A DNA stretch of 64,000 nucleotides. Origin: Collybia mongolica. Taxonomy: Eukaryota > Basidiomycota > Agaricomycetes > Agaricales > Clitocybaceae. Within the stretch, counting starts at the first letter, position 1; every line of letters begins with the position of its first letter. Below the pieces are notes generated by a model. That model saw nothing but the letters and a program-made list of their open reading frames with translations, had not been told where the DNA came from and searched no databases. The position numbers and the translations under genes are program-made. Shown here piece after piece: positions 1 through 64,000 of this stretch. Where the stretch lies: NCBI GenBank assembly GCA_013420905.1, contig JAAXNY010000003.1:1-64000 (forward strand). The letters run 5' to 3'.

Positions 1-95
1 CTAACCCTAACCCTAACCCTAACCCTAACCCTAACCCTAACCCTAACCCTAACCCTAACCCTAACCCTAACCCTAACCCTAACCTAACCCTAACC
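1..95. repeat. Terminal telomere tract, (CCCTAA)n
   Basis: Perfect CCCTAA hexamers run from the first base to about position 83, then become irregular (CCTAACC variants) and merge into the start of the first retroelement. The C-rich strand reads inward from the left, so this is a left chromosome end whose G-rich 3' overhang lies on the minus strand. The TTAGGG repeat is common to most filamentous fungi and basidiomycetes. Confidence 0.95.
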
Positions 96-532
96 TAACC
101 GAACCTAACCCTAACCGGTTAACCCAACTTAACCCGCCTGAGCCGGACCGGACTTTGATCCGATCACCGACCCGACATGGACGGTTAAAGGCCACGTGCC
201 CGGTCCGAAATGACCGTGACGTGTGAAAGGTTACTAATCATTATAGCTGACCGGAGTAATCCGTTCGGCTTTGTTCCCACAGGTTGTCAAGGTCGTTAAT
301 AGACGGTCGCCGATTGGTGCCCAACACACTGCCTTCGGGCAGAGTTAGTAAGCCCGCTTCGGCGATGTCGTGTTCTATTCCGATCTGCCAGACGCTATGG
401 AAGCGACTGCGCATCTGTCATGCGCGCAAATGGCCATTGGCCGCCTCTGACAGGTAGATGACTAAGTATCCCGACTTTAGCCTAACTCCGGAACAAAGCT
501 AAAGTCCGCAGCAACCCGTATACACCCTAAAA

Positions 533-598
533 CCGATCTGAAGAGTCTTAAAAGACGAAAGGATCCGACCGGTGGTCTCCTCCATCGATCCTTATCGG
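533..598 (+). ncRNA. Type I hammerhead ribozyme (PLE1)
   Basis: All core elements of a hammerhead are visible. Stem I is CCGAT (533-537) with ATCGG (594-598), extended by an A532-T599 pair. The core is CTGAAGA (538-544), matching CUGANGA. Stem II is GTCT/AGAC with loop TAAA (545-556). GAAA lies at 557-560. Stem III is GGATC (561-565) with GATCC (587-591), capped by an inner GGTGG/CCATC hairpin. Then come U16.1 and H17 (TT, 592-593). Predicted cleavage is between 593 and 594. Hammerheads are known in many Penelope-like elements. Confidence 0.88.
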
Positions 599-627
599 TA
601 ATTTTCGCCTACTCAACTATATCCTCC

Positions 628-652
628 AACAAAAACGCTTCGCGTTTTTGTT
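628..652 (+). ncRNA. PLE1 3'-terminal hairpin
   Basis: A perfect 11-bp stem (AACAAAAACGC with its complement) closes a TTC loop. It lies 34 nt after the hammerhead cleavage site and just before GTCGTCCACCCTAACCC. The loop region GCTTCGC is shared with the otherwise unrelated PLE2 terminal hairpin. It may be the handle by which the RT recognises the 3' end of its RNA, or a transcript-stabilising structure; this role is inferred. Confidence 0.75.
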
Positions 653-670
653 GTCGTCCACCCTAACCCA

Positions 671-677
671 TATATAG
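671..677 (+). promoter_or_regulatory. TATA-like box before the PLE1 ORF
   Basis: TATATAG lies immediately after the pseudo-LTR and 95 nt before the ORF ATG, in a 96-nt leader (670-765) that ends in a C-rich tract. It is the only TATA-like element close to the start and is repeated in the second PLE1 copy. Promoter function is inferred; PLE promoters may also lie in the pseudo-LTR. Confidence 0.35.
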
Positions 678-765
678 CATTCAGTTCCCCGCCTTTGACT
701 ACACGTACCGTACTCCCCTTCGCACCAAATTACTTCAGGGACCCCCCCTCCAGTTTTTAGTCAGT

Positions 766-1879
766 ATGTCATCTTTCGCTAGAGCTTTCTCCCCGCTCGC
801 TGCAGCCTCCGTCATCATCGATGGGGATGTAACGAGCTCGGCATCACAGATGGCCCGTCATATCGTCCTGCAAGGGGCTAATACGATTGACGAGCTCATT
901 TCCCTGATCCCGTCTGACTATCGTCAGGTCCTTCGCGAGCCCCTTATGGGCGTCCGCACTACAACTGAAAAGTTGATTGCGGCGCGAACCACTCTTGCCA
1001 AGTGGCAGCAGCATGAGGCTGCTGGGACATATCCCACGATCTTACGATCTAAAGCCCCCGAAGTCCAAATGAGCAAGGACTTCGGCGCGGACGCCCAAGC
1101 CGCGGCCCATAAAGCCGCCCTTGACGCCGCCCATAAGAAATACCTCGCGGAGAATCTCACCAACATGATCCGCGCCAAGACAGACGAGGTCACTTTCCTA
1201 AGTGAGGCTATTAAACCGAGGAACCTGTTCAAGGAACTTCAGCCGATAGTGGAAGCCCACTATTCGCAGCGCCTGAAAGCATCGGAGGTACCGATGTTTG
1301 TTACCAACGCGGCCGGGGAACCGGAGTTGCAGGGGTTTAAGATGAGCGACGCGCAGTTCGAACTTGGCAAACAAGTCAGGGACGACTGCGTCGTGTATGC
1401 CTACCGTGTAGTTACCATCACGGAAATGCAGGAGGACGCACGGGCCCTCCGCTTTAAGAAAAAGGTAACGCTCAAGCAAGCGGCTGACGTTGAGATGACC
1501 GATCTCTCCGGCAATGACAAATCGACGGTACAGTCGATGGTCGACAAAGCAGTAGCCGCCCAAATGAAAAAGCTCAACGCTGCGAAGGCCTCCGGTAAAG
1601 GCGCCAAGGGAAAAGTAAGTGCTAACGCATTCGCTTCTTCTTCTCGGCTAACTTTAGACTCCCCTTTAGGATCAGGGGAAGAAGTCCAAGCCTTCGCCCA
1701 ATCGCAACAACACCGCCGCCGGTTCATCGAAGCTGAAACGCTCGAGGGCCGCCGAACCATACGTACCCAAACCGGCCAAGAAGGCCAGGGTATCGGCAGT
1801 TCGGGGCGGGAAACCTCTCCGCGGAGGCAACCGCGGTCGAGGCGGCAAGCCGGGTCGAGGACAGGGACGGGGCCGGTAG
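766..1879 (+). CDS. PLE1 spliced ORF1 with RGG-rich tail, 352 aa (join 766..1614,1670..1879)
   Basis: This is an alternative product of the same start. Removing the 55-nt intron (phase 0, after codon 283) shifts frame into a 69-residue tail that ends at TAG 1877-1879. The tail begins DQGKKSKPSPNR, contains a bipartite-like basic cluster (PAKKARVSAVRGGK) and ends in repeated RGG/GRG (GGNRGRGGKPGRGQGRGR). Such tails usually bind RNA or act in nuclear import. The equivalent splice in the divergent PLE2 family also gives a basic tail and a stop, which argues that this frame is real. The protein would be an ORF1 without RT. Splicing itself is predicted from sequence only. Confidence 0.7.
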
Positions 1880-4167
1880 ACACGCGTCTATCCCCCAATG
1901 TCGTATTCCGGTACGATCATCCCTCTACCTACCCGGATTTCATACTAACGTTATCTTACCCGGACGCTATTAATTACATATTATTACGTACTCCTGTAAA
2001 CATTATTACGGCATCCCAGTATAAATCATATGTTCACCGCTCCCCTGAAGTAAGCTTGCCAATCGAAATCGAACATGACCTTAGTGTGGGAATGAACTTT
2101 ATGTTCCCCACACCGCGCAACACTCAACTATTGAAAGATGCGTGGAACGACTTCGATCGAAGAATTCGCTGGCGTCTTAAGTTTACGTTCGAAAACGACG
2201 ACGCCCCCTATGATCCCGACTTTGAGGTACCTCACATATCAACGGCAGAACCCCCAAAGTTACCCAGCTATCTCGAATTAGGACTCACCCGTGGCCGCGG
2301 CTTCGTATATGAAACGATCCGCAATATGCCCCGTGAAGAAGCAAAGGGCCGCCTTTACTCGTTAGAGCCCAATGTATCCCGCATTCGAAAGTTCTTGTTT
2401 GATAACAAATACGTGGTTACGAACACAGATAAGAACCTGGGAATAGCTGTATCTAAACGAGACTGGATCATAGAAAAATGTTTAGATCTATTGGCCGATG
2501 AAAGTAATTATCTACCTTTACACGAGCTAGTAGCAAATAGTTATTTAAAAACTCAATGTACCCAAATGGAGGAAATAGCAAAGCTTTGCGAAGCGCATAT
2601 CTCCAACCCGCAAGTCTGCACCTTTATGCGACATCAAATAACCCCGAAAGGGGAAAAGCACAACGTTCCCATCTTTTACGGAATTCCCAAAATACACAAG
2701 GAACCCGTCAAGATGAGGCCCATCATTCCATGTCATAGTGCGATCCAAAACCCTGCGGCGAAGTACGTGAGTAAAATCCTTAAACCGATTGTGAAATCGG
2801 CACCAACCGTTATACACGGAACAAAAGACTTGGTGTTAAAATTAAGGCAGGTAAAATTCCAACGTGGACGACGATTCTACATCGTTACCGGCGACGTAGT
2901 CGCTTTCTACCCAAATATACCCATAGAGAGATGTTTTGAGGTCATACTCAATCTCTACGAGAGGCACTACTTTGGCGAAAGTTTCGACACGTGTAAAGAC
3001 CGGCTTACCAAACAAGAGTTACATGAATACGACATCTTTGTTCGGTGTCTCACGACTGGAAACAGTAACCTGATCACACAGTTTCAAGATAAATTCTATA
3101 AACAAACGCGCGGCCTAGCTATGGGCGTTGCGTCTTCTCCGGACTTAGCCAATCTATTTGGCTGGTTCTTCGAAGAATCTTGTGGAATCTTGACTAACAC
3201 GCTCGTACCTTTTTACGGGCGCTACATCGATGATTGCGCGGCGATTGTATATGCTTCCTCAGAAGCGGAAGCACTCAATCACCTCGCGTGTGTTCAATTC
3301 GATGGCTGTGTTATTGAATGGAACGTGTCGGAATCGCATCAGCCTTTCCTGGACTTAACCCTGTATCGCGATCAATATTCGGAGTTACAGTGGATGCCCT
3401 ATCGCAAAGCACGTTCGCATCAAGAAAGAATCCCATGGATTTCTTCCCACCCCCTAGATGTGAAACGGGGGACATTCGTGGGAGAAATGTCACGGCTGGC
3501 CACACTCTGTAGTCTTTATACACACTACCAGGACGCTATATCGGGCTTGGCTGCCCTTTATATTAAACGTGGTTATCCAGCTGACTTGGTCTATTCCTGG
3601 ATTAAGCATAATGTACGAGAACGGTGGGAAAAACGCCATTCTGAGTCACGGCAACGCTCTAGTGACATTCTTGTGCTTAAGTCCGAATATAACCTTGCGT
3701 GGGATTACTTTAACGCTAAGAAACTCGGAGATACAGTTCTCGGAACCTGGCGGGGTTGGATTAACGCCGCCACACATAACCGATATGGTATTGTGTTCCC
3801 GAAATTCAGTTCGGATCTTCACGGTCTGAAGTCCTCGGTTGAGGAGTTTAACTCTTTGATCGAGACGGCGGATGGGCTCGCGCCTATCCCTGACATTACG
3901 AAAATAGGTTTCGACAAACGTCGATTCATCGTGTCCAAGAAGCGGACACGCAATTTATTTGACCTTACTAGTCTTTGGAAAAAAATTGTATTATCCAAGA
4001 TGGAAGAACAAGCTCTGGAACAGAATATGTCCCTAGAATCTAACGATGACGAACCAGCTAATGACTCTAGTGATGACACTAGCTCGACCGGTTCTCTAGA
4101 AAGACAAAATCTGTCGTTCCTATACAATATCCGCGGCGAACCCACTCGAGTGGAGGACGTCGTGTGA
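766..4167 (+). CDS. PLE1 ORF1-reverse transcriptase, intron-retained form, 1133 aa
   Basis: This is an endonuclease-lacking Penelope-like reverse transcriptase. Residues 1-283 form an Ala/Lys-rich N-terminal region, probably an ORF1-like nucleic-acid-binding part. RT motifs follow: a TDKNLG pre-RT motif; FYGIPKIHK and RPIIPCHSA; motif A with catalytic Asp710 in TGDVVAFYPNIP; motif B GLAMGVASSPDLANL; motif C YIDD at 820-823 with Asp822/823; and FLDLTLYRD. A post-RT block (MPYRKARSHQERIPW, then HPLDVKRGTF) precedes an acidic C-terminus. There is no GIY-YIG domain after the RT. The ATG at 766 is the first in the leader. The frame stays open only if the 55-nt intron at 1615 is retained. Confidence 0.92.
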   Translation: MSSFARAFSPLAAASVIIDGDVTSSASQMARHIVLQGANTIDELISLIPSDYRQVLREPLMGVRTTTEKLIAARTTLAKWQQHEAAGTYPTILRSKAPEVQMSKDFGADAQAAAHKAALDAAHKKYLAENLTNMIRAKTDEVTFLSEAIKPRNLFKELQPIVEAHYSQRLKASEVPMFVTNAAGEPELQGFKMSDAQFELGKQVRDDCVVYAYRVVTITEMQEDARALRFKKKVTLKQAADVEMTDLSGNDKSTVQSMVDKAVAAQMKKLNAAKASGKGAKGKVSANAFASSSRLTLDSPLGSGEEVQAFAQSQQHRRRFIEAETLEGRRTIRTQTGQEGQGIGSSGRETSPRRQPRSRRQAGSRTGTGPVDTRLSPNVVFRYDHPSTYPDFILTLSYPDAINYILLRTPVNIITASQYKSYVHRSPEVSLPIEIEHDLSVGMNFMFPTPRNTQLLKDAWNDFDRRIRWRLKFTFENDDAPYDPDFEVPHISTAEPPKLPSYLELGLTRGRGFVYETIRNMPREEAKGRLYSLEPNVSRIRKFLFDNKYVVTNTDKNLGIAVSKRDWIIEKCLDLLADESNYLPLHELVANSYLKTQCTQMEEIAKLCEAHISNPQVCTFMRHQITPKGEKHNVPIFYGIPKIHKEPVKMRPIIPCHSAIQNPAAKYVSKILKPIVKSAPTVIHGTKDLVLKLRQVKFQRGRRFYIVTGDVVAFYPNIPIERCFEVILNLYERHYFGESFDTCKDRLTKQELHEYDIFVRCLTTGNSNLITQFQDKFYKQTRGLAMGVASSPDLANLFGWFFEESCGILTNTLVPFYGRYIDDCAAIVYASSEAEALNHLACVQFDGCVIEWNVSESHQPFLDLTLYRDQYSELQWMPYRKARSHQERIPWISSHPLDVKRGTFVGEMSRLATLCSLYTHYQDAISGLAALYIKRGYPADLVYSWIKHNVRERWEKRHSESRQRSSDILVLKSEYNLAWDYFNAKKLGDTVLGTWRGWINAATHNRYGIVFPKFSSDLHGLKSSVEEFNSLIETADGLAPIPDITKIGFDKRRFIVSKKRTRNLFDLTSLWKKIVLSKMEEQALEQNMSLESNDDEPANDSSDDTSSTGSLERQNLSFLYNIRGEPTRVEDVV
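1615..1669 (+). other. PLE1 regulated intron, 55 nt
   Basis: The donor is the ideal GTAAGT, the branch site CTAAC lies 17 nt before the acceptor, and the acceptor is CCTTTAG. The length is not a multiple of three, so splicing changes the downstream frame. The intron has no in-frame stop, so retention also gives an open frame. A second AG at 1657 would give a stop after three codons. Confidence 0.75.
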
Positions 4168-4678
4168 ACTTAACCTGTTGCCCCGGTCCAAGTTGATCGG
4201 GCGCTTTGGGGCGTAGCAGCGTGTGAGCTTCTTGCCATCCCTGGTCGGAGTTAACCTATCAGATCTCTATCGGTCCCACGACCGCTGGTCTTATGACAGC
4301 GTGAGTCTAAGTAGTCCAATGTGGCGAAAAGCAGCCGAATTTGATCGGCGGAGATATACCGGTAGATCCCCTTCCCTGTGCGGGGAACTCCTTAGACCCG
4401 GAACGGCTCGCTTACGTGCGTGCGTTTGTTTACCCTCGGGGACGCTCTTGTTGCGGCCCGTGGGTATTGTTTCCATCTATTCTTAGCGGTAAAAATTAAA
4501 CCGTTGTTGATACTTTGTAAGTACCACGATTTATGTCCTAACGACAGACGGTATTAACCGAGGCTCTTAGAGACATACTAACCCTAACTCTAACCCTAAC
4601 CGTGAGTACTTGTTTGCTTAATGCATCCGATCTACGTCAATCTGACATTGAACGAATTAGCTAACCCGAACCCTAACC
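4168..4678 (+). other. PLE1 3' untranslated/linker region
   Basis: This is non-coding sequence between the RT stop and the 3' pseudo-LTR. It ends in two internal telomere-like tracts (about 4577-4602 and 4661-4710) of CTAACCC-type repeats. No other gene is supported; the short frames in it are not conserved features. Confidence 0.6.
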
Positions 4679-5252
4679 TAACCGAACCTAACCCTAACCG
4701 GTTAACCCAACTTAACCCGCCTGAGCCGGACCGGACTTTGATCCGATCACCGACCCGACATGGACGGTTAAAGGCCACGTGCCCGGTCCGAAATGACCGT
4801 GACGTGTGAAAGGTTACTAATCATTATAGCTGACCGGAGTAATCCGTTCGGCTTTGTTCCCACAGGTTGTCAAGGTCGTTAATAGACGGTCGCCGATTGG
4901 TGCCCAACACACTGCCTTCGGGCAGAGTTAGTAAGCCCGCTTCGGCGATGTCGTGTTCTATTCCGATCTGCCAGACGCTATGGAAGCGACTGCGCATCTG
5001 TCATGCGCGCAAATGGCCATTGGCCGCCTCTGACAGGTAGATGACTAAGTATCCCGACTTTAGCCTAACTCCGGAACAAAGCTAAAGTCCGCAGCAACCC
5101 GTATACACCCTAAAACCGATCTGAAGAGTCTTAAAAGACGAAAGGATCCGACCGGTGGTCTCCTCCATCGATCCTTATCGGTAATTTTCGCCTACTCAAC
5201 TATATCCTCCAACAAAAACGCTTCGCGTTTTTGTTGTCGTCCACCCTAACCC
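4679..5252 (+). repeat. PLE1 copy 1, 3' pseudo-LTR
   Basis: Second copy of the direct repeat (offset 4583 from the 5' one), with a hammerhead at 5116-5181 and a hairpin at 5211-5235, ending CCACCCTAACCC. It abuts the 5'-truncated PLE2 stub. Confidence 0.85.
5116..5181 (+). ncRNA. Type I hammerhead ribozyme (PLE1)
   Basis: Same fold and sequence as the copy at 533: stem I CCGAT/ATCGG, core CTGAAGA, stem II GTCT/AGAC, GAAA, stem III GGATC/GATCC. Cleavage is predicted between 5176 and 5177, releasing a tail of about 76 nt that carries the terminal hairpin and CCCTAACCC. Confidence 0.87.
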
Positions 5253-5625
5253 TAAATTTTAACGAATAATAGCCTAACCCTAACCGCTAACCTTTAACCT
5301 TAAAGGCTAAGTAGCCGGGCCGATGGGGCCCGGCGCCTAAGTATAGCGCGGCTAAAAGAAGATAAGATCCAGGCACGAGATCCATCTTCTTTATTGATCC
5401 GCGTCGGTGAATAGCTAACCGAAATTGATCCGCGTATCGGATAAATACTAAGGTAGGGCGGGCCACTATGGACCGCGTTCCATGCGCGTCGAGCGCGCAT
5501 GCCAGCGCACACCCCCTCACATGGCGCAACATGTGTCTGAGGGGTTTACGCTGTGGTCGCTCGGAAAAACCGCGCGCGCGCCGTAACGGTGCGGCGGCGT
5601 GAGCGGAGAAACTGATTAAACATTA

Positions 5626-5698
5626 ACAAACAGGCCTGATGAGTACTTATACGAAACAGGTCGGGTGGGGGATTCCCCCAACCCTGTTGCTTGTTTGT
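5626..5698 (+). ncRNA. Type I hammerhead ribozyme (PLE2)
   Basis: Stem I is a 10-bp helix, ACAAACAGGC (5626-5635) with GCTTGTTTGT (5689-5698), including one G-U pair. The core is CTGATGA (5636-5642). Stem II is GTA/TAC with loop CTTA. GAAA is at 5653-5656. Stem III is CAGG/CCTG, capped by a GGGGG/CCCCC hairpin with loop ATT. TT at 5687-5688 gives U16.1 and H17. Cleavage is predicted between 5688 and 5689. The sequence is unlike the PLE1 ribozyme outside the invariant core. Confidence 0.88.
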
Positions 5699-5726
5699 AA
5701 CGCAACTCATCGTACCAAAGTCACTC

Positions 5727-5749
5727 GCAACCTCGCTTCGCTCGGTTGC
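5727..5749 (+). ncRNA. PLE2 3'-terminal hairpin
   Basis: GCAACC pairs with GGTTGC around an inner GC-TTC-GC, with a two-base internal mismatch. It lies 38 nt after the hammerhead cleavage site and just before CGTTCCACCCTAACCC, the same position as the PLE1 hairpin. Confidence 0.65.
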
Positions 5750-5770
5750 TCGTTCCACCCTAACCCTAAA

Positions 5771-6057
5771 CTTTGTGATGGCAGAGGGGGGGGGGGGGCT
5801 ATGTAACGTGGGGGAGGGGGGGCGCGGAGCTGTATCATACTTACGACGCGGCAACAGAAGCCATATAACGCAAGCAGAGATGACGAGAACGCATATGTAA
5901 AGTCTGTTGTGGGGCACATGCTAGGCGTGGTGGGGGGCGGCGGCGACCGAGAAAGAAACGAGGCCCGAGGAGTACAAGACGTTATGCCTTTCGTAGCACT
6001 CATGAGTCAGGCGAAAGTATATCCATCCCTAAAGTTCAGACTCACCGAAATCCCTTT
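5771..6057. other. 3' flank of the 911-codon gene, with a G run
   Basis: No gene seen. It begins at the PLE junction (CTTTGTGATGGCAG) and contains a run of about 13 G (5786 onward) and a second G-rich run. Unit C shows the same sequence continuing leftward into poly-T tracts, so the break here fell next to homopolymers. Confidence 0.6.
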
Positions 6058-8793
6058 CTAGACGACTCGTGAACTGAGACGGAGGAATTCTGCGGCCAGC
6101 TGCTCACTGCCTCGAATCCAGGCGACCGTTTTCGTCTCGTAGTGCTTGACCTTTTCCTTCCACTTCTTTGAGCCTTTAATGTCCAACGCTTTCTTTTCGA
6201 AATCCTGCAACCGCAGCTGGTAGAAATTCTCAGCGGCGGGCGACCATTGATCACCGTAAAGTCCCGACGACTTCCAAATCAGGTGCTTGGGCCACCACGA
6301 CGCATGAGTGACGGTGCCTTTGTTGGTAGCGTCGGGGATGTGGTAAACGCCGCTAACAATGTCTAGAATCTCCTCGCTGATACCGTCATCAAGGAAGTAC
6401 TTGTCGCCATGCTGTGCAATAACCTGATCGCATGAGGAAGGTCCATCAAGCACAGTGGAATCTGAGACGTGGCCAGACGCGAGTCTCCAGACGATTCCAC
6501 CAAGCATTCTCAGGACGCGACCCCTGGACGATGAGAAAACGTTCTCTCGCGCAAGTAGGTAAGCGTTGTAGTCGTTGTCATCCGGCTGATAGGTAATTGT
6601 GCGAAAGCCGAGTCCTGTCGACTTAGACCTCCAGAGAGATTTCGGTGGCAATGTATCCGTCTCGATGACGGTACGAAAGGGAATAGCCAATTCCAGCAGG
6701 CCACGCGCGATCTCGAGCATTGTCGCCCAGCCCCTGCGGTATACCAAGAGAACTGCTGTTGCGCTCCACAGAGCAACATACCAAGGGGATGGATCGTCCG
6801 ACTTGGCAGGCGGACGGAGAATGTAGACCGTCGAAGCGTCCTGATCAATGCGCTGGAGCCTAACCCTGGAGAGGTCGCAGATGAAACTGGGAGCTTCTAA
6901 TTTACGGCTTATGTCCCAGGACGGCGGCAGTTGGCGATAGCTCAATGTATAGTTCCCCGATGTGTTGTAAAAGTCGACGAGCGCCCTTAAGGCCAGTGGC
7001 GGGAGCGCTTCTTGAGAATACAGAAGGAATTTAAGGACCTCCAAGTGCTTCTCTCGCTGCTGGGCATATTTTCCGCCATGAACCTGCGGGTTCCAACTGG
7101 ATCCTTGCAGTAACAGGTCGAAGCCGTGTCTTCTGCGGAGGTACTCGACCACACTCAAAATGGAGAGCGTGTAAGGCATCGGAGGAGCAGCTTCCACCGC
7201 AGGCTTGAACATTGCATCGCGAACGTCTTTCGACTGTGCTGGGAGGGGTGCAACAGGAATGTCGTTCGACTGCTCGGGTAATCTTAGAACGGGAATGTCT
7301 TTCAAATGTTCCGGAAATGGGGGTGGTATTATATCATCGTAGTCGTCGTCGTAACCATAGGGATCACGGTTTATCCCATATTTCTCGGGGTGTTTTTCTC
7401 CTGGTGGGGGAGGCAGATGATGAACGAGATCCCATTCGTTACAGTATGACCAATAGAATCTACCCCACGCGTGTGTGTCCATGAATTCGAAATCCGCCTC
7501 TGCTTTCGTCACAATTGTCCGGCGATAAACGGTTGGGTCTTCTTCGTCTTTCTCCCAAACATAAACCGTGGATGTCTTACTCGGCCCGCTCTTGGTGGCA
7601 TAAGCTTCCCGGGACTCGCGACTCTGCTTCTCTGTAGGAGTCTCCACCTGAATCCGATGTTGTTGGGCTTTCTCTTTCCGTGCTTTGAAAGTTTCCCAGT
7701 CCTCTCCGGGCTTCTGACCAGACAGTGGATTGACGATCATCCTTCGATCAACAGGTGGAGGAGGAAGCTCCTCGTCATCCCATCGAGCATTCCCACGCAT
7801 AAGGTCAGATGGATCGTCGGGCAAGGTGATTGGGGCACCGGAACTAGGGATGGATGATATGGTGCCTTCGAACTTATATGTTCTTCTAGTGGGAAGCACG
7901 ATAGAGTCGTACTGAGCTACTCGTCGTTGCGCAATCTCAATGTAATCATCAGGTGGGTAGAATTCTACAAGCATATGAGCGTCCTGAGCCTGAATGTCCT
8001 TAACACCATGTCCCCATATGAACCATATCGGTACGCTGGCGCGGCAGAAATAAACCAGGTACGGACCCCATCTGGTTGCGTACGGATCAAGGAATGCGCC
8101 GGGTCGCAAACCCGGCGACAGATCACCAACGACGGACTCCTGGAGGAGATGGAGCCACGATCGAGATATGGGATCCAGGGCGCGGGTGGCGAGTCTAACA
8201 AACGCGTTTTGAAAGCAATTATCCTCGAATTCTCCCAACCATAGAGACAGCGCGAATGTAGTGCAGGCGGACATGACTCTAAATGCCCATATCGCTCGTC
8301 TGGCGCATACAATGGTTAACTCCTGTGTTTGATGAACATCGCGATAGCCTTGCTGCATAGGCCAAAGGGGCCAGGAGATCTTCGGGAACAAGTGGGCTTT
8401 TGGATGTTTTGCCATCAGGTAGAAGATAACGTCATGTAACGAGTCCTCCAGAGCAATCCATCGATTCATGAAACCTTGTTCCAGCACAAAGGACGAGTGT
8501 GTGCCAGGGACATGAATGGCGGCCTTCTTAAGCTCGGAAGGCGTGACAGCCAAAACCGAAAATATTGGCCCGTGGTGAATGGCCTTTTTCGGGTAATACG
8601 CCATGTATATCTCAGAATCTGAGAGAAAACACGTCGCGTTTGGGTCACCTTTAGGTTGGCGTGGGGAAGGCGATGAAGTGTGGATGGGGAGGGTACGACT
8701 ATATGGCGAGACTACGAGCCCTGATTGATTATGCCACATGAGGTGGCGGTGGACTTCTGGCAGTCGGCGTCGCTCGAAGCTCCGATCGTTCAT
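6058..8793 (-). CDS. Hypothetical protein, 911 aa, intronless
   Basis: This is a long uninterrupted ORF on the minus strand. The frame is open up to 8823, but the first ATG is at 8793. I recognise no catalytic domain. The N-terminal ~260 residues are hydrophobic-aromatic (HGPIFSVLAV, FVLEQGFMNRWIALEDSLHD). The middle (about 330-530) is charged and Pro-rich (PPPPVDRRM, DDDYDDIIPPPFPEH). The C-terminal part is Trp-rich (SWWPKHLIWKSSGLYGDQWSP). The style resembles large hypothetical families expanded in mushroom-forming fungi (from memory, not checked). An identical copy is at 60597-63332 and a decayed fragment at 39679. It is possibly a domesticated or mobile subtelomeric gene. Confidence 0.85.
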   Translation of the reverse strand: MNDRSFERRRLPEVHRHLMWHNQSGLVVSPYSRTLPIHTSSPSPRQPKGDPNATCFLSDSEIYMAYYPKKAIHHGPIFSVLAVTPSELKKAAIHVPGTHSSFVLEQGFMNRWIALEDSLHDVIFYLMAKHPKAHLFPKISWPLWPMQQGYRDVHQTQELTIVCARRAIWAFRVMSACTTFALSLWLGEFEDNCFQNAFVRLATRALDPISRSWLHLLQESVVGDLSPGLRPGAFLDPYATRWGPYLVYFCRASVPIWFIWGHGVKDIQAQDAHMLVEFYPPDDYIEIAQRRVAQYDSIVLPTRRTYKFEGTISSIPSSGAPITLPDDPSDLMRGNARWDDEELPPPPVDRRMIVNPLSGQKPGEDWETFKARKEKAQQHRIQVETPTEKQSRESREAYATKSGPSKTSTVYVWEKDEEDPTVYRRTIVTKAEADFEFMDTHAWGRFYWSYCNEWDLVHHLPPPPGEKHPEKYGINRDPYGYDDDYDDIIPPPFPEHLKDIPVLRLPEQSNDIPVAPLPAQSKDVRDAMFKPAVEAAPPMPYTLSILSVVEYLRRRHGFDLLLQGSSWNPQVHGGKYAQQREKHLEVLKFLLYSQEALPPLALRALVDFYNTSGNYTLSYRQLPPSWDISRKLEAPSFICDLSRVRLQRIDQDASTVYILRPPAKSDDPSPWYVALWSATAVLLVYRRGWATMLEIARGLLELAIPFRTVIETDTLPPKSLWRSKSTGLGFRTITYQPDDNDYNAYLLARENVFSSSRGRVLRMLGGIVWRLASGHVSDSTVLDGPSSCDQVIAQHGDKYFLDDGISEEILDIVSGVYHIPDATNKGTVTHASWWPKHLIWKSSGLYGDQWSPAAENFYQLRLQDFEKKALDIKGSKKWKEKVKHYETKTVAWIRGSEQLAAEFLRLSSRVV

Positions 8794-9740
8794 ATTGTAA
8801 CGTATCGTCGATCTACTGTACAAATGGGCCGCAATATAGACTAAATACGTGCTGAGTGTAATGAAGCCGATTGCTACGGATTGCCTGACAGGCGCGACGA
8901 AGTACAGCTAAGCAAGAGGCAATGGAAAACTGATGGAGACTATCAGCGATGCACGGCAGGACAATCATCACGGACGTACGGAGCTCCAACTGACCCGAAA
9001 CCTTTTCTATGAACGACCGAAGATCCCCAGGGGCAGTCTAACGGAAGAGCACAAGGTAACTCTTGAAACGTTACGCGAGTACGATCGTGTTCAGAGGGCC
9101 GCCAGCACAGGTGAGGCGTCGAGAAAGAAGGAGTAGTGTCAGGAGCAAACCCCGCAACTCTACTGTAGAACGAAGAGAGAAGATGGTATTGGGAGCAGGC
9201 CCCGCAACACCAAGTGGATCGTTGTTGAGGTCGTCGTGGTGTGGTGAAAGGTCGGTGGGGATGGGGTGGAAAGGAAGAAGTGACGAAAACGCGCCCAAAG
9301 AACAATTCAACAGTCAGGTGACAACTTATCGCCGAGATCACCGAGTCTGGAACACCGGCGGTCTATCGGTTCAATTATCGGACTCGTCACTTGTTCCGCA
9401 ACCTGTTCCGCTCCCACCACTACACAACGTACGGGGTCTGCCCCTGCGTCTGCCTTATACATCTCGGACTACTACAGCGTACGGGGTCTGCTCCTGCGCC
9501 TGTATCTCTTGTCGCCCGATTCCTCCATCCAAACTCGACACCCGAGGTTCGTCGAACCTCGCCGTTCTCGTGCATCGGGGCCCACTCCAGCCCACACAAA
9601 CTCCTGCGCCTACTCAAAAACTCAACTTCGCCTGTAAAGGGAGACATACTCACACCATATGACAAGGTTCATTAACTGAGCGTCGTCTCGCTCATGCTGA
9701 CCCACTCTATCACGTAGGTTCTATATACAATCCCCACCGC
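8794..9740. repeat. Block R, forward copy (large inverted-repeat arm)
   Basis: Non-coding. About 8890-9740 is an inverted match of 20838-21620, and related inverted copies lie near 24330-25110, 38739-39500 and 43640-44420. A direct copy is at 63430-64000. It contains P2 hairpins near 9137, 9189, 9426 and 9474 and a perfect P1 palindrome at 9543-9561. Short frames here are present in all copies but lack the codon constraint expected of a gene. Confidence 0.7.
9543..9561. repeat. P1 palindrome, perfect copy
   Basis: The sequence is CGAGGTTCGTCGAACCTCG: 9-bp inverted arms around a central T. It is one of at least 20 P1 sites in unit A alone. Confidence 0.85.
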
Positions 9741-10672
9741 GTATTTACGACACGACAAACGCCTGAACACCGCCTGAACGGCCTGGATACTGGGGTACTC
9801 CTTCGGACTGCAGGTGAAACAAGGTTTGTTGGTTCTCATCCTCGCATCTCATTTTTTAGGCAGGTACACTTGAGGTTCGTCGAACATCATGTTCCCGCCT
9901 CCCCGTGGTTGGCATCGGATCTTCGCCAAAAAGACACTTGGAGATGTGGCTTACTCTTGCTGCTTTTAGGGTAAGATGAACTTATATGGTCAGTGCCTCT
10001 TTCTGCGAGATCATCGCCATCTCAGTACTGACACATTTCTCTCGTAAAGTCCTGTATACCTGAGGTTCCTCGAACCTCGCCTTTCTCGTTTGAACCGGGT
10101 CTGATCCCCGCCGGCACTTTCTCAAGTCTACCGATCAAGTCGCCATCTTCTACATCCCAAATATTCAAAGAACCCAAACTACAAGGCCTTGAAACATCAA
10201 GCCGTCGAGTCTCAGCGCTCACCCCCTCCTGGAACAGAAACCTCCCCACCCCCCCAATCCCACCCCTGCCGATACGCAACGTACGGAGTTTCCTCCTGCG
10301 TTTTTTTTCTCCACTTTGAATGGAGGCCGCGTACGGCGGTTTCTCCTGCGCCTTCCTTCCTCCAACTCAGATGTCCGAATGCCTGACCACCGTCATAAAC
10401 GACTTGATTAACGGCGTACGTACACCCGAGGTTCGTCGAACCTCCCTGTGTCTCTAGCTTGCACTTACTCACTCTAACAGAATGCTCGAAACTACTTTGA
10501 TGGTACCTACGACCGCGTGCTGCCTGGCATAACTCCAGAAATCCGGCCTGAGGTAGAACAAGTTGCAAAACATAAAGTCGTAGTTGTGATTAGGTACAGG
10601 GCAGGGTGGTTAGGTACATGGGCAGGCTAGTAAATTCGTAACGATGGAATAGATATCCTATTGATGCGGGTC
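9741..10672. repeat. Non-coding repeat region with P1 and P2 hairpins
   Basis: No gene seen. P1-type palindromes lie at 9871, 10061 and 10427. P2 hairpins lie at 10278-10302 (10 bp plus a bulged C) and 10328-10352. The block 10010-10440 recurs directly at about 58000-58540 and inverted at about 23050-23560 and 23690-24080. Confidence 0.65.
10278..10302 (+). repeat. P2 bulged hairpin, best-formed copy
   Basis: AACGTA pairs with TGCGTT, a single C is bulged, and GGAG pairs with CTCC around a TTTC loop. Other copies change paired bases together (for example GGGG/CCCC at 9426 and GCGTA/TACGC at 16741). Confidence 0.75.
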
Positions 10673-13600
10673 CTACATAGACTCACGCTGTTTTTCCTTA
10701 CGCTTCGTCAACTTTCCGAAGGGGTTCTTGGATTTCGTAGTCGCGGGAGGAGGGCTCAATGGTTGGTTGTCTACAAGGCGGCGGCCAAATTGGCTAGGAC
10801 GGCGCATCGCCGGAACATCTAAACGTCCGTAGTCAAATGAATGCACCGTTTTCTCGAAGAGGGTCTTACTGGAAGTAGAACTAACACGCCTGTCCTCAGA
10901 AAATACATCGACAGACTGTTGGGATTCTCGTGATGGTTTGGATGGTCCCACATCAAATCGGGGGCCTGTAGAATGAACAAGATGCTATTCAGTTAACAAG
11001 ACACGGCACATATCACGGACGAGACACACCCGACGATGGCGGTACTGAGTTCGAAGACGAACTTGCAAGAGATGGGGCTTCATCCGAGCGTCCAGCCGAA
11101 GTCATGCTGCGTATCCATCCAGCGGGCCTTACCCATTTTTTCATGCGCATAGCTGCTGGTTGGACCATCTGGCGTTCCGGCGGGACGTGCGCTTCACGGT
11201 ATTTCCCAGTGAAGCCTTCGTGCTGGTTAGAGGCGCTCGACATCTCTTCATCGTCTTCTCCTACTGTGCGCTTCGTGATGCGCAGACGCTTCTTTTCCTT
11301 GCGAACCTCAGGGCTATCTGTCGTGGGGTTGAGTAAACAGCAATTTAAGTTGGGATATTTGAACTCACCGGGTTGAACGCTGCGTCCCCGTCGAGTTCCT
11401 TTTGGGTTTGGGTTATAGTTATGAGGCTCTGTTGTGGGCGGGACCGAGAAATCGGAGTTCATCAAGAAACCAAGGTCAGGAGACGATGCTACAGGTATGT
11501 TCCGAGATCAATAGGATGCGAAAAATGAAACGATTACAGTTTACATTGTAGTAACTCCGTGCGCGGCTCAGGAGTCTCACAATTTATGTGCTCGGGTCTG
11601 GGAACATTGCCGCCCACATCGGCAGGAGCGCCATATACGGGGGAAGTACTCTGAGGGAGATGACCGTCGTCGTTGGGAGCAAGAGACATAGCGTCACTGG
11701 CTTCGCCAAGATCGTTGCCATCGCTGATGCCTTCTTCGTCAGTAGTTGGAGCCACGGCGTCACCATCACTGATACCAAGGTCGTCTCCGTCGCTAGTACC
11801 AAGGGCCTCACCCTCACTGGTGCCGAGAGCTTCGCCATCGCTGGTACCACACAGATCGTCTCCAATACTTGCAGTGCCGTCGTCAGCAGCGAGCGCCGTC
11901 CCGGACTTCGATCCGTCAATGTCCATGGGGTCTCCTTCCGGTCGCTCGTCGACATCCATCGCATGACTGTTCTGGGCCTTTGGTCCATCATTCACCTTTT
12001 TATCAAGGACCATATCGTCTTCCTCAGCCCCCACTGTCTCTTTGACGAATTTTGCAGTGGCCTTCTTAGCCGCCCTCTCTTCTGCCTTTTGAGCCTTCTC
12101 CGCCCCCTTCTCCGCCTTTCGAGCCTTCTCCGCCTCTTTCTCTGCAATGCGTCCTCCCTTTTCCGCCTTCCGCTCCATTTTTTGCCTTTCCTTTGCCTCT
12201 TTATCCGCCGCCTTTCTTTGCTCCTTCTCCTCCTGCTTCTTTGACCTTTCGAGCTTCTTCCGTTCTCTCTCCGCTTCCTTCCGTGCAGCTGTTTCGGCTT
12301 TCTTTTGATGCCGCTTCGTGTCTAGAGCCTCGGGGTCATCGTCGTCGACATCATCCTGGGGATCCGCTAAGGATTTCCCCGAGAACAGGTCATACATCTC
12401 TGAACAACTTGTCAAAATCTGTCAAGAGGAGTCAAGTGATACGACACACCTTCGCCCTTTTTCTTATCGAGAAACGCGTCCATCAAGTATTTTTTCCCGC
12501 GCGCTAGAGAAGACAAGACGATGTCCGCTGTATCAGCCGCGAGGAGGGTGTAGGTAACCACGGTCTTCTTTTGGGGTTGTCGGAGCGCTCTGCCGAGAAT
12601 CTGGTGTTCTTCCTGAGCGCTCCAGGGCTGGTCCTATGAAGGAGATTAACACGTCGAAACATCGAATACCAGCTGCAGGACTCACAAGAAAAATAATCAC
12701 TGTGGCAACAGTGAGATTCAAGCCCGTAGAACCAACCGCCGATATGATCAAGACGCGATACGTAGGGTCTTCACAAAATTTCTTCACAATCCTCGCGCGC
12801 TGATTAAATGCCGTTTGCCCATCAATATACAGGAATCTGATCCCATACAGGGATAAGATCTAGGCGCAATCAGCACTGGAAAAAGGACGACCGTTACGAG
12901 ACGCTCACATTTCTAAGGAGCGGGCCAAGGCTGGGGTACTCCTGATAGATTAGAATCCTGCGTAAGAAAGTCGCAACTTCGCCGGTTGGAAGAGGTGGAA
13001 GAGTCGGGAAGCGCATCTGACCATTTTCAACAAGGGGTCGAGGCGCATCGTCGCGAGACAGGAGGTACTGGCAGAGCCGGGCGCAAGTATCAATTTTTGT
13101 GGATTTTACCTTCTCCCATGCTGCGAGACTCCCAAATCTGGGAGGAGGCACTGAGATATCCAAGCGCGCAAAGCCCATAGCCATGCGGTGTTCAATATAA
13201 AAACTCCTTGAAACTATTGTTAAAAGGCCGTTGGAAGATGAAACACTGTGAACCATCTGTCAATACAGTGTACAACGGAAATTTTCTCAACAACATCACC
13301 TCTCCTTCACTTTGTCCGCGAGTTCGGAGATGACCTCCATTTCGCGCGCCGTCAGATTTAGAATCACCAGATTTTCTTCGTGAGGTGGGAGTGGTACAAG
13401 ACACTGTTTCTTCCAATCAAGGCTCTCTTTGGTACGCCTAAGAATGCGCCCTTGGAATTGGCGTTGCATGCGCTGCGCAATGTCCACCACAGCAGAATCG
13501 ATTTCTACCGGCCCATCGACAGAGTCGTCTCCCCTTGAGCGTCGTATGACCGTTGCGTCCGACTTCTCTTCAGCTAGAGCATCTTCGCTGAAGAAATGGG

Positions 13601-15788
13601 GTATTCCGACCAATCTCCCCATGCTGGCGACGTCCTAAGTGGTCGTCGTTAGTATGTGGTACACATATTCTGACAATACTAGGTTTACCTTCGTCGATGT
13701 CTGAAGAGGTGTTCCTGTCATTATTTGACGGAAAACAGCCTGCTTCGACAGTGAGAGCGCAGCGCTGCCCTTAGTCCCCACGTTGCGAAAGCCATGGGCT
13801 TCATCAATTGTCACCGATAAATATTGCCTCCCATAGAGTGTGCTGCCGACAAGCAGCTTATACGAAGGAAGAGGAGTGGGATCTTCCCAAGGGAGTTTCT
13901 CCGATGATGGCTTCGCATAAATCAACGAATAATCTTGCAGGAGTGACTAATAGCTGTGGTTAGTAGTCGAAGAAAGACGACAATTAATCAGGCCTACCGA
14001 GTGTGATGCGAGTATGATAACGTTTCTGAGCTTGTGTTTCGACTTGGAAAAATCTCCCTCAGGGCCCCAGAACGCCTCATGTTGGGCTTTTCCGGTGCCA
14101 TATAATAAAATATCAAATGAACCTCCTCTAAATAGGGTTCTCACCTCGACCTCCCATTGAGACAGGAGCGTCCCGGGAACAAGAAACAAATGTGGGAGAT
14201 CGGGTATTTCCCGTTTGTCTCCCAAGAATGGGTTTTTTTCTGGAGATGAAGTTTCGTCAAACTTTGCGAGGAGCAGGTGGGCGAGGCAGGAACTAACCGA
14301 AAAAAGGGGGAAGCTCCTTTCCTACTGCTTGGCGCACTACACATTCAGCCAGAATAGCAACTGCCGTGATGGCTTGAAAAGTCTTGCCAAGCCCGACATC
14401 ATCAGCAACTAACACTCCCGTACATGCGCCAACAGCTGGAACTGGCTTGAAGACCATTCGAAACATGGCATGAACTCCAGCTTTTTGGTGCCAGTGGAGC
14501 TCTATGGGAACCATGTCTGGATTGTTCTGTGCTCGTTCAGGAGCAAATTCAGCAGCATGGGTGGGATCCCATGAGGTAAGTCCCCCACAGTGACGATAGC
14601 GATTGAAGACTACAGGAAGACCATCGAGAAAGCCAAGATTGTGCTCCAGATCAGCAGGAGACAACCCCATCTCAACCTCAACGCCAGGATCAGAACCGTC
14701 GATAGCTTCCCCAAATCGATATGAGAAGGCCGGCTGTTGGCCTTGCAGCTCGACATTATCGTCGCGGCCAAAAGAATCGAAAAACTCTCTATAGAGAGAG
14801 AGGACGTCTGCGACGTCTTGTTCGGAAGCCAGAGTTTGCAGCGCAGCATGGGTGACTTTGGTTAGTTCTTGAATAGAGTCAGCTATGATCCGCTCAAGAA
14901 ATATCAGAACGCTTACTCTTCTTTGCTTTTGCAACTTTCAGAACCTTCGCATCCAGGACAGCACCCAGCCCAGCCATAAGCTGCGTGAGTTCGGCTTCTA
15001 TACAACTCACTCTCTCCAGGGCTTGTTCCATTTGAAGAGACTCCGCAGCGGCCTTCCAGCGACTGACTTTGAGAATAACACTCGAAATCTGGCGCTTCGT
15101 AGGCGTGTCCTTACTGAGGCCTAGAGGGGTTGAGTAACGGCTCGAAATAAAAATCAAAGTCGGACATACCATCGAATGCGTCCATAGCGCCTTTCTCTAA
15201 AGCAACGAGGCGCTTAGAGGTGCGCTGTAGTTGGTTGTAGATGTTGATCCATGTGCGTTGCATGAGTGCGAGCGTCGGTGAGCGCAGCCCTGTACGGAGG
15301 AGACCAAGGGAATTACAAGCCTCTTCACCAAAGAGAGACCTCGCAACGTCGTCCACTGCAAGCGGTAAATATGTGGAGTTATGTGGGACATCGTCCAATC
15401 CACTCCCATCGCTGAGCGCAAGAGTCAATGGGTGCAGGTTTTTGACCTTGAGGATCTCTGTGATTTCGGCATGAATTTTCCTCTTCTGCCACAACTCCGT
15501 GACCCAGTTCCGCCACAAATCGCGCCCAGCGACACGGATGGAACCACGCCTGGAACTCGAGAACTTAATCCTCTCATCCTCGGTGCGCAATTTCTGGTAC
15601 TGGTCGAAGTAGAGTCCGATGAGGTTTGCGGTTTCTCGTGTCCAGCCCTCGGGAAGGAGGGAATCGTCATCCGGAAACAGCCCATGCTTCACACCAGTGA
15701 TTCGCTGCCAGCAAGGGTATCCCCAGGGCGCGCCATCGTGCATGACGTACAGCTGGGTGAGTGCGCTGTGAACCATATGGCTAGGCAT
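10673..15788 (-). CDS. SNF2-family DEAH helicase/ATPase, 13 exons, 1479 aa predicted
   Basis: Exons, 5' to 3' on the minus strand: 15788-15170, 15120-14917, 14867-14298, 14239-13998, 13946-13689, 13634-13300, 13206-12909, 12859-12686, 12633-12450, 12399-11545, 11488-11369, 11317-11030, 10965-10673. All phases agree and every intron is GT-AG; only the exon 6/7 junction is uncertain. The motifs of an SF2 SNF2 ATPase are in order: Walker A ADDVGLGKT (about 435), LFLVPGTLLSQW, DEAH (593-596), MTGTPLQTSTK, SAVGSTGLNLT, and motif VI HQILGRALRQPQKK (about 910-925). A long charged coiled coil (EKEAEKARKAEKG) and an acidic, repeat-rich C-terminus follow. It probably remodels chromatin or DNA. Start: first ATG, conserved in three partial copies. 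Confidence 0.82.
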
Positions 15789-17604
15789 GTTTCGAGCTAA
15801 GTGGGTGAGCGATGTCGAGGTTTGGAAAGGCAAGTAGGGAGGTGCAAATACTACGAGAAGGCGAATGACGAATATCCTTTCACCCTCACTCTTTTATAGA
15901 GAAAAGAAAATTGCAATAATACTGTGTATAGTGAAAAGAGTCTACACGAAAAATACCAGTTACACTATCAGAATGCAGCCAAGAGAAAACTCAAGCCTCA
16001 AAGAAACTCCAACGGACAAATGTGACGTTCAAGGAGGTGGTGTTAACACCTGGACCCACGTTTCAGAAGGCAAAATTAGACTAGCGGCGGATGCAGTATA
16101 CCTCATTCGAGACTCTTGGTTATTCATTCTTCATGGACATATGGAAGATTTCGAGACCAACTAACTAGAAGGAAATAATCAGATATCCATAAGAAGGAAA
16201 GCAAAAGAAACTTACGTAGAGTTGAGGAAACGGCCCGTGGAGCTTAAGAATAGAATTCGTATGTTTACTCCAATAACTAGGAAGCATATCATAAGACAAA
16301 ACTGACGGGGATTTAGGAACGCAAGCAGGACACTCACTGGTAAGGTGACCAGATGTATCTGGAGAAGTCGTTAGGCTAGACATTTGCTCAAGTGCATTTA
16401 TCGAAGCCGTATGCGCATGCAAGAGATGTATGGCGGCATCAAGCAAGTCACCAAGGTCACAGACGCAGGAGAGCTCCCCGTACGTTGTTAAACCAAACCA
16501 GACTCAGGAGTAACCCCCGTAAGTCGATCTAAGGCAAGTGGCTACGGTTTCTGCGAAAGTGGAGCAGCTCAGACGCAATGAAGACGGTAAGAATGGGGAG
16601 AGGAATTTTTTTTGTTAATTGTTTGTTGACCGTATTATTCTTTATTTGTTTGGATAGCTGGTGCGCGTTTCAAACTCCACACTTCTCCAACGTCGCGTCC
16701 TTCGCACTGGGGACTCTTAGTGGAGACTGAGGCTGCACCTGCGTACGGGGTTTGCTCCTACGCGGGATACTGCAACATGTGGGGTTTGCTCCTGTGTATG
16801 CATTTGGGATGTCATTCTCGTTGATGACAATTGTCCCTCCCAAGCACGCATTTTCTTGGCCAGTAAGTCAGTACCTCATCTTGCGGAGATTCACTTCTAA
16901 TTTTGTAGTAAATTAAACCCCTTTTCCGTGTTAGATTTGACGCGCTCCATTACAACAGACCTCCGCGCGAGGTTCGACGAACCACGGATTATCATTGGAC
17001 CGTTCCCTTCCAGACTCCTCCGTCAATTCCATATCAGGGTCCCCGATGTCTCATTACCGTCCGCAGTCCCGTATCAAGGGTTGTTGTACAGACAAACCGG
17101 GATGCTATGCTCAATTATCCCGTTTCCGCGATAGTCTCAACCAACTCCTTCCGGGATAGCAGACTTCTGTACGAAGTTTGACAAACTCCAAAAAATTGGT
17201 AAGCCACTCTATTCCTTTCTGATACCTTTATCCCAGAAACACCAAGGTCTTATCACATTCATTTTTCTGCAAACAGGGTTGCTGCACGGACGCACCACAG
17301 TGCGATTTTTTCTCCATTTCTTCCTGGTCTCGACCCGCTCTACCCATGACATCGGACTTCCGCATGAGGTTCAATGAAACATGCCACATTGTAAGTCGCA
17401 CCTTGCTTGGAATACCCCTCAGTTGATCTTAGAGTCTCGCAGATATCAATTGATCCGCCCGTAGTCCAATAATGAGCGATTTTGCGCCAGAGATACTCCC
17501 CAGTCCCCTTAATTAGAAATAAGCATTCTAATAGTATAAATACGTCCTAAAATATGTGAATATGGCTATACCTAAACCTCACCCTTACACTAATCGTATA
17601 CACA
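15789..17604. other. Intergenic region between divergent SNF2 and 855-codon genes
   Basis: Likely holds both promoters. About 15789-16600 recurs inverted at 21690-22310 and 40860-41650. It carries P2 hairpins at 16462-16489, 16741-16764 and 16774-16799 and a P1 palindrome at 16968-16986. The ORFs at 15865-16164 and 16165-16446 are preserved in copies only as part of the whole block and show no domain; I do not call them genes. Confidence 0.55.
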
Positions 17605-20270
17605 ATGCCCATGCATCACGGCAATTATCCCCTTCAATATACGTCTCTCCGCCGCTTCTGCCAGACATCGAAAGAACTTCTCGGAACCAACCATCGAGAC
17701 TTCGTGAAGTTCACCCTTGAAGGTGTGCATGAGAATAGGCAACACGTCGTTGATCTCTCACTTAATGTGATGGAATTTGACGAACCTTTTGATGCAATGA
17801 GAGACTTTGACTCTCTCCTAGGGCTTTCAGATCGAATTATGGTGCATGATGCTATCACCGTGTTTCCGGTTGCAAAGCAGGAGAAGACGTTATCGACCGA
17901 TATACACCTTGTATATGAATTTGAGAGTAGTAAAGTGAGTGTTTTACATGTAGTAGTTTGGCGTGCTAACCGTAATTCTCAGGGATTGTTCCGTGCTCCC
18001 GTGCATAAAATCCCCAATGCATGCTTGGCAACTTGGAACACACACAATGTAATATATGTACTCCTTCCCGAGCTTTACGCAAAAGATCGAAGCTCGTACC
18101 TAACGCAAGAGGAATACCGAATTCTCTATGAGGATGGGTTACGCCCTGCAATTGAGAATTTGTCACCGGAGACAGTGGCGGAATGGCCTGCGAAGTATGC
18201 GGATGAAATGTTTAGGGCTCGCAGGCGCAACGGACAGTTAGCGTTCACGAGTAAGATGCTCGCCCAGTGGCATGTTCGTTACCTGGGGGATCATATCCGT
18301 GCTGCGCTCACACATAAGGGAAGCACCTGGGCTACGGGACTGATATTTCTACACCAAATCCGTGGTGTAAAGCATTCGACACTCCACCGCACCGAAATAG
18401 CAGCCGCCGAGGAGGCTTTCGAACATTTCCTTCAACAAAACCGCCTCTCCTACAACTCGATTAGCAGGCATGGCACCTGGTATGTGGACGTCGGTGTCGA
18501 GCTGGGCTCACCGCGGGGTAATTGCCTAGCCTGGCGAACCGATTCGCACTGTGACATGGTACAGGAGTCGTGTGAGGTGACCGAGCGAGAAGCAAGAAGT
18601 ATCACGCGTTTAGGAAGTTCAAAGTATGCGCGAGACATAGTGTCCCATCTTCCTGCTGTCTCGGGATGCCGGATCACCACTGGGAGGGCGCATGGCCCTC
18701 ATGACATTCCTTACCTACAGCTATACACTACCGACAAGGCGCTCACCTATCACCCGGATCGAAGAAGTTTCGGAAAATCCATAACCGCTGAGGAACTCCT
18801 TAAGGACAAGGGTACAACGTATATTGAAAGCCTCTGTACTTTGTACAACAACGCCATCAGAACGAGCGAGGGCCATGCCCGAATCGAACTCAGGGTGTCG
18901 ATTTTTTCTGCAACAAAGGTGCTCGTTAAACTCGATGAACGTTTACTACGAACATGCCTCGTCTCAATTGACCGGTCTATTTGGTGGTAAGTACTGTAAT
19001 TGGGTGATAATATAATCTATTACTTATTCTTAATAGGACACTTCGCAGCTGCAGAGCCTTAGCGCTCAAATTTCTTGTTGAGTGGCAGATGCAAGGTGTC
19101 CCAGCATTTCGAGCGAACCCGTCCGCCCTAGTTCTCACAGCGGCAGCCGCGTGGCTACTAAATAGCCTACACTCTGCGCCCGATAAGGGACAGTCATCGC
19201 GGGAACTAATGGCCGCGGTATTACCGCACGTTGACCGTGTTGGCGCAGATCACAACATCCTTGCATACGGTACACCATTAGATGACGAAGACTACGAATC
19301 GGAAGCCTCCACGGACTCAGGCTCGGACAACGATCGTGTACCGCGTGAAAGATCCCGACGCGATGCAACCACGTTACCAGCCTTTCCTTACGGGATCATC
19401 TTCCTTTCAAATCTTCGCATTGGAGAAGAGTACCCTGTTCCGCGTTTGACGAAAGACCCACGCCATGCGCTGAGCGATCGCGCATTTCGCTATTTCTTCA
19501 ACTCCACCCCTGAGGAACTGTCGGAAATGCTCCTTCAGGCTGGGGTAGTTCTGCGCAAGCACCCCAATCGAGTGGCGAACCGGACGCGGATAACCCCATC
19601 GTACTATAATTGGGGTCAGAACCCAGATCGAAACATATTCGACCTGGCGGGAAAAGGCGCGAGCCTTCCAGTTCGCCCTCGAGACTTGGGCTCGGACAAC
19701 GAGCAGGAGGAAAGCGCGGGAACTAGCCATGATTCGGATGGCGATGATAACACCAACATCGACAAATTCATCACTAAATTGTGGTACCAATTCCTTATCG
19801 ACATCATGGAAGTCGGCCCAAACAAGAGAAGGGCTCACATGCCTGCATATATAAAGCTCAACCAGCTTGAACGCAAGATGGTTAACGAGGAGACGTACCG
19901 CAATAGGAATCTAGAAGAACTTTTCACTGAGTTTCAATGGCGACTGGCGGACGACAAAGCGTGGAAGGTGAATTTCGACAAGCTCTTCCCCGTGAAGGGC
20001 CATACTCGAGCGGGAGCGATCCAGAACTACCGGAGAGCAAAGTATTACCCCAGATGGGAGGACTTTAAGGCGAGGGCGAACCATCAATCTTACACCATGG
20101 TCCGCAAGGAGCTTTGGAAACGCTTTCGTAAACTCTACTGGATGCCCAAGGCCGAAGAAGACCGGATCTGGTGGACGAAATACGATTCTCAGATGCAGCA
20201 CTCCAAGGGCGACCATGTCAATACACCCGCCCCGCGCATTCTAGTTTACAGCCCCTGGCCTGCACTGTAG
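17605..20270 (+). CDS. Hypothetical protein, 855 aa, three exons
   Basis: Predicted exons are 17605-17934, 17983-18986 and 19037-20270. Intron 1 (48 nt, GTGAGT, branch GCTAAC, TCTCAG) is a multiple of three and has no stop, so plain translation reads through it. Intron 2 (50 nt, GTAAGT ... TTAATAG) joins the two long ORFs in frame (SIWW then TLRSCRALALKF). I recognise no domain. Features: a mixed N-terminal half, an acidic stretch (DDEDYESEASTDSGSDNDR) and a basic/aromatic C-terminus (RKLYWMPKAEEDRIWW). The duplicate at 35506-38171 differs at few residues (His/Arg, Lys/Asn, Ala/Thr, Leu/Val), so both are apparently intact. Confidence 0.8.
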
Positions 20271-21620
20271 GTACTTCTTGTATTCGTATTAGCATCCGCT
20301 TTTTCTACGCATTAATATGTTTTGAATATACTATGACACCTCGTTTTGCTCGATTGCAAGATCTGCAATAAGACGAACCGGCACAAAGTACAATGATAAT
20401 AGCATGGTACAGGACGAATCGAAGGAATACATGCGCAGGAGGAATCCCCGTACGCTGCCTCTGCTCGAAAATAAAGGGAGAAAAGCAGGAGGAAACTCCG
20501 TACGTTGGGTATTGGCTGGAGTGGGATTGGGGACTGAAAGGTTCCTATTCCAAAGGGGAGTGAGCCCTCGACGGCTCAATGTTCCAAGTCTGATATACTG
20601 GTTGATATACGTGGCTTTTCGGCGGGGGTCAGATGTCAGCCATGGAGGGGCGGAAACATGTTGTTCGACGAACCTCGCGTATACGTGCCTAAAGAAACGA
20701 GTTAGCATTGGTCCGAGGATGCGTTGATGGGGCTGAGGATCAACGAACCTCGTTGTGCCTTCAGGTCAAATGAGTACGTCGGTACTCAAGCCGTTTTCGC
20801 GGGTGGTCAGGCGGTTGTTGCGTCGTAGGTGCACGGTTGGGATTGTATATAGAACCTAAGTGATAGAGTGGGTCAGCATGAGCGAGACGATGCTCAGTTA
20901 ATGAACCTTGTCATACGGTGTGAGTATGTCTCTCTTTACAGGCGAAGTTGAGTTTTTGAGTAGGCGCAGGAGTTTGTGTGGGCTGGAGTGGGCCCCGATG
21001 CACGAGAACGGCGAGGTTCGACGAACCTCGGGTGTCGAGTTTGGATGGAGGAATCGGGCGACAAGAGATACAGGCGCAGGAGCAGACCCCGTACGCTGTA
21101 GTAATCCGAGGGGTGTAAGACAGACGCAGGAGCAGACCCCGTACGTTGTGTAGTGGTGGGAGCGGAACAGGTTGCGGAACAAGTGACGAGTCCGATAATT
21201 GAACTGATAGACCGCCGGTGTTCCAGACTCGGTGATCTCGGCGATAAGTTGTCACCTGACTGTTGAATTGTTCTTTGGGCGCGTTTTCGTCACTTCTTCC
21301 TTTCCACCCCATCCCCACCGACCTTTCACCACACCACGACGACCTCAACAACGATCCACTTGGTGTTGCGGGGCCTGCTCCCAATACCATCTTCTCTCTT
21401 CGTTCTACAGTAGAGTTGCGGGGTTTGCTCCTGACACTACTCCTTCCTCCTCGACGCCTCACCTGTGCTTGCGGCCCTCTGAACTCGGTCATACTCGCGT
21501 AACTTTTCAAGGGTTACCTAGAGCTCTTCCCTTGGACTGCCCCTGAGGATTCTCGGTCGTTCATAGAAAAGGTTTCGGGTCAGTTGGAGCTCCGTACGTC
21601 CGTGACGATTATCCTATCGT
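20271..21620. repeat. Non-coding; includes block R, reverse copy
   Basis: No gene seen. P2 hairpins lie near 20432, 20481, 21071 and 21121. P1 sites lie at about 20661, 20734 and 21012-21030 (perfect). From 20838 the sequence is the reverse complement of 8890-9740, so the SNF2 and 855-codon genes sit between large inverted repeats. Confidence 0.7.
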
Positions 21621-22312
21621 GCATAGCTAACAGTCTCCCTCAGGTTTCCATTTATTTTTGCTTGGCTTCCCTTCGTACATCTCTTGCATGCGCATACGGC
21701 TTCGATAAATACACTTGAACAAATGTCTAGCCTAACGACTTCTCCAGATACATCTGGTCACCTTACCAGTGAGTGTCCTGCTTGCGTTCCTAAATCCCCG
21801 TCAGTTTTGTCTTATGATATGCTTCCTAGTTATTGGAGTATCATACGAATTCCATTCTTAAGCTCCACGGGCCGTTTCCTCAACTCTACGTAAGTTTCTT
21901 TTACTTTCCTTCTTATGGATATCTGATTATTTCCTTCTAGTTGGTCTCGAAATGCTCCATATGTTCCTGAAGCATGAATAACCAAGAGTCTCGAATGAGG
22001 TATACTGCATCCGCCGCTAGTCTAATTTTGCCTTCTGAAACATGGATCCAGGTGTTAATGCCGCCTCCTTAAACGTCATATTTGTCTGGTGGAGTTTTTT
22101 GGGGGGCTTGAGTTTTCTCTTGGCTGCATTCCGTTATAGTGTAACTGATATTTTTCATGTAAACTCTTTCGGACTATATACAGTATTATTACGATCTCTT
22201 TTCTGTATAAAAAGGTGAGGGGTGAAAGGATATTCGTCATTCACCTCGTAGTATTTGGACCTCCAGACTTGCCCCTCCGACCTCCACACCGCTCACTCAT
22301 TTTGCTCAAAAT
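21621..22312. other. Inverted copy of the SNF2 upstream region
   Basis: Reverse complement of about 15790-16460. Unit A lacks about 1.4 kb here that unit B retains (39577-41007). No intact gene. Confidence 0.65.
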
Positions 22313-22850
22313 ATGCCTAGCCATATAGTTCACGGCACACTCACCCAGCTGAACGTCATGCACGACGGCGCGCCCTGGGGATACCCTCGCTGGCAGCGTA
22401 ATACTGATGTGAAGCATGGGCTGTTTCCGGATGACGATTCCCTCCTTCCCGAGGGTTGGACACGAGAAACCGATCTCGCTGTTGCCACGGTAATTATTTC
22501 TCTTGTGAGTCCTACGGCCGGTATTCGATGTGCTAAGCTCCTTCGTAGGACCAGCCCTAGGGCACTCAGGAAGAACACCAGGTTATCGGCAGAGCGCTCC
22601 GACAACCCCAACCCCAACCCCAGGAAGAGACCGTCGTTACCTGCACCCTCTTTGCGGCTGATACACCAGACATGGTTTTGTCTTCTCTAGTACATGAGAA
22701 GAAATCCTCGATGGACGCTTTTCTCGATAAAGAAAAGGGCAAAGGTGTGTCATATCACTCGACTCCTCTTGTTCGATTTTGACAAGTCGTTCAGAGATGT
22801 ATGGCCTGCTCTCGGGAAAGTCTTAAGTGGATCCTGAGGATGTTCTGGCA
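22313..22850 (+). pseudogene. Internally deleted SNF2 copy
   Basis: The first ~54 codons of the SNF2 gene (MPSHIVHGTLTQLNVMHDGA ... EGWTRET) are joined directly to the end of exon 8 (LAVATVIISL), followed by recognisable intron 8, exon 9 and the start of exon 10. The ATPase motifs I to III are missing, and exon 9 has a CAACCC-type expansion where motif VI ends. The copy is inverted relative to the intact gene and its flanks continue as an inverted copy of 10600 down to 8940. It looks like an internal-deletion derivative rather than random decay. Confidence 0.75.
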
Positions 22851-25130
22851 AGCCGATTTGGCCGCCGCCGCAGTAATATGATATCAATTCCATTGTTACG
22901 AGTTTACTAGTCTACCCATGTACTCAAACACAACTATGGCTTTTTGTTTCGCAACCTGTTCTATCTCAGGCCAGATTTCTGGAGTTTAGGGTCATGCCAG
23001 GTAGCGCGCGGTCATAGGTATCATCAAACGGGATCGAGCATTCTATTAAAGTGAGTCAGTACAAGCTAGAGACACAGGGAGGTTCGACGAACCTCGCACG
23101 TATGTACGCGGTCAATCAAGCCGTTTACGACGGTGATCAGGTATTTGGACATCTGAGTTATCTGGACATCTGAGTTGAAGGAATGCAGGCGCAGGAGAAA
23201 CCGCCGTACGCGGCCTCCATTCGAAATGGGGAAGTGAAACGCAGGAGGAAACTCCGTACGTTGCGCATTGGCTGGAGTGGGATCGCGGAGTGGGTAGTTT
23301 TCTATTCCAGGAGGGAGCCAAGGCCTTGTAAATTGGATTCTTTGAATATTTGGGATGTGGGAGGCGACGAGTTGATCCTTGCGCAGTAGACTTGAGAGAG
23401 TGCCGGTGGGGAGCAGACCCCGTTACACGAGAAAGGTGAGGTTCGAGGAACCTCGGGTATACAGGACTCCACGAGTGGAACCGGGTCAGTACTGAGATGG
23501 CGATGATCTCACAGGCAGAGGCACTGACCGTATAACATGGTTTGGCCCTCAAATCGGTGAGTACGCTACGTCGTCAAGTGGCTTTTCGGCGAAGATCAGA
23601 TGCCAGCCATGTGTAAACGCTCGGGGAAGTCGAGGTTCGACGAACCTTGCCTGCTAAGAACAATGATTCGTATGTTTGAGGCTAAGGACTACAAGCGCAG
23701 GAGAAATACCCGCGCGCTGCGCCTGCTCGAATAAAGAAGAGAAACGCAGGAGGAAACTCCGTACGTTGGGTATCGGCTGGAGTGAGATTGGGGACTGAGG
23801 GGGTTTTCCATTCTAAAAGAGGGAGCCCTGCGCTCGACGGCTTAACATTCCAAGCCTTAGATACTGGTTTCTTTGAATATTTGGGATGTGGAAGATGGCG
23901 AATCGAACCCTGCGCAGTAGATTCTAAGAGTACCGGCGGGGATCAGATGCCGTAGAAACGAGAAAGGCGAGGTTCGAGGAACCTCGGGTATACAGGACTC
24001 TACGAGAGAATTGCATCAGTACTGAGGTGGCGATGATTTCACGGACGGAGGTACTGACCGTACAACTTTGTTTGGCCCTCAAATCGGGTGAGAGTACGCT
24101 ACGCCGTCAAGTGGTATTTTTAGGCGGAGGTCAGATGTCAGCCATGGAGGGCGGAAACATGATGTTCGACGAACCTCGCGTATACGCGCCCAAAGAAACG
24201 AGTTAGGATTGGTCCGAGGATGCGTTGGTGAGGTTGAGGTTGAGGATCAACGAACCTCGTTGTGCATTCAGGTCAAACGAGTACTTCGGCACTCAAGCCG
24301 TTTTCGCGGGTGGTCAGGCGGTTGTTGCGTCGTAGGTGCGCGGGAGGGATTGTATATAGAATCTACGCGAAAGAATTGGTCAAAGTGAGCGGGAAGACGC
24401 TCTTTTGACGAACTTTGTCCATCTGAGGTACGTTCCTTTTGACAGGTCACGTTGAGGTTTTGAGTAGGCGCAGGAGTTTGTGTGGGCTAGAGTGGGTCCC
24501 GATGCACGAGAACGGCGAGGTTCGACGAACCTCGGGTGTCGAGAATGTTCGGTTTAGGATGGAGGAATCGGGCGAGAAGAGATACGGGCGCAGGAGCAGA
24601 CTCCGTACGCTGTAGTAATCCGAGGGGTGTAAGACAGACGCAGGAGCAGACCCCGTACGTTGTGCAGTGGTGGGAGCGAAACAGGTTGCGGAACAAGTGA
24701 CGAGTCCGATAACCGAACGGATGGATCGCCGGTGTTCCAGACTCGGTGATCTCGGTGATAAGTTATCACCTGACTTTAGATTTTTTGGCGCGCTCGTCAC
24801 TTCTTCCTTTCCACCCCCATCCCCACCAACCTTTCACCACACCACAACGGCTTCATCAACGATCCACTTGGTGTTGCGGGGCCTGCTCCCAATACCACCT
24901 TCTTTCATCGTTCTATAGTAGAGTTACGGGGTTTGCTCCTGACACTACTCCTTCTTTCTCGACGCCTCACCTGTGCTTGCGGCCCTCTGAACTCGGTCGT
25001 ACTTGCGTTACTTTTAAAGAGTTACCTAGCGTCCTTCCGTTGGACTGTCCCTGGGCTCAGTTGGAGCTCCGTGCGTCCGCGACAATGGTCCTGTCCTGCA
25101 TCGCTAACAGTCTCTGTCAGGTTTCCATTC
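22851..25130. repeat. Non-coding repeat region with two ~450-nt units, P1 and P2 hairpins
   Basis: No gene seen. Two related units of about 450 nt (about 23180-23560 and 23690-24080) share a P2 pair, a block reading CTTTGAATATTTGGGATGTG, and a P1 palindrome. P1 sites: 23078, 23437, 23631, 23968, 24162, 24241, 24516. P2 sites: near 23184, 23237, 23695, 23744, 24590, 24640. From about 24330 it is another reverse copy of block R. Confidence 0.65.
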
Positions 25131-25991
25131 CTTGACTGCTCTTCCTCCCGGTGGTCAGCGTCCCCCTGCCGCTCCAACTTCCCTCATTGGGTCTCGCAGA
25201 GCGCTTTACTTTGCAATTGCTACTCCCACGTCTGTCTGTAAGTCGTCTTATTCTTCTCGTAACGTGTCTAAGCTATATTGTTCTCAGCCAACCTACTACA
25301 CCTTTTAATGATAATCCACAAGGTTTTAGGATCGTTCTTAATCGCGAAACCCCACATCCGTTCCCGCCCCACGTGCTATCTGCTTACATCCCCTCACCAG
25401 TCTCATGATAGCCATTCGGTCACCATCGCTGTAAAACAAAAATAAATTGTCATTCCCATTTAGAAACTCTAGTAAACAATATTACAACTTCGTCTCGATA
25501 ATACAGATATATGGCGTTGTATCTTTCCGAGAGTCATCGCACCCCTGTCAACATCGTGGCTAGTGATGCCTAGCAGATGAGTTGACAATAACGAGATTCC
25601 AGTTTATGAATTCCGAAGCATGCAGCGCACAGCACTGACGAACAGGAACCCTCGTGGCAGATGGTGTGCATGCGATATATCAAATATTCCGCGGAGAGAT
25701 ATACTGCGGGTATTGGGGATGTCATATCTCACACGAAGATTTGGCGGCTTGATCTAAAAGAAGGCCCATTTCTTCAGCATGTAGCTCACTTGAAGATATC
25801 TGATTGTTAAGGCGACTACTCCGTCTTTTTTAACCCTAACCACCATATTACAGTGAGTCCCTAACTTTTCGAATAGCTTCTGTGTTTCATTTCGCACACG
25901 ACGCAGTACCTGCTAACAAACTTTATAATTCACTTCAAGCGCTCTTATAACTTAGTCAACCTCACTCTCTTGAACTACCACCACCACTTCC
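25131..25991. other. Intergenic, upstream of the RING gene
   Basis: Nothing firm seen. It contains a short CCCTAACC tract near 25833 and pyrimidine-rich sequence up to the RING-gene ATG. It is duplicated with about 150 nt extra at 44490-45434. Confidence 0.45.
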
Positions 25992-26621
25992 ATGCCCATC
26001 ATCTCGCGCGGTATAACATGGGTTTCGTCTCTCCGTCTGGCCCTCCCGCCGGCGTTCCTAGGTGTTTTTTCTCGGGAAAGGATTCACAAGGTACGCTTCT
26101 CTTCATATCGAGCATGGCGTAACTCATTCCCTTTGAGATTCTTATGGAGTCCGTTCGCCGAGCAGGCCTTCCAGCATCGCAATTGGTTCAGCGTTTCTTC
26201 GAGGATGAGGCGTCGGTAAGTTTTATTTCTTCGCTTCTTGCTTCGGCCTTATAGTACATAGGATCCTCACTGGCGCGAGGACACTATGTGCCCGGTGAGT
26301 TGACTTGATTTTCCTACCCCCTCCTCGTCTAAGTCCTTCAAGATCTGTCTCGAGGATCCAGCCTCTCGCGAACCACATCTCCTGACTTGTACGTGCCGTC
26401 GCTTATGGTACTGCCAGGTAAGTCGATTCCCGTTCGCAGACAGCTAACTTATGCAACTTAAAAACAGAAATGCGTCTTCAACCTGCCGACCATGGGCGAG
26501 AACGACGATAGAATGTCCTGTAAGTCTTTCATTCTGATTGTTTTTGTAGTCTAATTTCGGGGTAGGCCCTATTTGCGCCCGTCCCGCTCTTGCTGTTCAT
26601 TTTGGTTGGCTGGCCGATTGA
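25992..26621 (+). CDS. Small RING-finger protein, six exons, 130 aa
   Basis: Predicted exons: 25992-26090, 26138-26215, 26262-26294, 26343-26417, 26468-26519, 26566-26621. Introns are 46-50 nt, all GT-AG, and phases agree. The spliced protein has a RING finger built across exons 3-6: Cys69 and Cys72 (CPICLE), Cys86, Cys88, Cys94 and Cys97 (YCQKC), and Cys113 and Cys116 (CPICARP). The spacing is C-x2-C-x13-C-x-C-x5-C-x2-C-x15-C-x2-C, with Cys at the usual His position. RING proteins are usually E3 ubiquitin ligases; the target is unknown. The N-terminus is hydrophobic (VSSLRLALPPAFLGVF) and may be a membrane anchor. A second copy with conserved splice sites is at 45435-46064. Confidence 0.78.
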
Positions 26622-28316
26622 GCCGCCATTGTCCTATTCTATGTAATTACTCTACCTACCTTCCATTTGTATATAATCTTGTAGTCTAGTATTCTTTGAT
26701 AGTGTTTCTTGGCGACTAATAGATACTTCTAATATTTAATTGCATCGCGCTAATACCTGCATCTTTATTCAGTTCGACCTTGGTTCTTCATCAACCAACC
26801 AGAATAATCACAAGAACAAGAATGAGTACTGCTCCCGGCTGTGCGATAAAAAGGTGAGTCTTATGAGCATTGTCGAACTGAAGTCCTGCAATTTGCAGTT
26901 ACCAAATGAGCAGAACGCGAGGTTCCACGAACCTCGCTTTCATCCTTGGTGTTATCGCATGGGAGGTATGCATATTGCGCAAAGCTCGACGAGTCTCATC
27001 TCCGGTCATTGAATAAGGTCCGCAAATGTCCTGAGGCACGACCGAACCAACATAACTGAACCAGCCACCCCTAGTCGCAGCACATCAGGTGAGTAAATGT
27101 GAGGCTCGACGAACCTCGCCTATCTCACGCGAGGTATTGAGTTAGTGTAAAAACTCCCGGTCCTACTGGCGAGGATATCCCATGTACGAACAGCTGATCA
27201 AAGATTGCACCCGGGTTCAAATAATGTGAGTAGGTTATCAAACGGGATTGGCCACTCGTTATCGAGTTCCAGGTGTGCCATTCTCGAGGCTCATCAAACC
27301 TCATTCCACCCTTCGGTGATCTTGCTATTATTCTAGTTAGTTATCTCATCATTACTTAGGGCTATCGGTGTACTCGAGTTCTTCTGACCTCAGATAGAAT
27401 TGTCAAGGTGGTGTCTATCACCTAGAATTGCATTCCACAAAGTAAGTTGATTTCGAGGATCACCGAGCTCTGCCCGCGCCACACTTTGTCGTCTAATTAG
27501 TTTCTTAGTTGTTACTGCTGTATTCTTCATGGCTTCGCATTGGACCGTCAGACGGTCAGTTCTAACCAAACCAACCAAACCAAACACATCATCCCCGGTT
27601 TTCTCGCGTTCGAAGCGAGGCTCATAGAGTCTCGTCTCATAGTCTCTCTCATCACCCAGCAAACACCAGTGAACAAAATGTGAGGTTCGTGGAACCTCGC
27701 ATCTATTGGAGCATTTGGAAGTGTTGTTACTCGGAAACGCGAGGTTCGACGAACCTCACACACCAGAATTGTTATCAAGAAATTGCATTTGGTGGGCTCT
27801 GATTGATGGTCAATAGTAGTAATAAAATAGAGCGAGCCGAGGCTTACAATGCCAAACTTCTTAGACTCTTCATTTTTATCCTCATCAGCCTATTGAGGCA
27901 TTTGGGAACATGGACTCAAGGATGTGAGGTTCGTCGAACCTCATGTGCTAGTATGTTTGTTCAAGAGAGTAGGCATGATAGACTCAGAAGTAAATGTGAG
28001 GTTCGACGAACCTCACACACCAGAATTGTTGTTGTTATCAAGAAAATTCATTTGGTGGGCTCTGATTGATGGTCAATAGTAGTGATAAAATAGAGCGAGC
28101 TGAGGCTTGCAATGCCAAACCTCTTAGACTCTTCACTTTTATCCTCATCAGCCTATTGTGGCATTAGGGAACATGGACTCAAGGATGCGAGGTTCGTCGA
28201 ACCTCATGTGCTAGTATGTTTATTCAAGAAAGTAGACATGATAGACTCAGAAGTACAATGGTAGTAGTAGTAAATTTGAATGAACTGTACCTATGATGGA
28301 AAGGAATTCCATCTGT
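26622..28316. repeat. P1-rich non-coding region
   Basis: No gene seen. P1 palindromes lie at 26918, 27100, 27681, 27740, 27925, 27997 and 28198. A local direct duplication of about 250 nt (27740-27960 versus 28000-28230) carries a P1 at each edge. Some sites here are TGAGG...CCTCA, keeping symmetry although the outer base pair changed. Confidence 0.65.
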
Positions 28317-28640
28317 CTCTCAATCCTACTCCCAATCCCTGCTCATCTCTGCTCATCCCTGCTCCCAATCCCTGCCCATCCCTACTCCCAATCCCTGCCC
28401 ATCCCTGCTCATCCCTGCTCCCAATCCCTGCCCATCCCTGCCCATCCCTGCTCCCAATCCCTGCCCATCCCTGCTCATCCCTGCTCCCAATCCCTGCTCA
28501 TCCCTGCTCATCCCTGCTCCCAATCCCCGCCCATCCCTGCTCATCCCTGCTCCCAATCCCTGCCCATCCCTACTCCCAATCCCTGCTCATCCCTGTAATT
28601 TAAATCCCTGTTCAATCCCTGTCCAATAAAAAATAGCCCC
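28317..28640 (+). repeat. Minisatellite of ATCCCTGCTC-type repeats
   Basis: Tandem array of 10-13 nt modules (CATCCCTGCTC, CCAATCCCTGC) that ends in degenerate copies and CCCCATAACC at the junction with PLE2. The long open frames in it come from the repeat and are not genes. An expanded copy is at 47766-48225. Confidence 0.9.
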
Positions 28641-28651
28641 ATAACCAACGC

Positions 28652-29522
28652 ATGGTCTCTGTTCGCGATACAGTCGAAAAGTGGCGTTCCCACCAAGCCG
28701 CTGGCACTACTCCTGCAACGTTCGCGTCTAAGGCGCCCGAAATCCAATTCTCCAAGGATTTCGTTGAGTCATTCGAAGCTGACGAAGCCAAGAAACGACT
28801 TCTTGATGCTCACAAAAAGTATCAGGCTGAGATCTTCAAGGACGCTCTCGTCGCCAAAGAAGTCGAGCTCACAACGCTGCAAACCTCCCTCGAGCCTAAG
28901 CAACTCTACAACCGACTCATCGTCCCCGTCACCGACACCAGCAAGGTCGAGATGGCGCGCAGGAAGCGACCTATCCTCGAGGACGGTGATGAAGAAGGAG
29001 AGGTTAAGATCACAGGTTGGGTACCGGACCCTGCGTCCAAATCTAACTACCTTTTAGTCGCCCGTGATCTCCCTATCATCGGACTCCGCGTCGTCTCCCT
29101 CGTGGAGGCGGCCCACCTTGCCGTCACTAAGAAGAAAGAGGCTAAGAAGGATCTCCGAGACAAGATGGATGTCGACGACGGTGATGATGCCGTCAAGCAG
29201 AAGGACTTAAGTAAGTTAGTCCAGAAGGCCGTCGACCAAGCCATCAAGAAGAGGACTCCCGCGCCCAAGGTACGTCACCGCGGTCGCTCACACTCTCATG
29301 TTCTGACTTCTTCCCCTCAAGGATCTCCGATTCAAGAAGGGAGCCGCCAAGAAGTCGTCCTCCTCTACCGCCCCCAAGAAGACCGCCTCCAAGAAGAAGG
29401 CTCCTCAACCGCGCCAAGCCGCAAAGCTCGCCGCGATGAAGAAGAATGGCAAAGGTCTCAAGGGGAAAGGGAAGGCTGGGAAGCCTGGCCCTCGGGGAGC
29501 CAAGAAGTCGTCGTCCAAGTAG
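28652..29522 (+). CDS. PLE2 spliced ORF1 with Lys-rich tail, copy A (join 28652..29269,29322..29522)
   Basis: Removing the intron at 29270 shifts frame into a 66-residue histone-H1-like tail (DLRFKKGAAKKSSSS, APKKTASKKKAP, KGLKGKGKAGKPG, GAKKSSSK) ending at TAG 29520-29522. Predicted 272 residues in this truncated copy. It parallels the RGG-rich tail of PLE1, with different residues but the same charge and the same position. Confidence 0.68.
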
Positions 29523-31933
29523 GCGACGACACTACTGTATTTGATTTACCGCCGCCAAATCCATCATTCCGGTACGAGAATCCTTACACTTGGCCTGACT
29601 GGTTGCTAACCATTCCATACCCACTTGCGCGCTCGTATATATTGTTAAATACACCCATATTTGTAATTGATGCCAATAGATATAAGAACGTTATCCATCG
29701 CGCTCCTGGTGTGAATCTCCCGAAAAACATCGAGTATGACTTATCTGTCGGAATGAATTATATGTTTAAGTCAGAAAGAAACTCTAAATTAATTCTAGAC
29801 GCTTGGAAAGATTTCTCGCGTCGCCTGAGATGGCGCCTATACTTTGCCTTCTCCAACCCAGAATCTAACTCTCTCTATGACCCAGACTATGAACTTAACC
29901 GCCCCCCCTCAGGAAAAGTTCCTCTGTTACCAGACTATATCGAGCTAGGGATCCGTCGTGGTCAGTACTTTGTGGAAAACACAATCGCTAAAATACCCGC
30001 GGAAGAAGCTGCGCCGTCAACGCCCCGGCCTAACACTACCCGAATTCGAAGGTGGCTGTTAGATAACAATTATGTCCTAACACCCACCGATAAAAATCTT
30101 GGCATTTCGGTGTCTAGGCGTGACTGGCTAATAGAGAAATGTAAGGAGCTCCTTGATGATGAAACTAATTATAAGATGTTACATCCTCTCATCGCCGCCA
30201 CCTACATTAAGAAAACAATCGAACAAATGGACGAGCTTGCCCAAAAGGCTATGCTCTTAAGCGACGAACCCTGTGACCAGCTATTGGATTGGTTCCGTCA
30301 ATTCATACCTGATGCTGGAGAAACGTATGATCTCGCAAACTTGCCATGTTTCTATGGTATCCCTAAGATACATAAACAACCTGTTAAAATGCGACCTATA
30401 ATACCCTGTCACTCGGCGGTCATGAATCCAGCCGCTAAATTTGTTTCGAAAAAACTCAAACCGCTCATCAAAGCGGCGCCATCCATTATACATGGTACCA
30501 AAGACCTGGCGATCAAATTGAGTAAGGTTACTATTTCAAATCGGAAGAAATTCTTTATCGTCACGGGCGACATTGTTGCCTACTATCCTAATATACCAAT
30601 TCAACGTTGTATAGATATTGTTACCGACATGTATCTTGAATATATCACCGGACTGGATCCTGACTACATCAATTTCATGCACCTTGACGAGCACGTACTG
30701 CGTGGCCTTCAGGCATTCATACTTGCACTAGAAGTTGGGAATCGTAACCTTATATTTCGCTTTCAAAAATATATATACCTTCAATTACATGGACTCGCAA
30801 TGGGAGTAGCGGATTCCCCGGATCTCGCGAACCTCTACGGGGTCTTTTTTGAAAGGAAATGCAACATTTTGAACGACCCGAGAATACCTTTCTACGGTCG
30901 ATACATAGATGATTGTTTAGCAATTGTGTATGCTGCCTCTGCTGATGAGGCCCTTCGCATTGTTAAAACACTTGAAATCGAATCTTGCGAAATAGAGTGG
31001 TCCGCATCTGATAGACAAGCGCCGTTCCTAGATATGATGTTATACATTGATATGCAGAACCGTTTGCAACACATGCCCTATCGGAAAAGTGGATCGCATC
31101 AGGAAAGAATTCCATGGATCTCTCACCACCCTCTAGATGTAAAAAGAGGAACTTACGTGGGCGAGATGTCCCGTTTAGCCACCCTGAGTAGTACATTTCA
31201 GAACTACCGGAACGCTATAGACTCGCTTCGTGCACTCTATATACAGCGTGGCTATCCAGTGAAATTAGTATTGCAGTGGACTTCGGTCAATATGGCAGAA
31301 CGATGGCAGAAACGTCTATCAGAGTCTAAGGGTTCTGGAGAGCTAGACAGTGTTCTGGTGCTTAAGTCTGAATTCAATACTGCTTGGAATTACTTCTCTG
31401 CTCGAGAATTGGGTAACACAATCACGGATTTCTGGTCGTTATGGCTAAACCATAACCAGGCAGCTACGGAGGGGAATCGCTTACCCCCCATAGAGTTCCC
31501 ACAATTATCTGGATCTTTGGGCAAGTTGGCCGATGGAGTCCCGGAGGCGTACACCGTGCGTCTTCAGGTCACTAACGGTACGACGACCTCAATACCAGAT
31601 ATACGGAAACTAGATATCCTAAAGCGCCGATGGATTGTCAGCCGCAAACGCACTCTCAATTTCTTCGACCTCGTAAATCTTTGGAAAAAGATTGTTATCG
31701 AACACTTAGACAAGGATGCAGCACGAAAGGCTGTACCCAATGAGCCCGTGGGTAACCCCCAGAATACGGTAGTAAGAACTATAAACCCCACTCCTAACAT
31801 TGTGAACAGGGAACGGATCGAAACCATTCACACGCGCGAGCGTGCGGACTCAGAGTTGGACCCCTTCGTCCTTGCTTGGAACCAAGGTTTTAGGCTCGGA
31901 GTGAACGCGGACCCTACTGGAGTAACTCTCTAA
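28652..31933 (+). CDS. PLE2 ORF1-reverse transcriptase, copy A, N-terminally truncated, 1093 aa
   Basis: Same family as PLE1 but strongly diverged. RT motifs: CFYGIPKIHK, RPIIPCHSA, motif A TGDIVAYYPNIP with Asp640, motif B GLAMGVADSPDLANL, motif C YIDD at 751-754, FLDMMLYID, and the post-RT block MPYRKSGSHQERIPW. There is no GIY-YIG endonuclease. The ATG used here is an internal Met of the full protein; copy B has at least 75 more residues upstream. The frame is open only with the 52-nt intron retained. With its promoter end missing, this copy is probably not expressed as a functional element. Confidence 0.88.
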   Translation: MVSVRDTVEKWRSHQAAGTTPATFASKAPEIQFSKDFVESFEADEAKKRLLDAHKKYQAEIFKDALVAKEVELTTLQTSLEPKQLYNRLIVPVTDTSKVEMARRKRPILEDGDEEGEVKITGWVPDPASKSNYLLVARDLPIIGLRVVSLVEAAHLAVTKKKEAKKDLRDKMDVDDGDDAVKQKDLSKLVQKAVDQAIKKRTPAPKVRHRGRSHSHVLTSSPQGSPIQEGSRQEVVLLYRPQEDRLQEEGSSTAPSRKARRDEEEWQRSQGEREGWEAWPSGSQEVVVQVGDDTTVFDLPPPNPSFRYENPYTWPDWLLTIPYPLARSYILLNTPIFVIDANRYKNVIHRAPGVNLPKNIEYDLSVGMNYMFKSERNSKLILDAWKDFSRRLRWRLYFAFSNPESNSLYDPDYELNRPPSGKVPLLPDYIELGIRRGQYFVENTIAKIPAEEAAPSTPRPNTTRIRRWLLDNNYVLTPTDKNLGISVSRRDWLIEKCKELLDDETNYKMLHPLIAATYIKKTIEQMDELAQKAMLLSDEPCDQLLDWFRQFIPDAGETYDLANLPCFYGIPKIHKQPVKMRPIIPCHSAVMNPAAKFVSKKLKPLIKAAPSIIHGTKDLAIKLSKVTISNRKKFFIVTGDIVAYYPNIPIQRCIDIVTDMYLEYITGLDPDYINFMHLDEHVLRGLQAFILALEVGNRNLIFRFQKYIYLQLHGLAMGVADSPDLANLYGVFFERKCNILNDPRIPFYGRYIDDCLAIVYAASADEALRIVKTLEIESCEIEWSASDRQAPFLDMMLYIDMQNRLQHMPYRKSGSHQERIPWISHHPLDVKRGTYVGEMSRLATLSSTFQNYRNAIDSLRALYIQRGYPVKLVLQWTSVNMAERWQKRLSESKGSGELDSVLVLKSEFNTAWNYFSARELGNTITDFWSLWLNHNQAATEGNRLPPIEFPQLSGSLGKLADGVPEAYTVRLQVTNGTTTSIPDIRKLDILKRRWIVSRKRTLNFFDLVNLWKKIVIEHLDKDAARKAVPNEPVGNPQNTVVRTINPTPNIVNRERIETIHTRERADSELDPFVLAWNQGFRLGVNADPTGVTL
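29270..29321 (+). other. PLE2 regulated intron, 52 nt
   Basis: Donor GTACGT, branch CTGAC, acceptor CCCTCAAG, phase 0. The length is 3n+1, as in PLE1 (55 nt), so splicing makes the same frame change. There is no in-frame stop when retained. Confidence 0.75.
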
Positions 31934-32869
31934 TCTGCGCCTTTGGTATCCCCAGAGGTGATGGCCTAGGAAACCGGTCGCAATGCAGCTCCTGTTGCAC
32001 TTTATGGTCTGTGCTCAGCGAAAAGTGAAATAACTTTTGATGATCTTGTGGGCTAAGGCCCCACACCTGTCGCGGCTCACCCCGCGCAGTTGATCTCCTT
32101 TACGGAACGATTACCTCTTGATCTTTGGTATAAGTCTATCTATCTGAGGCGTAGCATGCTGGTGGATTCCGGCTGGTTACGAAAAGTAATAGCGCCCAAG
32201 TTGATTGAGGTTGGGGATTGGGTTCCCCCTGTAAAATTGAACCTCGTTTAAAGATCTATTTCGTCTTAAGGGACGTCGCCTAGTAGCAACTCCCCGCTTG
32301 AATCACTCTAAGTGTCAATTCTCGTAAGAACTCCTTGAAAAACTGTCTATTCCCCCAGTTTTTCCACTCACTACATACGTTTACCAGAAGCTCTGTTTAA
32401 AATCTGGGACATGTCGGTTTTAGATGGCCGTTGGAACATCCTAACCCTAACGTACGTAGCTTCGACTTAACCGTCGAAACGACCAGCTAACGGTCTTTTA
32501 TTTTAACGAATAATAGCCTAACCCTAACCGCTAACCTTTAACCTTAAAGGCTAAGTAGCCGGGCCGATGGGGCCCGGCGCCTAAGTATAGCGCGGCTAAA
32601 AGAAGATAAGATCCAGGCACGAGATCCATCTTCTTTATTGATCCGCGTCGGTGAATAGCTAACCGAAATTGATCCGCGTATCGGATAAATACTAAGGTAG
32701 GGCGGGCCAACATGGACCGCGTTCCATGCGCGTCGAGCGCGCATGCCAGCGCACACCCCCTCACATGGCGCAACATGTGTCTGAGGGGTTTACGCTGTGG
32801 TCGCTCGGAAAAACCGCGCGCGCGCCGTAACGGTGCGGCGGCGCGAGCGGAGAAACTGATTAAACATTA
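31934..32869 (+). other. PLE2 3' region
   Basis: Non-coding. Holds a 9-bp hairpin (GAAAAACTG/CAGTTTTTC, 32337-32364) and internal telomere-like tracts near 32437-32450 and 32518-32530, followed by GC-rich sequence up to the hammerhead. Short minus-strand frames here are not supported as genes. Confidence 0.6.
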
Positions 32870-32942
32870 ACAAACAGGCCTGATGAGTACTTATACGAAA
32901 CAGGTCGGGTGGGGGATTCCCCCAACCCTGTTGCTTGTTTGT
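32870..32942 (+). ncRNA. Type I hammerhead ribozyme (PLE2)
   Basis: Same as the copy at 5626: 10-bp stem I, CTGATGA, GTA/TAC stem II, GAAA, G/C-rich stem III and TT before the cleavage site at 32932/32933. Confidence 0.88.
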
Positions 32943-32970
32943 AACGCAACTCATCGTACCAAAGTCACTC

Positions 32971-32993
32971 GCAACCTCGCTTCGCTCGGTTGC
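32971..32993 (+). ncRNA. PLE2 3'-terminal hairpin
   Basis: GCAACC/GGTTGC stem with GCTTCGC apex, directly before CGTTCCACCCTAACCC. Confidence 0.65.
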
Positions 32994-33347
32994 TCGTTCC
33001 ACCCTAACCCTAACCCGGTCCGAAATGACCGCGACGTGTGAAAGGTTGCTAATCACTATAGCTAACCGGAGTAATCCGCTCGGCTTTGTTCCCACAGGTT
33101 GTCAAGGTCGTTAATAGACGGTCGTCGATTGGTGCCCAACACACTGCCTTCGGGCAGAGTTAGTAAGCCCGCCTCGGCGATGTCGTGTTCTATTCCGATC
33201 TGCCAGACGCTATGGAAGCGACTGCGCATCTGTCAAGCGCGCAAATGGCCATTGGCCGCCTCTGACAGGTAGATGACTAAGTATCCCGACTTTCGCCTAA
33301 CTTCGGAAGAAAGTGAAAGTCCGCAGCAACACGTATACCGAAAAAAA

Positions 33348-33417
33348 CCCGATCTGATGAGTCTATAAAGACGAAAGGATCCGACCGGTGGATTTCCAAC
33401 CATCGATTCTTATCGGG
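33348..33417 (+). ncRNA. Type I hammerhead ribozyme (PLE1 variant)
   Basis: Stem I is CCCGAT/ATCGGG, where the outer pair is C-G instead of A-T as in PLE1: a compensatory change. Core CTGATGA (N7 is T instead of A). Stem II GTCT/AGAC with loop ATAA. GAAA. Stem III GGATC/GATTC, keeping pairing through a G-U. The inner GGTGG/CCATC hairpin is kept while its loop changed. Confidence 0.88.
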
Positions 33418-33446
33418 ACCCCTTCCGCCTACTCAACTAGTCCTCC

Positions 33447-33471
33447 AACCCAAACGCTTCGCGTTTGTGTT
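33447..33471 (+). ncRNA. PLE1-variant terminal hairpin
   Basis: Same 11-bp design as PLE1 with one mismatch; the CGCTTCGCG apex is kept and one stem pair has switched from A-T to C-G. Confidence 0.65.
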
Positions 33472-33489
33472 GTCGTCCACCCTAACCTA

Positions 33490-33689
33490 AATTTCTGGTA
33501 CTGGTCGAAGTAGAGTCCGATGAGGTTTGCGGTTTCTCGTGTCCAGCCCTCGGGAAGGAGGGAATCGTCATCCGGAAACAGCCCATGCTTCACACCAGTG
33601 ATTCGCTGCCAGCAAGGGTATCCCCAGGGCGCGCCATCGTGCATGACGTACAGCTGGGTGAGTGCGCTGTGAACCATATGGCTAGGCAT
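33490..33689 (-). pseudogene. SNF2 gene stump (start of exon 1)
   Basis: Identical by eye to 15589-15788: it starts at the same ATG (33689) and encodes the first ~67 residues. It is then cut by the PLE1-variant 3' end. Everything downstream of this point in the gene is absent from unit B. Confidence 0.88.
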
Positions 33690-35505
33690 GTTTCGAGCTA
33701 AGTGGGTGAGCGATGTCGAGGTTTGGAAAGGCAAGTAGGGAGGTGCAAATACTACGAGAAGGCGAATGACGAATATCCTTTCACCCTCACTCTTTTATAG
33801 AGAAAAGAAAATTGCAATAATACTGTGTATAGTGAAAAGAGTCTACACGAAAAATACCAGTTACACTATCAGAATGCAGCCAAGAGAAAACTCAAGCCTC
33901 AAAGAAACTCCAACGGACAAATGTGACGTTCAAGGAGGTGGTGTTAACACCTGGACCCACGTTTCAGAAGGCAAAATGAGAGTAGCGGCGGATGCAGTAT
34001 ACCTCATTCGAGACTCTTGGTTATTCATTCTTCATGGACATATGGAAGATTTCGAGACCAACTAACTAGAAGGAAATAATCAGATATCCATAAGAAGGAA
34101 AGCAAAAGAAACTTACGTAGAGTTGAGGAAACGGCCCGTGGAGCTTAAGAATAGAATTCATATGTTTACTCCAATAACTAGGAAGCATATCATAAGACAA
34201 AACTGACGGGGATTTAGGAACGCAAGCAGGACACTCACTGGTAAGGTGACCAGATGTATCTGGAGAAGTCGTTAGGCTAGACATTTGCTCAAGTGCATTT
34301 ATCGAAGCCGTATGCGCATGCAAAAGATGTATGGCGGCATCAAGCAAGTCACCAAGGTCACAGACGCAGGAGAGCTCCCCGTACGTTGTTAAACCAAACC
34401 AGACTCAGGAGTAACCCCCGTAAGTCGATCTAAGGCAAGTGGCTACGGTTTTTGCGAAAGTGGAGCAGCTCAGACGCAATGAAGACGGTAAGAATGGAGA
34501 GAGGAATTTTTTTTGTTAATTGTTTGTTGACCGTATTATTCTTTATTTGTTTGGATAGCTGGTGCACGTTTCAAACTCCACACTTCTCCAACGTCGCGTC
34601 CTTCGCACTGGGGACTCTTAGTGGAGACTGAGGCTGCACCTGCGTACGGGGTTTGCTCCTACGCGGGATACTGCAACATGTGGGGTTTGCTCCTGTGTAT
34701 GCATTTGGGATGTCATTCTCGTTGATGACAATCGTCCCTCCCAAGCACGCATTTTCTTGGCCAGTAAGTCAGTACCTCATCTTGCGGAGATTCACTTCTA
34801 ATTTTGTAGTAAATTAAACCCCTTTTCTGTGTTAGATTTGACGCGCTCCATTACAACAGACCTCCGCGCGAGGTTCGACGAACCACGGATTATCATTGGA
34901 CCGTTCCCTTCCAGACTCCTCTGTCAATTCCATATCAGGGTCCCCGATGTCTCATTACCGTCCGCAGTCCCGTATCAAGGGTTGTTGTACAGACAAACCG
35001 GGATGCTATGCTCAATTATCCCGTTTCCGCGATAGTCTCAACCTACTCCATCCGGGATAGCAGACTTCTGTACGAAGTTTGACAAACTCCAAAAAATCGG
35101 TAAGCCACTCTATTCCTTTCTGATACCTTTATCCCAGAAACACCCAGGTCTTATCACATTCATTTTTCTGCAAACAGGGTTGCTGCACGGACGCACCACA
35201 GTGCGATTTTTTCTCCATTTCTTCCTGGTCTCGACCCGCTCTACCCATGACATCGGACTTCCGCATGAGGTTCAATGAAACACGCCACATTGTAAGTCGC
35301 ACCTTGCTTGGAATACCCCTCAGTTGATCTTAGAGTCTCGCAGATATCAATTGATCCGCCCGTAGTCCAATAATGAGCGATTTTGCGCCAGAGATACTCC
35401 CCAGTCCCCTTAATTAGAAATAAGCATTCTAATAGTATAAATATGTCCTAATATATGTGAATATGGCTATACCTAAACCTCACCCTTACACTTATCGTAT
35501 ACACA
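33690..35505. other. Intergenic region, copy of 15789-17604
   Basis: Direct duplicate at offset 17901 with scattered substitutions. Same P1 and P2 sites as in unit A. No gene supported. Confidence 0.6.
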
Positions 35506-38171
35506 ATGCCCATGCATCACGGCAATTATCCCCTTCAATATACGTCTCTCCGCCGCTTCTGCCAGACATCGAAAGAACTTCTCGGAACCAACCATCGAGA
35601 CTTCGTGAAGTTCACCCTTGAAGGTGTGCATGAGAATAGGCAACACGTCGTTGATCTCTCACTTAATGTGATGGAATTTGACGAACCTTTTGATGCAATG
35701 AGAGACTTTGACTCTCTCCTAGGGCTTTCAGATCGAATTATGGTGCATGATGCTATCACCGTGTTTCCGGTTGCAAAGCAGGAGAAGACGTTATCGACCG
35801 ATATACACCTTGTATATGAATTTGAGAGTAGTAAAGTGAGTGTTTTACATGTAGTAGTTTGGCGTGCTAACCGTAATTCTCAGGGATTGTTCCGTGCTCC
35901 CGTGCATAAAATCCCCAATGCATGCTTGGCAACTTGGAACACGCACAATGTAATATATGTACTCCTTCCCGAGCTTTACGCAAAAGATCGAAGCTCGTAC
36001 CTAACGCAAGAGGAATACCGAATTCTCTATGAGGATGGGTTACGCCCTGCAATTGAGAATTTGTCACCGGAGACAGTGGCGGAATGGCCTGCAAAGTATG
36101 CGGATGAAATGTTTAGGGCTCGCAGGCGCAACGGACAGTTAGCGTTCACGAGTAAGATGCTCGCCCAGTGGCATGTTCGTTACCTGGGGGATCGTATCCG
36201 TGCTGCGCTCACACATAAGGGAAGCACCTGGGCTACGGGACTGATATTTCTACACCAAATCCGTGGTGTAAAGCATTCGACACTTCACCGCACCGAAATA
36301 GCAGCCGCCGAGGAGGCTTTCGAACATTTCCTTCAACAAAACCGCCTCTCCTACAACTCGATTAGCAGGCATGGCACCTGGTATGTGGACGTCGGTGTCG
36401 AGCTGGGCTCACCGCGGGGTAATTGCCTAGCCTGGCGAACCGATTCGCACTGTGACATGGTACAGGAGTCGTGTGAGGTGACCGAGCGAGAAGCAAGAAG
36501 TATCACGCGTTTAGGAAGTTCAAAGTATGCGCGAGACATAGTGTCCCATCTTCCTGCTGTCTCGGGATGCCGGATCACCACTGGGAGGGCGCATGGCCCT
36601 CATGACATTCCTTACCTACAGCTATACACTACCGACAAGGCCCTCACCTATCACCCGGATCGAAGAAGTTTCGGAAAATCCATAACCGCTGAGGAACTCC
36701 TTAAGGACAAGGGTACAACGTATATTGAAAGCCTCTGTACTTTGTACAACAACGCCATCAGAACGAGCGAGGGCCATGCCCGAATCGAACTCAGGGTGTC
36801 GATTTTTTCTGCAACAAAGGTGCTCGTTAATCTCGATGAACGTTTACTACGAACATGCCTCGTCTCAATTGACCGGTCTATTTGGTGGTAAGTACTGTAA
36901 TTGGGTGATAATATAATCTATTACTTATTCTTAATAGGACACTTCGCAGCTGCAGAGCCTTAGCGCTCAAATTTCTTGTTGAGTGGCAGATGCAAGGTGT
37001 CCCAGCATTTCGAGCGAACCCGTCCGCCCTAGTTCTCACAGCGGCAGCCGCGTGGCTACTAAATAGCCTACACTCTGCGCCCGATAAGGGACAGTCATCG
37101 CGGGAACTAATGGCCGCGGTATTACCGCACGTTGACCGTGTTGGCGCAGATCACAACATCCTTGCATACGGTACACCATTAGACGACGAAGACTACGAAT
37201 CGGAAGCCTCCACGGACTCCGGCTCGGACAACGATCGTGTACCGCGTGAAAGATCCCGACGCGATGCAACCACGTTACCAGCCTTTCCTTACGGGATCAT
37301 CTTCCTTTCAAATCTTCGCATTGGAGAAGAGTACCCTGTTCCGCGTTTGACGAAAGACCCACGCCATACGCTGAGCGATCGTGCATTTCGCTATTTCTTC
37401 AACTCCACCCCTGAGGAACTGTCGGAAATGCTCCTTCAGGCTGGGGTAGTTCTGCGCAAGCACCCCAATCGAGTGGCGAACCGGACGCGGATAACCCCAT
37501 CGTACTATAATTGGGGTCAGAACCCAGATCGAAACATATTCGACCTGGCGGGAAAAGGCGCGAGCCTTCCAGTTCGCCCTCGAGACTTGGGCTCGGACAA
37601 CGAGCAGGAGGAAAGCGCGGGAACTAGCCATGATTCGGATGGCGATGATAACACCAACATCGACAAATTCATCACTAAATTGTGGTACCAATTCCTTATC
37701 GACATCATGGAAGTCGGCCCAAACAAGAGAAGGGCTCACATGCCTGCATATATAAAGCTCAATCAGGTTGAACGCAAGATGGTTAACGAGGAGACGTACC
37801 GCAATAGGAATCTAGAAGAACTTTTCACTGAGTTTCAATGGCGACTGGCGGACGACAAAGCGTGGAAGGTTAATTTCGACAAGCTCTTCCCCGTGAAGGG
37901 CCATACTCGAGCAGGAGCGATCCAGAACTACCGGAGAGCGAAGTATTACCCCAGATGGGAGGACTTTAAGGCGAGGGCGAACCATCAATCTTACACCATG
38001 GTCCGCAAGGAGCTTTGGAAGCGCTTTCGTAAACTCTACTGGATGCCCAAGGCCGAAGAAGACCGGATCTGGTGGACGAAATACGATTCTCAGATGCAGC
38101 ACTCCAAGGGCGACCATGTCAATACACCCGCCCCGCGCATTCTAGTTTACAGCCCCTGGCCTGCACTGTAG
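35506..38171 (+). CDS. Hypothetical protein, 855 aa, three exons, copy 2
   Basis: Exons 35506-35835, 35884-36887 and 36938-38171, at offset 17901 from the unit A gene, with the same two introns intact. It differs by a few amino-acid changes and several silent ones, with no frameshift or stop. Because both copies keep the reading frame, selection or very recent duplication is implied. Function unknown, as for copy 1. Confidence 0.8.
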
Positions 38172-39576
38172 GTACTTCTTGTATTCGTATTAGCATCCGC
38201 TTTTTCTACGCATTAATATGTTTTAAATATACTATGACACCTCGTTTTGCTCGATTGCAAGATCTGCAATAAGACGAACCGGCACAAAGTACAATGATAA
38301 TAGCATGGTACAGGACGAATCGAAGGAATACATTCGCAGGAGGAATCCCGGTACGCTGCCTCTGCTCGAAAATAAAGGGAGAAAAGCAGGAGGAAACTCC
38401 GTACGTTGGGTATCGGCTGGAGTGGGATTGGGGACTGAAAGGTTCCTATTCCAAAGGGGAGTGAGCCCTCGACGGCTCAATGTTCCAAGTCTGATGTACT
38501 GGTTGATATACGTGGCTTTTCGGCGGGGGTCAGATGTCAGCCATGGAGGGGCGGAAACATGTTGTTCGACGAACCTCGCGTATACGTGCCTAAAGAAACG
38601 AGTTAGCATTGGTCCGAGGATGCATTGATGGGGCTGAGGATCAACGAGCCTCGTTGTGCCTTCAGGTCAAATGAGTACGTCGGGACTCAAGCCGTTTTCG
38701 CGGGTGGTCAGGCGGTTGTTGCGTCGTAGGTGCACGGTTGGGATTGTATATAGAACCTAAGTGATAGAGTGGGTCAGCATGAGCGAGACGATGCTCAGTT
38801 AATGAACCTTGTCATACGGTGTGAGTATGTCTCTCTTTACAGGCGAAGTTGAGTTTTTGAGTAGGCGCAGGAGTTTGTGTGGGCTGGAGTGGGCCCCGAT
38901 GCACGAGAACGGCGAGGTTCGACGAACCTCGGGTGTCGAGTTTGGATGGAGGAATCGGGCGACAAGAGATACAGGCGCAGGAGCAGACCCCGTACGCTGT
39001 AGTAATCCGAGGGGTGTAAGACAGACGCAGGAGCAGACCCCGTACGTTGTGTAGTGGTGGGAGCGGAACAGGTTGCGGAACAAGTGACGAGTCCGATAAT
39101 TGAACCGATAGACCGCCGGTGTTCCAGACTCGGTGATCTCGGCGATAAGTTGTCACCTGACTGTTGAATTGTTCTTTGGGCGCGTTTTCGTCACTTCTTC
39201 CTTTCCACCCCATCCCCACCGACCTTTCACCACACCACGACGACCTCAACAACGATCCACTTGGTGTTGCGGGGCCTGCTCCCAATACCATCTTCTCTCT
39301 TCGTTCTACAGTAGAGTTGCGGGGTTTGCTCCTGACACTACTCCTTCCTCCTCGACGCCTCACCTGTGCTTGCGGCCCTCTGAACTCGGTCATACTCGCG
39401 TAACTTTTCAAGGGTTACCTAGCGCTCTTCCCTTGGACTGCCCCTGAGGATTCTCGGTCATTCATAGAAAAGGTTTCGGGTCAGTTGGAGCTCCGTACGT
39501 CCGTGACGATTATCCTGTCATGCATAGCTAACAGTCTCCCTCAGGTTTCCATTTATTTTTGCTTGGCTTCCCTTCG
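38172..39576. repeat. Non-coding, copy of 20271-21660 including block R
   Basis: Direct duplicate of the unit A region, with the same P1 and P2 sites and small substitutions. No gene. Confidence 0.6.
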
Positions 39577-41006
39577 TCGTGCTCGCCAGTCGATTCGTAG
39601 CACCGGCTTCGTTACACTCAGCAAGTATCTAGTTCATATTGCGGCCCTTTGTACAATAAATCAACAATACGTTACAATATGAACGATCGGAACTTCGAGT
39701 GACACCGACTGCCATAAGTTCACTTGCCACGCCATGTAACACAATTAATTGGGGCTCATAGTCTCGCCATATAGTCGTAGCCTCCCTATTCATACTTCGT
39801 CGCCTTCCCCACGCAACCCTAAAGGTGATCCAAACGCGACATGTTGGTTGGTTCCGAGATATACACGGCGTATTATAAGACGGCGGGAAGATGAGACACT
39901 AGGTCTCGCACATACTTTGCACTGTTCAAACGCGTGATATTTCTGGCTTCCCGCTCAGTCAACTATGTCACAGTGCGAATCGTTTCCCCAGGCTAGGCTA
40001 TTACCCCATGGAGAGCCCAGCCCGACATCGAGGTCCACATACTAGGTGCCGTGCCTGCTAGTTGAGTCGTAGTAGAGGCGGTTTTGTTGAAAGGTAGCGA
40101 ACATGCCACTGGGTAAGCATCTTACTTGTGAACGCTGATTGTCTGTTGCGCCTGCGAGCCCTAAACATCAGACCGTTCCCTTCCAGACTCCGTCAATTAC
40201 ATCCCAGGGTCCCCGATGTCTCATTACCGTCCCCAGTCCCGTACCAAGGGTCGTTGTACAGATGTACCGTCGTCGGAGACAGTGGCGGAATGGCCTGCGA
40301 AGTATGGGGATGAAATGATAATCCGTGGTTCGTCGAACCTCGCGCGGAGGTCTGCTGTAATAGAGCGCGACAAAACTAACACGGAAACGGAGCTTTAACA
40401 GACATAGTAACATTCTGCTCGAATCATTGTACTTGCCATCAACGAGCGCATGGCCCTGAGGTCCATAATGAGTCTCACGAAGGAGGCCGGTGTGGAGACG
40501 ATTCGGCGGGCGGTCTGTAAATCCGTGCCATTTACTACAGAATTAGAAGGGGCGTTTCGGCAAGATGAGGTACTGACTTACTGGCCAAGATAATGCATGC
40601 TTGGGAGGGACGACTGTCATCAACGAGAATGACATCCCAAATGCATACACAGGAGCAAACCCCACATGTTGCACTATCCTGCGTAGGAGCAAACCCCGTA
40701 CGCAGATGCGGGCCAGTTTACCACTAAGAGTCCTAGTGCGAAGGATGCAATATTGGAGAAGTGTGGAGTTCGAAACGCCGCACCGGCTATCCAAACAAAC
40801 AAGAATCATACGATCAACAAATAATTGACAAAAAAAATTCCTCTCCCCATTCTTACCGTCTTCATTGCGTCCGAGCTGCTCCACTTTCGCAAAAACTGTA
40901 GCCACTTGCCTTAGATCGACTTACGGGGGTTACTCCTGAGTCTGGTTTGGTTTAACAACGTACGGGGAGCTCTCCTGCGTCTGTGACCTTGGTGACTTGC
41001 TTGATG
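39577..41006. other. Scrambled segment present in unit B only
   Basis: About 1.4 kb absent from unit A at 21660. It is a patchwork: an inverted fragment of the 911-codon gene start (39679-39890), pieces from the 855-codon gene and its leader in both orientations (about 40090-40380), and an inverted copy of 16450-16870 (about 40550-41000). Confidence 0.65.
39679..39890 (+). pseudogene. Decayed start of the 911-codon gene
   Basis: Begins ATG AACGATCGGAAC (MNDRN) and matches the first ~70 codons of the 911-codon gene in inverted orientation, with stop codons and frameshifts; SEIYTAYY is still readable near the end. Its own leader (39580-39678) matches the sequence 5' of the intact gene. Confidence 0.75.
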
Positions 41007-41653
41007 CCGCCATACATCTCTTGCATGCGCATACGGCTTCGATAAATACACTTGAACAAATGTCTAGCCTAACGACTTCTCCAGATACATCTGGTCACCT
41101 TACCAGTGAGTGTCCTGCTTGCGTTCCTAAATCCCCGTCAGTTTTGTCTTATGATATGCTTCCTAGTTATTGGAGTATCATACGAATTCCATTCTTAAGC
41201 TCCACGGGCCGTTTCCTCAACTCTACGTAAGTTTCTTTTGCTTTCCTTCTTATGGATATCTGATTATTTCCTTCTAGTTAGTTGGTCTCGAAATCTTCCA
41301 TATGTTCCTGAAGCATAAACAACCAAGAGTCTCGAATGAGGTATACTGCATCCGCTGCTAATCTAATTTTGCCTTCTGAAACATGGATCCAGGTGTTAAT
41401 GCCGCCTCCTCAAACGTCATATTTGTCTGGTGGAGTTTTTTGGGGGGCTTGAGTTTTCTCTTGGCTACATTCCGTTATAGTGTAACTGATATTTTTCATG
41501 TAAACTCTTTCGGACTATATACAGTATTATTACGATCTCTTTTCTGTATAAAAAGGTGAGGGGTGAAAGGATATTCGTCATTCACCTCGTAGTATTTGGA
41601 CCTCCAGACTTGCCCCTCCGACCTCCACACCGCTCACTCACTTTGCTCAAAAT
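41007..41653. other. Inverted copy of the SNF2 upstream region (unit B)
   Basis: Reverse complement of about 15790-16440, parallel to 21680-22312. No gene supported. Confidence 0.6.
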
Positions 41654-42190
41654 ATGCCTAGCCATATAGTTCACGGCACACTCACCCAGCTGAACGTCAT
41701 GCACGACGGCGCGCCCTGGGGATACCCTCGCTGGCAGCGTAATACTGGTGAGAAGCATGGGCTGTTTCCGGATGACGATTCCCTCCTTCCCGAGGGTTGG
41801 ACACGAGAAACCGATCTCGCTGTTGCCACGGTAATTATTTTTCTTGTGAATTCTGCGGCCGGTATTTGATGTGCTAAGCTCCTTCGTAGGACCAACCCTG
41901 GGGTGCTCAGGAAGAACACCAGGTTATCGGCAGAGCGCTCCGACAACCCCAGGAAGAGACTGTCGTTACCTATACCTTCTTGGTGACGGATACAGCAGAC
42001 ATGGTTTTGTCTTCTCTAGTGCGTGAGAAGAAATCCTCGATGGACGCTTTCCTCGATAAAAGAAAGGGCAAAGGTGCGTCGTATCACTCGACTCCTCTTG
42101 TTCGATTATGACAAGTCGTTCAGAGATGTATGGCCTGCTCTCGGGAAAGTCTTAAGTGGATCCTGAGGATGTTCCGGCAAGCCGTTTTGG
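41654..42190 (+). pseudogene. Internally deleted SNF2 copy, unit B
   Basis: Same deletion junction as at 22313 (exon 1 start fused to the end of exon 8), so it predates the unit duplication. It lacks the CAACCC expansion seen in the unit A copy and keeps recognisable exon 9 and exon 10 starts. Confidence 0.75.
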
Positions 42191-44490
42191 CTGCCACCGC
42201 AGTAATATGATATCAATTCCATTGTTACGAGTTTACTAGTCTACCCATGTACTCAAACACAACTATGACTTTTTGTTTCGCAACCTGTTCTATCTCAGGC
42301 CAGATTTCTGGAGTTTAGGGTCATGCCAGGTAGCGCGCGGTCATAGATATCATCAAACGGGATCGAGCATTCTATTAAAGTGAGTCAGTACAAGCTAGAG
42401 ACACAGGGAGGTTCGACGAACCTCGCACGTATGTACGCGGTCAATCAAGCTGTTGTTTACGACGGTGATCAGGTATTTGGACATCTGAGTTGGAGGAAGG
42501 AAGGCGCAGGAGAAACCGCCGTACGCGGCCTCCATTCAAAGTGGAGAAAAAAACGCAGGAGGAAACTCCGTACGTTGCGCATTGGCTGGAGTGGGATTGC
42601 GGAGTGGGTAGTTTTTTATTCCAGGAGGGAGCCAAGGCCTTGTAAATTGGATTCTTTGAATATTTGGGATGTGGAAGGGGACGAGTTGATCCTTGCGCAG
42701 TAGACTTGAGAGAGTGCCGGTGGGGATCAGACCCCGTTACACGAGAAAGGCGAGGTTCGAGGAACCTCGGGTATACAGGACTTCACGAGGGGAACCGGGT
42801 CAGTACTGAGATGGCAATGATCTCGCAGGCAGAGGCACTGACCGTATAACTTGGTTTTGGCCTCAAATCGATGAGCACGCTACGTCGTCAAGCGGCTTTT
42901 CGGCGAAGATCAGATGCCGGCCCTGTGTAAACGCTCGGGAAAGTTGAGGTTCGACGAACCTTGCCTGCTAGAAACAATGATTCGTATGTTTGAGGCGAAG
43001 GACTATAAGCGCAGGAGAAATCCCCGTGCGCTGCGTCTGCTCGAATAAAGAAGAGAAACGTAGGAGGAAATTCCGTACGTTGGGTATCGGCTGGGGTGGG
43101 ATTGTGAGTGGGGAGGTTCCTGTTCCAGAAGGGAGTGAGCGTCGCGACCCGACGGCTTGATGTTCCAAGCCTTATATACTGGTTTCTTTGAATATTTGGG
43201 ATGTGGAAGATGGCAGGTTGATCCCTGCACAGTAGACTCCTAAGAGTGCCGGCGGGGATCAGACGCGATGAAAACGAGAAAGGCGAGGTTCGAGGAACCT
43301 CGGGTATACAGGATTCTACGAGAGAATTGCATTAGTACTGAGGTGGCGATTATTTCACGGACAGAGACACTGACCGTACAACTTCGTTTGGCCCTGAAAT
43401 CGGTTGAGAGTACGCTTCGTCAAGTGGCTTTTCGGCGGGGGTCAAATGTCAGCTATGGAGGGGCGGAAACATGATGTTCGACGAACCTCGCGTATACGCG
43501 CCTAAAGAAACGAGTTAGCATTGGTCCGAGGATGCGTTGGTGGGGTTGAGGTTGAGGATCAACGAACCTCGTTGTGCCTTCAGGTCAAACGTGTACGTCG
43601 GCACTCAAGCCGTTTTCGCGGGTGGTCAGGCGGTTGTTGCGTCGTAGGTGCGCGGGAGGGATTGTATATAAAATCTACACGAAAGAATTGGTCAAAGTGA
43701 GCAGGAAGACACTCTTTTGACGAACTTTGTCCATCTGAGGTAAGTTCCTTTTGACAGGCCACGTTGAAGTTTTGAGTAGGCGCAGGAGTTTGCGTGGGCT
43801 AGAGTGGGCCCCGATGCACGAGAACGGCGAGGTTCGACGAACCTCGGGTGTCGAGTTTGGATGGAGGAATCGGGCGACAAGAGATACAGGCGCAGGAGCA
43901 GACCCCGTACGCTGTAGTAATCCGAGGGGTGTAAGACAGACGCAGGAGCAGACCCCGTACGTTGTGTAGTGGTGGGAGCGGAACAGGTTGCGGAACAAGT
44001 GACGAGTCCGATAATTGAACCGATAGACCGCCGGTGTTCCAGACTCGGTGATCTCGGCGATAAGTTGTCACCTGACTGTTGAATTGTTCTTTGGGCGCGT
44101 TCTCGTCACTTCTTCCCTTCCACCCTCATCCCCACCAACCTTTCACCACACCACAACGGCTTCATCAACGATCCACCTGGTGTTGCGGGGCCTGCTCCCA
44201 ATACCACCTTCTCTCATCGTTCTATAGTAGAGTTACGGGGTTTGCTCCTGACACTACTCCTTCTTTCTCGACGCCTCACCTGTGCTTGCGGCCCTCTGAA
44301 CTCGGTCATACTCGCGTAACTTTTCGAGAGTCACCTAGCGTCCTTCTGTTGGACTGTCTCTGGGGTCAGTCGAAGCTCCGTGCGTCCGCGACGATGGTCC
44401 TCTCGTGCATCGCTAACGGTCTCCGTCAGGTTTCCATTCCTTGGCTGCTCTTCGTCCCGGTGGTCAGCGTCCCCCTGCCGCTCTAACTTC
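42191..44490. repeat. Non-coding repeat region, copy of 22851-25130
   Basis: Same ~450-nt units, block R reverse copy and P1/P2 sites as in unit A, with substitutions and small indels. No gene. Confidence 0.6.
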
Positions 44491-45434
44491 TCTCATTGTG
44501 CTTCGCAGAGCGCTTTACTTTGTAATTGTAACTTCCACGTCTGTCCGTAAGTCGTCTCATTCTTCTCGTAGCGTGTACAAGCTAAATTGTTCTCAGCCGA
44601 TCTACTACACCATTTGACGATAATCCGCAAGATTCAAGGATCGCTCTTAATTCCAAAAACCCACATCCGTTCCCGCCCCACATACTATCTACTTACTTCC
44701 CCTCCCCAGTTTCGTGATAGCCATTCGGTCACCATCGCTGCAAAATAAAAATAAATTGTCGTTCCCATTTAGAAACTCGTGAACATAATTAGAACTTCAT
44801 CTCTATAACATAGATATGGTGTTGTGTCTTTTCGAAAGTCATCGCACCCCTGTCAACATCGTGGCTAGTGATGCCCAGGAGATGAGTTGACGATTACGGG
44901 ATTTCAGTTTATGAAGTCCGAAGAACGCCGCGCACAGCACTGACGAACAGGAACCCTCGTGGCAGGTGGTGTGGATATTGTGAGCCGGAAGTAAGGGATA
45001 GCAGTGAGAAGTCGGCAGCGGAATGCCAGTACGCGACGTTCGGAAACTTTGTGCACGGAAGCCATAAAGGGAGGGATTGAGGGTGTTTCTGTCCCGGGGG
45101 AGAGGGTTACTCGATGCGATGTGTAAAAGATTCCGCGGAGAGATATACTGCAGGTATTGGGGATGTCATATCTCACACGAAGGTTTGGCGGCTTAATCTA
45201 AAAGAAGGCATTTTTCCTCAGCATATAGCTCACTTGAAGATCTCTATTTGCTAAGGTGACTACTCCGTCTTTCTTAACCCTAACCACCATATTACAGTGA
45301 GTCCCTAACTTTCGAATAGCTTCTGTTTTTTTTTTCGCACACGACGCAACCTCTGCTAACAAACTTTATACTTCACTTCAAGCGGTCTTATAATTCAATC
45401 AACCTCACTCTCTTGTCCCACCACCACCACTTCC
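44491..45434. other. Intergenic, with an insertion of about 150 nt relative to unit A
   Basis: Copy of 25131-25991. About 44970-45115 is unique to unit B. No gene supported. Confidence 0.45.
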
Positions 45435-46064
45435 ATGCCTATCATCTCGCGCGGTATAACGTGGGTTTCGTCTCTCCGTCTTGCCCTCCCGCCGGCGTTC
45501 CTTGGTGTTTTTTCTCGGGAAAGGATTCACAAGGTACGTTTCTCTTCATATCGAGCATCGCGTAACTCATTCCCTTTGAGATTCTTATGGAGTCCGTTCG
45601 CCGAGCAGGTCTTCCGGCATCGCGGTTGGTCGAGCGTTTCTTCGAGGATGAGGCGTCGGTAAGTTTTGTTTCTTCGCTTCTTGCTTCGGCCTTATAGTAC
45701 ATAGGATCCTCACTGGCGCGAGGACACTATGTGCCCGGTGAGTTGACTTGATTTGCCCACCCCCTCCTCGTCTAAGTCCTTCAAGATCTGTCTCGAAGAT
45801 CCAGCCCCTCGCGAACCGCATCTCCTCACTTGTACGTGCCGTCGCTTATGGTACTGCCAGGTAAGTCGAATCCCCTTCGCAGACAGCTAACTTACACAAC
45901 TTAAATACAGAAATGCGTCTTCAACCTGCCGACCATGGGTGAGAACGATGATAGAATGGCCTGTAAGTCTTTCATTCTGATCGTTTTAGTAGTCTAATTT
46001 CGGGGTAGGCCCTATTTGCGCCCGTCCCGCTCTTGCTATTCATTTTGGTTGGCTGGCCGATTGA
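45435..46064 (+). CDS. Small RING-finger protein, six exons, copy 2
   Basis: Exons 45435-45533, 45581-45658, 45705-45737, 45786-45860, 45911-45962 and 46009-46064, at offset 19443 from copy 1. All eight RING cysteines, all splice sites and the stop are kept. Differences cluster at third positions, introns and non-cysteine residues (for example ASQLVQ to ASRLVE, MSCPIC to MACPIC). The pattern supports a real protein-coding gene rather than neutral sequence. Confidence 0.78.
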
Positions 46065-47765
46065 GCCGCCGTTGTTCTATTCAATGTAATTACTCTACCT
46101 ACCTTCCATTTGTATATAATCTTGTAGTCTAGTATTTTTTGATAGTGTTTCTTGGCGATTAATAGATACTTCTAATATTTAATTGCATCACACTAATACC
46201 TGCATCTTTGTTCAGTTCGACCTTGGCTCTTCGTCAACCAGAATAATCAAAAGAACAAGACTGAATACTGCTCCCGGCTGTGCGATAAAAAGGTGAGTCT
46301 TATGAGCATTGTCGAACTGAAGTCCTGCAATTTACAGTTACAAAATGAGCAGAACGCGAGGTTCCACGAACCTCGCTTTCATCCTTGGTGTTATCGCACG
46401 GGAGGTATGCATATTGTGCGAGGCTCGACAAGTCTCATCTTCGGTCATTGAATAAGGCCCACAAATGTCCCGAGGCACGACCGAACCAACATAACCAAAC
46501 CAGCCACCCCTAGTCGCAGCAGCATCAGGTGAGTAAATGTGAGGCTCGACGAACCTCGCCTATCTCACGCGAGGTATTGAGTTAGTGTAAAAATTCCCGG
46601 TCCTACTGGCGAGGATATCCCATGTACGAACAGCTGATCAAAGATTGCGCCCGGGTTCAAATAATGTGAGTAGGTTGAGTAGGTTATCAAACGGGATTGG
46701 CCACTCGTTATCGAGTTCCAGGTGTGCCATTCTCGAGGCTCATCAAAACTCATTCCACCCTTCGGTGATCTTGCTATTATTCTAGTTAGTTATCTCATCA
46801 TTACTTAGGGCTATTGGTGTACTCGAGTTCTTCTGACCTCAGATAGAATTGTCAAGGTGGTGTCTATCACCTAGAATTGCATTCCACAAAGTTGATTTCG
46901 AGGATCACTGAGCTCTGCCCGCGCCACACTTTGTCGTCTAATTAGTTTCTTAGTTGTTACTGCTGTATTCTTCATGGCTTCGCATTGGACCGTCAGACGG
47001 TCAGTTCTAACCAAACCAACCAACCAAACCAAACACATCATCCCCGGTTTTCTCGCGTTCGAAGCGAGGCTCATAGAGTCTCGTCTCATAGTCTCTCTCA
47101 TCACCCAGCAAACACCAGTGAACAAAATGTGAGGTTCGTGGAACCTCGCATCTATTGGAGCATTTGGAAGTGTTGTTACTCGGAAACGCGAGGTTCGACG
47201 AACCTCACACACCAGAATTGTTATCAAGAAATTGCATTTGGTGGGCTCTGATTGATGATCAATAGTAGTAATAAAATAGAGCGAGCCGAGGCTTACAATG
47301 CCAAACTTCTTAGACTCTTCATTTTTATCCTCATCAGCCTATTGAGGCATTTGGGAACATGGACTCAAGGATGTGAGGTTCGTCGAACCTCATGTGCTAG
47401 TATGTTTGTTCAAGAGAGTAGGCATGATAGACTCAGAAGTAAATGTGAGGTTCGACGAACCTCACACACCAGAATTGTTGTTGTTATCAAGAAAATTCAT
47501 TTGGTGGGCTCTGATTGATGGTCAATAGTAGTGATAAAATAGAGCGAGCTGAGGCTTGCAATGCCAAATCTCTTAGACTCTTCACTTTTATCCTCATCAG
47601 CCTATTGTGGCATTAGGGAACATGGACTCAAGGATGCGAGGTTCGTCGAACCTCATGTGCTAGTATGTTTATTCAAGAAAGTAGACATGATAGACTCAGA
47701 AGTACAATGGTAGTAGTAGTAAAGTTGAATGAACTGTACCTATGATGGAAAGGAATTCCATCTGT
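46065..47765. repeat. P1-rich non-coding region, copy of 26622-28316
   Basis: Same order of P1 palindromes as in unit A (for example near 46357, 46542, 47130, 47188, 47374, 47445 and 47637). No gene. Confidence 0.6.
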
Positions 47766-48225
47766 CTCTCAATCCTACTCCCAATCCCTGCTCATCTCTG
47801 CTCATCCCTGCTCCCAATCCCTGCTCATCCCTGCTCATCCCTGCTCCCAATCCCTGCCCATCCCTACTCCCAATCCCTGCTCCCCTGCTCATCCCTGCTC
47901 CCAATCCCTGCCCATCCCTACTCCCAATCCCTGCTCATCCCTGCTCATCCCTGCTCCCAATCCCTGCCCATCCCTACTCCCAATCCCTGCCCATCCCTGC
48001 TCATCCCTGCTCCCAATCCCTGCTCATCTCTGCTCATCCCTGCTCCCAATCCCTGCCCATCCCTACTCCCAATCCCTGCCCATCCCTGCTCATCCCTGCT
48101 CCCAATCCCTGCTCATCTCTGCTCATCCCTGCTCCCAATCCCTGCCCATCCCTACTCCCAATCCCTGCTCATCCCTGTAATTTAAATCCCTGTTCAATCC
48201 CTGTCCAATAAAAAATAGCCCCATA
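47766..48225 (+). repeat. Minisatellite, expanded copy
   Basis: Same ATCCCTGCTC/CCAATCCCTGC modules as at 28317, but about 130 nt longer. Ends with the identical AATAGCCCCATAACC before the PLE1 junction. Confidence 0.9.
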
Positions 48226-48318
48226 ACCCTAATGACAGGTAGATGACTAAGTATCCCGACTTTAGCCTAACTTCGGAACAAAGCTAAAGTCCGCAGCAAC
48301 CCGTATACACCCTAAAAA

Positions 48319-48384
48319 CCGATCTGAAGAGTCTTAAAAGACGAAAGGATCCGACCGGTGGTCTCCTCCATCGATCCTTATCGG
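48319..48384 (+). ncRNA. Type I hammerhead ribozyme (PLE1)
   Basis: Identical in core and stems to the copy at 533 (CCGAT/ATCGG, CTGAAGA, GTCT/AGAC, GAAA, GGATC/GATCC). Terminal hairpin at 48414-48438. Confidence 0.87.
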
Positions 48385-48551
48385 TAAATTTCGCCTACTC
48401 AACTATATCCTCCAACAAAAACGCTTCGCGTTTTTGTTGTCGTCCACCCTAACCCATATATAGCATTCAGTTCCCCGCCTTTGACTACACGTACCGTACT
48501 CCCCTTCGCACCAAATTACTTCAGGGACCCCCCCTCCAGTTTTTAGTCAGT

Positions 48552-49665
48552 ATGTCATCTTTCGCTAGAGCTTTCTCCCCGCTCGCTGCAGCCTCCGTCA
48601 TCATCGATGGGGATGTAACGAGCTCGGCATCACAGATGGCCCGTCATATCGTCCTGCAAGGGGCTAATACGATTGACGAGCTCATTTCCCTGATCCCGTC
48701 TGACTATCGTCAGGTCCTTCGCGAGCCCCTTATGGGCGTCCGCACTACAACTGAAAAGTTGATTGCGGCGCGAACCACTCTTGCCAAGTGGCAGCAGCAT
48801 GAGGCTGCTGGGACATATCCCACGATCTTACGATCTAAAGCCCCCGAGGTCCAAATGAGCAAGGACTTCGGCGCGGACGCCCAAGCCGCGGCCCATAAAG
48901 CCGCCCTTGACGCCGCCCATAAGAAATACCTCGCGGAGAATCTCACCAACATGATCCGCGCCAAGACAGACGAGGTCACTTTCCTAAGTGAGGCTATTAA
49001 ACCGAGGAACCTGTTCAAGGAACTTCAGCCGATAGTGGAAGCCCACTATTCGCAGCGCCTGAAAGCATCGGAGGTACCGATGTTTGTTACCAACGCGGCC
49101 GGGGAACCGGAGTTGCAGGGGTTTAAGATGAGCGACGCGCAGTTCGAACTTGGCAAACAAGTCAGGGACGACTGCGTCGTGTATGCCTACCGTGTGGTTA
49201 CCATCACGGAAATGCAGGAGGACGCTCGGGCCCTCCGCTTTAAGAAAAAGGTAACGCTCAAGCAAGCGGCTGACGTTGAGATGACCGATCTCTCCGGCAA
49301 TGACAAATCGACGGTACAGTCGATGGTCGACAAAGCAGTAGCCGCCCAAATGAAAAAGCTCAACGCTGCGAAGGCCTCCGGTAAAGGCGCCAAAGGAAAA
49401 GTAAGTGCTAACGCATTCGCTTCTTCTTCTCGGCTAACTTTAGATTCCCCTTTAGGATCAGGGGAAGAAGTCCAAGCCTTCGCCCAATCGCAACAACACC
49501 GCCGCCGGTTCATCGAAGCTGAAACGCTCGAGGGCCGCCGAACCATACGTACCCAAGCCGGCCAAGAAGGCCAGGGTATCGGCAGTTCGGGGCGGGAAAC
49601 CTCTCCGCGGAGGCAACCGCGGTCGAGGCGGCAAGCCGGGTCGAGGACAGGGACGGGGCCGGTAG
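48552..49665 (+). CDS. PLE1 spliced ORF1, copy 2, 352 aa (join 48552..49400,49456..49665)
   Basis: Same spliced form as copy 1, ending at TAG 49663-49665. One A-to-G difference between the copies in the overlap is silent in this tail frame (AAA/AAG, Lys) but changes Thr to Ala in the read-through frame, which is a small hint of constraint on the tail. Confidence 0.7.
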
Positions 49666-51953
49666 ACACGCGTCTATCCCCCAATGTCGTATTCCGGTAC
49701 GATCATCCCTCTACCTACCCGGATTTCATACTAACGTTATCTTACCCGGACGCTATTAATTACATATTATTACGTACTCCTGTAAACATTATTACGGCAT
49801 CCCAGTATAAATCATATGTTCACCGCTCCCCTGAAGTAAGCTTGCCAATCGAAATCGAACATGACCTTAGTGTGGGAATGAACTTTATGTTCCCCACACC
49901 GCGCAACACTCAATTATTGAAAGATGCGTGGAGCGACTTCGATCGAAGAATTCGCTGGCGTCTTAAGTTTACGTTCGAAAACGACGACGCCCCCTATGAT
50001 CCCGACTTTGAGGTACCTCACATATCAACGGCAGAACCCCCAAAGTTACCCAGCTATCTCGAATTAGGACTCACCCGTGGCCGCGGCTTCGTATATGAAA
50101 CGATCCGCAATATGCCCCGTGAAGAAGCAAAGGGCCGCCTTTACTCGTTAGAGCCCAATGTATCCCGCATTCGAAAGTTCTTGTTTGATAACAAATACGT
50201 GGTTACGAACACAGATAAGAACCTGGGAATAGCTGTATCTAAACGAGACTGGATCATAGAAAAATGTTTAGATCTATTGGCCGATGAAAGTAATTATTTA
50301 CCTTTACACGAGCTAGTAGCAAATAGTTATTTAAAAACTCAATGTACCCAAATGGAGGAAATAGCAAAGCTTTGCGAAGCGCATATCTCCAACCCGCAAG
50401 TCTGCATCTTTATGCGACATCAAATAACCCCGAAAGGGGAAAAGCACAACGTTCCCATCTTTTACGGAATTCCCAAAATACACAAGGAACCCGTCAAGAT
50501 GAGACCCATCATTCCATGTCATAGTGCAATCCAAAACCCTGCGGCAAAGTACGTGAGTAAAATCCTTAAACCGATTGTGAAATCGGCACCAACCGTTATA
50601 CACGGAACAAAAGACTTGGTGTTAAAATTAAGGCAGGTAAAATTCCAACGTGGACGACGATTCTACATCGTTACCGGCGACGTAGTCGCTTTCTACCCAA
50701 ATATACCCATAGAGAGATGTTTTGAGGTCATACTCAATCTCTACGAGAGGCACTACTTTGGCGAAAGTTTCGACACGTGTAAAGACCGGCTTACCAAACA
50801 AGAGTTACATGAATACGACATCTTTGTTCGGTGTCTCACGACTGGAAACAGTAACCTGATCACACAGTTTCAAGATAAATTCTATAAACAAACGCGCGGC
50901 CTAGCTATGGGCGTCGCGTCTTCTCCGGACTTAGCCAATCTATTTGGCTGGTTCTTCGAAGAATCTTGTGGAATCTTGACCAACACGCTCGTACCTTTCT
51001 ACGGGCGATACATCGATGATTGCGCGGCGATTGTTTATGCCTCCTCAGAAGCGGAAGCACTCAATCACCTCGCTTGTGTTCAATTCGATGGCTGTGTTAT
51101 TGAATGGAACGTGTCGGAATCGCATCAGCCTTTCCTGGACTTAACCCTGTATCGCGATCAATATTCGGAGTTACAGTGGATGCCCTATCGCAAAGCACGT
51201 TCGCATCAAGAAAGAATCCCATGGATTTCTTCCCACCCCCTAGATGTGAAACGGGGGACATTCGTGGGAGAAATGTCACGGCTGGCCACACTCTGTAGTC
51301 TTTATACACACTACCAGGACGCTATATCGGGCTTGGCTGCCCTTTATATTAAACGTGGTTATCCAGCTGACTTGGTCTATTCCTGGATTAAGCATAATGT
51401 ACGAGAACGGTGGGAAAAACGCCATTCTGAGTCACGGCAACGCTCTAGTGACATTCTTGTGCTTAAGTCCGAATATAACCTTGCGTGGGATTACTTCAAC
51501 GCTAAGAAACTCGGAGATACAGTTCTCGGAACCTGGCGGGGTTGGATTAACGCCGCCACACATAACCGATATGGTATTGTGTTCCCGAAATTCAGTTCGG
51601 ATCTTCACGGTCTGAAGTCCTCGGTTGAGGAGTTTAACTCTTTGATCGAGACGGCGGATGGGCTCGCGCCTATCCCTGACATTACGAAAATAGGTTTCGA
51701 CAAACGTCGATTCATCGTGTCCAAGAAACGAACACGCAATTTATTTGACCTTACTAGTCTTTGGAAAAAGATTGTATTATCCAAGATGGAAGAACAAGCT
51801 CTGGAACAGAATATGTCCCTAGAATCTAACGATGACGAACCAGCTAATGACTCTAGTGATGACACTAGCTCGACCGGTTCTCTAGAAAGACAAAATCTGT
51901 CGTTCCTATACAATATCCGCGGCGAACCCACTCGAGTGGAGGACGTCGTGTGA
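48552..51953 (+). CDS. PLE1 ORF1-reverse transcriptase, copy 2, 1133 aa
   Basis: Same length and motifs as copy 1 (motif A TGDVVAFYPNIP, YIDD, post-RT block) with a handful of substitutions (Thr/Ala in the overprinted region, Asn/Ser before FDRRIRW, Thr/Ile before FMRHQ). All catalytic residues are intact. A TATA-like TATATAG lies at 48457-48463. Requires retention of the intron at 49401-49455. Confidence 0.92.
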   Translation: MSSFARAFSPLAAASVIIDGDVTSSASQMARHIVLQGANTIDELISLIPSDYRQVLREPLMGVRTTTEKLIAARTTLAKWQQHEAAGTYPTILRSKAPEVQMSKDFGADAQAAAHKAALDAAHKKYLAENLTNMIRAKTDEVTFLSEAIKPRNLFKELQPIVEAHYSQRLKASEVPMFVTNAAGEPELQGFKMSDAQFELGKQVRDDCVVYAYRVVTITEMQEDARALRFKKKVTLKQAADVEMTDLSGNDKSTVQSMVDKAVAAQMKKLNAAKASGKGAKGKVSANAFASSSRLTLDSPLGSGEEVQAFAQSQQHRRRFIEAETLEGRRTIRTQAGQEGQGIGSSGRETSPRRQPRSRRQAGSRTGTGPVDTRLSPNVVFRYDHPSTYPDFILTLSYPDAINYILLRTPVNIITASQYKSYVHRSPEVSLPIEIEHDLSVGMNFMFPTPRNTQLLKDAWSDFDRRIRWRLKFTFENDDAPYDPDFEVPHISTAEPPKLPSYLELGLTRGRGFVYETIRNMPREEAKGRLYSLEPNVSRIRKFLFDNKYVVTNTDKNLGIAVSKRDWIIEKCLDLLADESNYLPLHELVANSYLKTQCTQMEEIAKLCEAHISNPQVCIFMRHQITPKGEKHNVPIFYGIPKIHKEPVKMRPIIPCHSAIQNPAAKYVSKILKPIVKSAPTVIHGTKDLVLKLRQVKFQRGRRFYIVTGDVVAFYPNIPIERCFEVILNLYERHYFGESFDTCKDRLTKQELHEYDIFVRCLTTGNSNLITQFQDKFYKQTRGLAMGVASSPDLANLFGWFFEESCGILTNTLVPFYGRYIDDCAAIVYASSEAEALNHLACVQFDGCVIEWNVSESHQPFLDLTLYRDQYSELQWMPYRKARSHQERIPWISSHPLDVKRGTFVGEMSRLATLCSLYTHYQDAISGLAALYIKRGYPADLVYSWIKHNVRERWEKRHSESRQRSSDILVLKSEYNLAWDYFNAKKLGDTVLGTWRGWINAATHNRYGIVFPKFSSDLHGLKSSVEEFNSLIETADGLAPIPDITKIGFDKRRFIVSKKRTRNLFDLTSLWKKIVLSKMEEQALEQNMSLESNDDEPANDSSDDTSSTGSLERQNLSFLYNIRGEPTRVEDVV
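49401..49455 (+). other. PLE1 regulated intron, copy 2
   Basis: Same GTAAGT donor, CTAAC branch and TTTAG acceptor, 55 nt, phase 0. Confidence 0.75.
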
Positions 51954-52471
51954 ACTTAACCTGTTGCCCCGGTCCAAGTTGATCGGGCGCTTTGGGACGT
52001 AGCAGCGTGTGAGCTTCTTGCCATCCCAGGTCGGAGTTAACCTATCAGATCTCTATCGGTCCCACGACCGCTGGTCTTATGACAGCGTGAGTCTAAGTAG
52101 TCCAATGTGGCGAAAAGCAGCCGAATTTGATCGGCGGAGATATACCGGTAGATCCCCTTCCCTGTGCGGGGAACTCCTTAGACCCGGAACGGCTCGCTTA
52201 CGTGCGTGCGTTTGTTTACCTTCGGGGACGCTCTTGTTGCGGCCTGTGGGTATTGTTTCCATCTATTCTTAGCGGTAAAAATTAAACCGTTGTTGATACT
52301 TTGTAAGTACCACGATTTATGTCTTAACGACAGACAGTATTAACCGAGGCTCTTAGAGACATACTAACCCTAACTCTAACCCTAACCGTGAGTACTTGTT
52401 TGCCTAATGCATCCGATCTACGTCAATCTGACATTGAACGAATTAGCTAACCCGAACCCTAACCTAACCGT
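51954..52471 (+). other. PLE1 copy 2, 3' untranslated/linker region
   Basis: Matches 4168-4678 of copy 1, with internal telomere-like tracts near 52363-52390 and 52450-52490. No gene. Confidence 0.6.
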
Positions 52472-52909
52472 TAACCTAACCTAACCCTAACCGGTTAACC
52501 CAACCTAACCCGCCTGAGCCGGACCGGACTTTGATCCGATCACCGGCCCGACATGGACGGTTAAAGGCCACGTACCCGGTCCGAAATGACCGTGACGTGT
52601 GAGAGGTTACTAATCATTATAGCTGACCGGAGTAATCCGTTCGGCTTTGTTCCCACAGGTTGTCAAGGTCGTTAATAGACGGTCGCCGATTGGTGCCCAA
52701 CACACTGCCTTCGGGCAGAGTTAGTAAGCCCGCTTCGGCGATGTCGTGTTCTATTCCGATCTGCCAGACGCTATGGAAGCGACTGCGCATCTGTCATGCG
52801 CGCAAATGGCCATTGGCCGCCTCTGACAGGTAGATGACTAAGTATCCCGACTTTAGCCTAACTTCGGAACAAAGCTAAAGTCCGCAGCAACCCGTATACA
52901 CCCTAAAAA

Positions 52910-52975
52910 CCGATCTGAAGAGTCTTAAAAGACGAAAGGATCCGACCGGTGGTCTCCTCCATCGATCCTTATCGG
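52910..52975 (+). ncRNA. Type I hammerhead ribozyme (PLE1)
   Basis: 3' pseudo-LTR copy; all core and paired positions as at 533. Terminal hairpin at 53005-53029. Confidence 0.87.
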
Positions 52976-53044
52976 TAAATTTCGCCTACTCAACTATATC
53001 CTCCAACAAAAACGCTTCGCGTTTTTGTTGTCGTCAACCCTAAC

Positions 53045-54140
53045 CTCGCCAACATCTCCCTCTCCGATGTTGATCCTCACTTTGGGGTTAAACAATCTCA
53101 AGCGTCGACCGCGAGACAGGCATCTTCGAACACTGTGTCCCAGGACACGGCTCGTTCTCACCTGTACTTCGGGGCTAACAACCTCGACGAACTACTCCAC
53201 ACCATCCCGGGTGAGTACGTTCAGTGCTTGACTGAGCCCCTCAAAGGCATTCGCGCCACTGCACAACGCATGGTCTCTGTTCGCGATACAGTCGAAAAGT
53301 GGCGTTCCCACCAAGCCGCTGGCACTACTCCTGCAACGTTCGCGTCTAAGGCGCCCGAAATCCAATTCTCCAAGGATTTCGTTGAGTCATTCGAAGCTGA
53401 CGAAGCCAAGAAACGACTTCTTGATGCTCACAAAAAGTATCAGGCTGAGATCTTCAAGGACGCTCTCGTCGCCAAAGAAGTCGAACTCACAACACTGCAA
53501 ACCTCCCTCGAGCCTAAGCAACTCTACAACCGACTCATCGTCCCCGTCACCGACACCAGCAAGGTCGAGATGGCGCGCAGGAAGCGACCTATCCTCGAGG
53601 ACGGTGATGAAGAAGGAGAGGTTAAGATCACAGGTTGGGTACCGGACCCTGCGTCCAAATCTAACTACCTTTTAGTCGCCCGTGATCTCCCTATCATCGG
53701 ACTCCGCGTCGTCTCCCTCGTGGAGGCGGCCCACCTTGCCGTCACTAAGAAGAAAGAGGCTAAGAAGGATCTCCGAGACAAGATGGATGTCGACGACGGT
53801 GATGATGCCGTCAAGCAGAAGGACTTAAGTAAGTTAGTCCAGAAGGCCGTCGACCAAGCCATCAAGAAGAGGACTCCCGCGCCCAAGGTACGTCACCGCA
53901 GTCGCTCACACTCTCATGTTCTGACTTCTTCCCCTCAAGGATCTCCGATTCAAGAAGGGAGCCGCCAAGAAGTCGTCCTCCTCTACCGCCCCCAAGAAGA
54001 CCGCCTCCAAGAAGAAGGCTCCTCAACCGCGCCAAGCCGCAAAGCTCGCCGCGATGAAGAAGAATGGCAAAGGTCTCAAGGGGAAAGGGAAGGCTGGGAA
54101 GCCTGGCCCTCGGGGAGCCAAGAAGTCGTCGTCCAAGTAG
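53045..54140 (+). CDS. PLE2 spliced ORF1 with Lys-rich tail, copy B, partial (join 53045..53887,53940..54140)
   Basis: Same frame switch and Lys-rich tail as copy A, ending at TAG 54138-54140; 347 residues from the junction. The intron differs by one base between the copies (in the segment after the donor), while the tail is unchanged by eye. Confidence 0.68.
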
Positions 54141-56551
54141 GCGACGACACTACTGTATTTGATTTACCGCCGCCGAATCCATCATTCCGGTACGAGAATC
54201 CTTACACTTGGCCTGACTGGTTGCTAACCATTCCATACCCACTTGCGCGCTCGTATATATTGTTAAATACACCCATATTTGTAATTGATGCCAATAGATA
54301 TAAGAATGTCATCCATCGCGCACCTGGTGTGAATCTCCCGAAAAACATCGAGTATGACTTATCTGTCGGAATGAATTATATGTTTAAGTCAGAAAGAAAC
54401 TCTAAATTAATTCTAGACGCCTGGAAAGATTTCTCGCGTCGCCTGAGATGGCGCCTATACTTTGCCTTCTCCAACCCAGAATCTAACTCTCTCTATGACC
54501 CAGACTATGAACTTAACCGCCCCCCCTCAGGAAAAGTTCCTCTGTTACCAGACTATATCGAGCTAGGGATCCGTCGTGGTCAGTACTTTGTGGAAAACAC
54601 AATCGCTAAAATACCCGCGGAAGAAGCTGCGCCGTCAACGCCCCGGCCTAACACTACCCGAATTCGAAGGTGGCTGTTAGATAACAACTATGTCCTAACA
54701 CCCACCGATAAAAATCTTGGCATTTCGGTGTCTAGGCGTGACTGGCTAATAGAGAAATGTAAGGAGCTCCTTGATGATGAAACTAATTATAAGATGTTAC
54801 ATCCTCTCATCGCCGCCACCTACATTAAGAAAACAATCGAACAAATGGACGAGCTTGCCCAAAAGGCTATGCTCTTAAGCGACGAACCCTGTGACCAGCT
54901 ATTGGATTGGTTCCGTCAATTCATACCTGATGCTGGAGAAACGTATGATCTCGCAAACTTGCCATGTTTCTATGGTATCCCTAAGATACATAAACAGCCT
55001 GTTAAAATGCGACCTATAATACCCTGTCACTCGGCGGTCATGAATCCAGCCGCTAAATTTGTTTCGAAAAAACTCAAACCGCTCATCAAAGCGGCGCCAT
55101 CCATTATACATGGTACCAAAGACTTGGCGATCAAATTGAGTAAGGTTACTATTTCAAATCGGAAGAAATTCTTTATCGTCACGGGCGACATTGTTGCCTA
55201 CTATCCTAATATACCAATTCAACGTTGTATAGATATTGTTACCGACATGTATCTTGAATATATCACCGGACTGGATCCTGACTACATCAATTTCATGCAC
55301 CTTGACGAGCACGTACTGCGTGGCCTTCAGGCATTCATACTTGCACTAGAAGTTGGGAATCGTAACCTTATATTTCGCTTTCAAAAATATATATACCTTC
55401 AATTACATGGACTCGCAATGGGAGTAGCGGATTCCCCGGATCTCGCGAACCTCTACGGGGTCTTTTTTGAAAAGAAATGCAACATTTTGAACGACCCGAG
55501 AATACCTTTCTACGGTCGATACATAGATGATTGTTTAGCAATTGTGTATGCTGCCTCTGCTGATGAGGCCCTTCGCATTGTTAAAACACTTGAAATCGAA
55601 TCTTGCGAAATTGAGTGGTCCGCGTCTGATAGACAAGCGCCGTTCCTGGATATGATGTTATACATTGATATGCAGAACCGTTTGCAACACATGCCCTATC
55701 GGAAAAGTGGATCGCATCAGGAAAGAATTCCATGGATCTCTCACCACCCTCTAGATGTAAAAAGAGGAACTTACGTGGGTGAGATGTCCCGTTTAGCCAC
55801 CCTGAGTAGTACATTTCAGAACTACCGGAACGCTATAGACTCGCTTCGTGCGCTCTATATACAGCGTGGCTATCCAGTGAAATTAGTATTGCAGTGGACT
55901 TCGGTCAATATGGCAGAACGATGGCAGAAACGTCTATCAGAGTCTAAGGGTTCTGGAGAGCTAGACAGTGTTCTGGTGCTTAAGTCTGAATTCAATACTG
56001 CTTGGAATTACTTCTCTGCTCGAGAATTGGGTAACACAATCACGGATTTCTGGTCGTTATGGCTAAACCATAACCAGGCAGCTACGGAGGGGAATCGCTT
56101 ACCCCCCATAGAGTTCCCACAATTATCTGGATCTTTGGGCAAGTTGGCCGATGGAGTCCCGGAGGCGTACACTGTGCGTCTTCAGGTCACTAACGGTACG
56201 ACGACCTCAATACCAGATATACGGAAACTAGATATCCTAAGGCGCCGATGGATTGTCAGCCGCAAACGCACTCTCAATCTCTTCGACCTCGTAAACCTTT
56301 GGAAAAAGATTGTTATCGAACACTTAGACAAGGATGCAGCACGAAAGGCTGTACCCAATGAGCCCGTGGGTAACCCCCAGAATACGGTAGTAAGAACTAT
56401 AAACCCCACTCCTAACATTGTGAACAGGGAACGGATCGAAACCATTCACACGCGCGAGCGTGCGGACTCAGAGTTGGACCCCTTCGTCCTTGCTTGGAAC
56501 CAAGGTTTTAGGCTCGGAGTGAACGCGGACCCTACTGGAGTAACTCTCTAA
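53045..56551 (+). CDS. PLE2 ORF1-reverse transcriptase, copy B, partial at 5' end, about 1168 aa
   Basis: The frame is open from the element junction (LANISLSDVDPHFGVKQ) with no start codon of its own. By alignment with PLE1 (GANNLDELLHTIPGEY against GANTIDELISLIPSDY) only a short N-terminal stretch is missing. RT motifs as in copy A, with few substitutions between the copies. No endonuclease domain. Intron 53888-53939 must be retained. Confidence 0.88.
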   Translation, partial: LANISLSDVDPHFGVKQSQASTARQASSNTVSQDTARSHLYFGANNLDELLHTIPGEYVQCLTEPLKGIRATAQRMVSVRDTVEKWRSHQAAGTTPATFASKAPEIQFSKDFVESFEADEAKKRLLDAHKKYQAEIFKDALVAKEVELTTLQTSLEPKQLYNRLIVPVTDTSKVEMARRKRPILEDGDEEGEVKITGWVPDPASKSNYLLVARDLPIIGLRVVSLVEAAHLAVTKKKEAKKDLRDKMDVDDGDDAVKQKDLSKLVQKAVDQAIKKRTPAPKVRHRSRSHSHVLTSSPQGSPIQEGSRQEVVLLYRPQEDRLQEEGSSTAPSRKARRDEEEWQRSQGEREGWEAWPSGSQEVVVQVGDDTTVFDLPPPNPSFRYENPYTWPDWLLTIPYPLARSYILLNTPIFVIDANRYKNVIHRAPGVNLPKNIEYDLSVGMNYMFKSERNSKLILDAWKDFSRRLRWRLYFAFSNPESNSLYDPDYELNRPPSGKVPLLPDYIELGIRRGQYFVENTIAKIPAEEAAPSTPRPNTTRIRRWLLDNNYVLTPTDKNLGISVSRRDWLIEKCKELLDDETNYKMLHPLIAATYIKKTIEQMDELAQKAMLLSDEPCDQLLDWFRQFIPDAGETYDLANLPCFYGIPKIHKQPVKMRPIIPCHSAVMNPAAKFVSKKLKPLIKAAPSIIHGTKDLAIKLSKVTISNRKKFFIVTGDIVAYYPNIPIQRCIDIVTDMYLEYITGLDPDYINFMHLDEHVLRGLQAFILALEVGNRNLIFRFQKYIYLQLHGLAMGVADSPDLANLYGVFFEKKCNILNDPRIPFYGRYIDDCLAIVYAASADEALRIVKTLEIESCEIEWSASDRQAPFLDMMLYIDMQNRLQHMPYRKSGSHQERIPWISHHPLDVKRGTYVGEMSRLATLSSTFQNYRNAIDSLRALYIQRGYPVKLVLQWTSVNMAERWQKRLSESKGSGELDSVLVLKSEFNTAWNYFSARELGNTITDFWSLWLNHNQAATEGNRLPPIEFPQLSGSLGKLADGVPEAYTVRLQVTNGTTTSIPDIRKLDILRRRWIVSRKRTLNLFDLVNLWKKIVIEHLDKDAARKAVPNEPVGNPQNTVVRTINPTPNIVNRERIETIHTRERADSELDPFVLAWNQGFRLGVNADPTGVTL
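53888..53939 (+). other. PLE2 regulated intron, copy B
   Basis: GTACGT donor, CTGAC branch, CCCTCAAG acceptor, 52 nt, phase 0. Confidence 0.75.
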
Positions 56552-57488
56552 TCTGCGCCTCTGGTATCCCCAGAGGTGATGGCCTAGGAAACCGGTCGCA
56601 ATGCAGCTCCTGTTGCACTTTATGGTCTGTGCTCAGCGAAAAGTGAAATAACTTTTGATGATCTTGTGGGCTAAGGCCCCACACCTGTCGCGGCTTACCC
56701 CGCGCAGTTGATCTCCTTTACGGAACAATTACCTCTTGATCTTTGGTATAAGTCTATCTATCTGAGGCGTAGCATGCTGGTGGATTCCGGCTGGTTACGA
56801 AAAGTAATAGCGCCCAAGTTGATTGAGGTTGGGGATTGGGTTCCCCCTGTAAAATTGAACCTCGTTTAAAGATCTATTTCGTCTTAAGGGACGTCGCCTA
56901 GTAGCAACTCCCCGCTTGAATCACTCTAAGTGTCAATTCTCGTAAGAACTCCTTGAAAAACTGTCTATTCTCCCAGTTTTTCCACTCACTACATACGTTT
57001 ACCAGAAGCTCTGTTTAAAATCTGGGACATGTCGGTTTTAGATGGCCGTTGGAACATCCTAACCCTAACGTACGTAGCCTCGACTTAACCGTCGAAACGA
57101 CCAGCTAACGGTCTTTTATTTTAACGAATAATAGCCTAACCCTAACCGCTAACCTTTAACCTTAAAGGCTAAGTAGCCGGGCCGATGGGGCCCGGCGCCT
57201 AAGTATAGCGCGGCTAAAAGAAGATAAGATCCAGGCACGAGATCCATCTTCTTTATTGATCCGCGTCGGTGAATAGCTAACCGAAATTGATCCGCGTATC
57301 GGATAAAATACTAAGGTAGGGCGGGCCAACATGGACCGCGTTCCATGCGCGTCGAGCGCGCATGCCAGCGCACACCCCCTCACATGGCGCAACATGTGTC
57401 TGAGGGGTTTACGCTGTGGTCGCTCGGAAAAACCGCGCGCGCGCCGTAACGGTGCGGCGGCGCGAGCGGAGAAACTGATTAAACATTA
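56552..57488 (+). other. PLE2 copy B, 3' region
   Basis: Matches 31934-32869, including the 9-bp hairpin (56955-56982, one loop change only) and the internal telomere-like tracts. No gene. Confidence 0.6.
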
Positions 57489-57561
57489 ACAAACAGGCCT
57501 GATGAGTACTTATACGAAACAGGTCGGGTGGGGGATTCCCCCAACCCTGTTGCTTGTTTGT
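57489..57561 (+). ncRNA. Type I hammerhead ribozyme (PLE2)
   Basis: All stems and core as at 5626. Cleavage predicted between 57551 and 57552, directly before GCTTGTTTGT. Confidence 0.88.
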
Positions 57562-57630
57562 AACGCAACTCATCGTACCAAAGTCACTCGCAACCTCGCT
57601 TCGCTCGGTTGCTCGTTCCTCCCTAACCCT

Positions 57631-57704
57631 GCTTGTTTGTAACGCAACTCATCGTACCAAAGTCACTCGCAACCTCGCTTCGCTCGGTTGCTCGTTCAAC
57701 CCTA
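57631..57704 (+). mobile_element. 74-nt PLE2 tail stub, starting at the ribozyme cleavage site
   Basis: Begins GCTTGTTTGTAACGC, exactly the predicted 3' product of PLE2 hammerhead cleavage, and runs through the terminal hairpin to CGTTCAACCCTA. It is preceded by CCCTAACCCT of the next element and followed by a truncated PLE1 stub. Confidence 0.85.
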
Positions 57705-57990
57705 TTCCGATCTGCCAGACGCTATGGAAGCGACTGCGCATCTGTCATGCGCGCAAATGGCCATTGGCCGCCTCTGACAGGTAGATGACTAAGTATCCCG
57801 ACTTTAGCCTAACCTCGGAACAAAGCTAAAGTCCGCAGCAACCCGTATACACCCTAAAACCGATCTGAAGAGTCTTAAAAGACGAAAGGATCCGACCGGT
57901 GGTCTCCTCCATCGATCCTTATCGGTAACTTTCCCTTACTCAACTAAATCCTCCAACAAAAACGCTTCGCGTTTTTGTTGTCGTCCACCC
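57705..57990 (+). mobile_element. PLE1 3' stub, innermost of the third block
   Basis: Matches PLE1 from the equivalent of about 375 to the 3' end, with hammerhead (57860-57925) and hairpin (57955-57979). Ends GTCGTCCACCC and joins unit C DNA at CAGCCGATACGG. Confidence 0.85.
57860..57925 (+). ncRNA. Type I hammerhead ribozyme (PLE1)
   Basis: Same core and stems as at 533. The sequence just after the stem differs slightly (GTAACTTTCCC), outside the ribozyme. Confidence 0.87.
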
Positions 57991-58789
57991 CAGCCGATAC
58001 GGTTTACCTTTCCGCTTCGAATGAAGGCAGCGTACGGGGATTTCTACTGCGCCTGCCTTCCTTCAACTCAACTCAGGTTTCCAAGAAAGTGTTCGGGCTC
58101 CTGACCACCGTCGTAAACGACTTGATTAACCGCGTACGTACTCCCGAGGTTCGTCGAACCTCGTGTTCATCGCCATTTCAGTACTGACGCAGTTCTCTCG
58201 TAGAGTACTGTATACCCGAGGTTCCTCGAACCTCGCCTTTCTCGTTTCATCGGGGTCTGACCCCCGTCGGTACTCTTAGAAGTCTTCTGCCCTGGGATCA
58301 ACTCGCCATCTTCCACATCCCAAATATTCAAAGGAACCAGCAAACAAGACTTTGGAACATTTAGCCGTCAAGTCGTGGCGCTCACTCCCTCCTGGACGGA
58401 AACCTCCCCACTTTCCAATCCATCCCCCCCCCTGTGTTTCGTTTCTCCGCTTCGGGTGGAGGCAGCGTACGAGAGTTTATCCTGCGCCTGCATTCTTGCT
58501 ACTAGGATTTCCGAATCAATGTTGTCAAGGTTCGTCGAACCTCGACTTTCGCGGCCGTTTACTCATGTCCCTAAATACCCACAGTTTCACATCGCAAGTT
58601 TCCAAGGAAAGCAATACATGGGGCACTACAATAAAGTTGTATGCGCTCAGCCCGACTGGTGAACAGGTACTTCTACCCGGCATTGAACGGTTGCTAAAAA
58701 ACGAGCACCCTCTTTCAGGTCAAGTCAGGCCCAACATACTATATCTACTCGTAGTTGTTGGGGAAGTCCAGTAGAGTGCAGTACACTCA
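57991..58789. repeat. Unit C non-coding repeat region
   Basis: Related to 10010-10440: P2-like hairpins near 58031 and 58466 and P1 palindromes at 58145-58163 (perfect), 58217-58235 and 58526-58544. The CTTCCACATCCCAAATATTC block is present. No gene. Confidence 0.6.
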
Positions 58790-58942
58790 TCACCCGTCTT
58801 TGACACCTGCCGATTCGGAATGAAAGTCTGACTTGGGATTCGCTGGGCAACGGTCAATTATTGTAGTTCCGATATCATCATTGTCGTCGTTGGTGCCGAT
58901 GCGTATTTCAAACTTGTTCTTGACATTGCCGCCTGTCGCCAT
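58790..58942 (-). CDS. Possible small or partial coding frame, 50 aa
   Basis: An ATG-started frame on the minus strand (MATGGNVKNKFEIRIGTNDD) with ordinary amino-acid composition, directly next to the truncated ribosomal P2 gene. I do not recognise it. It may be a broken exon carried along with its neighbour, or chance. Confidence 0.2.
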   Translation of the reverse strand: MATGGNVKNKFEIRIGTNDDNDDIGTTIIDRCPANPKSDFHSESAGVKDG

Positions 58943-59137
58943 ATACAAGGGATTTTTACAAGTTGAAAGGATGTTGAAAGGATGTTGCTTCAGTTTTAGT
59001 TTCGAAACAAGTCCGTTCAGCTCTGCGGAGCAATATTAGGGTCTGTGATCACAGCACGTAACTCTCGTAGGACCATTACTGCTGATTTGTACAGAAATGC
59101 AGCATATACATGTGTATTACAAGATAATCCAAGGAGA

Positions 59138-59513
59138 TCAATCGAACAAGCCGAAGCCCATGTCTTCGTCGGACTCCTCCTGTAAATGCCAACAGATAAG
59201 TGCTGGTCCCTAAAGGGACACTGATAAAAACAGCAACAAACCTTCTCCTCTAACTCTTCCCCCTTCTTCTCCTCGGCGGCGGCAGCGGCAGGAGCCCCAC
59301 TGGAAGTAGTAGTAGTAGCTCCTCTAGATGGAACGGACGCGAGTTTGGCAGAGCCCTCGGCAATCAACTCGGGTCAAAAAAGTATTGAGTGAAGGAAACA
59401 GGGTGTTGGTGTTGAAACAAACACACATCATTAACAGCTTTACCCTTGAGCTCAGAAATGAGACTTTCAAGGCAAGTCTTGTCAGCTTCAACACCGACGG
59501 CAGAGAGGAGCGA
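59138..59513 (-). pseudogene. 60S acidic ribosomal protein P2, 5'-truncated
   Basis: Three exons on the minus strand: about 59513-59427, 59367-59242 and 59179-59138, with introns of 59 and 62 nt. They read SLLSAVGVEADKTCLESL, then the LIAEGSAKLASV block, an Ala/Thr-rich hinge, a Glu/Lys stretch, and the invariant P-stalk end EESDEDMGFGLFD. About 85 of the usual ~110 residues are present; the N-terminal ~28 (start Met and dimerisation helix) are missing. P2 is a core ribosome-stalk protein that recruits elongation factors, so an intact gene must be elsewhere. The intact C-terminus and splice sites suggest recent capture. Confidence 0.82.
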
Positions 59514-60596
59514 ACGTGTTGTTATTATCAAGATCTAAATCGCACACTCAACGATAGACATTTCTCGGTTTTGAATTCTGATGCAGATTGCTATACACCG
59601 GACCTCGCCAACTCATATATTTACCGTTGGCACGAGGCACAATCCCTAACCCTGTCCCTCACCCTAAAAATATAGGCCCTCTGTTATAACGTAAATAAGC
59701 GACAGCTAAAATGCGATCAGTCCAGTGCGCGAGGTTCGTCGAACCTCACAAACCTCACATTCTTGTGGCCCATCCCTAACAGATCCGTACGCTCACCAAA
59801 TTGATGCCCCACGAGTGCCGCATTTGCATTGACTCACTGCATAAGAGGTTCGACGAACCTCGCCGCTCCATCACATCTCCGTGCAACACATCACAGACGA
59901 TGTCCGTTGAACGCTAGCGTTCCACTAGGTCCCGCACCGCACATACAAGCCATAGAGGCCTTTTCGTTCTTACGTGCGGTTAGAGTTAGGTGGTGACTCC
60001 GAGTTTCAAAGCAGGCTTGAGTGGATCAGAGGTTCGTGGAACCGCACACTTGAAGAGCTGCAAGAGATTATCGCAGGAAATTCCGTGTGGTTAACAGTAT
60101 TAAGGATACTTTTTGTCCATCTTTGTGAAATGTTCGAAAATCTTAGAGTTAAAAACCTACCCGTTGATTTGACCGCACCTGGGCACTTATTTGTTCACGC
60201 GGCAGACTCAAAGTAAACGTTCTATTGTATGTACAGTAACTTTTTTTTTGTAAGGAGGTTTTTTTTTTCGTAAGGAATTTTTTCTTATGAGTGGTGGGAG
60301 TTATTTTTTTTTTGTGATGGCAGAGGGGGGGGGGGGGCTATGTAACGTGGGGGAGGGGGGGCGCGGAGCTGTATCATACTTACGACGCGGCAACAGAAGC
60401 CATATAACGCAAGCAGAGATGACGAGAACGCATATGTAAAGTCTGTTGTGGGGCACATGCTAGGCGTGGTGGGGGGCGGCGGCGACCGAGAAAGAAACGA
60501 GGCCCGAGGAGTACAAGACGTTATGCCTTTCGTAGCACTCATGAGTCAGGCGAAAGTATATCCATCCCTAAAGTTCAGACTCACCGAAATCCCTTT
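59514..60596. other. Intergenic with P1 sites, poly-T and poly-G tracts
   Basis: P1 palindromes at 59730-59748 and 59844-59862, and a partial one at about 60029. Poly-T tracts near 60240-60320 precede a run of about 13 G near 60325. From about 60320 the sequence equals 5781 onward. The 80-codon frame at 59974-60216 has no support as a gene. Confidence 0.5.
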
Positions 60597-63332
60597 CTAG
60601 ACGACTCGTGAACTGAGACGGAGGAATTCTGCGGCCAGCTGCTCACTGCCTCGAATCCAGGCGACCGTTTTCGTCTCGTAGTGCTTGACCTTTTCCTTCC
60701 ACTTCTTTGAGCCTTTAATGTCCAACGCTTTCTTTTCGAAATCCTGCAACCGCAGCTGGTAGAAATTCTCAGCGGCGGGCGACCATTGATCACCGTAAAG
60801 TCCCGACGACTTCCAAATCAGGTGCTTGGGCCACCACGACGCATGAGTGACGGTGCCTTTGTTGGTAGCGTCGGGGATGTGGTAAACGCCGCTAACAATG
60901 TCTAGAATCTCCTCGCTGATACCGTCATCAAGGAAGTACTTGTCGCCATGCTGTGCAATAACCTGATCGCATGAGGAAGGTCCATCAAGCACAGTGGAAT
61001 CTGAGACGTGGCCAGACGCGAGTCTCCAGACGATTCCACCAAGCATTCTCAGGACGCGACCCCTGGACGATGAGAAAACGTTCTCTCGCGCAAGTAGGTA
61101 AGCGTTGTAGTCGTTGTCATCCGGCTGATAGGTAATTGTGCGAAAGCCGAGTCCTGTCGACTTAGACCTCCAGAGAGATTTCGGTGGCAATGTATCCGTC
61201 TCGATGACGGTACGAAAGGGAATAGCCAATTCCAGCAGGCCACGCGCGATCTCGAGCATTGTCGCCCAGCCCCTGCGGTATACCAAGAGAACTGCTGTTG
61301 CGCTCCACAGAGCAACATACCAAGGGGATGGATCGTCCGACTTGGCAGGCGGACGGAGAATGTAGACCGTCGAAGCGTCCTGATCAATGCGCTGGAGCCT
61401 AACCCTGGAGAGGTCGCAGATGAAACTGGGAGCTTCTAATTTACGGCTTATGTCCCAGGACGGCGGCAGTTGGCGATAGCTCAATGTATAGTTCCCCGAT
61501 GTGTTGTAAAAGTCGACGAGCGCCCTTAAGGCCAGTGGCGGGAGCGCTTCTTGAGAATACAGAAGGAATTTAAGGACCTCCAAGTGCTTCTCTCGCTGCT
61601 GGGCATATTTTCCGCCATGAACCTGCGGGTTCCAACTGGATCCTTGCAGTAACAGGTCGAAGCCGTGTCTTCTGCGGAGGTACTCGACCACACTCAAAAT
61701 GGAGAGCGTGTAAGGCATCGGAGGAGCAGCTTCCACCGCAGGCTTGAACATTGCATCGCGAACGTCTTTCGACTGTGCTGGGAGGGGTGCAACAGGAATG
61801 TCGTTCGACTGCTCGGGTAATCTTAGAACGGGAATGTCTTTCAAATGTTCCGGAAATGGGGGTGGTATTATATCATCGTAGTCGTCGTCGTAACCATAGG
61901 GATCACGGTTTATCCCATATTTCTCGGGGTGTTTTTCTCCTGGTGGGGGAGGCAGATGATGAACGAGATCCCATTCGTTACAGTATGACCAATAGAATCT
62001 ACCCCACGCGTGTGTGTCCATGAATTCGAAATCCGCCTCTGCTTTCGTCACAATTGTCCGGCGATAAACGGTTGGGTCTTCTTCGTCTTTCTCCCAAACA
62101 TAAACCGTGGATGTCTTACTCGGCCCGCTCTTGGTGGCATAAGCTTCCCGGGACTCGCGACTCTGCTTCTCTGTAGGAGTCTCCACCTGAATCCGATGTT
62201 GTTGGGCTTTCTCTTTCCGTGCTTTGAAAGTTTCCCAGTCCTCTCCGGGCTTCTGACCAGACAGTGGATTGACGATCATCCTTCGATCAACAGGTGGAGG
62301 AGGAAGCTCCTCGTCATCCCATCGAGCATTCCCACGCATAAGGTCAGATGGATCGTCGGGCAAGGTGATTGGGGCACCGGAACTAGGGATGGATGATATG
62401 GTGCCTTCGAACTTATATGTTCTTCTAGTGGGAAGCACGATAGAGTCGTACTGAGCTACTCGTCGTTGCGCAATCTCAATGTAATCATCAGGTGGGTAGA
62501 ATTCTACAAGCATATGAGCGTCCTGAGCCTGAATGTCCTTAACACCATGTCCCCATATGAACCATATCGGTACGCTGGCGCGGCAGAAATAAACCAGGTA
62601 CGGACCCCATCTGGTTGCGTACGGATCAAGGAATGCGCCGGGTCGCAAACCCGGCGACAGATCACCAACGACGGACTCCTGGAGGAGATGGAGCCACGAT
62701 CGAGATATGGGATCCAGGGCGCGGGTGGCGAGTCTAACAAACGCGTTTTGAAAGCAATTATCCTCGAATTCTCCCAACCATAGAGACAGCGCGAATGTAG
62801 TGCAGGCGGACATGACTCTAAATGCCCATATCGCTCGTCTGGCGCATACAATGGTTAACTCCTGTGTTTGATGAACATCGCGATAGCCTTGCTGCATAGG
62901 CCAAAGGGGCCAGGAGATCTTCGGGAACAAGTGGGCTTTTGGATGTTTTGCCATCAGGTAGAAGATAACGTCATGTAACGAGTCCTCCAGAGCAATCCAT
63001 CGATTCATGAAACCTTGTTCCAGCACAAAGGACGAGTGTGTGCCAGGGACATGAATGGCGGCCTTCTTAAGCTCGGAAGGCGTGACAGCCAAAACCGAAA
63101 ATATTGGCCCGTGGTGAATGGCCTTTTTCGGGTAATACGCCATGTATATCTCAGAATCTGAGAGAAAACACGTCGCGTTTGGGTCACCTTTAGGTTGGCG
63201 TGGGGAAGGCGATGAAGTGTGGATGGGGAGGGTACGACTATATGGCGAGACTACGAGCCCTGATTGATTATGCCACATGAGGTGGCGGTGGACTTCTGGC
63301 AGTCGGCGTCGCTCGAAGCTCCGATCGTTCAT
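60597..63332 (-). CDS. Hypothetical protein, 911 aa, copy 2
   Basis: Translation identical to the gene at 6058-8793 (offset 54539); start ATG at 63332. Both flanks are also the same down to the window edge, so this is a very recent duplication or gene conversion between the terminal and internal copies. Function unknown. Confidence 0.85.
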   Translation of the reverse strand: MNDRSFERRRLPEVHRHLMWHNQSGLVVSPYSRTLPIHTSSPSPRQPKGDPNATCFLSDSEIYMAYYPKKAIHHGPIFSVLAVTPSELKKAAIHVPGTHSSFVLEQGFMNRWIALEDSLHDVIFYLMAKHPKAHLFPKISWPLWPMQQGYRDVHQTQELTIVCARRAIWAFRVMSACTTFALSLWLGEFEDNCFQNAFVRLATRALDPISRSWLHLLQESVVGDLSPGLRPGAFLDPYATRWGPYLVYFCRASVPIWFIWGHGVKDIQAQDAHMLVEFYPPDDYIEIAQRRVAQYDSIVLPTRRTYKFEGTISSIPSSGAPITLPDDPSDLMRGNARWDDEELPPPPVDRRMIVNPLSGQKPGEDWETFKARKEKAQQHRIQVETPTEKQSRESREAYATKSGPSKTSTVYVWEKDEEDPTVYRRTIVTKAEADFEFMDTHAWGRFYWSYCNEWDLVHHLPPPPGEKHPEKYGINRDPYGYDDDYDDIIPPPFPEHLKDIPVLRLPEQSNDIPVAPLPAQSKDVRDAMFKPAVEAAPPMPYTLSILSVVEYLRRRHGFDLLLQGSSWNPQVHGGKYAQQREKHLEVLKFLLYSQEALPPLALRALVDFYNTSGNYTLSYRQLPPSWDISRKLEAPSFICDLSRVRLQRIDQDASTVYILRPPAKSDDPSPWYVALWSATAVLLVYRRGWATMLEIARGLLELAIPFRTVIETDTLPPKSLWRSKSTGLGFRTITYQPDDNDYNAYLLARENVFSSSRGRVLRMLGGIVWRLASGHVSDSTVLDGPSSCDQVIAQHGDKYFLDDGISEEILDIVSGVYHIPDATNKGTVTHASWWPKHLIWKSSGLYGDQWSPAAENFYQLRLQDFEKKALDIKGSKKWKEKVKHYETKTVAWIRGSEQLAAEFLRLSSRVV

Positions 63333-64000
63333 ATTGTAACGTATCGTCGATCTACTGTACAAATGGGCCGCAATATAGACTAAATACGTGCTGAGTGTAA
63401 TGAAGCCGATTGCTACGGATTGCCTGACAGGCGCGACGAAGTACAGCTAAGCAAGAGGCAATGGAAAACTGATGGAGACTATCAGCGATGCACGGCAGGA
63501 CAATCATCACGGACGTACGGAGCTCCAACTGACCCGAAACCTTTTCTATGAACGACCGAAGATCCCCAGGGGCAGTCTAACGGAAGAGCACAAGGTAACT
63601 CTTGAAACGTTACGCGAGTACGATCGTGTTCAGAGGGCCGCCAGCACAGGTGAGGCGTCGAGAAAGAAGGAGTAGTGTCAGGAGCAAACCCCGCAACTCT
63701 ACTGTAGAACGAAGAGAGAAGATGGTATTGGGAGCAGGCCCCGCAACACCAAGTGGATCGTTGTTGAGGTCGTCGTGGTGTGGTGAAAGGTCGGTGGGGA
63801 TGGGGTGGAAAGGAAGAAGTGACGAAAACGCGCCCAAAGAACAATTCAACAGTCAGGTGACAACTTATCGCCGAGATCACCGAGTCTGGAACACCGGCGG
63901 TCTATCGGTTCAATTATCGGACTCGTCACTTGTTCCGCAACCTGTTCCGCTCCCACCACTACACAACGTACGGGGTCTGCCCCTGCGTCTGCCTTATACA
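63333..64000. repeat. Block R, direct copy of 8794-9461
   Basis: Continues the unit A/C duplication to the window edge, with the same P2 hairpins. No gene. Confidence 0.65.

What the first reader, a model, noticed from the sequence alone, without database searches (positions are those of the whole stretch)
766..1879. Splicing switch: PLE1 intron retention gives ORF1-RT, splicing gives ORF1 with an RGG-rich basic tail
A consensus intron (GTAAGT, CTAAC, TTTAG; 55 nt, phase 0) sits between the N-terminal region and the RT. Retained, the frame runs unbroken through the RT. Removed, the frame shifts into a 69-residue tail with a nuclear-localisation-like cluster and RGG repeats, then TAG. This would set the ratio of nucleic-acid-binding protein to polymerase by splicing, as retroviruses do by frameshifting. 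Introns in Penelope-like elements are known; I do not know of this dual-frame use being described.
Basis: partly seen in the sequence, partly recalled or inferred. Interest (0 to 1): 0.88.

Follow-up and report, generated by a model that had tools for sequence, protein, structure and literature searches.

The report
Transposon intron choosing between two proteins
A telomere-dwelling fungal jumping gene appears to carry one tiny optional intron: left in, the message reads on into a reverse transcriptase; cut out, the same DNA is read in another frame and adds a positively charged tail to the first protein instead.

Summary
PLE1 has a 55-nt consensus intron (1615-1669, phase 0). Retained, the 766-4167 frame runs unbroken through the RT. 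Removed, the frame shifts into a 69-residue K/R/G-rich tail ending at TAG 1877-1879. A second family in the window, PLE2 (33% identical in ORF1, 53% in RT), has the same layout: intron 53888-53939, 52 nt, phase 0, 66-residue K-rich tail, TAG just before the RT domain. The 10 PLE1 and 9 PLE2 copies examined across the site all keep the intron, with both frames open there. Collybia nuda gene models carry both kinds of tail at 58-63% identity, as conserved as exon 1. In the shared stretch, PLE1 changes favour the tail frame, not the RT frame; in the PLE1 intron they favour the retained frame. PLE2 gives no significant bias in either. Of 120 listed relatives, 98 read ORF1-RT through in one frame, 63 with the donor visible as K-V-[SRCG]. 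Splice-controlled Gag versus Gag-Pol is known in copia, BARE and EVD; new, as far as I could search, is its use in Penelope-like elements with a conserved overlapping tail. No RNA data were available, so the isoforms and their ratio are inferred.

The parts
1..78 (+). CCCTAA telomere repeats at the contig end, abutting the 5' end of PLE1
79..669 (+). PLE1 upstream terminal repeat (pLTR-like)
   Evidence: 99.7% identical to 4661-5252
766..1614 (+). PLE1 exon 1: ORF1 N-terminal domain, 283 aa, predicted elongated helical protein
   Evidence: model pLDDT 87.7, pTM 0.72
1615..1669 (+). facultative intron, 55 nt, phase 0; when retained it codes 18 residues of the ORF1-RT linker
1670..1879 (+). exon 2 tail frame: 69-aa K/R/G-rich tail and TAG; the same DNA is the RT-frame linker when the intron is retained
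1615..4167 (+). retained frame: intron-coded linker, overlap linker, RT domain (conserved from FRYDHP at 1906); no GIY-YIG match
4661..5252 (+). PLE1 downstream terminal repeat
49401..49455 (+). same intron in the second PLE1 copy (ORF 48552-51953)
49456..49665 (+). tail frame of the second PLE1 copy
53135..53887 (+). PLE2 exon 1 (ORF1; the listed ORF starts at a GTG, the true start was not determined)
53888..53939 (+). PLE2 facultative intron, 52 nt, phase 0 (GTACGT, CTGAC, CAAG)
53940..54140 (+). PLE2 tail frame: 66-aa K-rich tail and TAG
53888..56551 (+). PLE2 retained frame into RT (conserved from FRYENP at 54185)
29270..29522 (+). intron and tail of the other PLE2 copy (ORF 28652-31933)
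   Evidence: (row L037)

Best explanation
PLE1 and PLE2 are telomere-associated Penelope-like elements without a recognisable endonuclease that make two proteins from one transcription unit through one inefficiently spliced intron. Spliced mRNA gives ORF1p: the helical N-terminal domain plus a basic NLS/RGG or K-rich tail, an abundant RNA-binding, Gag-like partner. Unspliced RNA gives an ORF1-RT fusion in which the tail is replaced by an unconstrained linker. The unspliced RNA is probably also the template for new copies, which would explain why the copies keep the intron. Shown here: the anatomy, conservation of the tail as protein, openness of both frames, intron presence in the 19 copies examined, coding constraint in the PLE1 intron. 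Inferred: splicing itself, the low RT:ORF1p ratio, nucleic-acid binding, template identity.
For: (1) Same intron position, phase 0, length 1 mod 3 and same basic-tail/TAG/RT order in two families 33%/53% identical. (2) Tail identity to Collybia nuda gene models equals exon-1 identity: PLE1 59-63% vs 52-62% (P0002, P0003, P0008); PLE2 58% vs 58% (P0129). For P0003, P0129 and the Phellinidium model P0006, 0 of 500 composition shuffles reach the tail score. (3) PLE1 and PLE2 tails resemble each other beyond composition (4 of 500 shuffles reach the score), the RT-frame linkers do not (208 of 500). (4) PLE1 tail changes: 13 synonymous/11 not in the tail frame (p 0.010) and 8/3 (p 0.004), against 3/21 and 2/9 in the RT frame; PLE1 intron changes: 8/2 and 3/0 synonymous in the retained frame (p 0.002, 0.03). 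(5) In the RT frame there is no ATG from the intron start to 2092 (PLE1) or 54371 (PLE2), both downstream of the conserved RT start. (6) 98 of 120 listed relatives (221 hits in all) are unbroken ORF1-RT; K-V-[SRCG], the in-frame reading of a fungal donor, is in the linker window of 63 of 98 against 6 and 2 of 98 in control windows. (7) The spliced junction of neither family is found in the genome, while the intron-bearing acceptor is found at 10 PLE1 and 9 PLE2 sites (positive controls).
Against: No RNA data. Relatives came from a full-length search, which favours unbroken fusions; 22 of 120 lack a detectable ORF1. PLE2 shows no significant bias: intron 4 synonymous/5 not (p 0.28), tail 3/2 in the tail frame (p 0.12). 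L012 against L013 tails: 7/10, p 0.21. RT-frame openness of the tails is only mildly unlikely by synonymous permutation (P 0.03-0.09), more so by codon-usage draws (P 0.003-0.02). Gene models may be prediction only, and their DNA was not seen; of the 11 proteins found by the two ORF1 searches 6 carry a basic tail, P0004 (Hydnomerulius) ends without one, P0005 and P0130 are partial, P0132 is short, P0007 is an intron-reading piece. Copies within a family are near-identical: 3 PLE1 and 2 PLE2 groups.
Confidence: 0.78

Rival explanations
1. The intron is always spliced; ORF1p with tail is the only product of this mRNA region, and the RT is reached from spliced mRNA by -1 frameshifting in the overlap or by reinitiation. 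The retained frame is open by composition.
For: A -1 shift would lead from the tail frame to the RT frame. PLE1 has an in-frame slippery-type heptamer GGGAAAA at the end of exon 1. RT-frame openness in K/R/G-rich DNA is not very improbable. At least four relatives (P0074, P0087, P0090, P0122) have a Met right at the tail/RT border.
Against: The heptamer is absent from the diverged PLE1 copies L013, L015 and L016 (L017 is cut off there) and no X XXY YYZ heptamer is in PLE2's tail frame. No RT-frame ATG at the border in PLE1 or PLE2. It does not predict a synonymous-biased PLE1 intron or intron-reading fusions across the relatives.
Confidence: 0.12
2. There is no splicing: the only product is the ORF1-RT fusion, and the tail frame is an accident of composition.
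For: The fusion frame is open across intron and tail in the 19 copies examined; no transcript evidence for splicing.
Against: Tails conserved as protein in C. nuda and between families, RT-frame linkers not; tail-frame selection in PLE1; donor, branch and acceptor kept in both families.
Confidence: 0.04
3. Both isoforms exist, but the retained form is not a tuned second product: intron retention is leaky splicing, and the open frame is kept because the unspliced RNA must encode a working RT in cis for its own copying. Ratio control is incidental.
For: The 19 copies examined keep the intron and no spliced retrocopy is found, so unspliced RNA, or an antisense template as proposed for Penelope in PMC3846280 (passages), is what gets copied.
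Against: Differs from the main reading only in whether the ratio matters; nothing here separates them.
Confidence: 0.06

Closest known systems
BARE1 (Ty1/copia, barley), PMC3735527 (passages seen)
   Same: Single ORF; a small 104-nt optional intron at the end of gag; splicing shifts the frame and stops, giving Gag only; unspliced RNA carries Gag and Pol in one frame.
   Different: LTR element; the shifted frame adds only about three residues, whereas here it is a conserved 66-69-residue basic tail overlapping the RT-frame linker.
EVADE (EVD) shGAG, Arabidopsis Ty1/copia, PMC8892269 (passages seen)
   Same: Spliced short RNA gives GAG, unspliced RNA gives GAG-POL; thought to give GAG in excess.
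   Different: LTR element; splicing is coupled to premature polyadenylation, which was not examined here.
Drosophila copia (as cited in PMC3735527 passages)
   Same: Alternative splicing yields a Gag-only RNA.
   Different: Removes 2950 nt, almost all of pol.
Endonuclease-deficient telomeric PLEs (Athena: named in PMC3846280 and PMC5408684 passages; Coprina: recalled, otherwise only in a search listing)
   Same: RT of Penelope kind, no GIY-YIG match, telomere-adjacent, terminal repeats; introns in PLEs are known (PMC3846280 passages).
   Different: No splice switch or dual-frame tail turned up in the papers I could search; the original Coprina paper (Gladyshev and Arkhipova 2007) was not held.
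Retroviral and Ty gag-pol frameshifting (recalled; summarised in PMC3735527 passages)
   Same: Sets structural protein against polymerase from one transcript.
   Different: Done by the ribosome, not by splicing; no conserved slippery heptamer here.

Membership tests
Endonuclease-deficient Penelope-like element | PLE-type reverse transcriptase | tested here: inconclusive
   221 homologous proteins; Pfam RVT_1 in 4 of 18 aligned members, none for PLE1 itself; motifs such as GDVVAFYPNIP and YIDD recognised from memory; no tree was built.
Endonuclease-deficient Penelope-like element | No GIY-YIG endonuclease domain | tested here: met
   No Pfam match other than RVT_1 in 18 members at E 0.01; no GIY-YIG (PF01541) match anywhere in the genome, while 12 of 14 control genomes ring. 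Many relatives bear precomputed PF26215 and PF28514, which the local library does not hold, so what these are is unknown to me.
Endonuclease-deficient Penelope-like element | Telomere-adjacent, 5' end toward the telomere | tested here: met
   Window starts in CCCTAA repeats that run straight into PLE1; copies on C7, C9, C11 and C17 lie at contig ends, others are further in.
Endonuclease-deficient Penelope-like element | Terminal direct repeats (pLTRs) | tested here: met
   79-669 and 4661-5252, 99.7% identical.
Coprina clade | Groups with Coprina in an RT phylogeny | not tested
   No named Coprina sequence was available as reference.
Splice-controlled Gag/Gag-Pol expression (BARE/EVD kind) | Unspliced RNA is one frame through both proteins | tested here: met
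Splice-controlled Gag/Gag-Pol expression (BARE/EVD kind) | Intron at the end of the first protein shifts the frame to a stop before pol | tested here: met
   55 and 52 nt, both 1 mod 3; TAG about 27 nt (PLE1) and 45 nt (PLE2) before the conserved RT start.
Splice-controlled Gag/Gag-Pol expression (BARE/EVD kind) | Both RNAs detected, Gag in excess | not testable with these tools
   No RNA data held.
Programmed -1 frameshifting | Conserved slippery heptamer (X XXY YYZ) leading into the RT frame | tested here: not met
   One in PLE1 at the exon 1 end, none in PLE2, lost in L013, L015, L016. Other kinds of shift site were not searched.

The most novel reading that the evidence does not exclude
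An ancient splice switch is built into a whole clade of mushroom-fungus Penelope-like elements. The second exon is dual-coded, as a selected nucleic-acid-binding tail in one frame and an RT linker in the other, and the intron itself codes for part of the polymerase fusion. The unspliced RNA is therefore at once polymerase mRNA and copying template, which would explain why PLE copies keep introns that other retroelements lose.
Probability: 0.6. Interest if true: 0.82.

Novelty: new variant of a known kind. Interest (0 to 1): 0.72.

Why it matters
How Penelope-like elements express and copy themselves is poorly known, and how they keep introns is left open in print (PMC3846280 favours an antisense template but does not exclude unspliced sense RNA; passages). 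An intron whose retention is required to make the RT ties template choice to RT expression and makes the question testable by splice-site mutation. It would also be a case, independent of LTR elements, of structural-protein versus polymerase output set by splicing, with an unusual overlapping, conserved tail.

Tried and rejected
Rejected: chance intron (same layout in PLE2); constitutive splicing with frameshifting (heptamer not conserved); ATG-led separate RT ORF in PLE1 or PLE2; amino-acid selection on the RT frame within the overlap (not seen).

Led nowhere: viral contigs and genome-contig scans found no relatives, so no DNA from other fungi could be examined and clade-wide statements rest on proteins only. 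Rfam gave nothing at E 1 in 1-6000, so no recognised hammerhead ribozyme. Pfam gave nothing for PLE1 itself. A profile of 18 fusions gave only a borderline match among solved structures, an entry named Drt3a reverse transcriptase at E 0.059. Fold search of the ORF1 model gave no match at E 0.001. V-[SRCG] without the K is uninformative: 97 of 98 in the linker but 92 of 98 in an RT control. Back-translating 91 of 98 linkers (7 dropped: no donor-like motif or linker outside 30-200 residues) gave tail-frame K+R 0.249 against 0.191 and 0.139 in controls, above both controls in 71 of 91: supportive but weak.

Literature: eight searches on Penelope-like elements listed no paper whose title or abstract start describes a splice switch in them; two more were for precedents. 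Only open-licence PMC is covered, and only passages of six papers were seen. Gladyshev and Arkhipova 2007, Craig 2021 and Arkhipova 2017 were not held, so prior description there cannot be excluded.

Full report
What is there. The window starts in CCCTAA telomere repeats, and a Penelope-like element (PLE1) lies directly against them. Its terminal repeats, 79-669 and 4661-5252, are 99.7% identical. One frame runs from ATG 766 to 4167 (1133 aa). Inside it, 1615-1669 is a fungal-type intron of 55 nt in phase 0; under the pattern used, 1615 is the only donor of the 3.4-kb ORF with a branch site and acceptor at the right spacing (codon shuffles average 0.21 such donors). Removing the intron shifts the frame into 69 residues rich in K, R and G, with TAG at 1877-1879, about 27 nt before the conserved start of the RT domain. 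The coordinates in the finding are right.

Copies of PLE1. A DNA search of the window's genome gave 11 matches including the window's own copy. Ten of the aligned copies span the intron. All ten keep it at exactly 55 nt, and both frames are open across intron and tail. The only indels among them between 766 and 4300, 6 nt gained in exon 1 and 9 nt lost in exon 2, are multiples of three. The ten fall into three sequence groups, so they are not ten independent tests. Some copies are damaged elsewhere (for example L030 and L054).

A second family. Searching the genome with PLE1 proteins found PLE2, 33% identical in ORF1 and 53% in RT. It has a 52-nt intron at the homologous place (53888-53939, GTACGT, CTGAC, CAAG), again phase 0 and 1 mod 3. 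Retained, the frame reads on into RT. Spliced, it gives a 66-residue lysine-rich tail ending in TAG, about 45 nt before the RT domain. The nine PLE2 copies that span the site (two sequence groups) agree; one, on C4, has its RT frame broken further on. One caution: the PLE2 ORF holds two other consensus-like donors near its 3' end.

The tail is a real protein segment. Gene models from Collybia nuda carry both tails: P0002, P0003 and P0008 match the PLE1 tail at 59-63% (exon 1 at 52-62%), P0129 matches the PLE2 tail at 58% (exon 1 at 58%). For P0003 and P0129, 0 of 500 composition shuffles reach the score. P0003 and P0008 also have the residues expected right after the PLE1 junction (K then DQ); P0002 has VDKK there. 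A Phellinidium model (P0006) shares the YIPKPAKxAR motif (0 of 500). A Schizophyllum model (P0131) has a basic tail that aligns only weakly (6 of 500). In all, 6 of the 11 proteins from the two ORF1 searches carry such a tail; P0004 (Hydnomerulius) ends without one, two are partial, one is short and one is an intron-reading piece. PLE1 and PLE2 tails resemble each other beyond composition (4 of 500), while their RT-frame readings do not (208 of 500). Whether the gene models rest on RNA evidence is not known to me, and their DNA was not seen.

Which frame is under selection where (each p is a binomial test on one pair, with each change judged singly; pairs share branches). Exon 1: ORF1 frame, as expected. 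Intron, PLE1: retained frame, 8 synonymous against 2 (p 0.002) and 3 against 0 (p 0.03). Intron, PLE2: 4 against 5 (p 0.28). Tail, PLE1: tail frame, 13/11 (p 0.010) and 8/3 (p 0.004), but 7/10 (p 0.21) for the L012-L013 pair; the RT frame in the same bases has 3/21, 2/9 and 0/17. Tail, PLE2: 3/2 (p 0.12) in the tail frame, 1/4 in the RT frame. So in PLE1 the overlap is read for its tail and the RT frame only has to stay open. Keeping the tail protein and permuting its codons leaves the RT frame open in 3-9% of trials, and in 0.3-2% if codons are drawn from the element's own usage.

The clade. A search with the fusion protein gave 221 hits, 120 listed, most without an organism name. 98 of the 120 contain ORF1 and RT in one unbroken frame. 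Their linkers differ widely, yet K-V-[SRCG], which is what AAG|GTRNGT reads as in frame, appears in the linker window in 63 of 98 against 6 and 2 of 98 in control windows. Caution: the search favours full-length proteins, and 22 of 120 lack a detectable ORF1, some starting inside the linker. No DNA of these relatives could be fetched.

How it most likely works. Spliced mRNA makes ORF1p: a helical N-terminal domain (AlphaFold pLDDT 87.7, pTM 0.72; no significant solved relative) plus a basic tail suited to RNA binding and nuclear import. Unspliced RNA makes ORF1-RT without the tail. The RT domain cannot easily be started separately: between the intron and its conserved N-terminus there is no ATG in frame. 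Frameshifting is unlikely because the one slippery heptamer is not conserved. The intron is in the 19 copies examined. Neither spliced junction occurs in the genome, while the intron-bearing acceptor is found at 10 PLE1 and 9 PLE2 sites by the same kind of search. So the copied RNA is either the unspliced sense RNA or, as PMC3846280 suggests for Penelope, an antisense one. Splicing, ratio, RNA binding and template are inferences.

Compared with what is known. Splice-controlled Gag versus Gag-Pol exists in copia, BARE1 (104-nt intron, frameshift, stop) and Arabidopsis EVD (passages). This works like those, in another class of retroelement, and adds a conserved tail coded in the shifted frame. 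I found no description for Penelope-like elements in eight searches of open-licence papers; the key Coprina paper was not held. Placement as an endonuclease-deficient telomeric PLE rests on telomere position, terminal repeats, absence of a GIY-YIG match in 18 members and in the whole genome and RT motifs known from memory; no tree was made.

Noticed in passing
proteins P0074, P0087, P0090, P0122: In these relatives a Met followed by S or N sits exactly at the tail/RT border. ATG-A there would overlap a TGA of the tail frame, so some lineages may use stop-restart translation for the RT instead of intron retention.
   Followed up: no
window 1608-1614: GGGAAAA, an in-frame slippery-type heptamer at the end of exon 1, is present in PLE1 but lost in L013, L015 and L016 and absent from PLE2; a -1 shift there in spliced mRNA would reach the RT frame.
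   Followed up: partly
window 1656-1657 and 1674-1675: Two further AGs near the main acceptor: the first would end ORF1 after three extra residues, the second keeps the tail frame but drops two residues.
   Followed up: no
window 627-653 and 5210-5236: A near-perfect palindrome (CAACAAAAACGCTTCGCGTTTTTGTTG) near the 3' end of each PLE1 terminal repeat, also seen just before the PLE2 copy near 53005.
   Followed up: no
window 6058-8823 (-) and 60597-63362 (-); 17605-20270 and 35506-38171: Large near-identical ORFs in duplicate (921 aa; 461 and 393 aa), pointing to recent segmental duplication in the subtelomere.
   Followed up: no
L030 and L054: Decayed PLE1 copies with one in-frame stop each in the matched stretch.
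   Followed up: no
proteins P0072, P0076, P0079, P0085, P0088, P0089, P0091: A subclade whose RT-frame linker holds a conserved string (about LASF[IV]QEA..xW.PE..W..xGA), possibly the image of a conserved tail in the other frame, or a linker that became functional itself.
   Followed up: no
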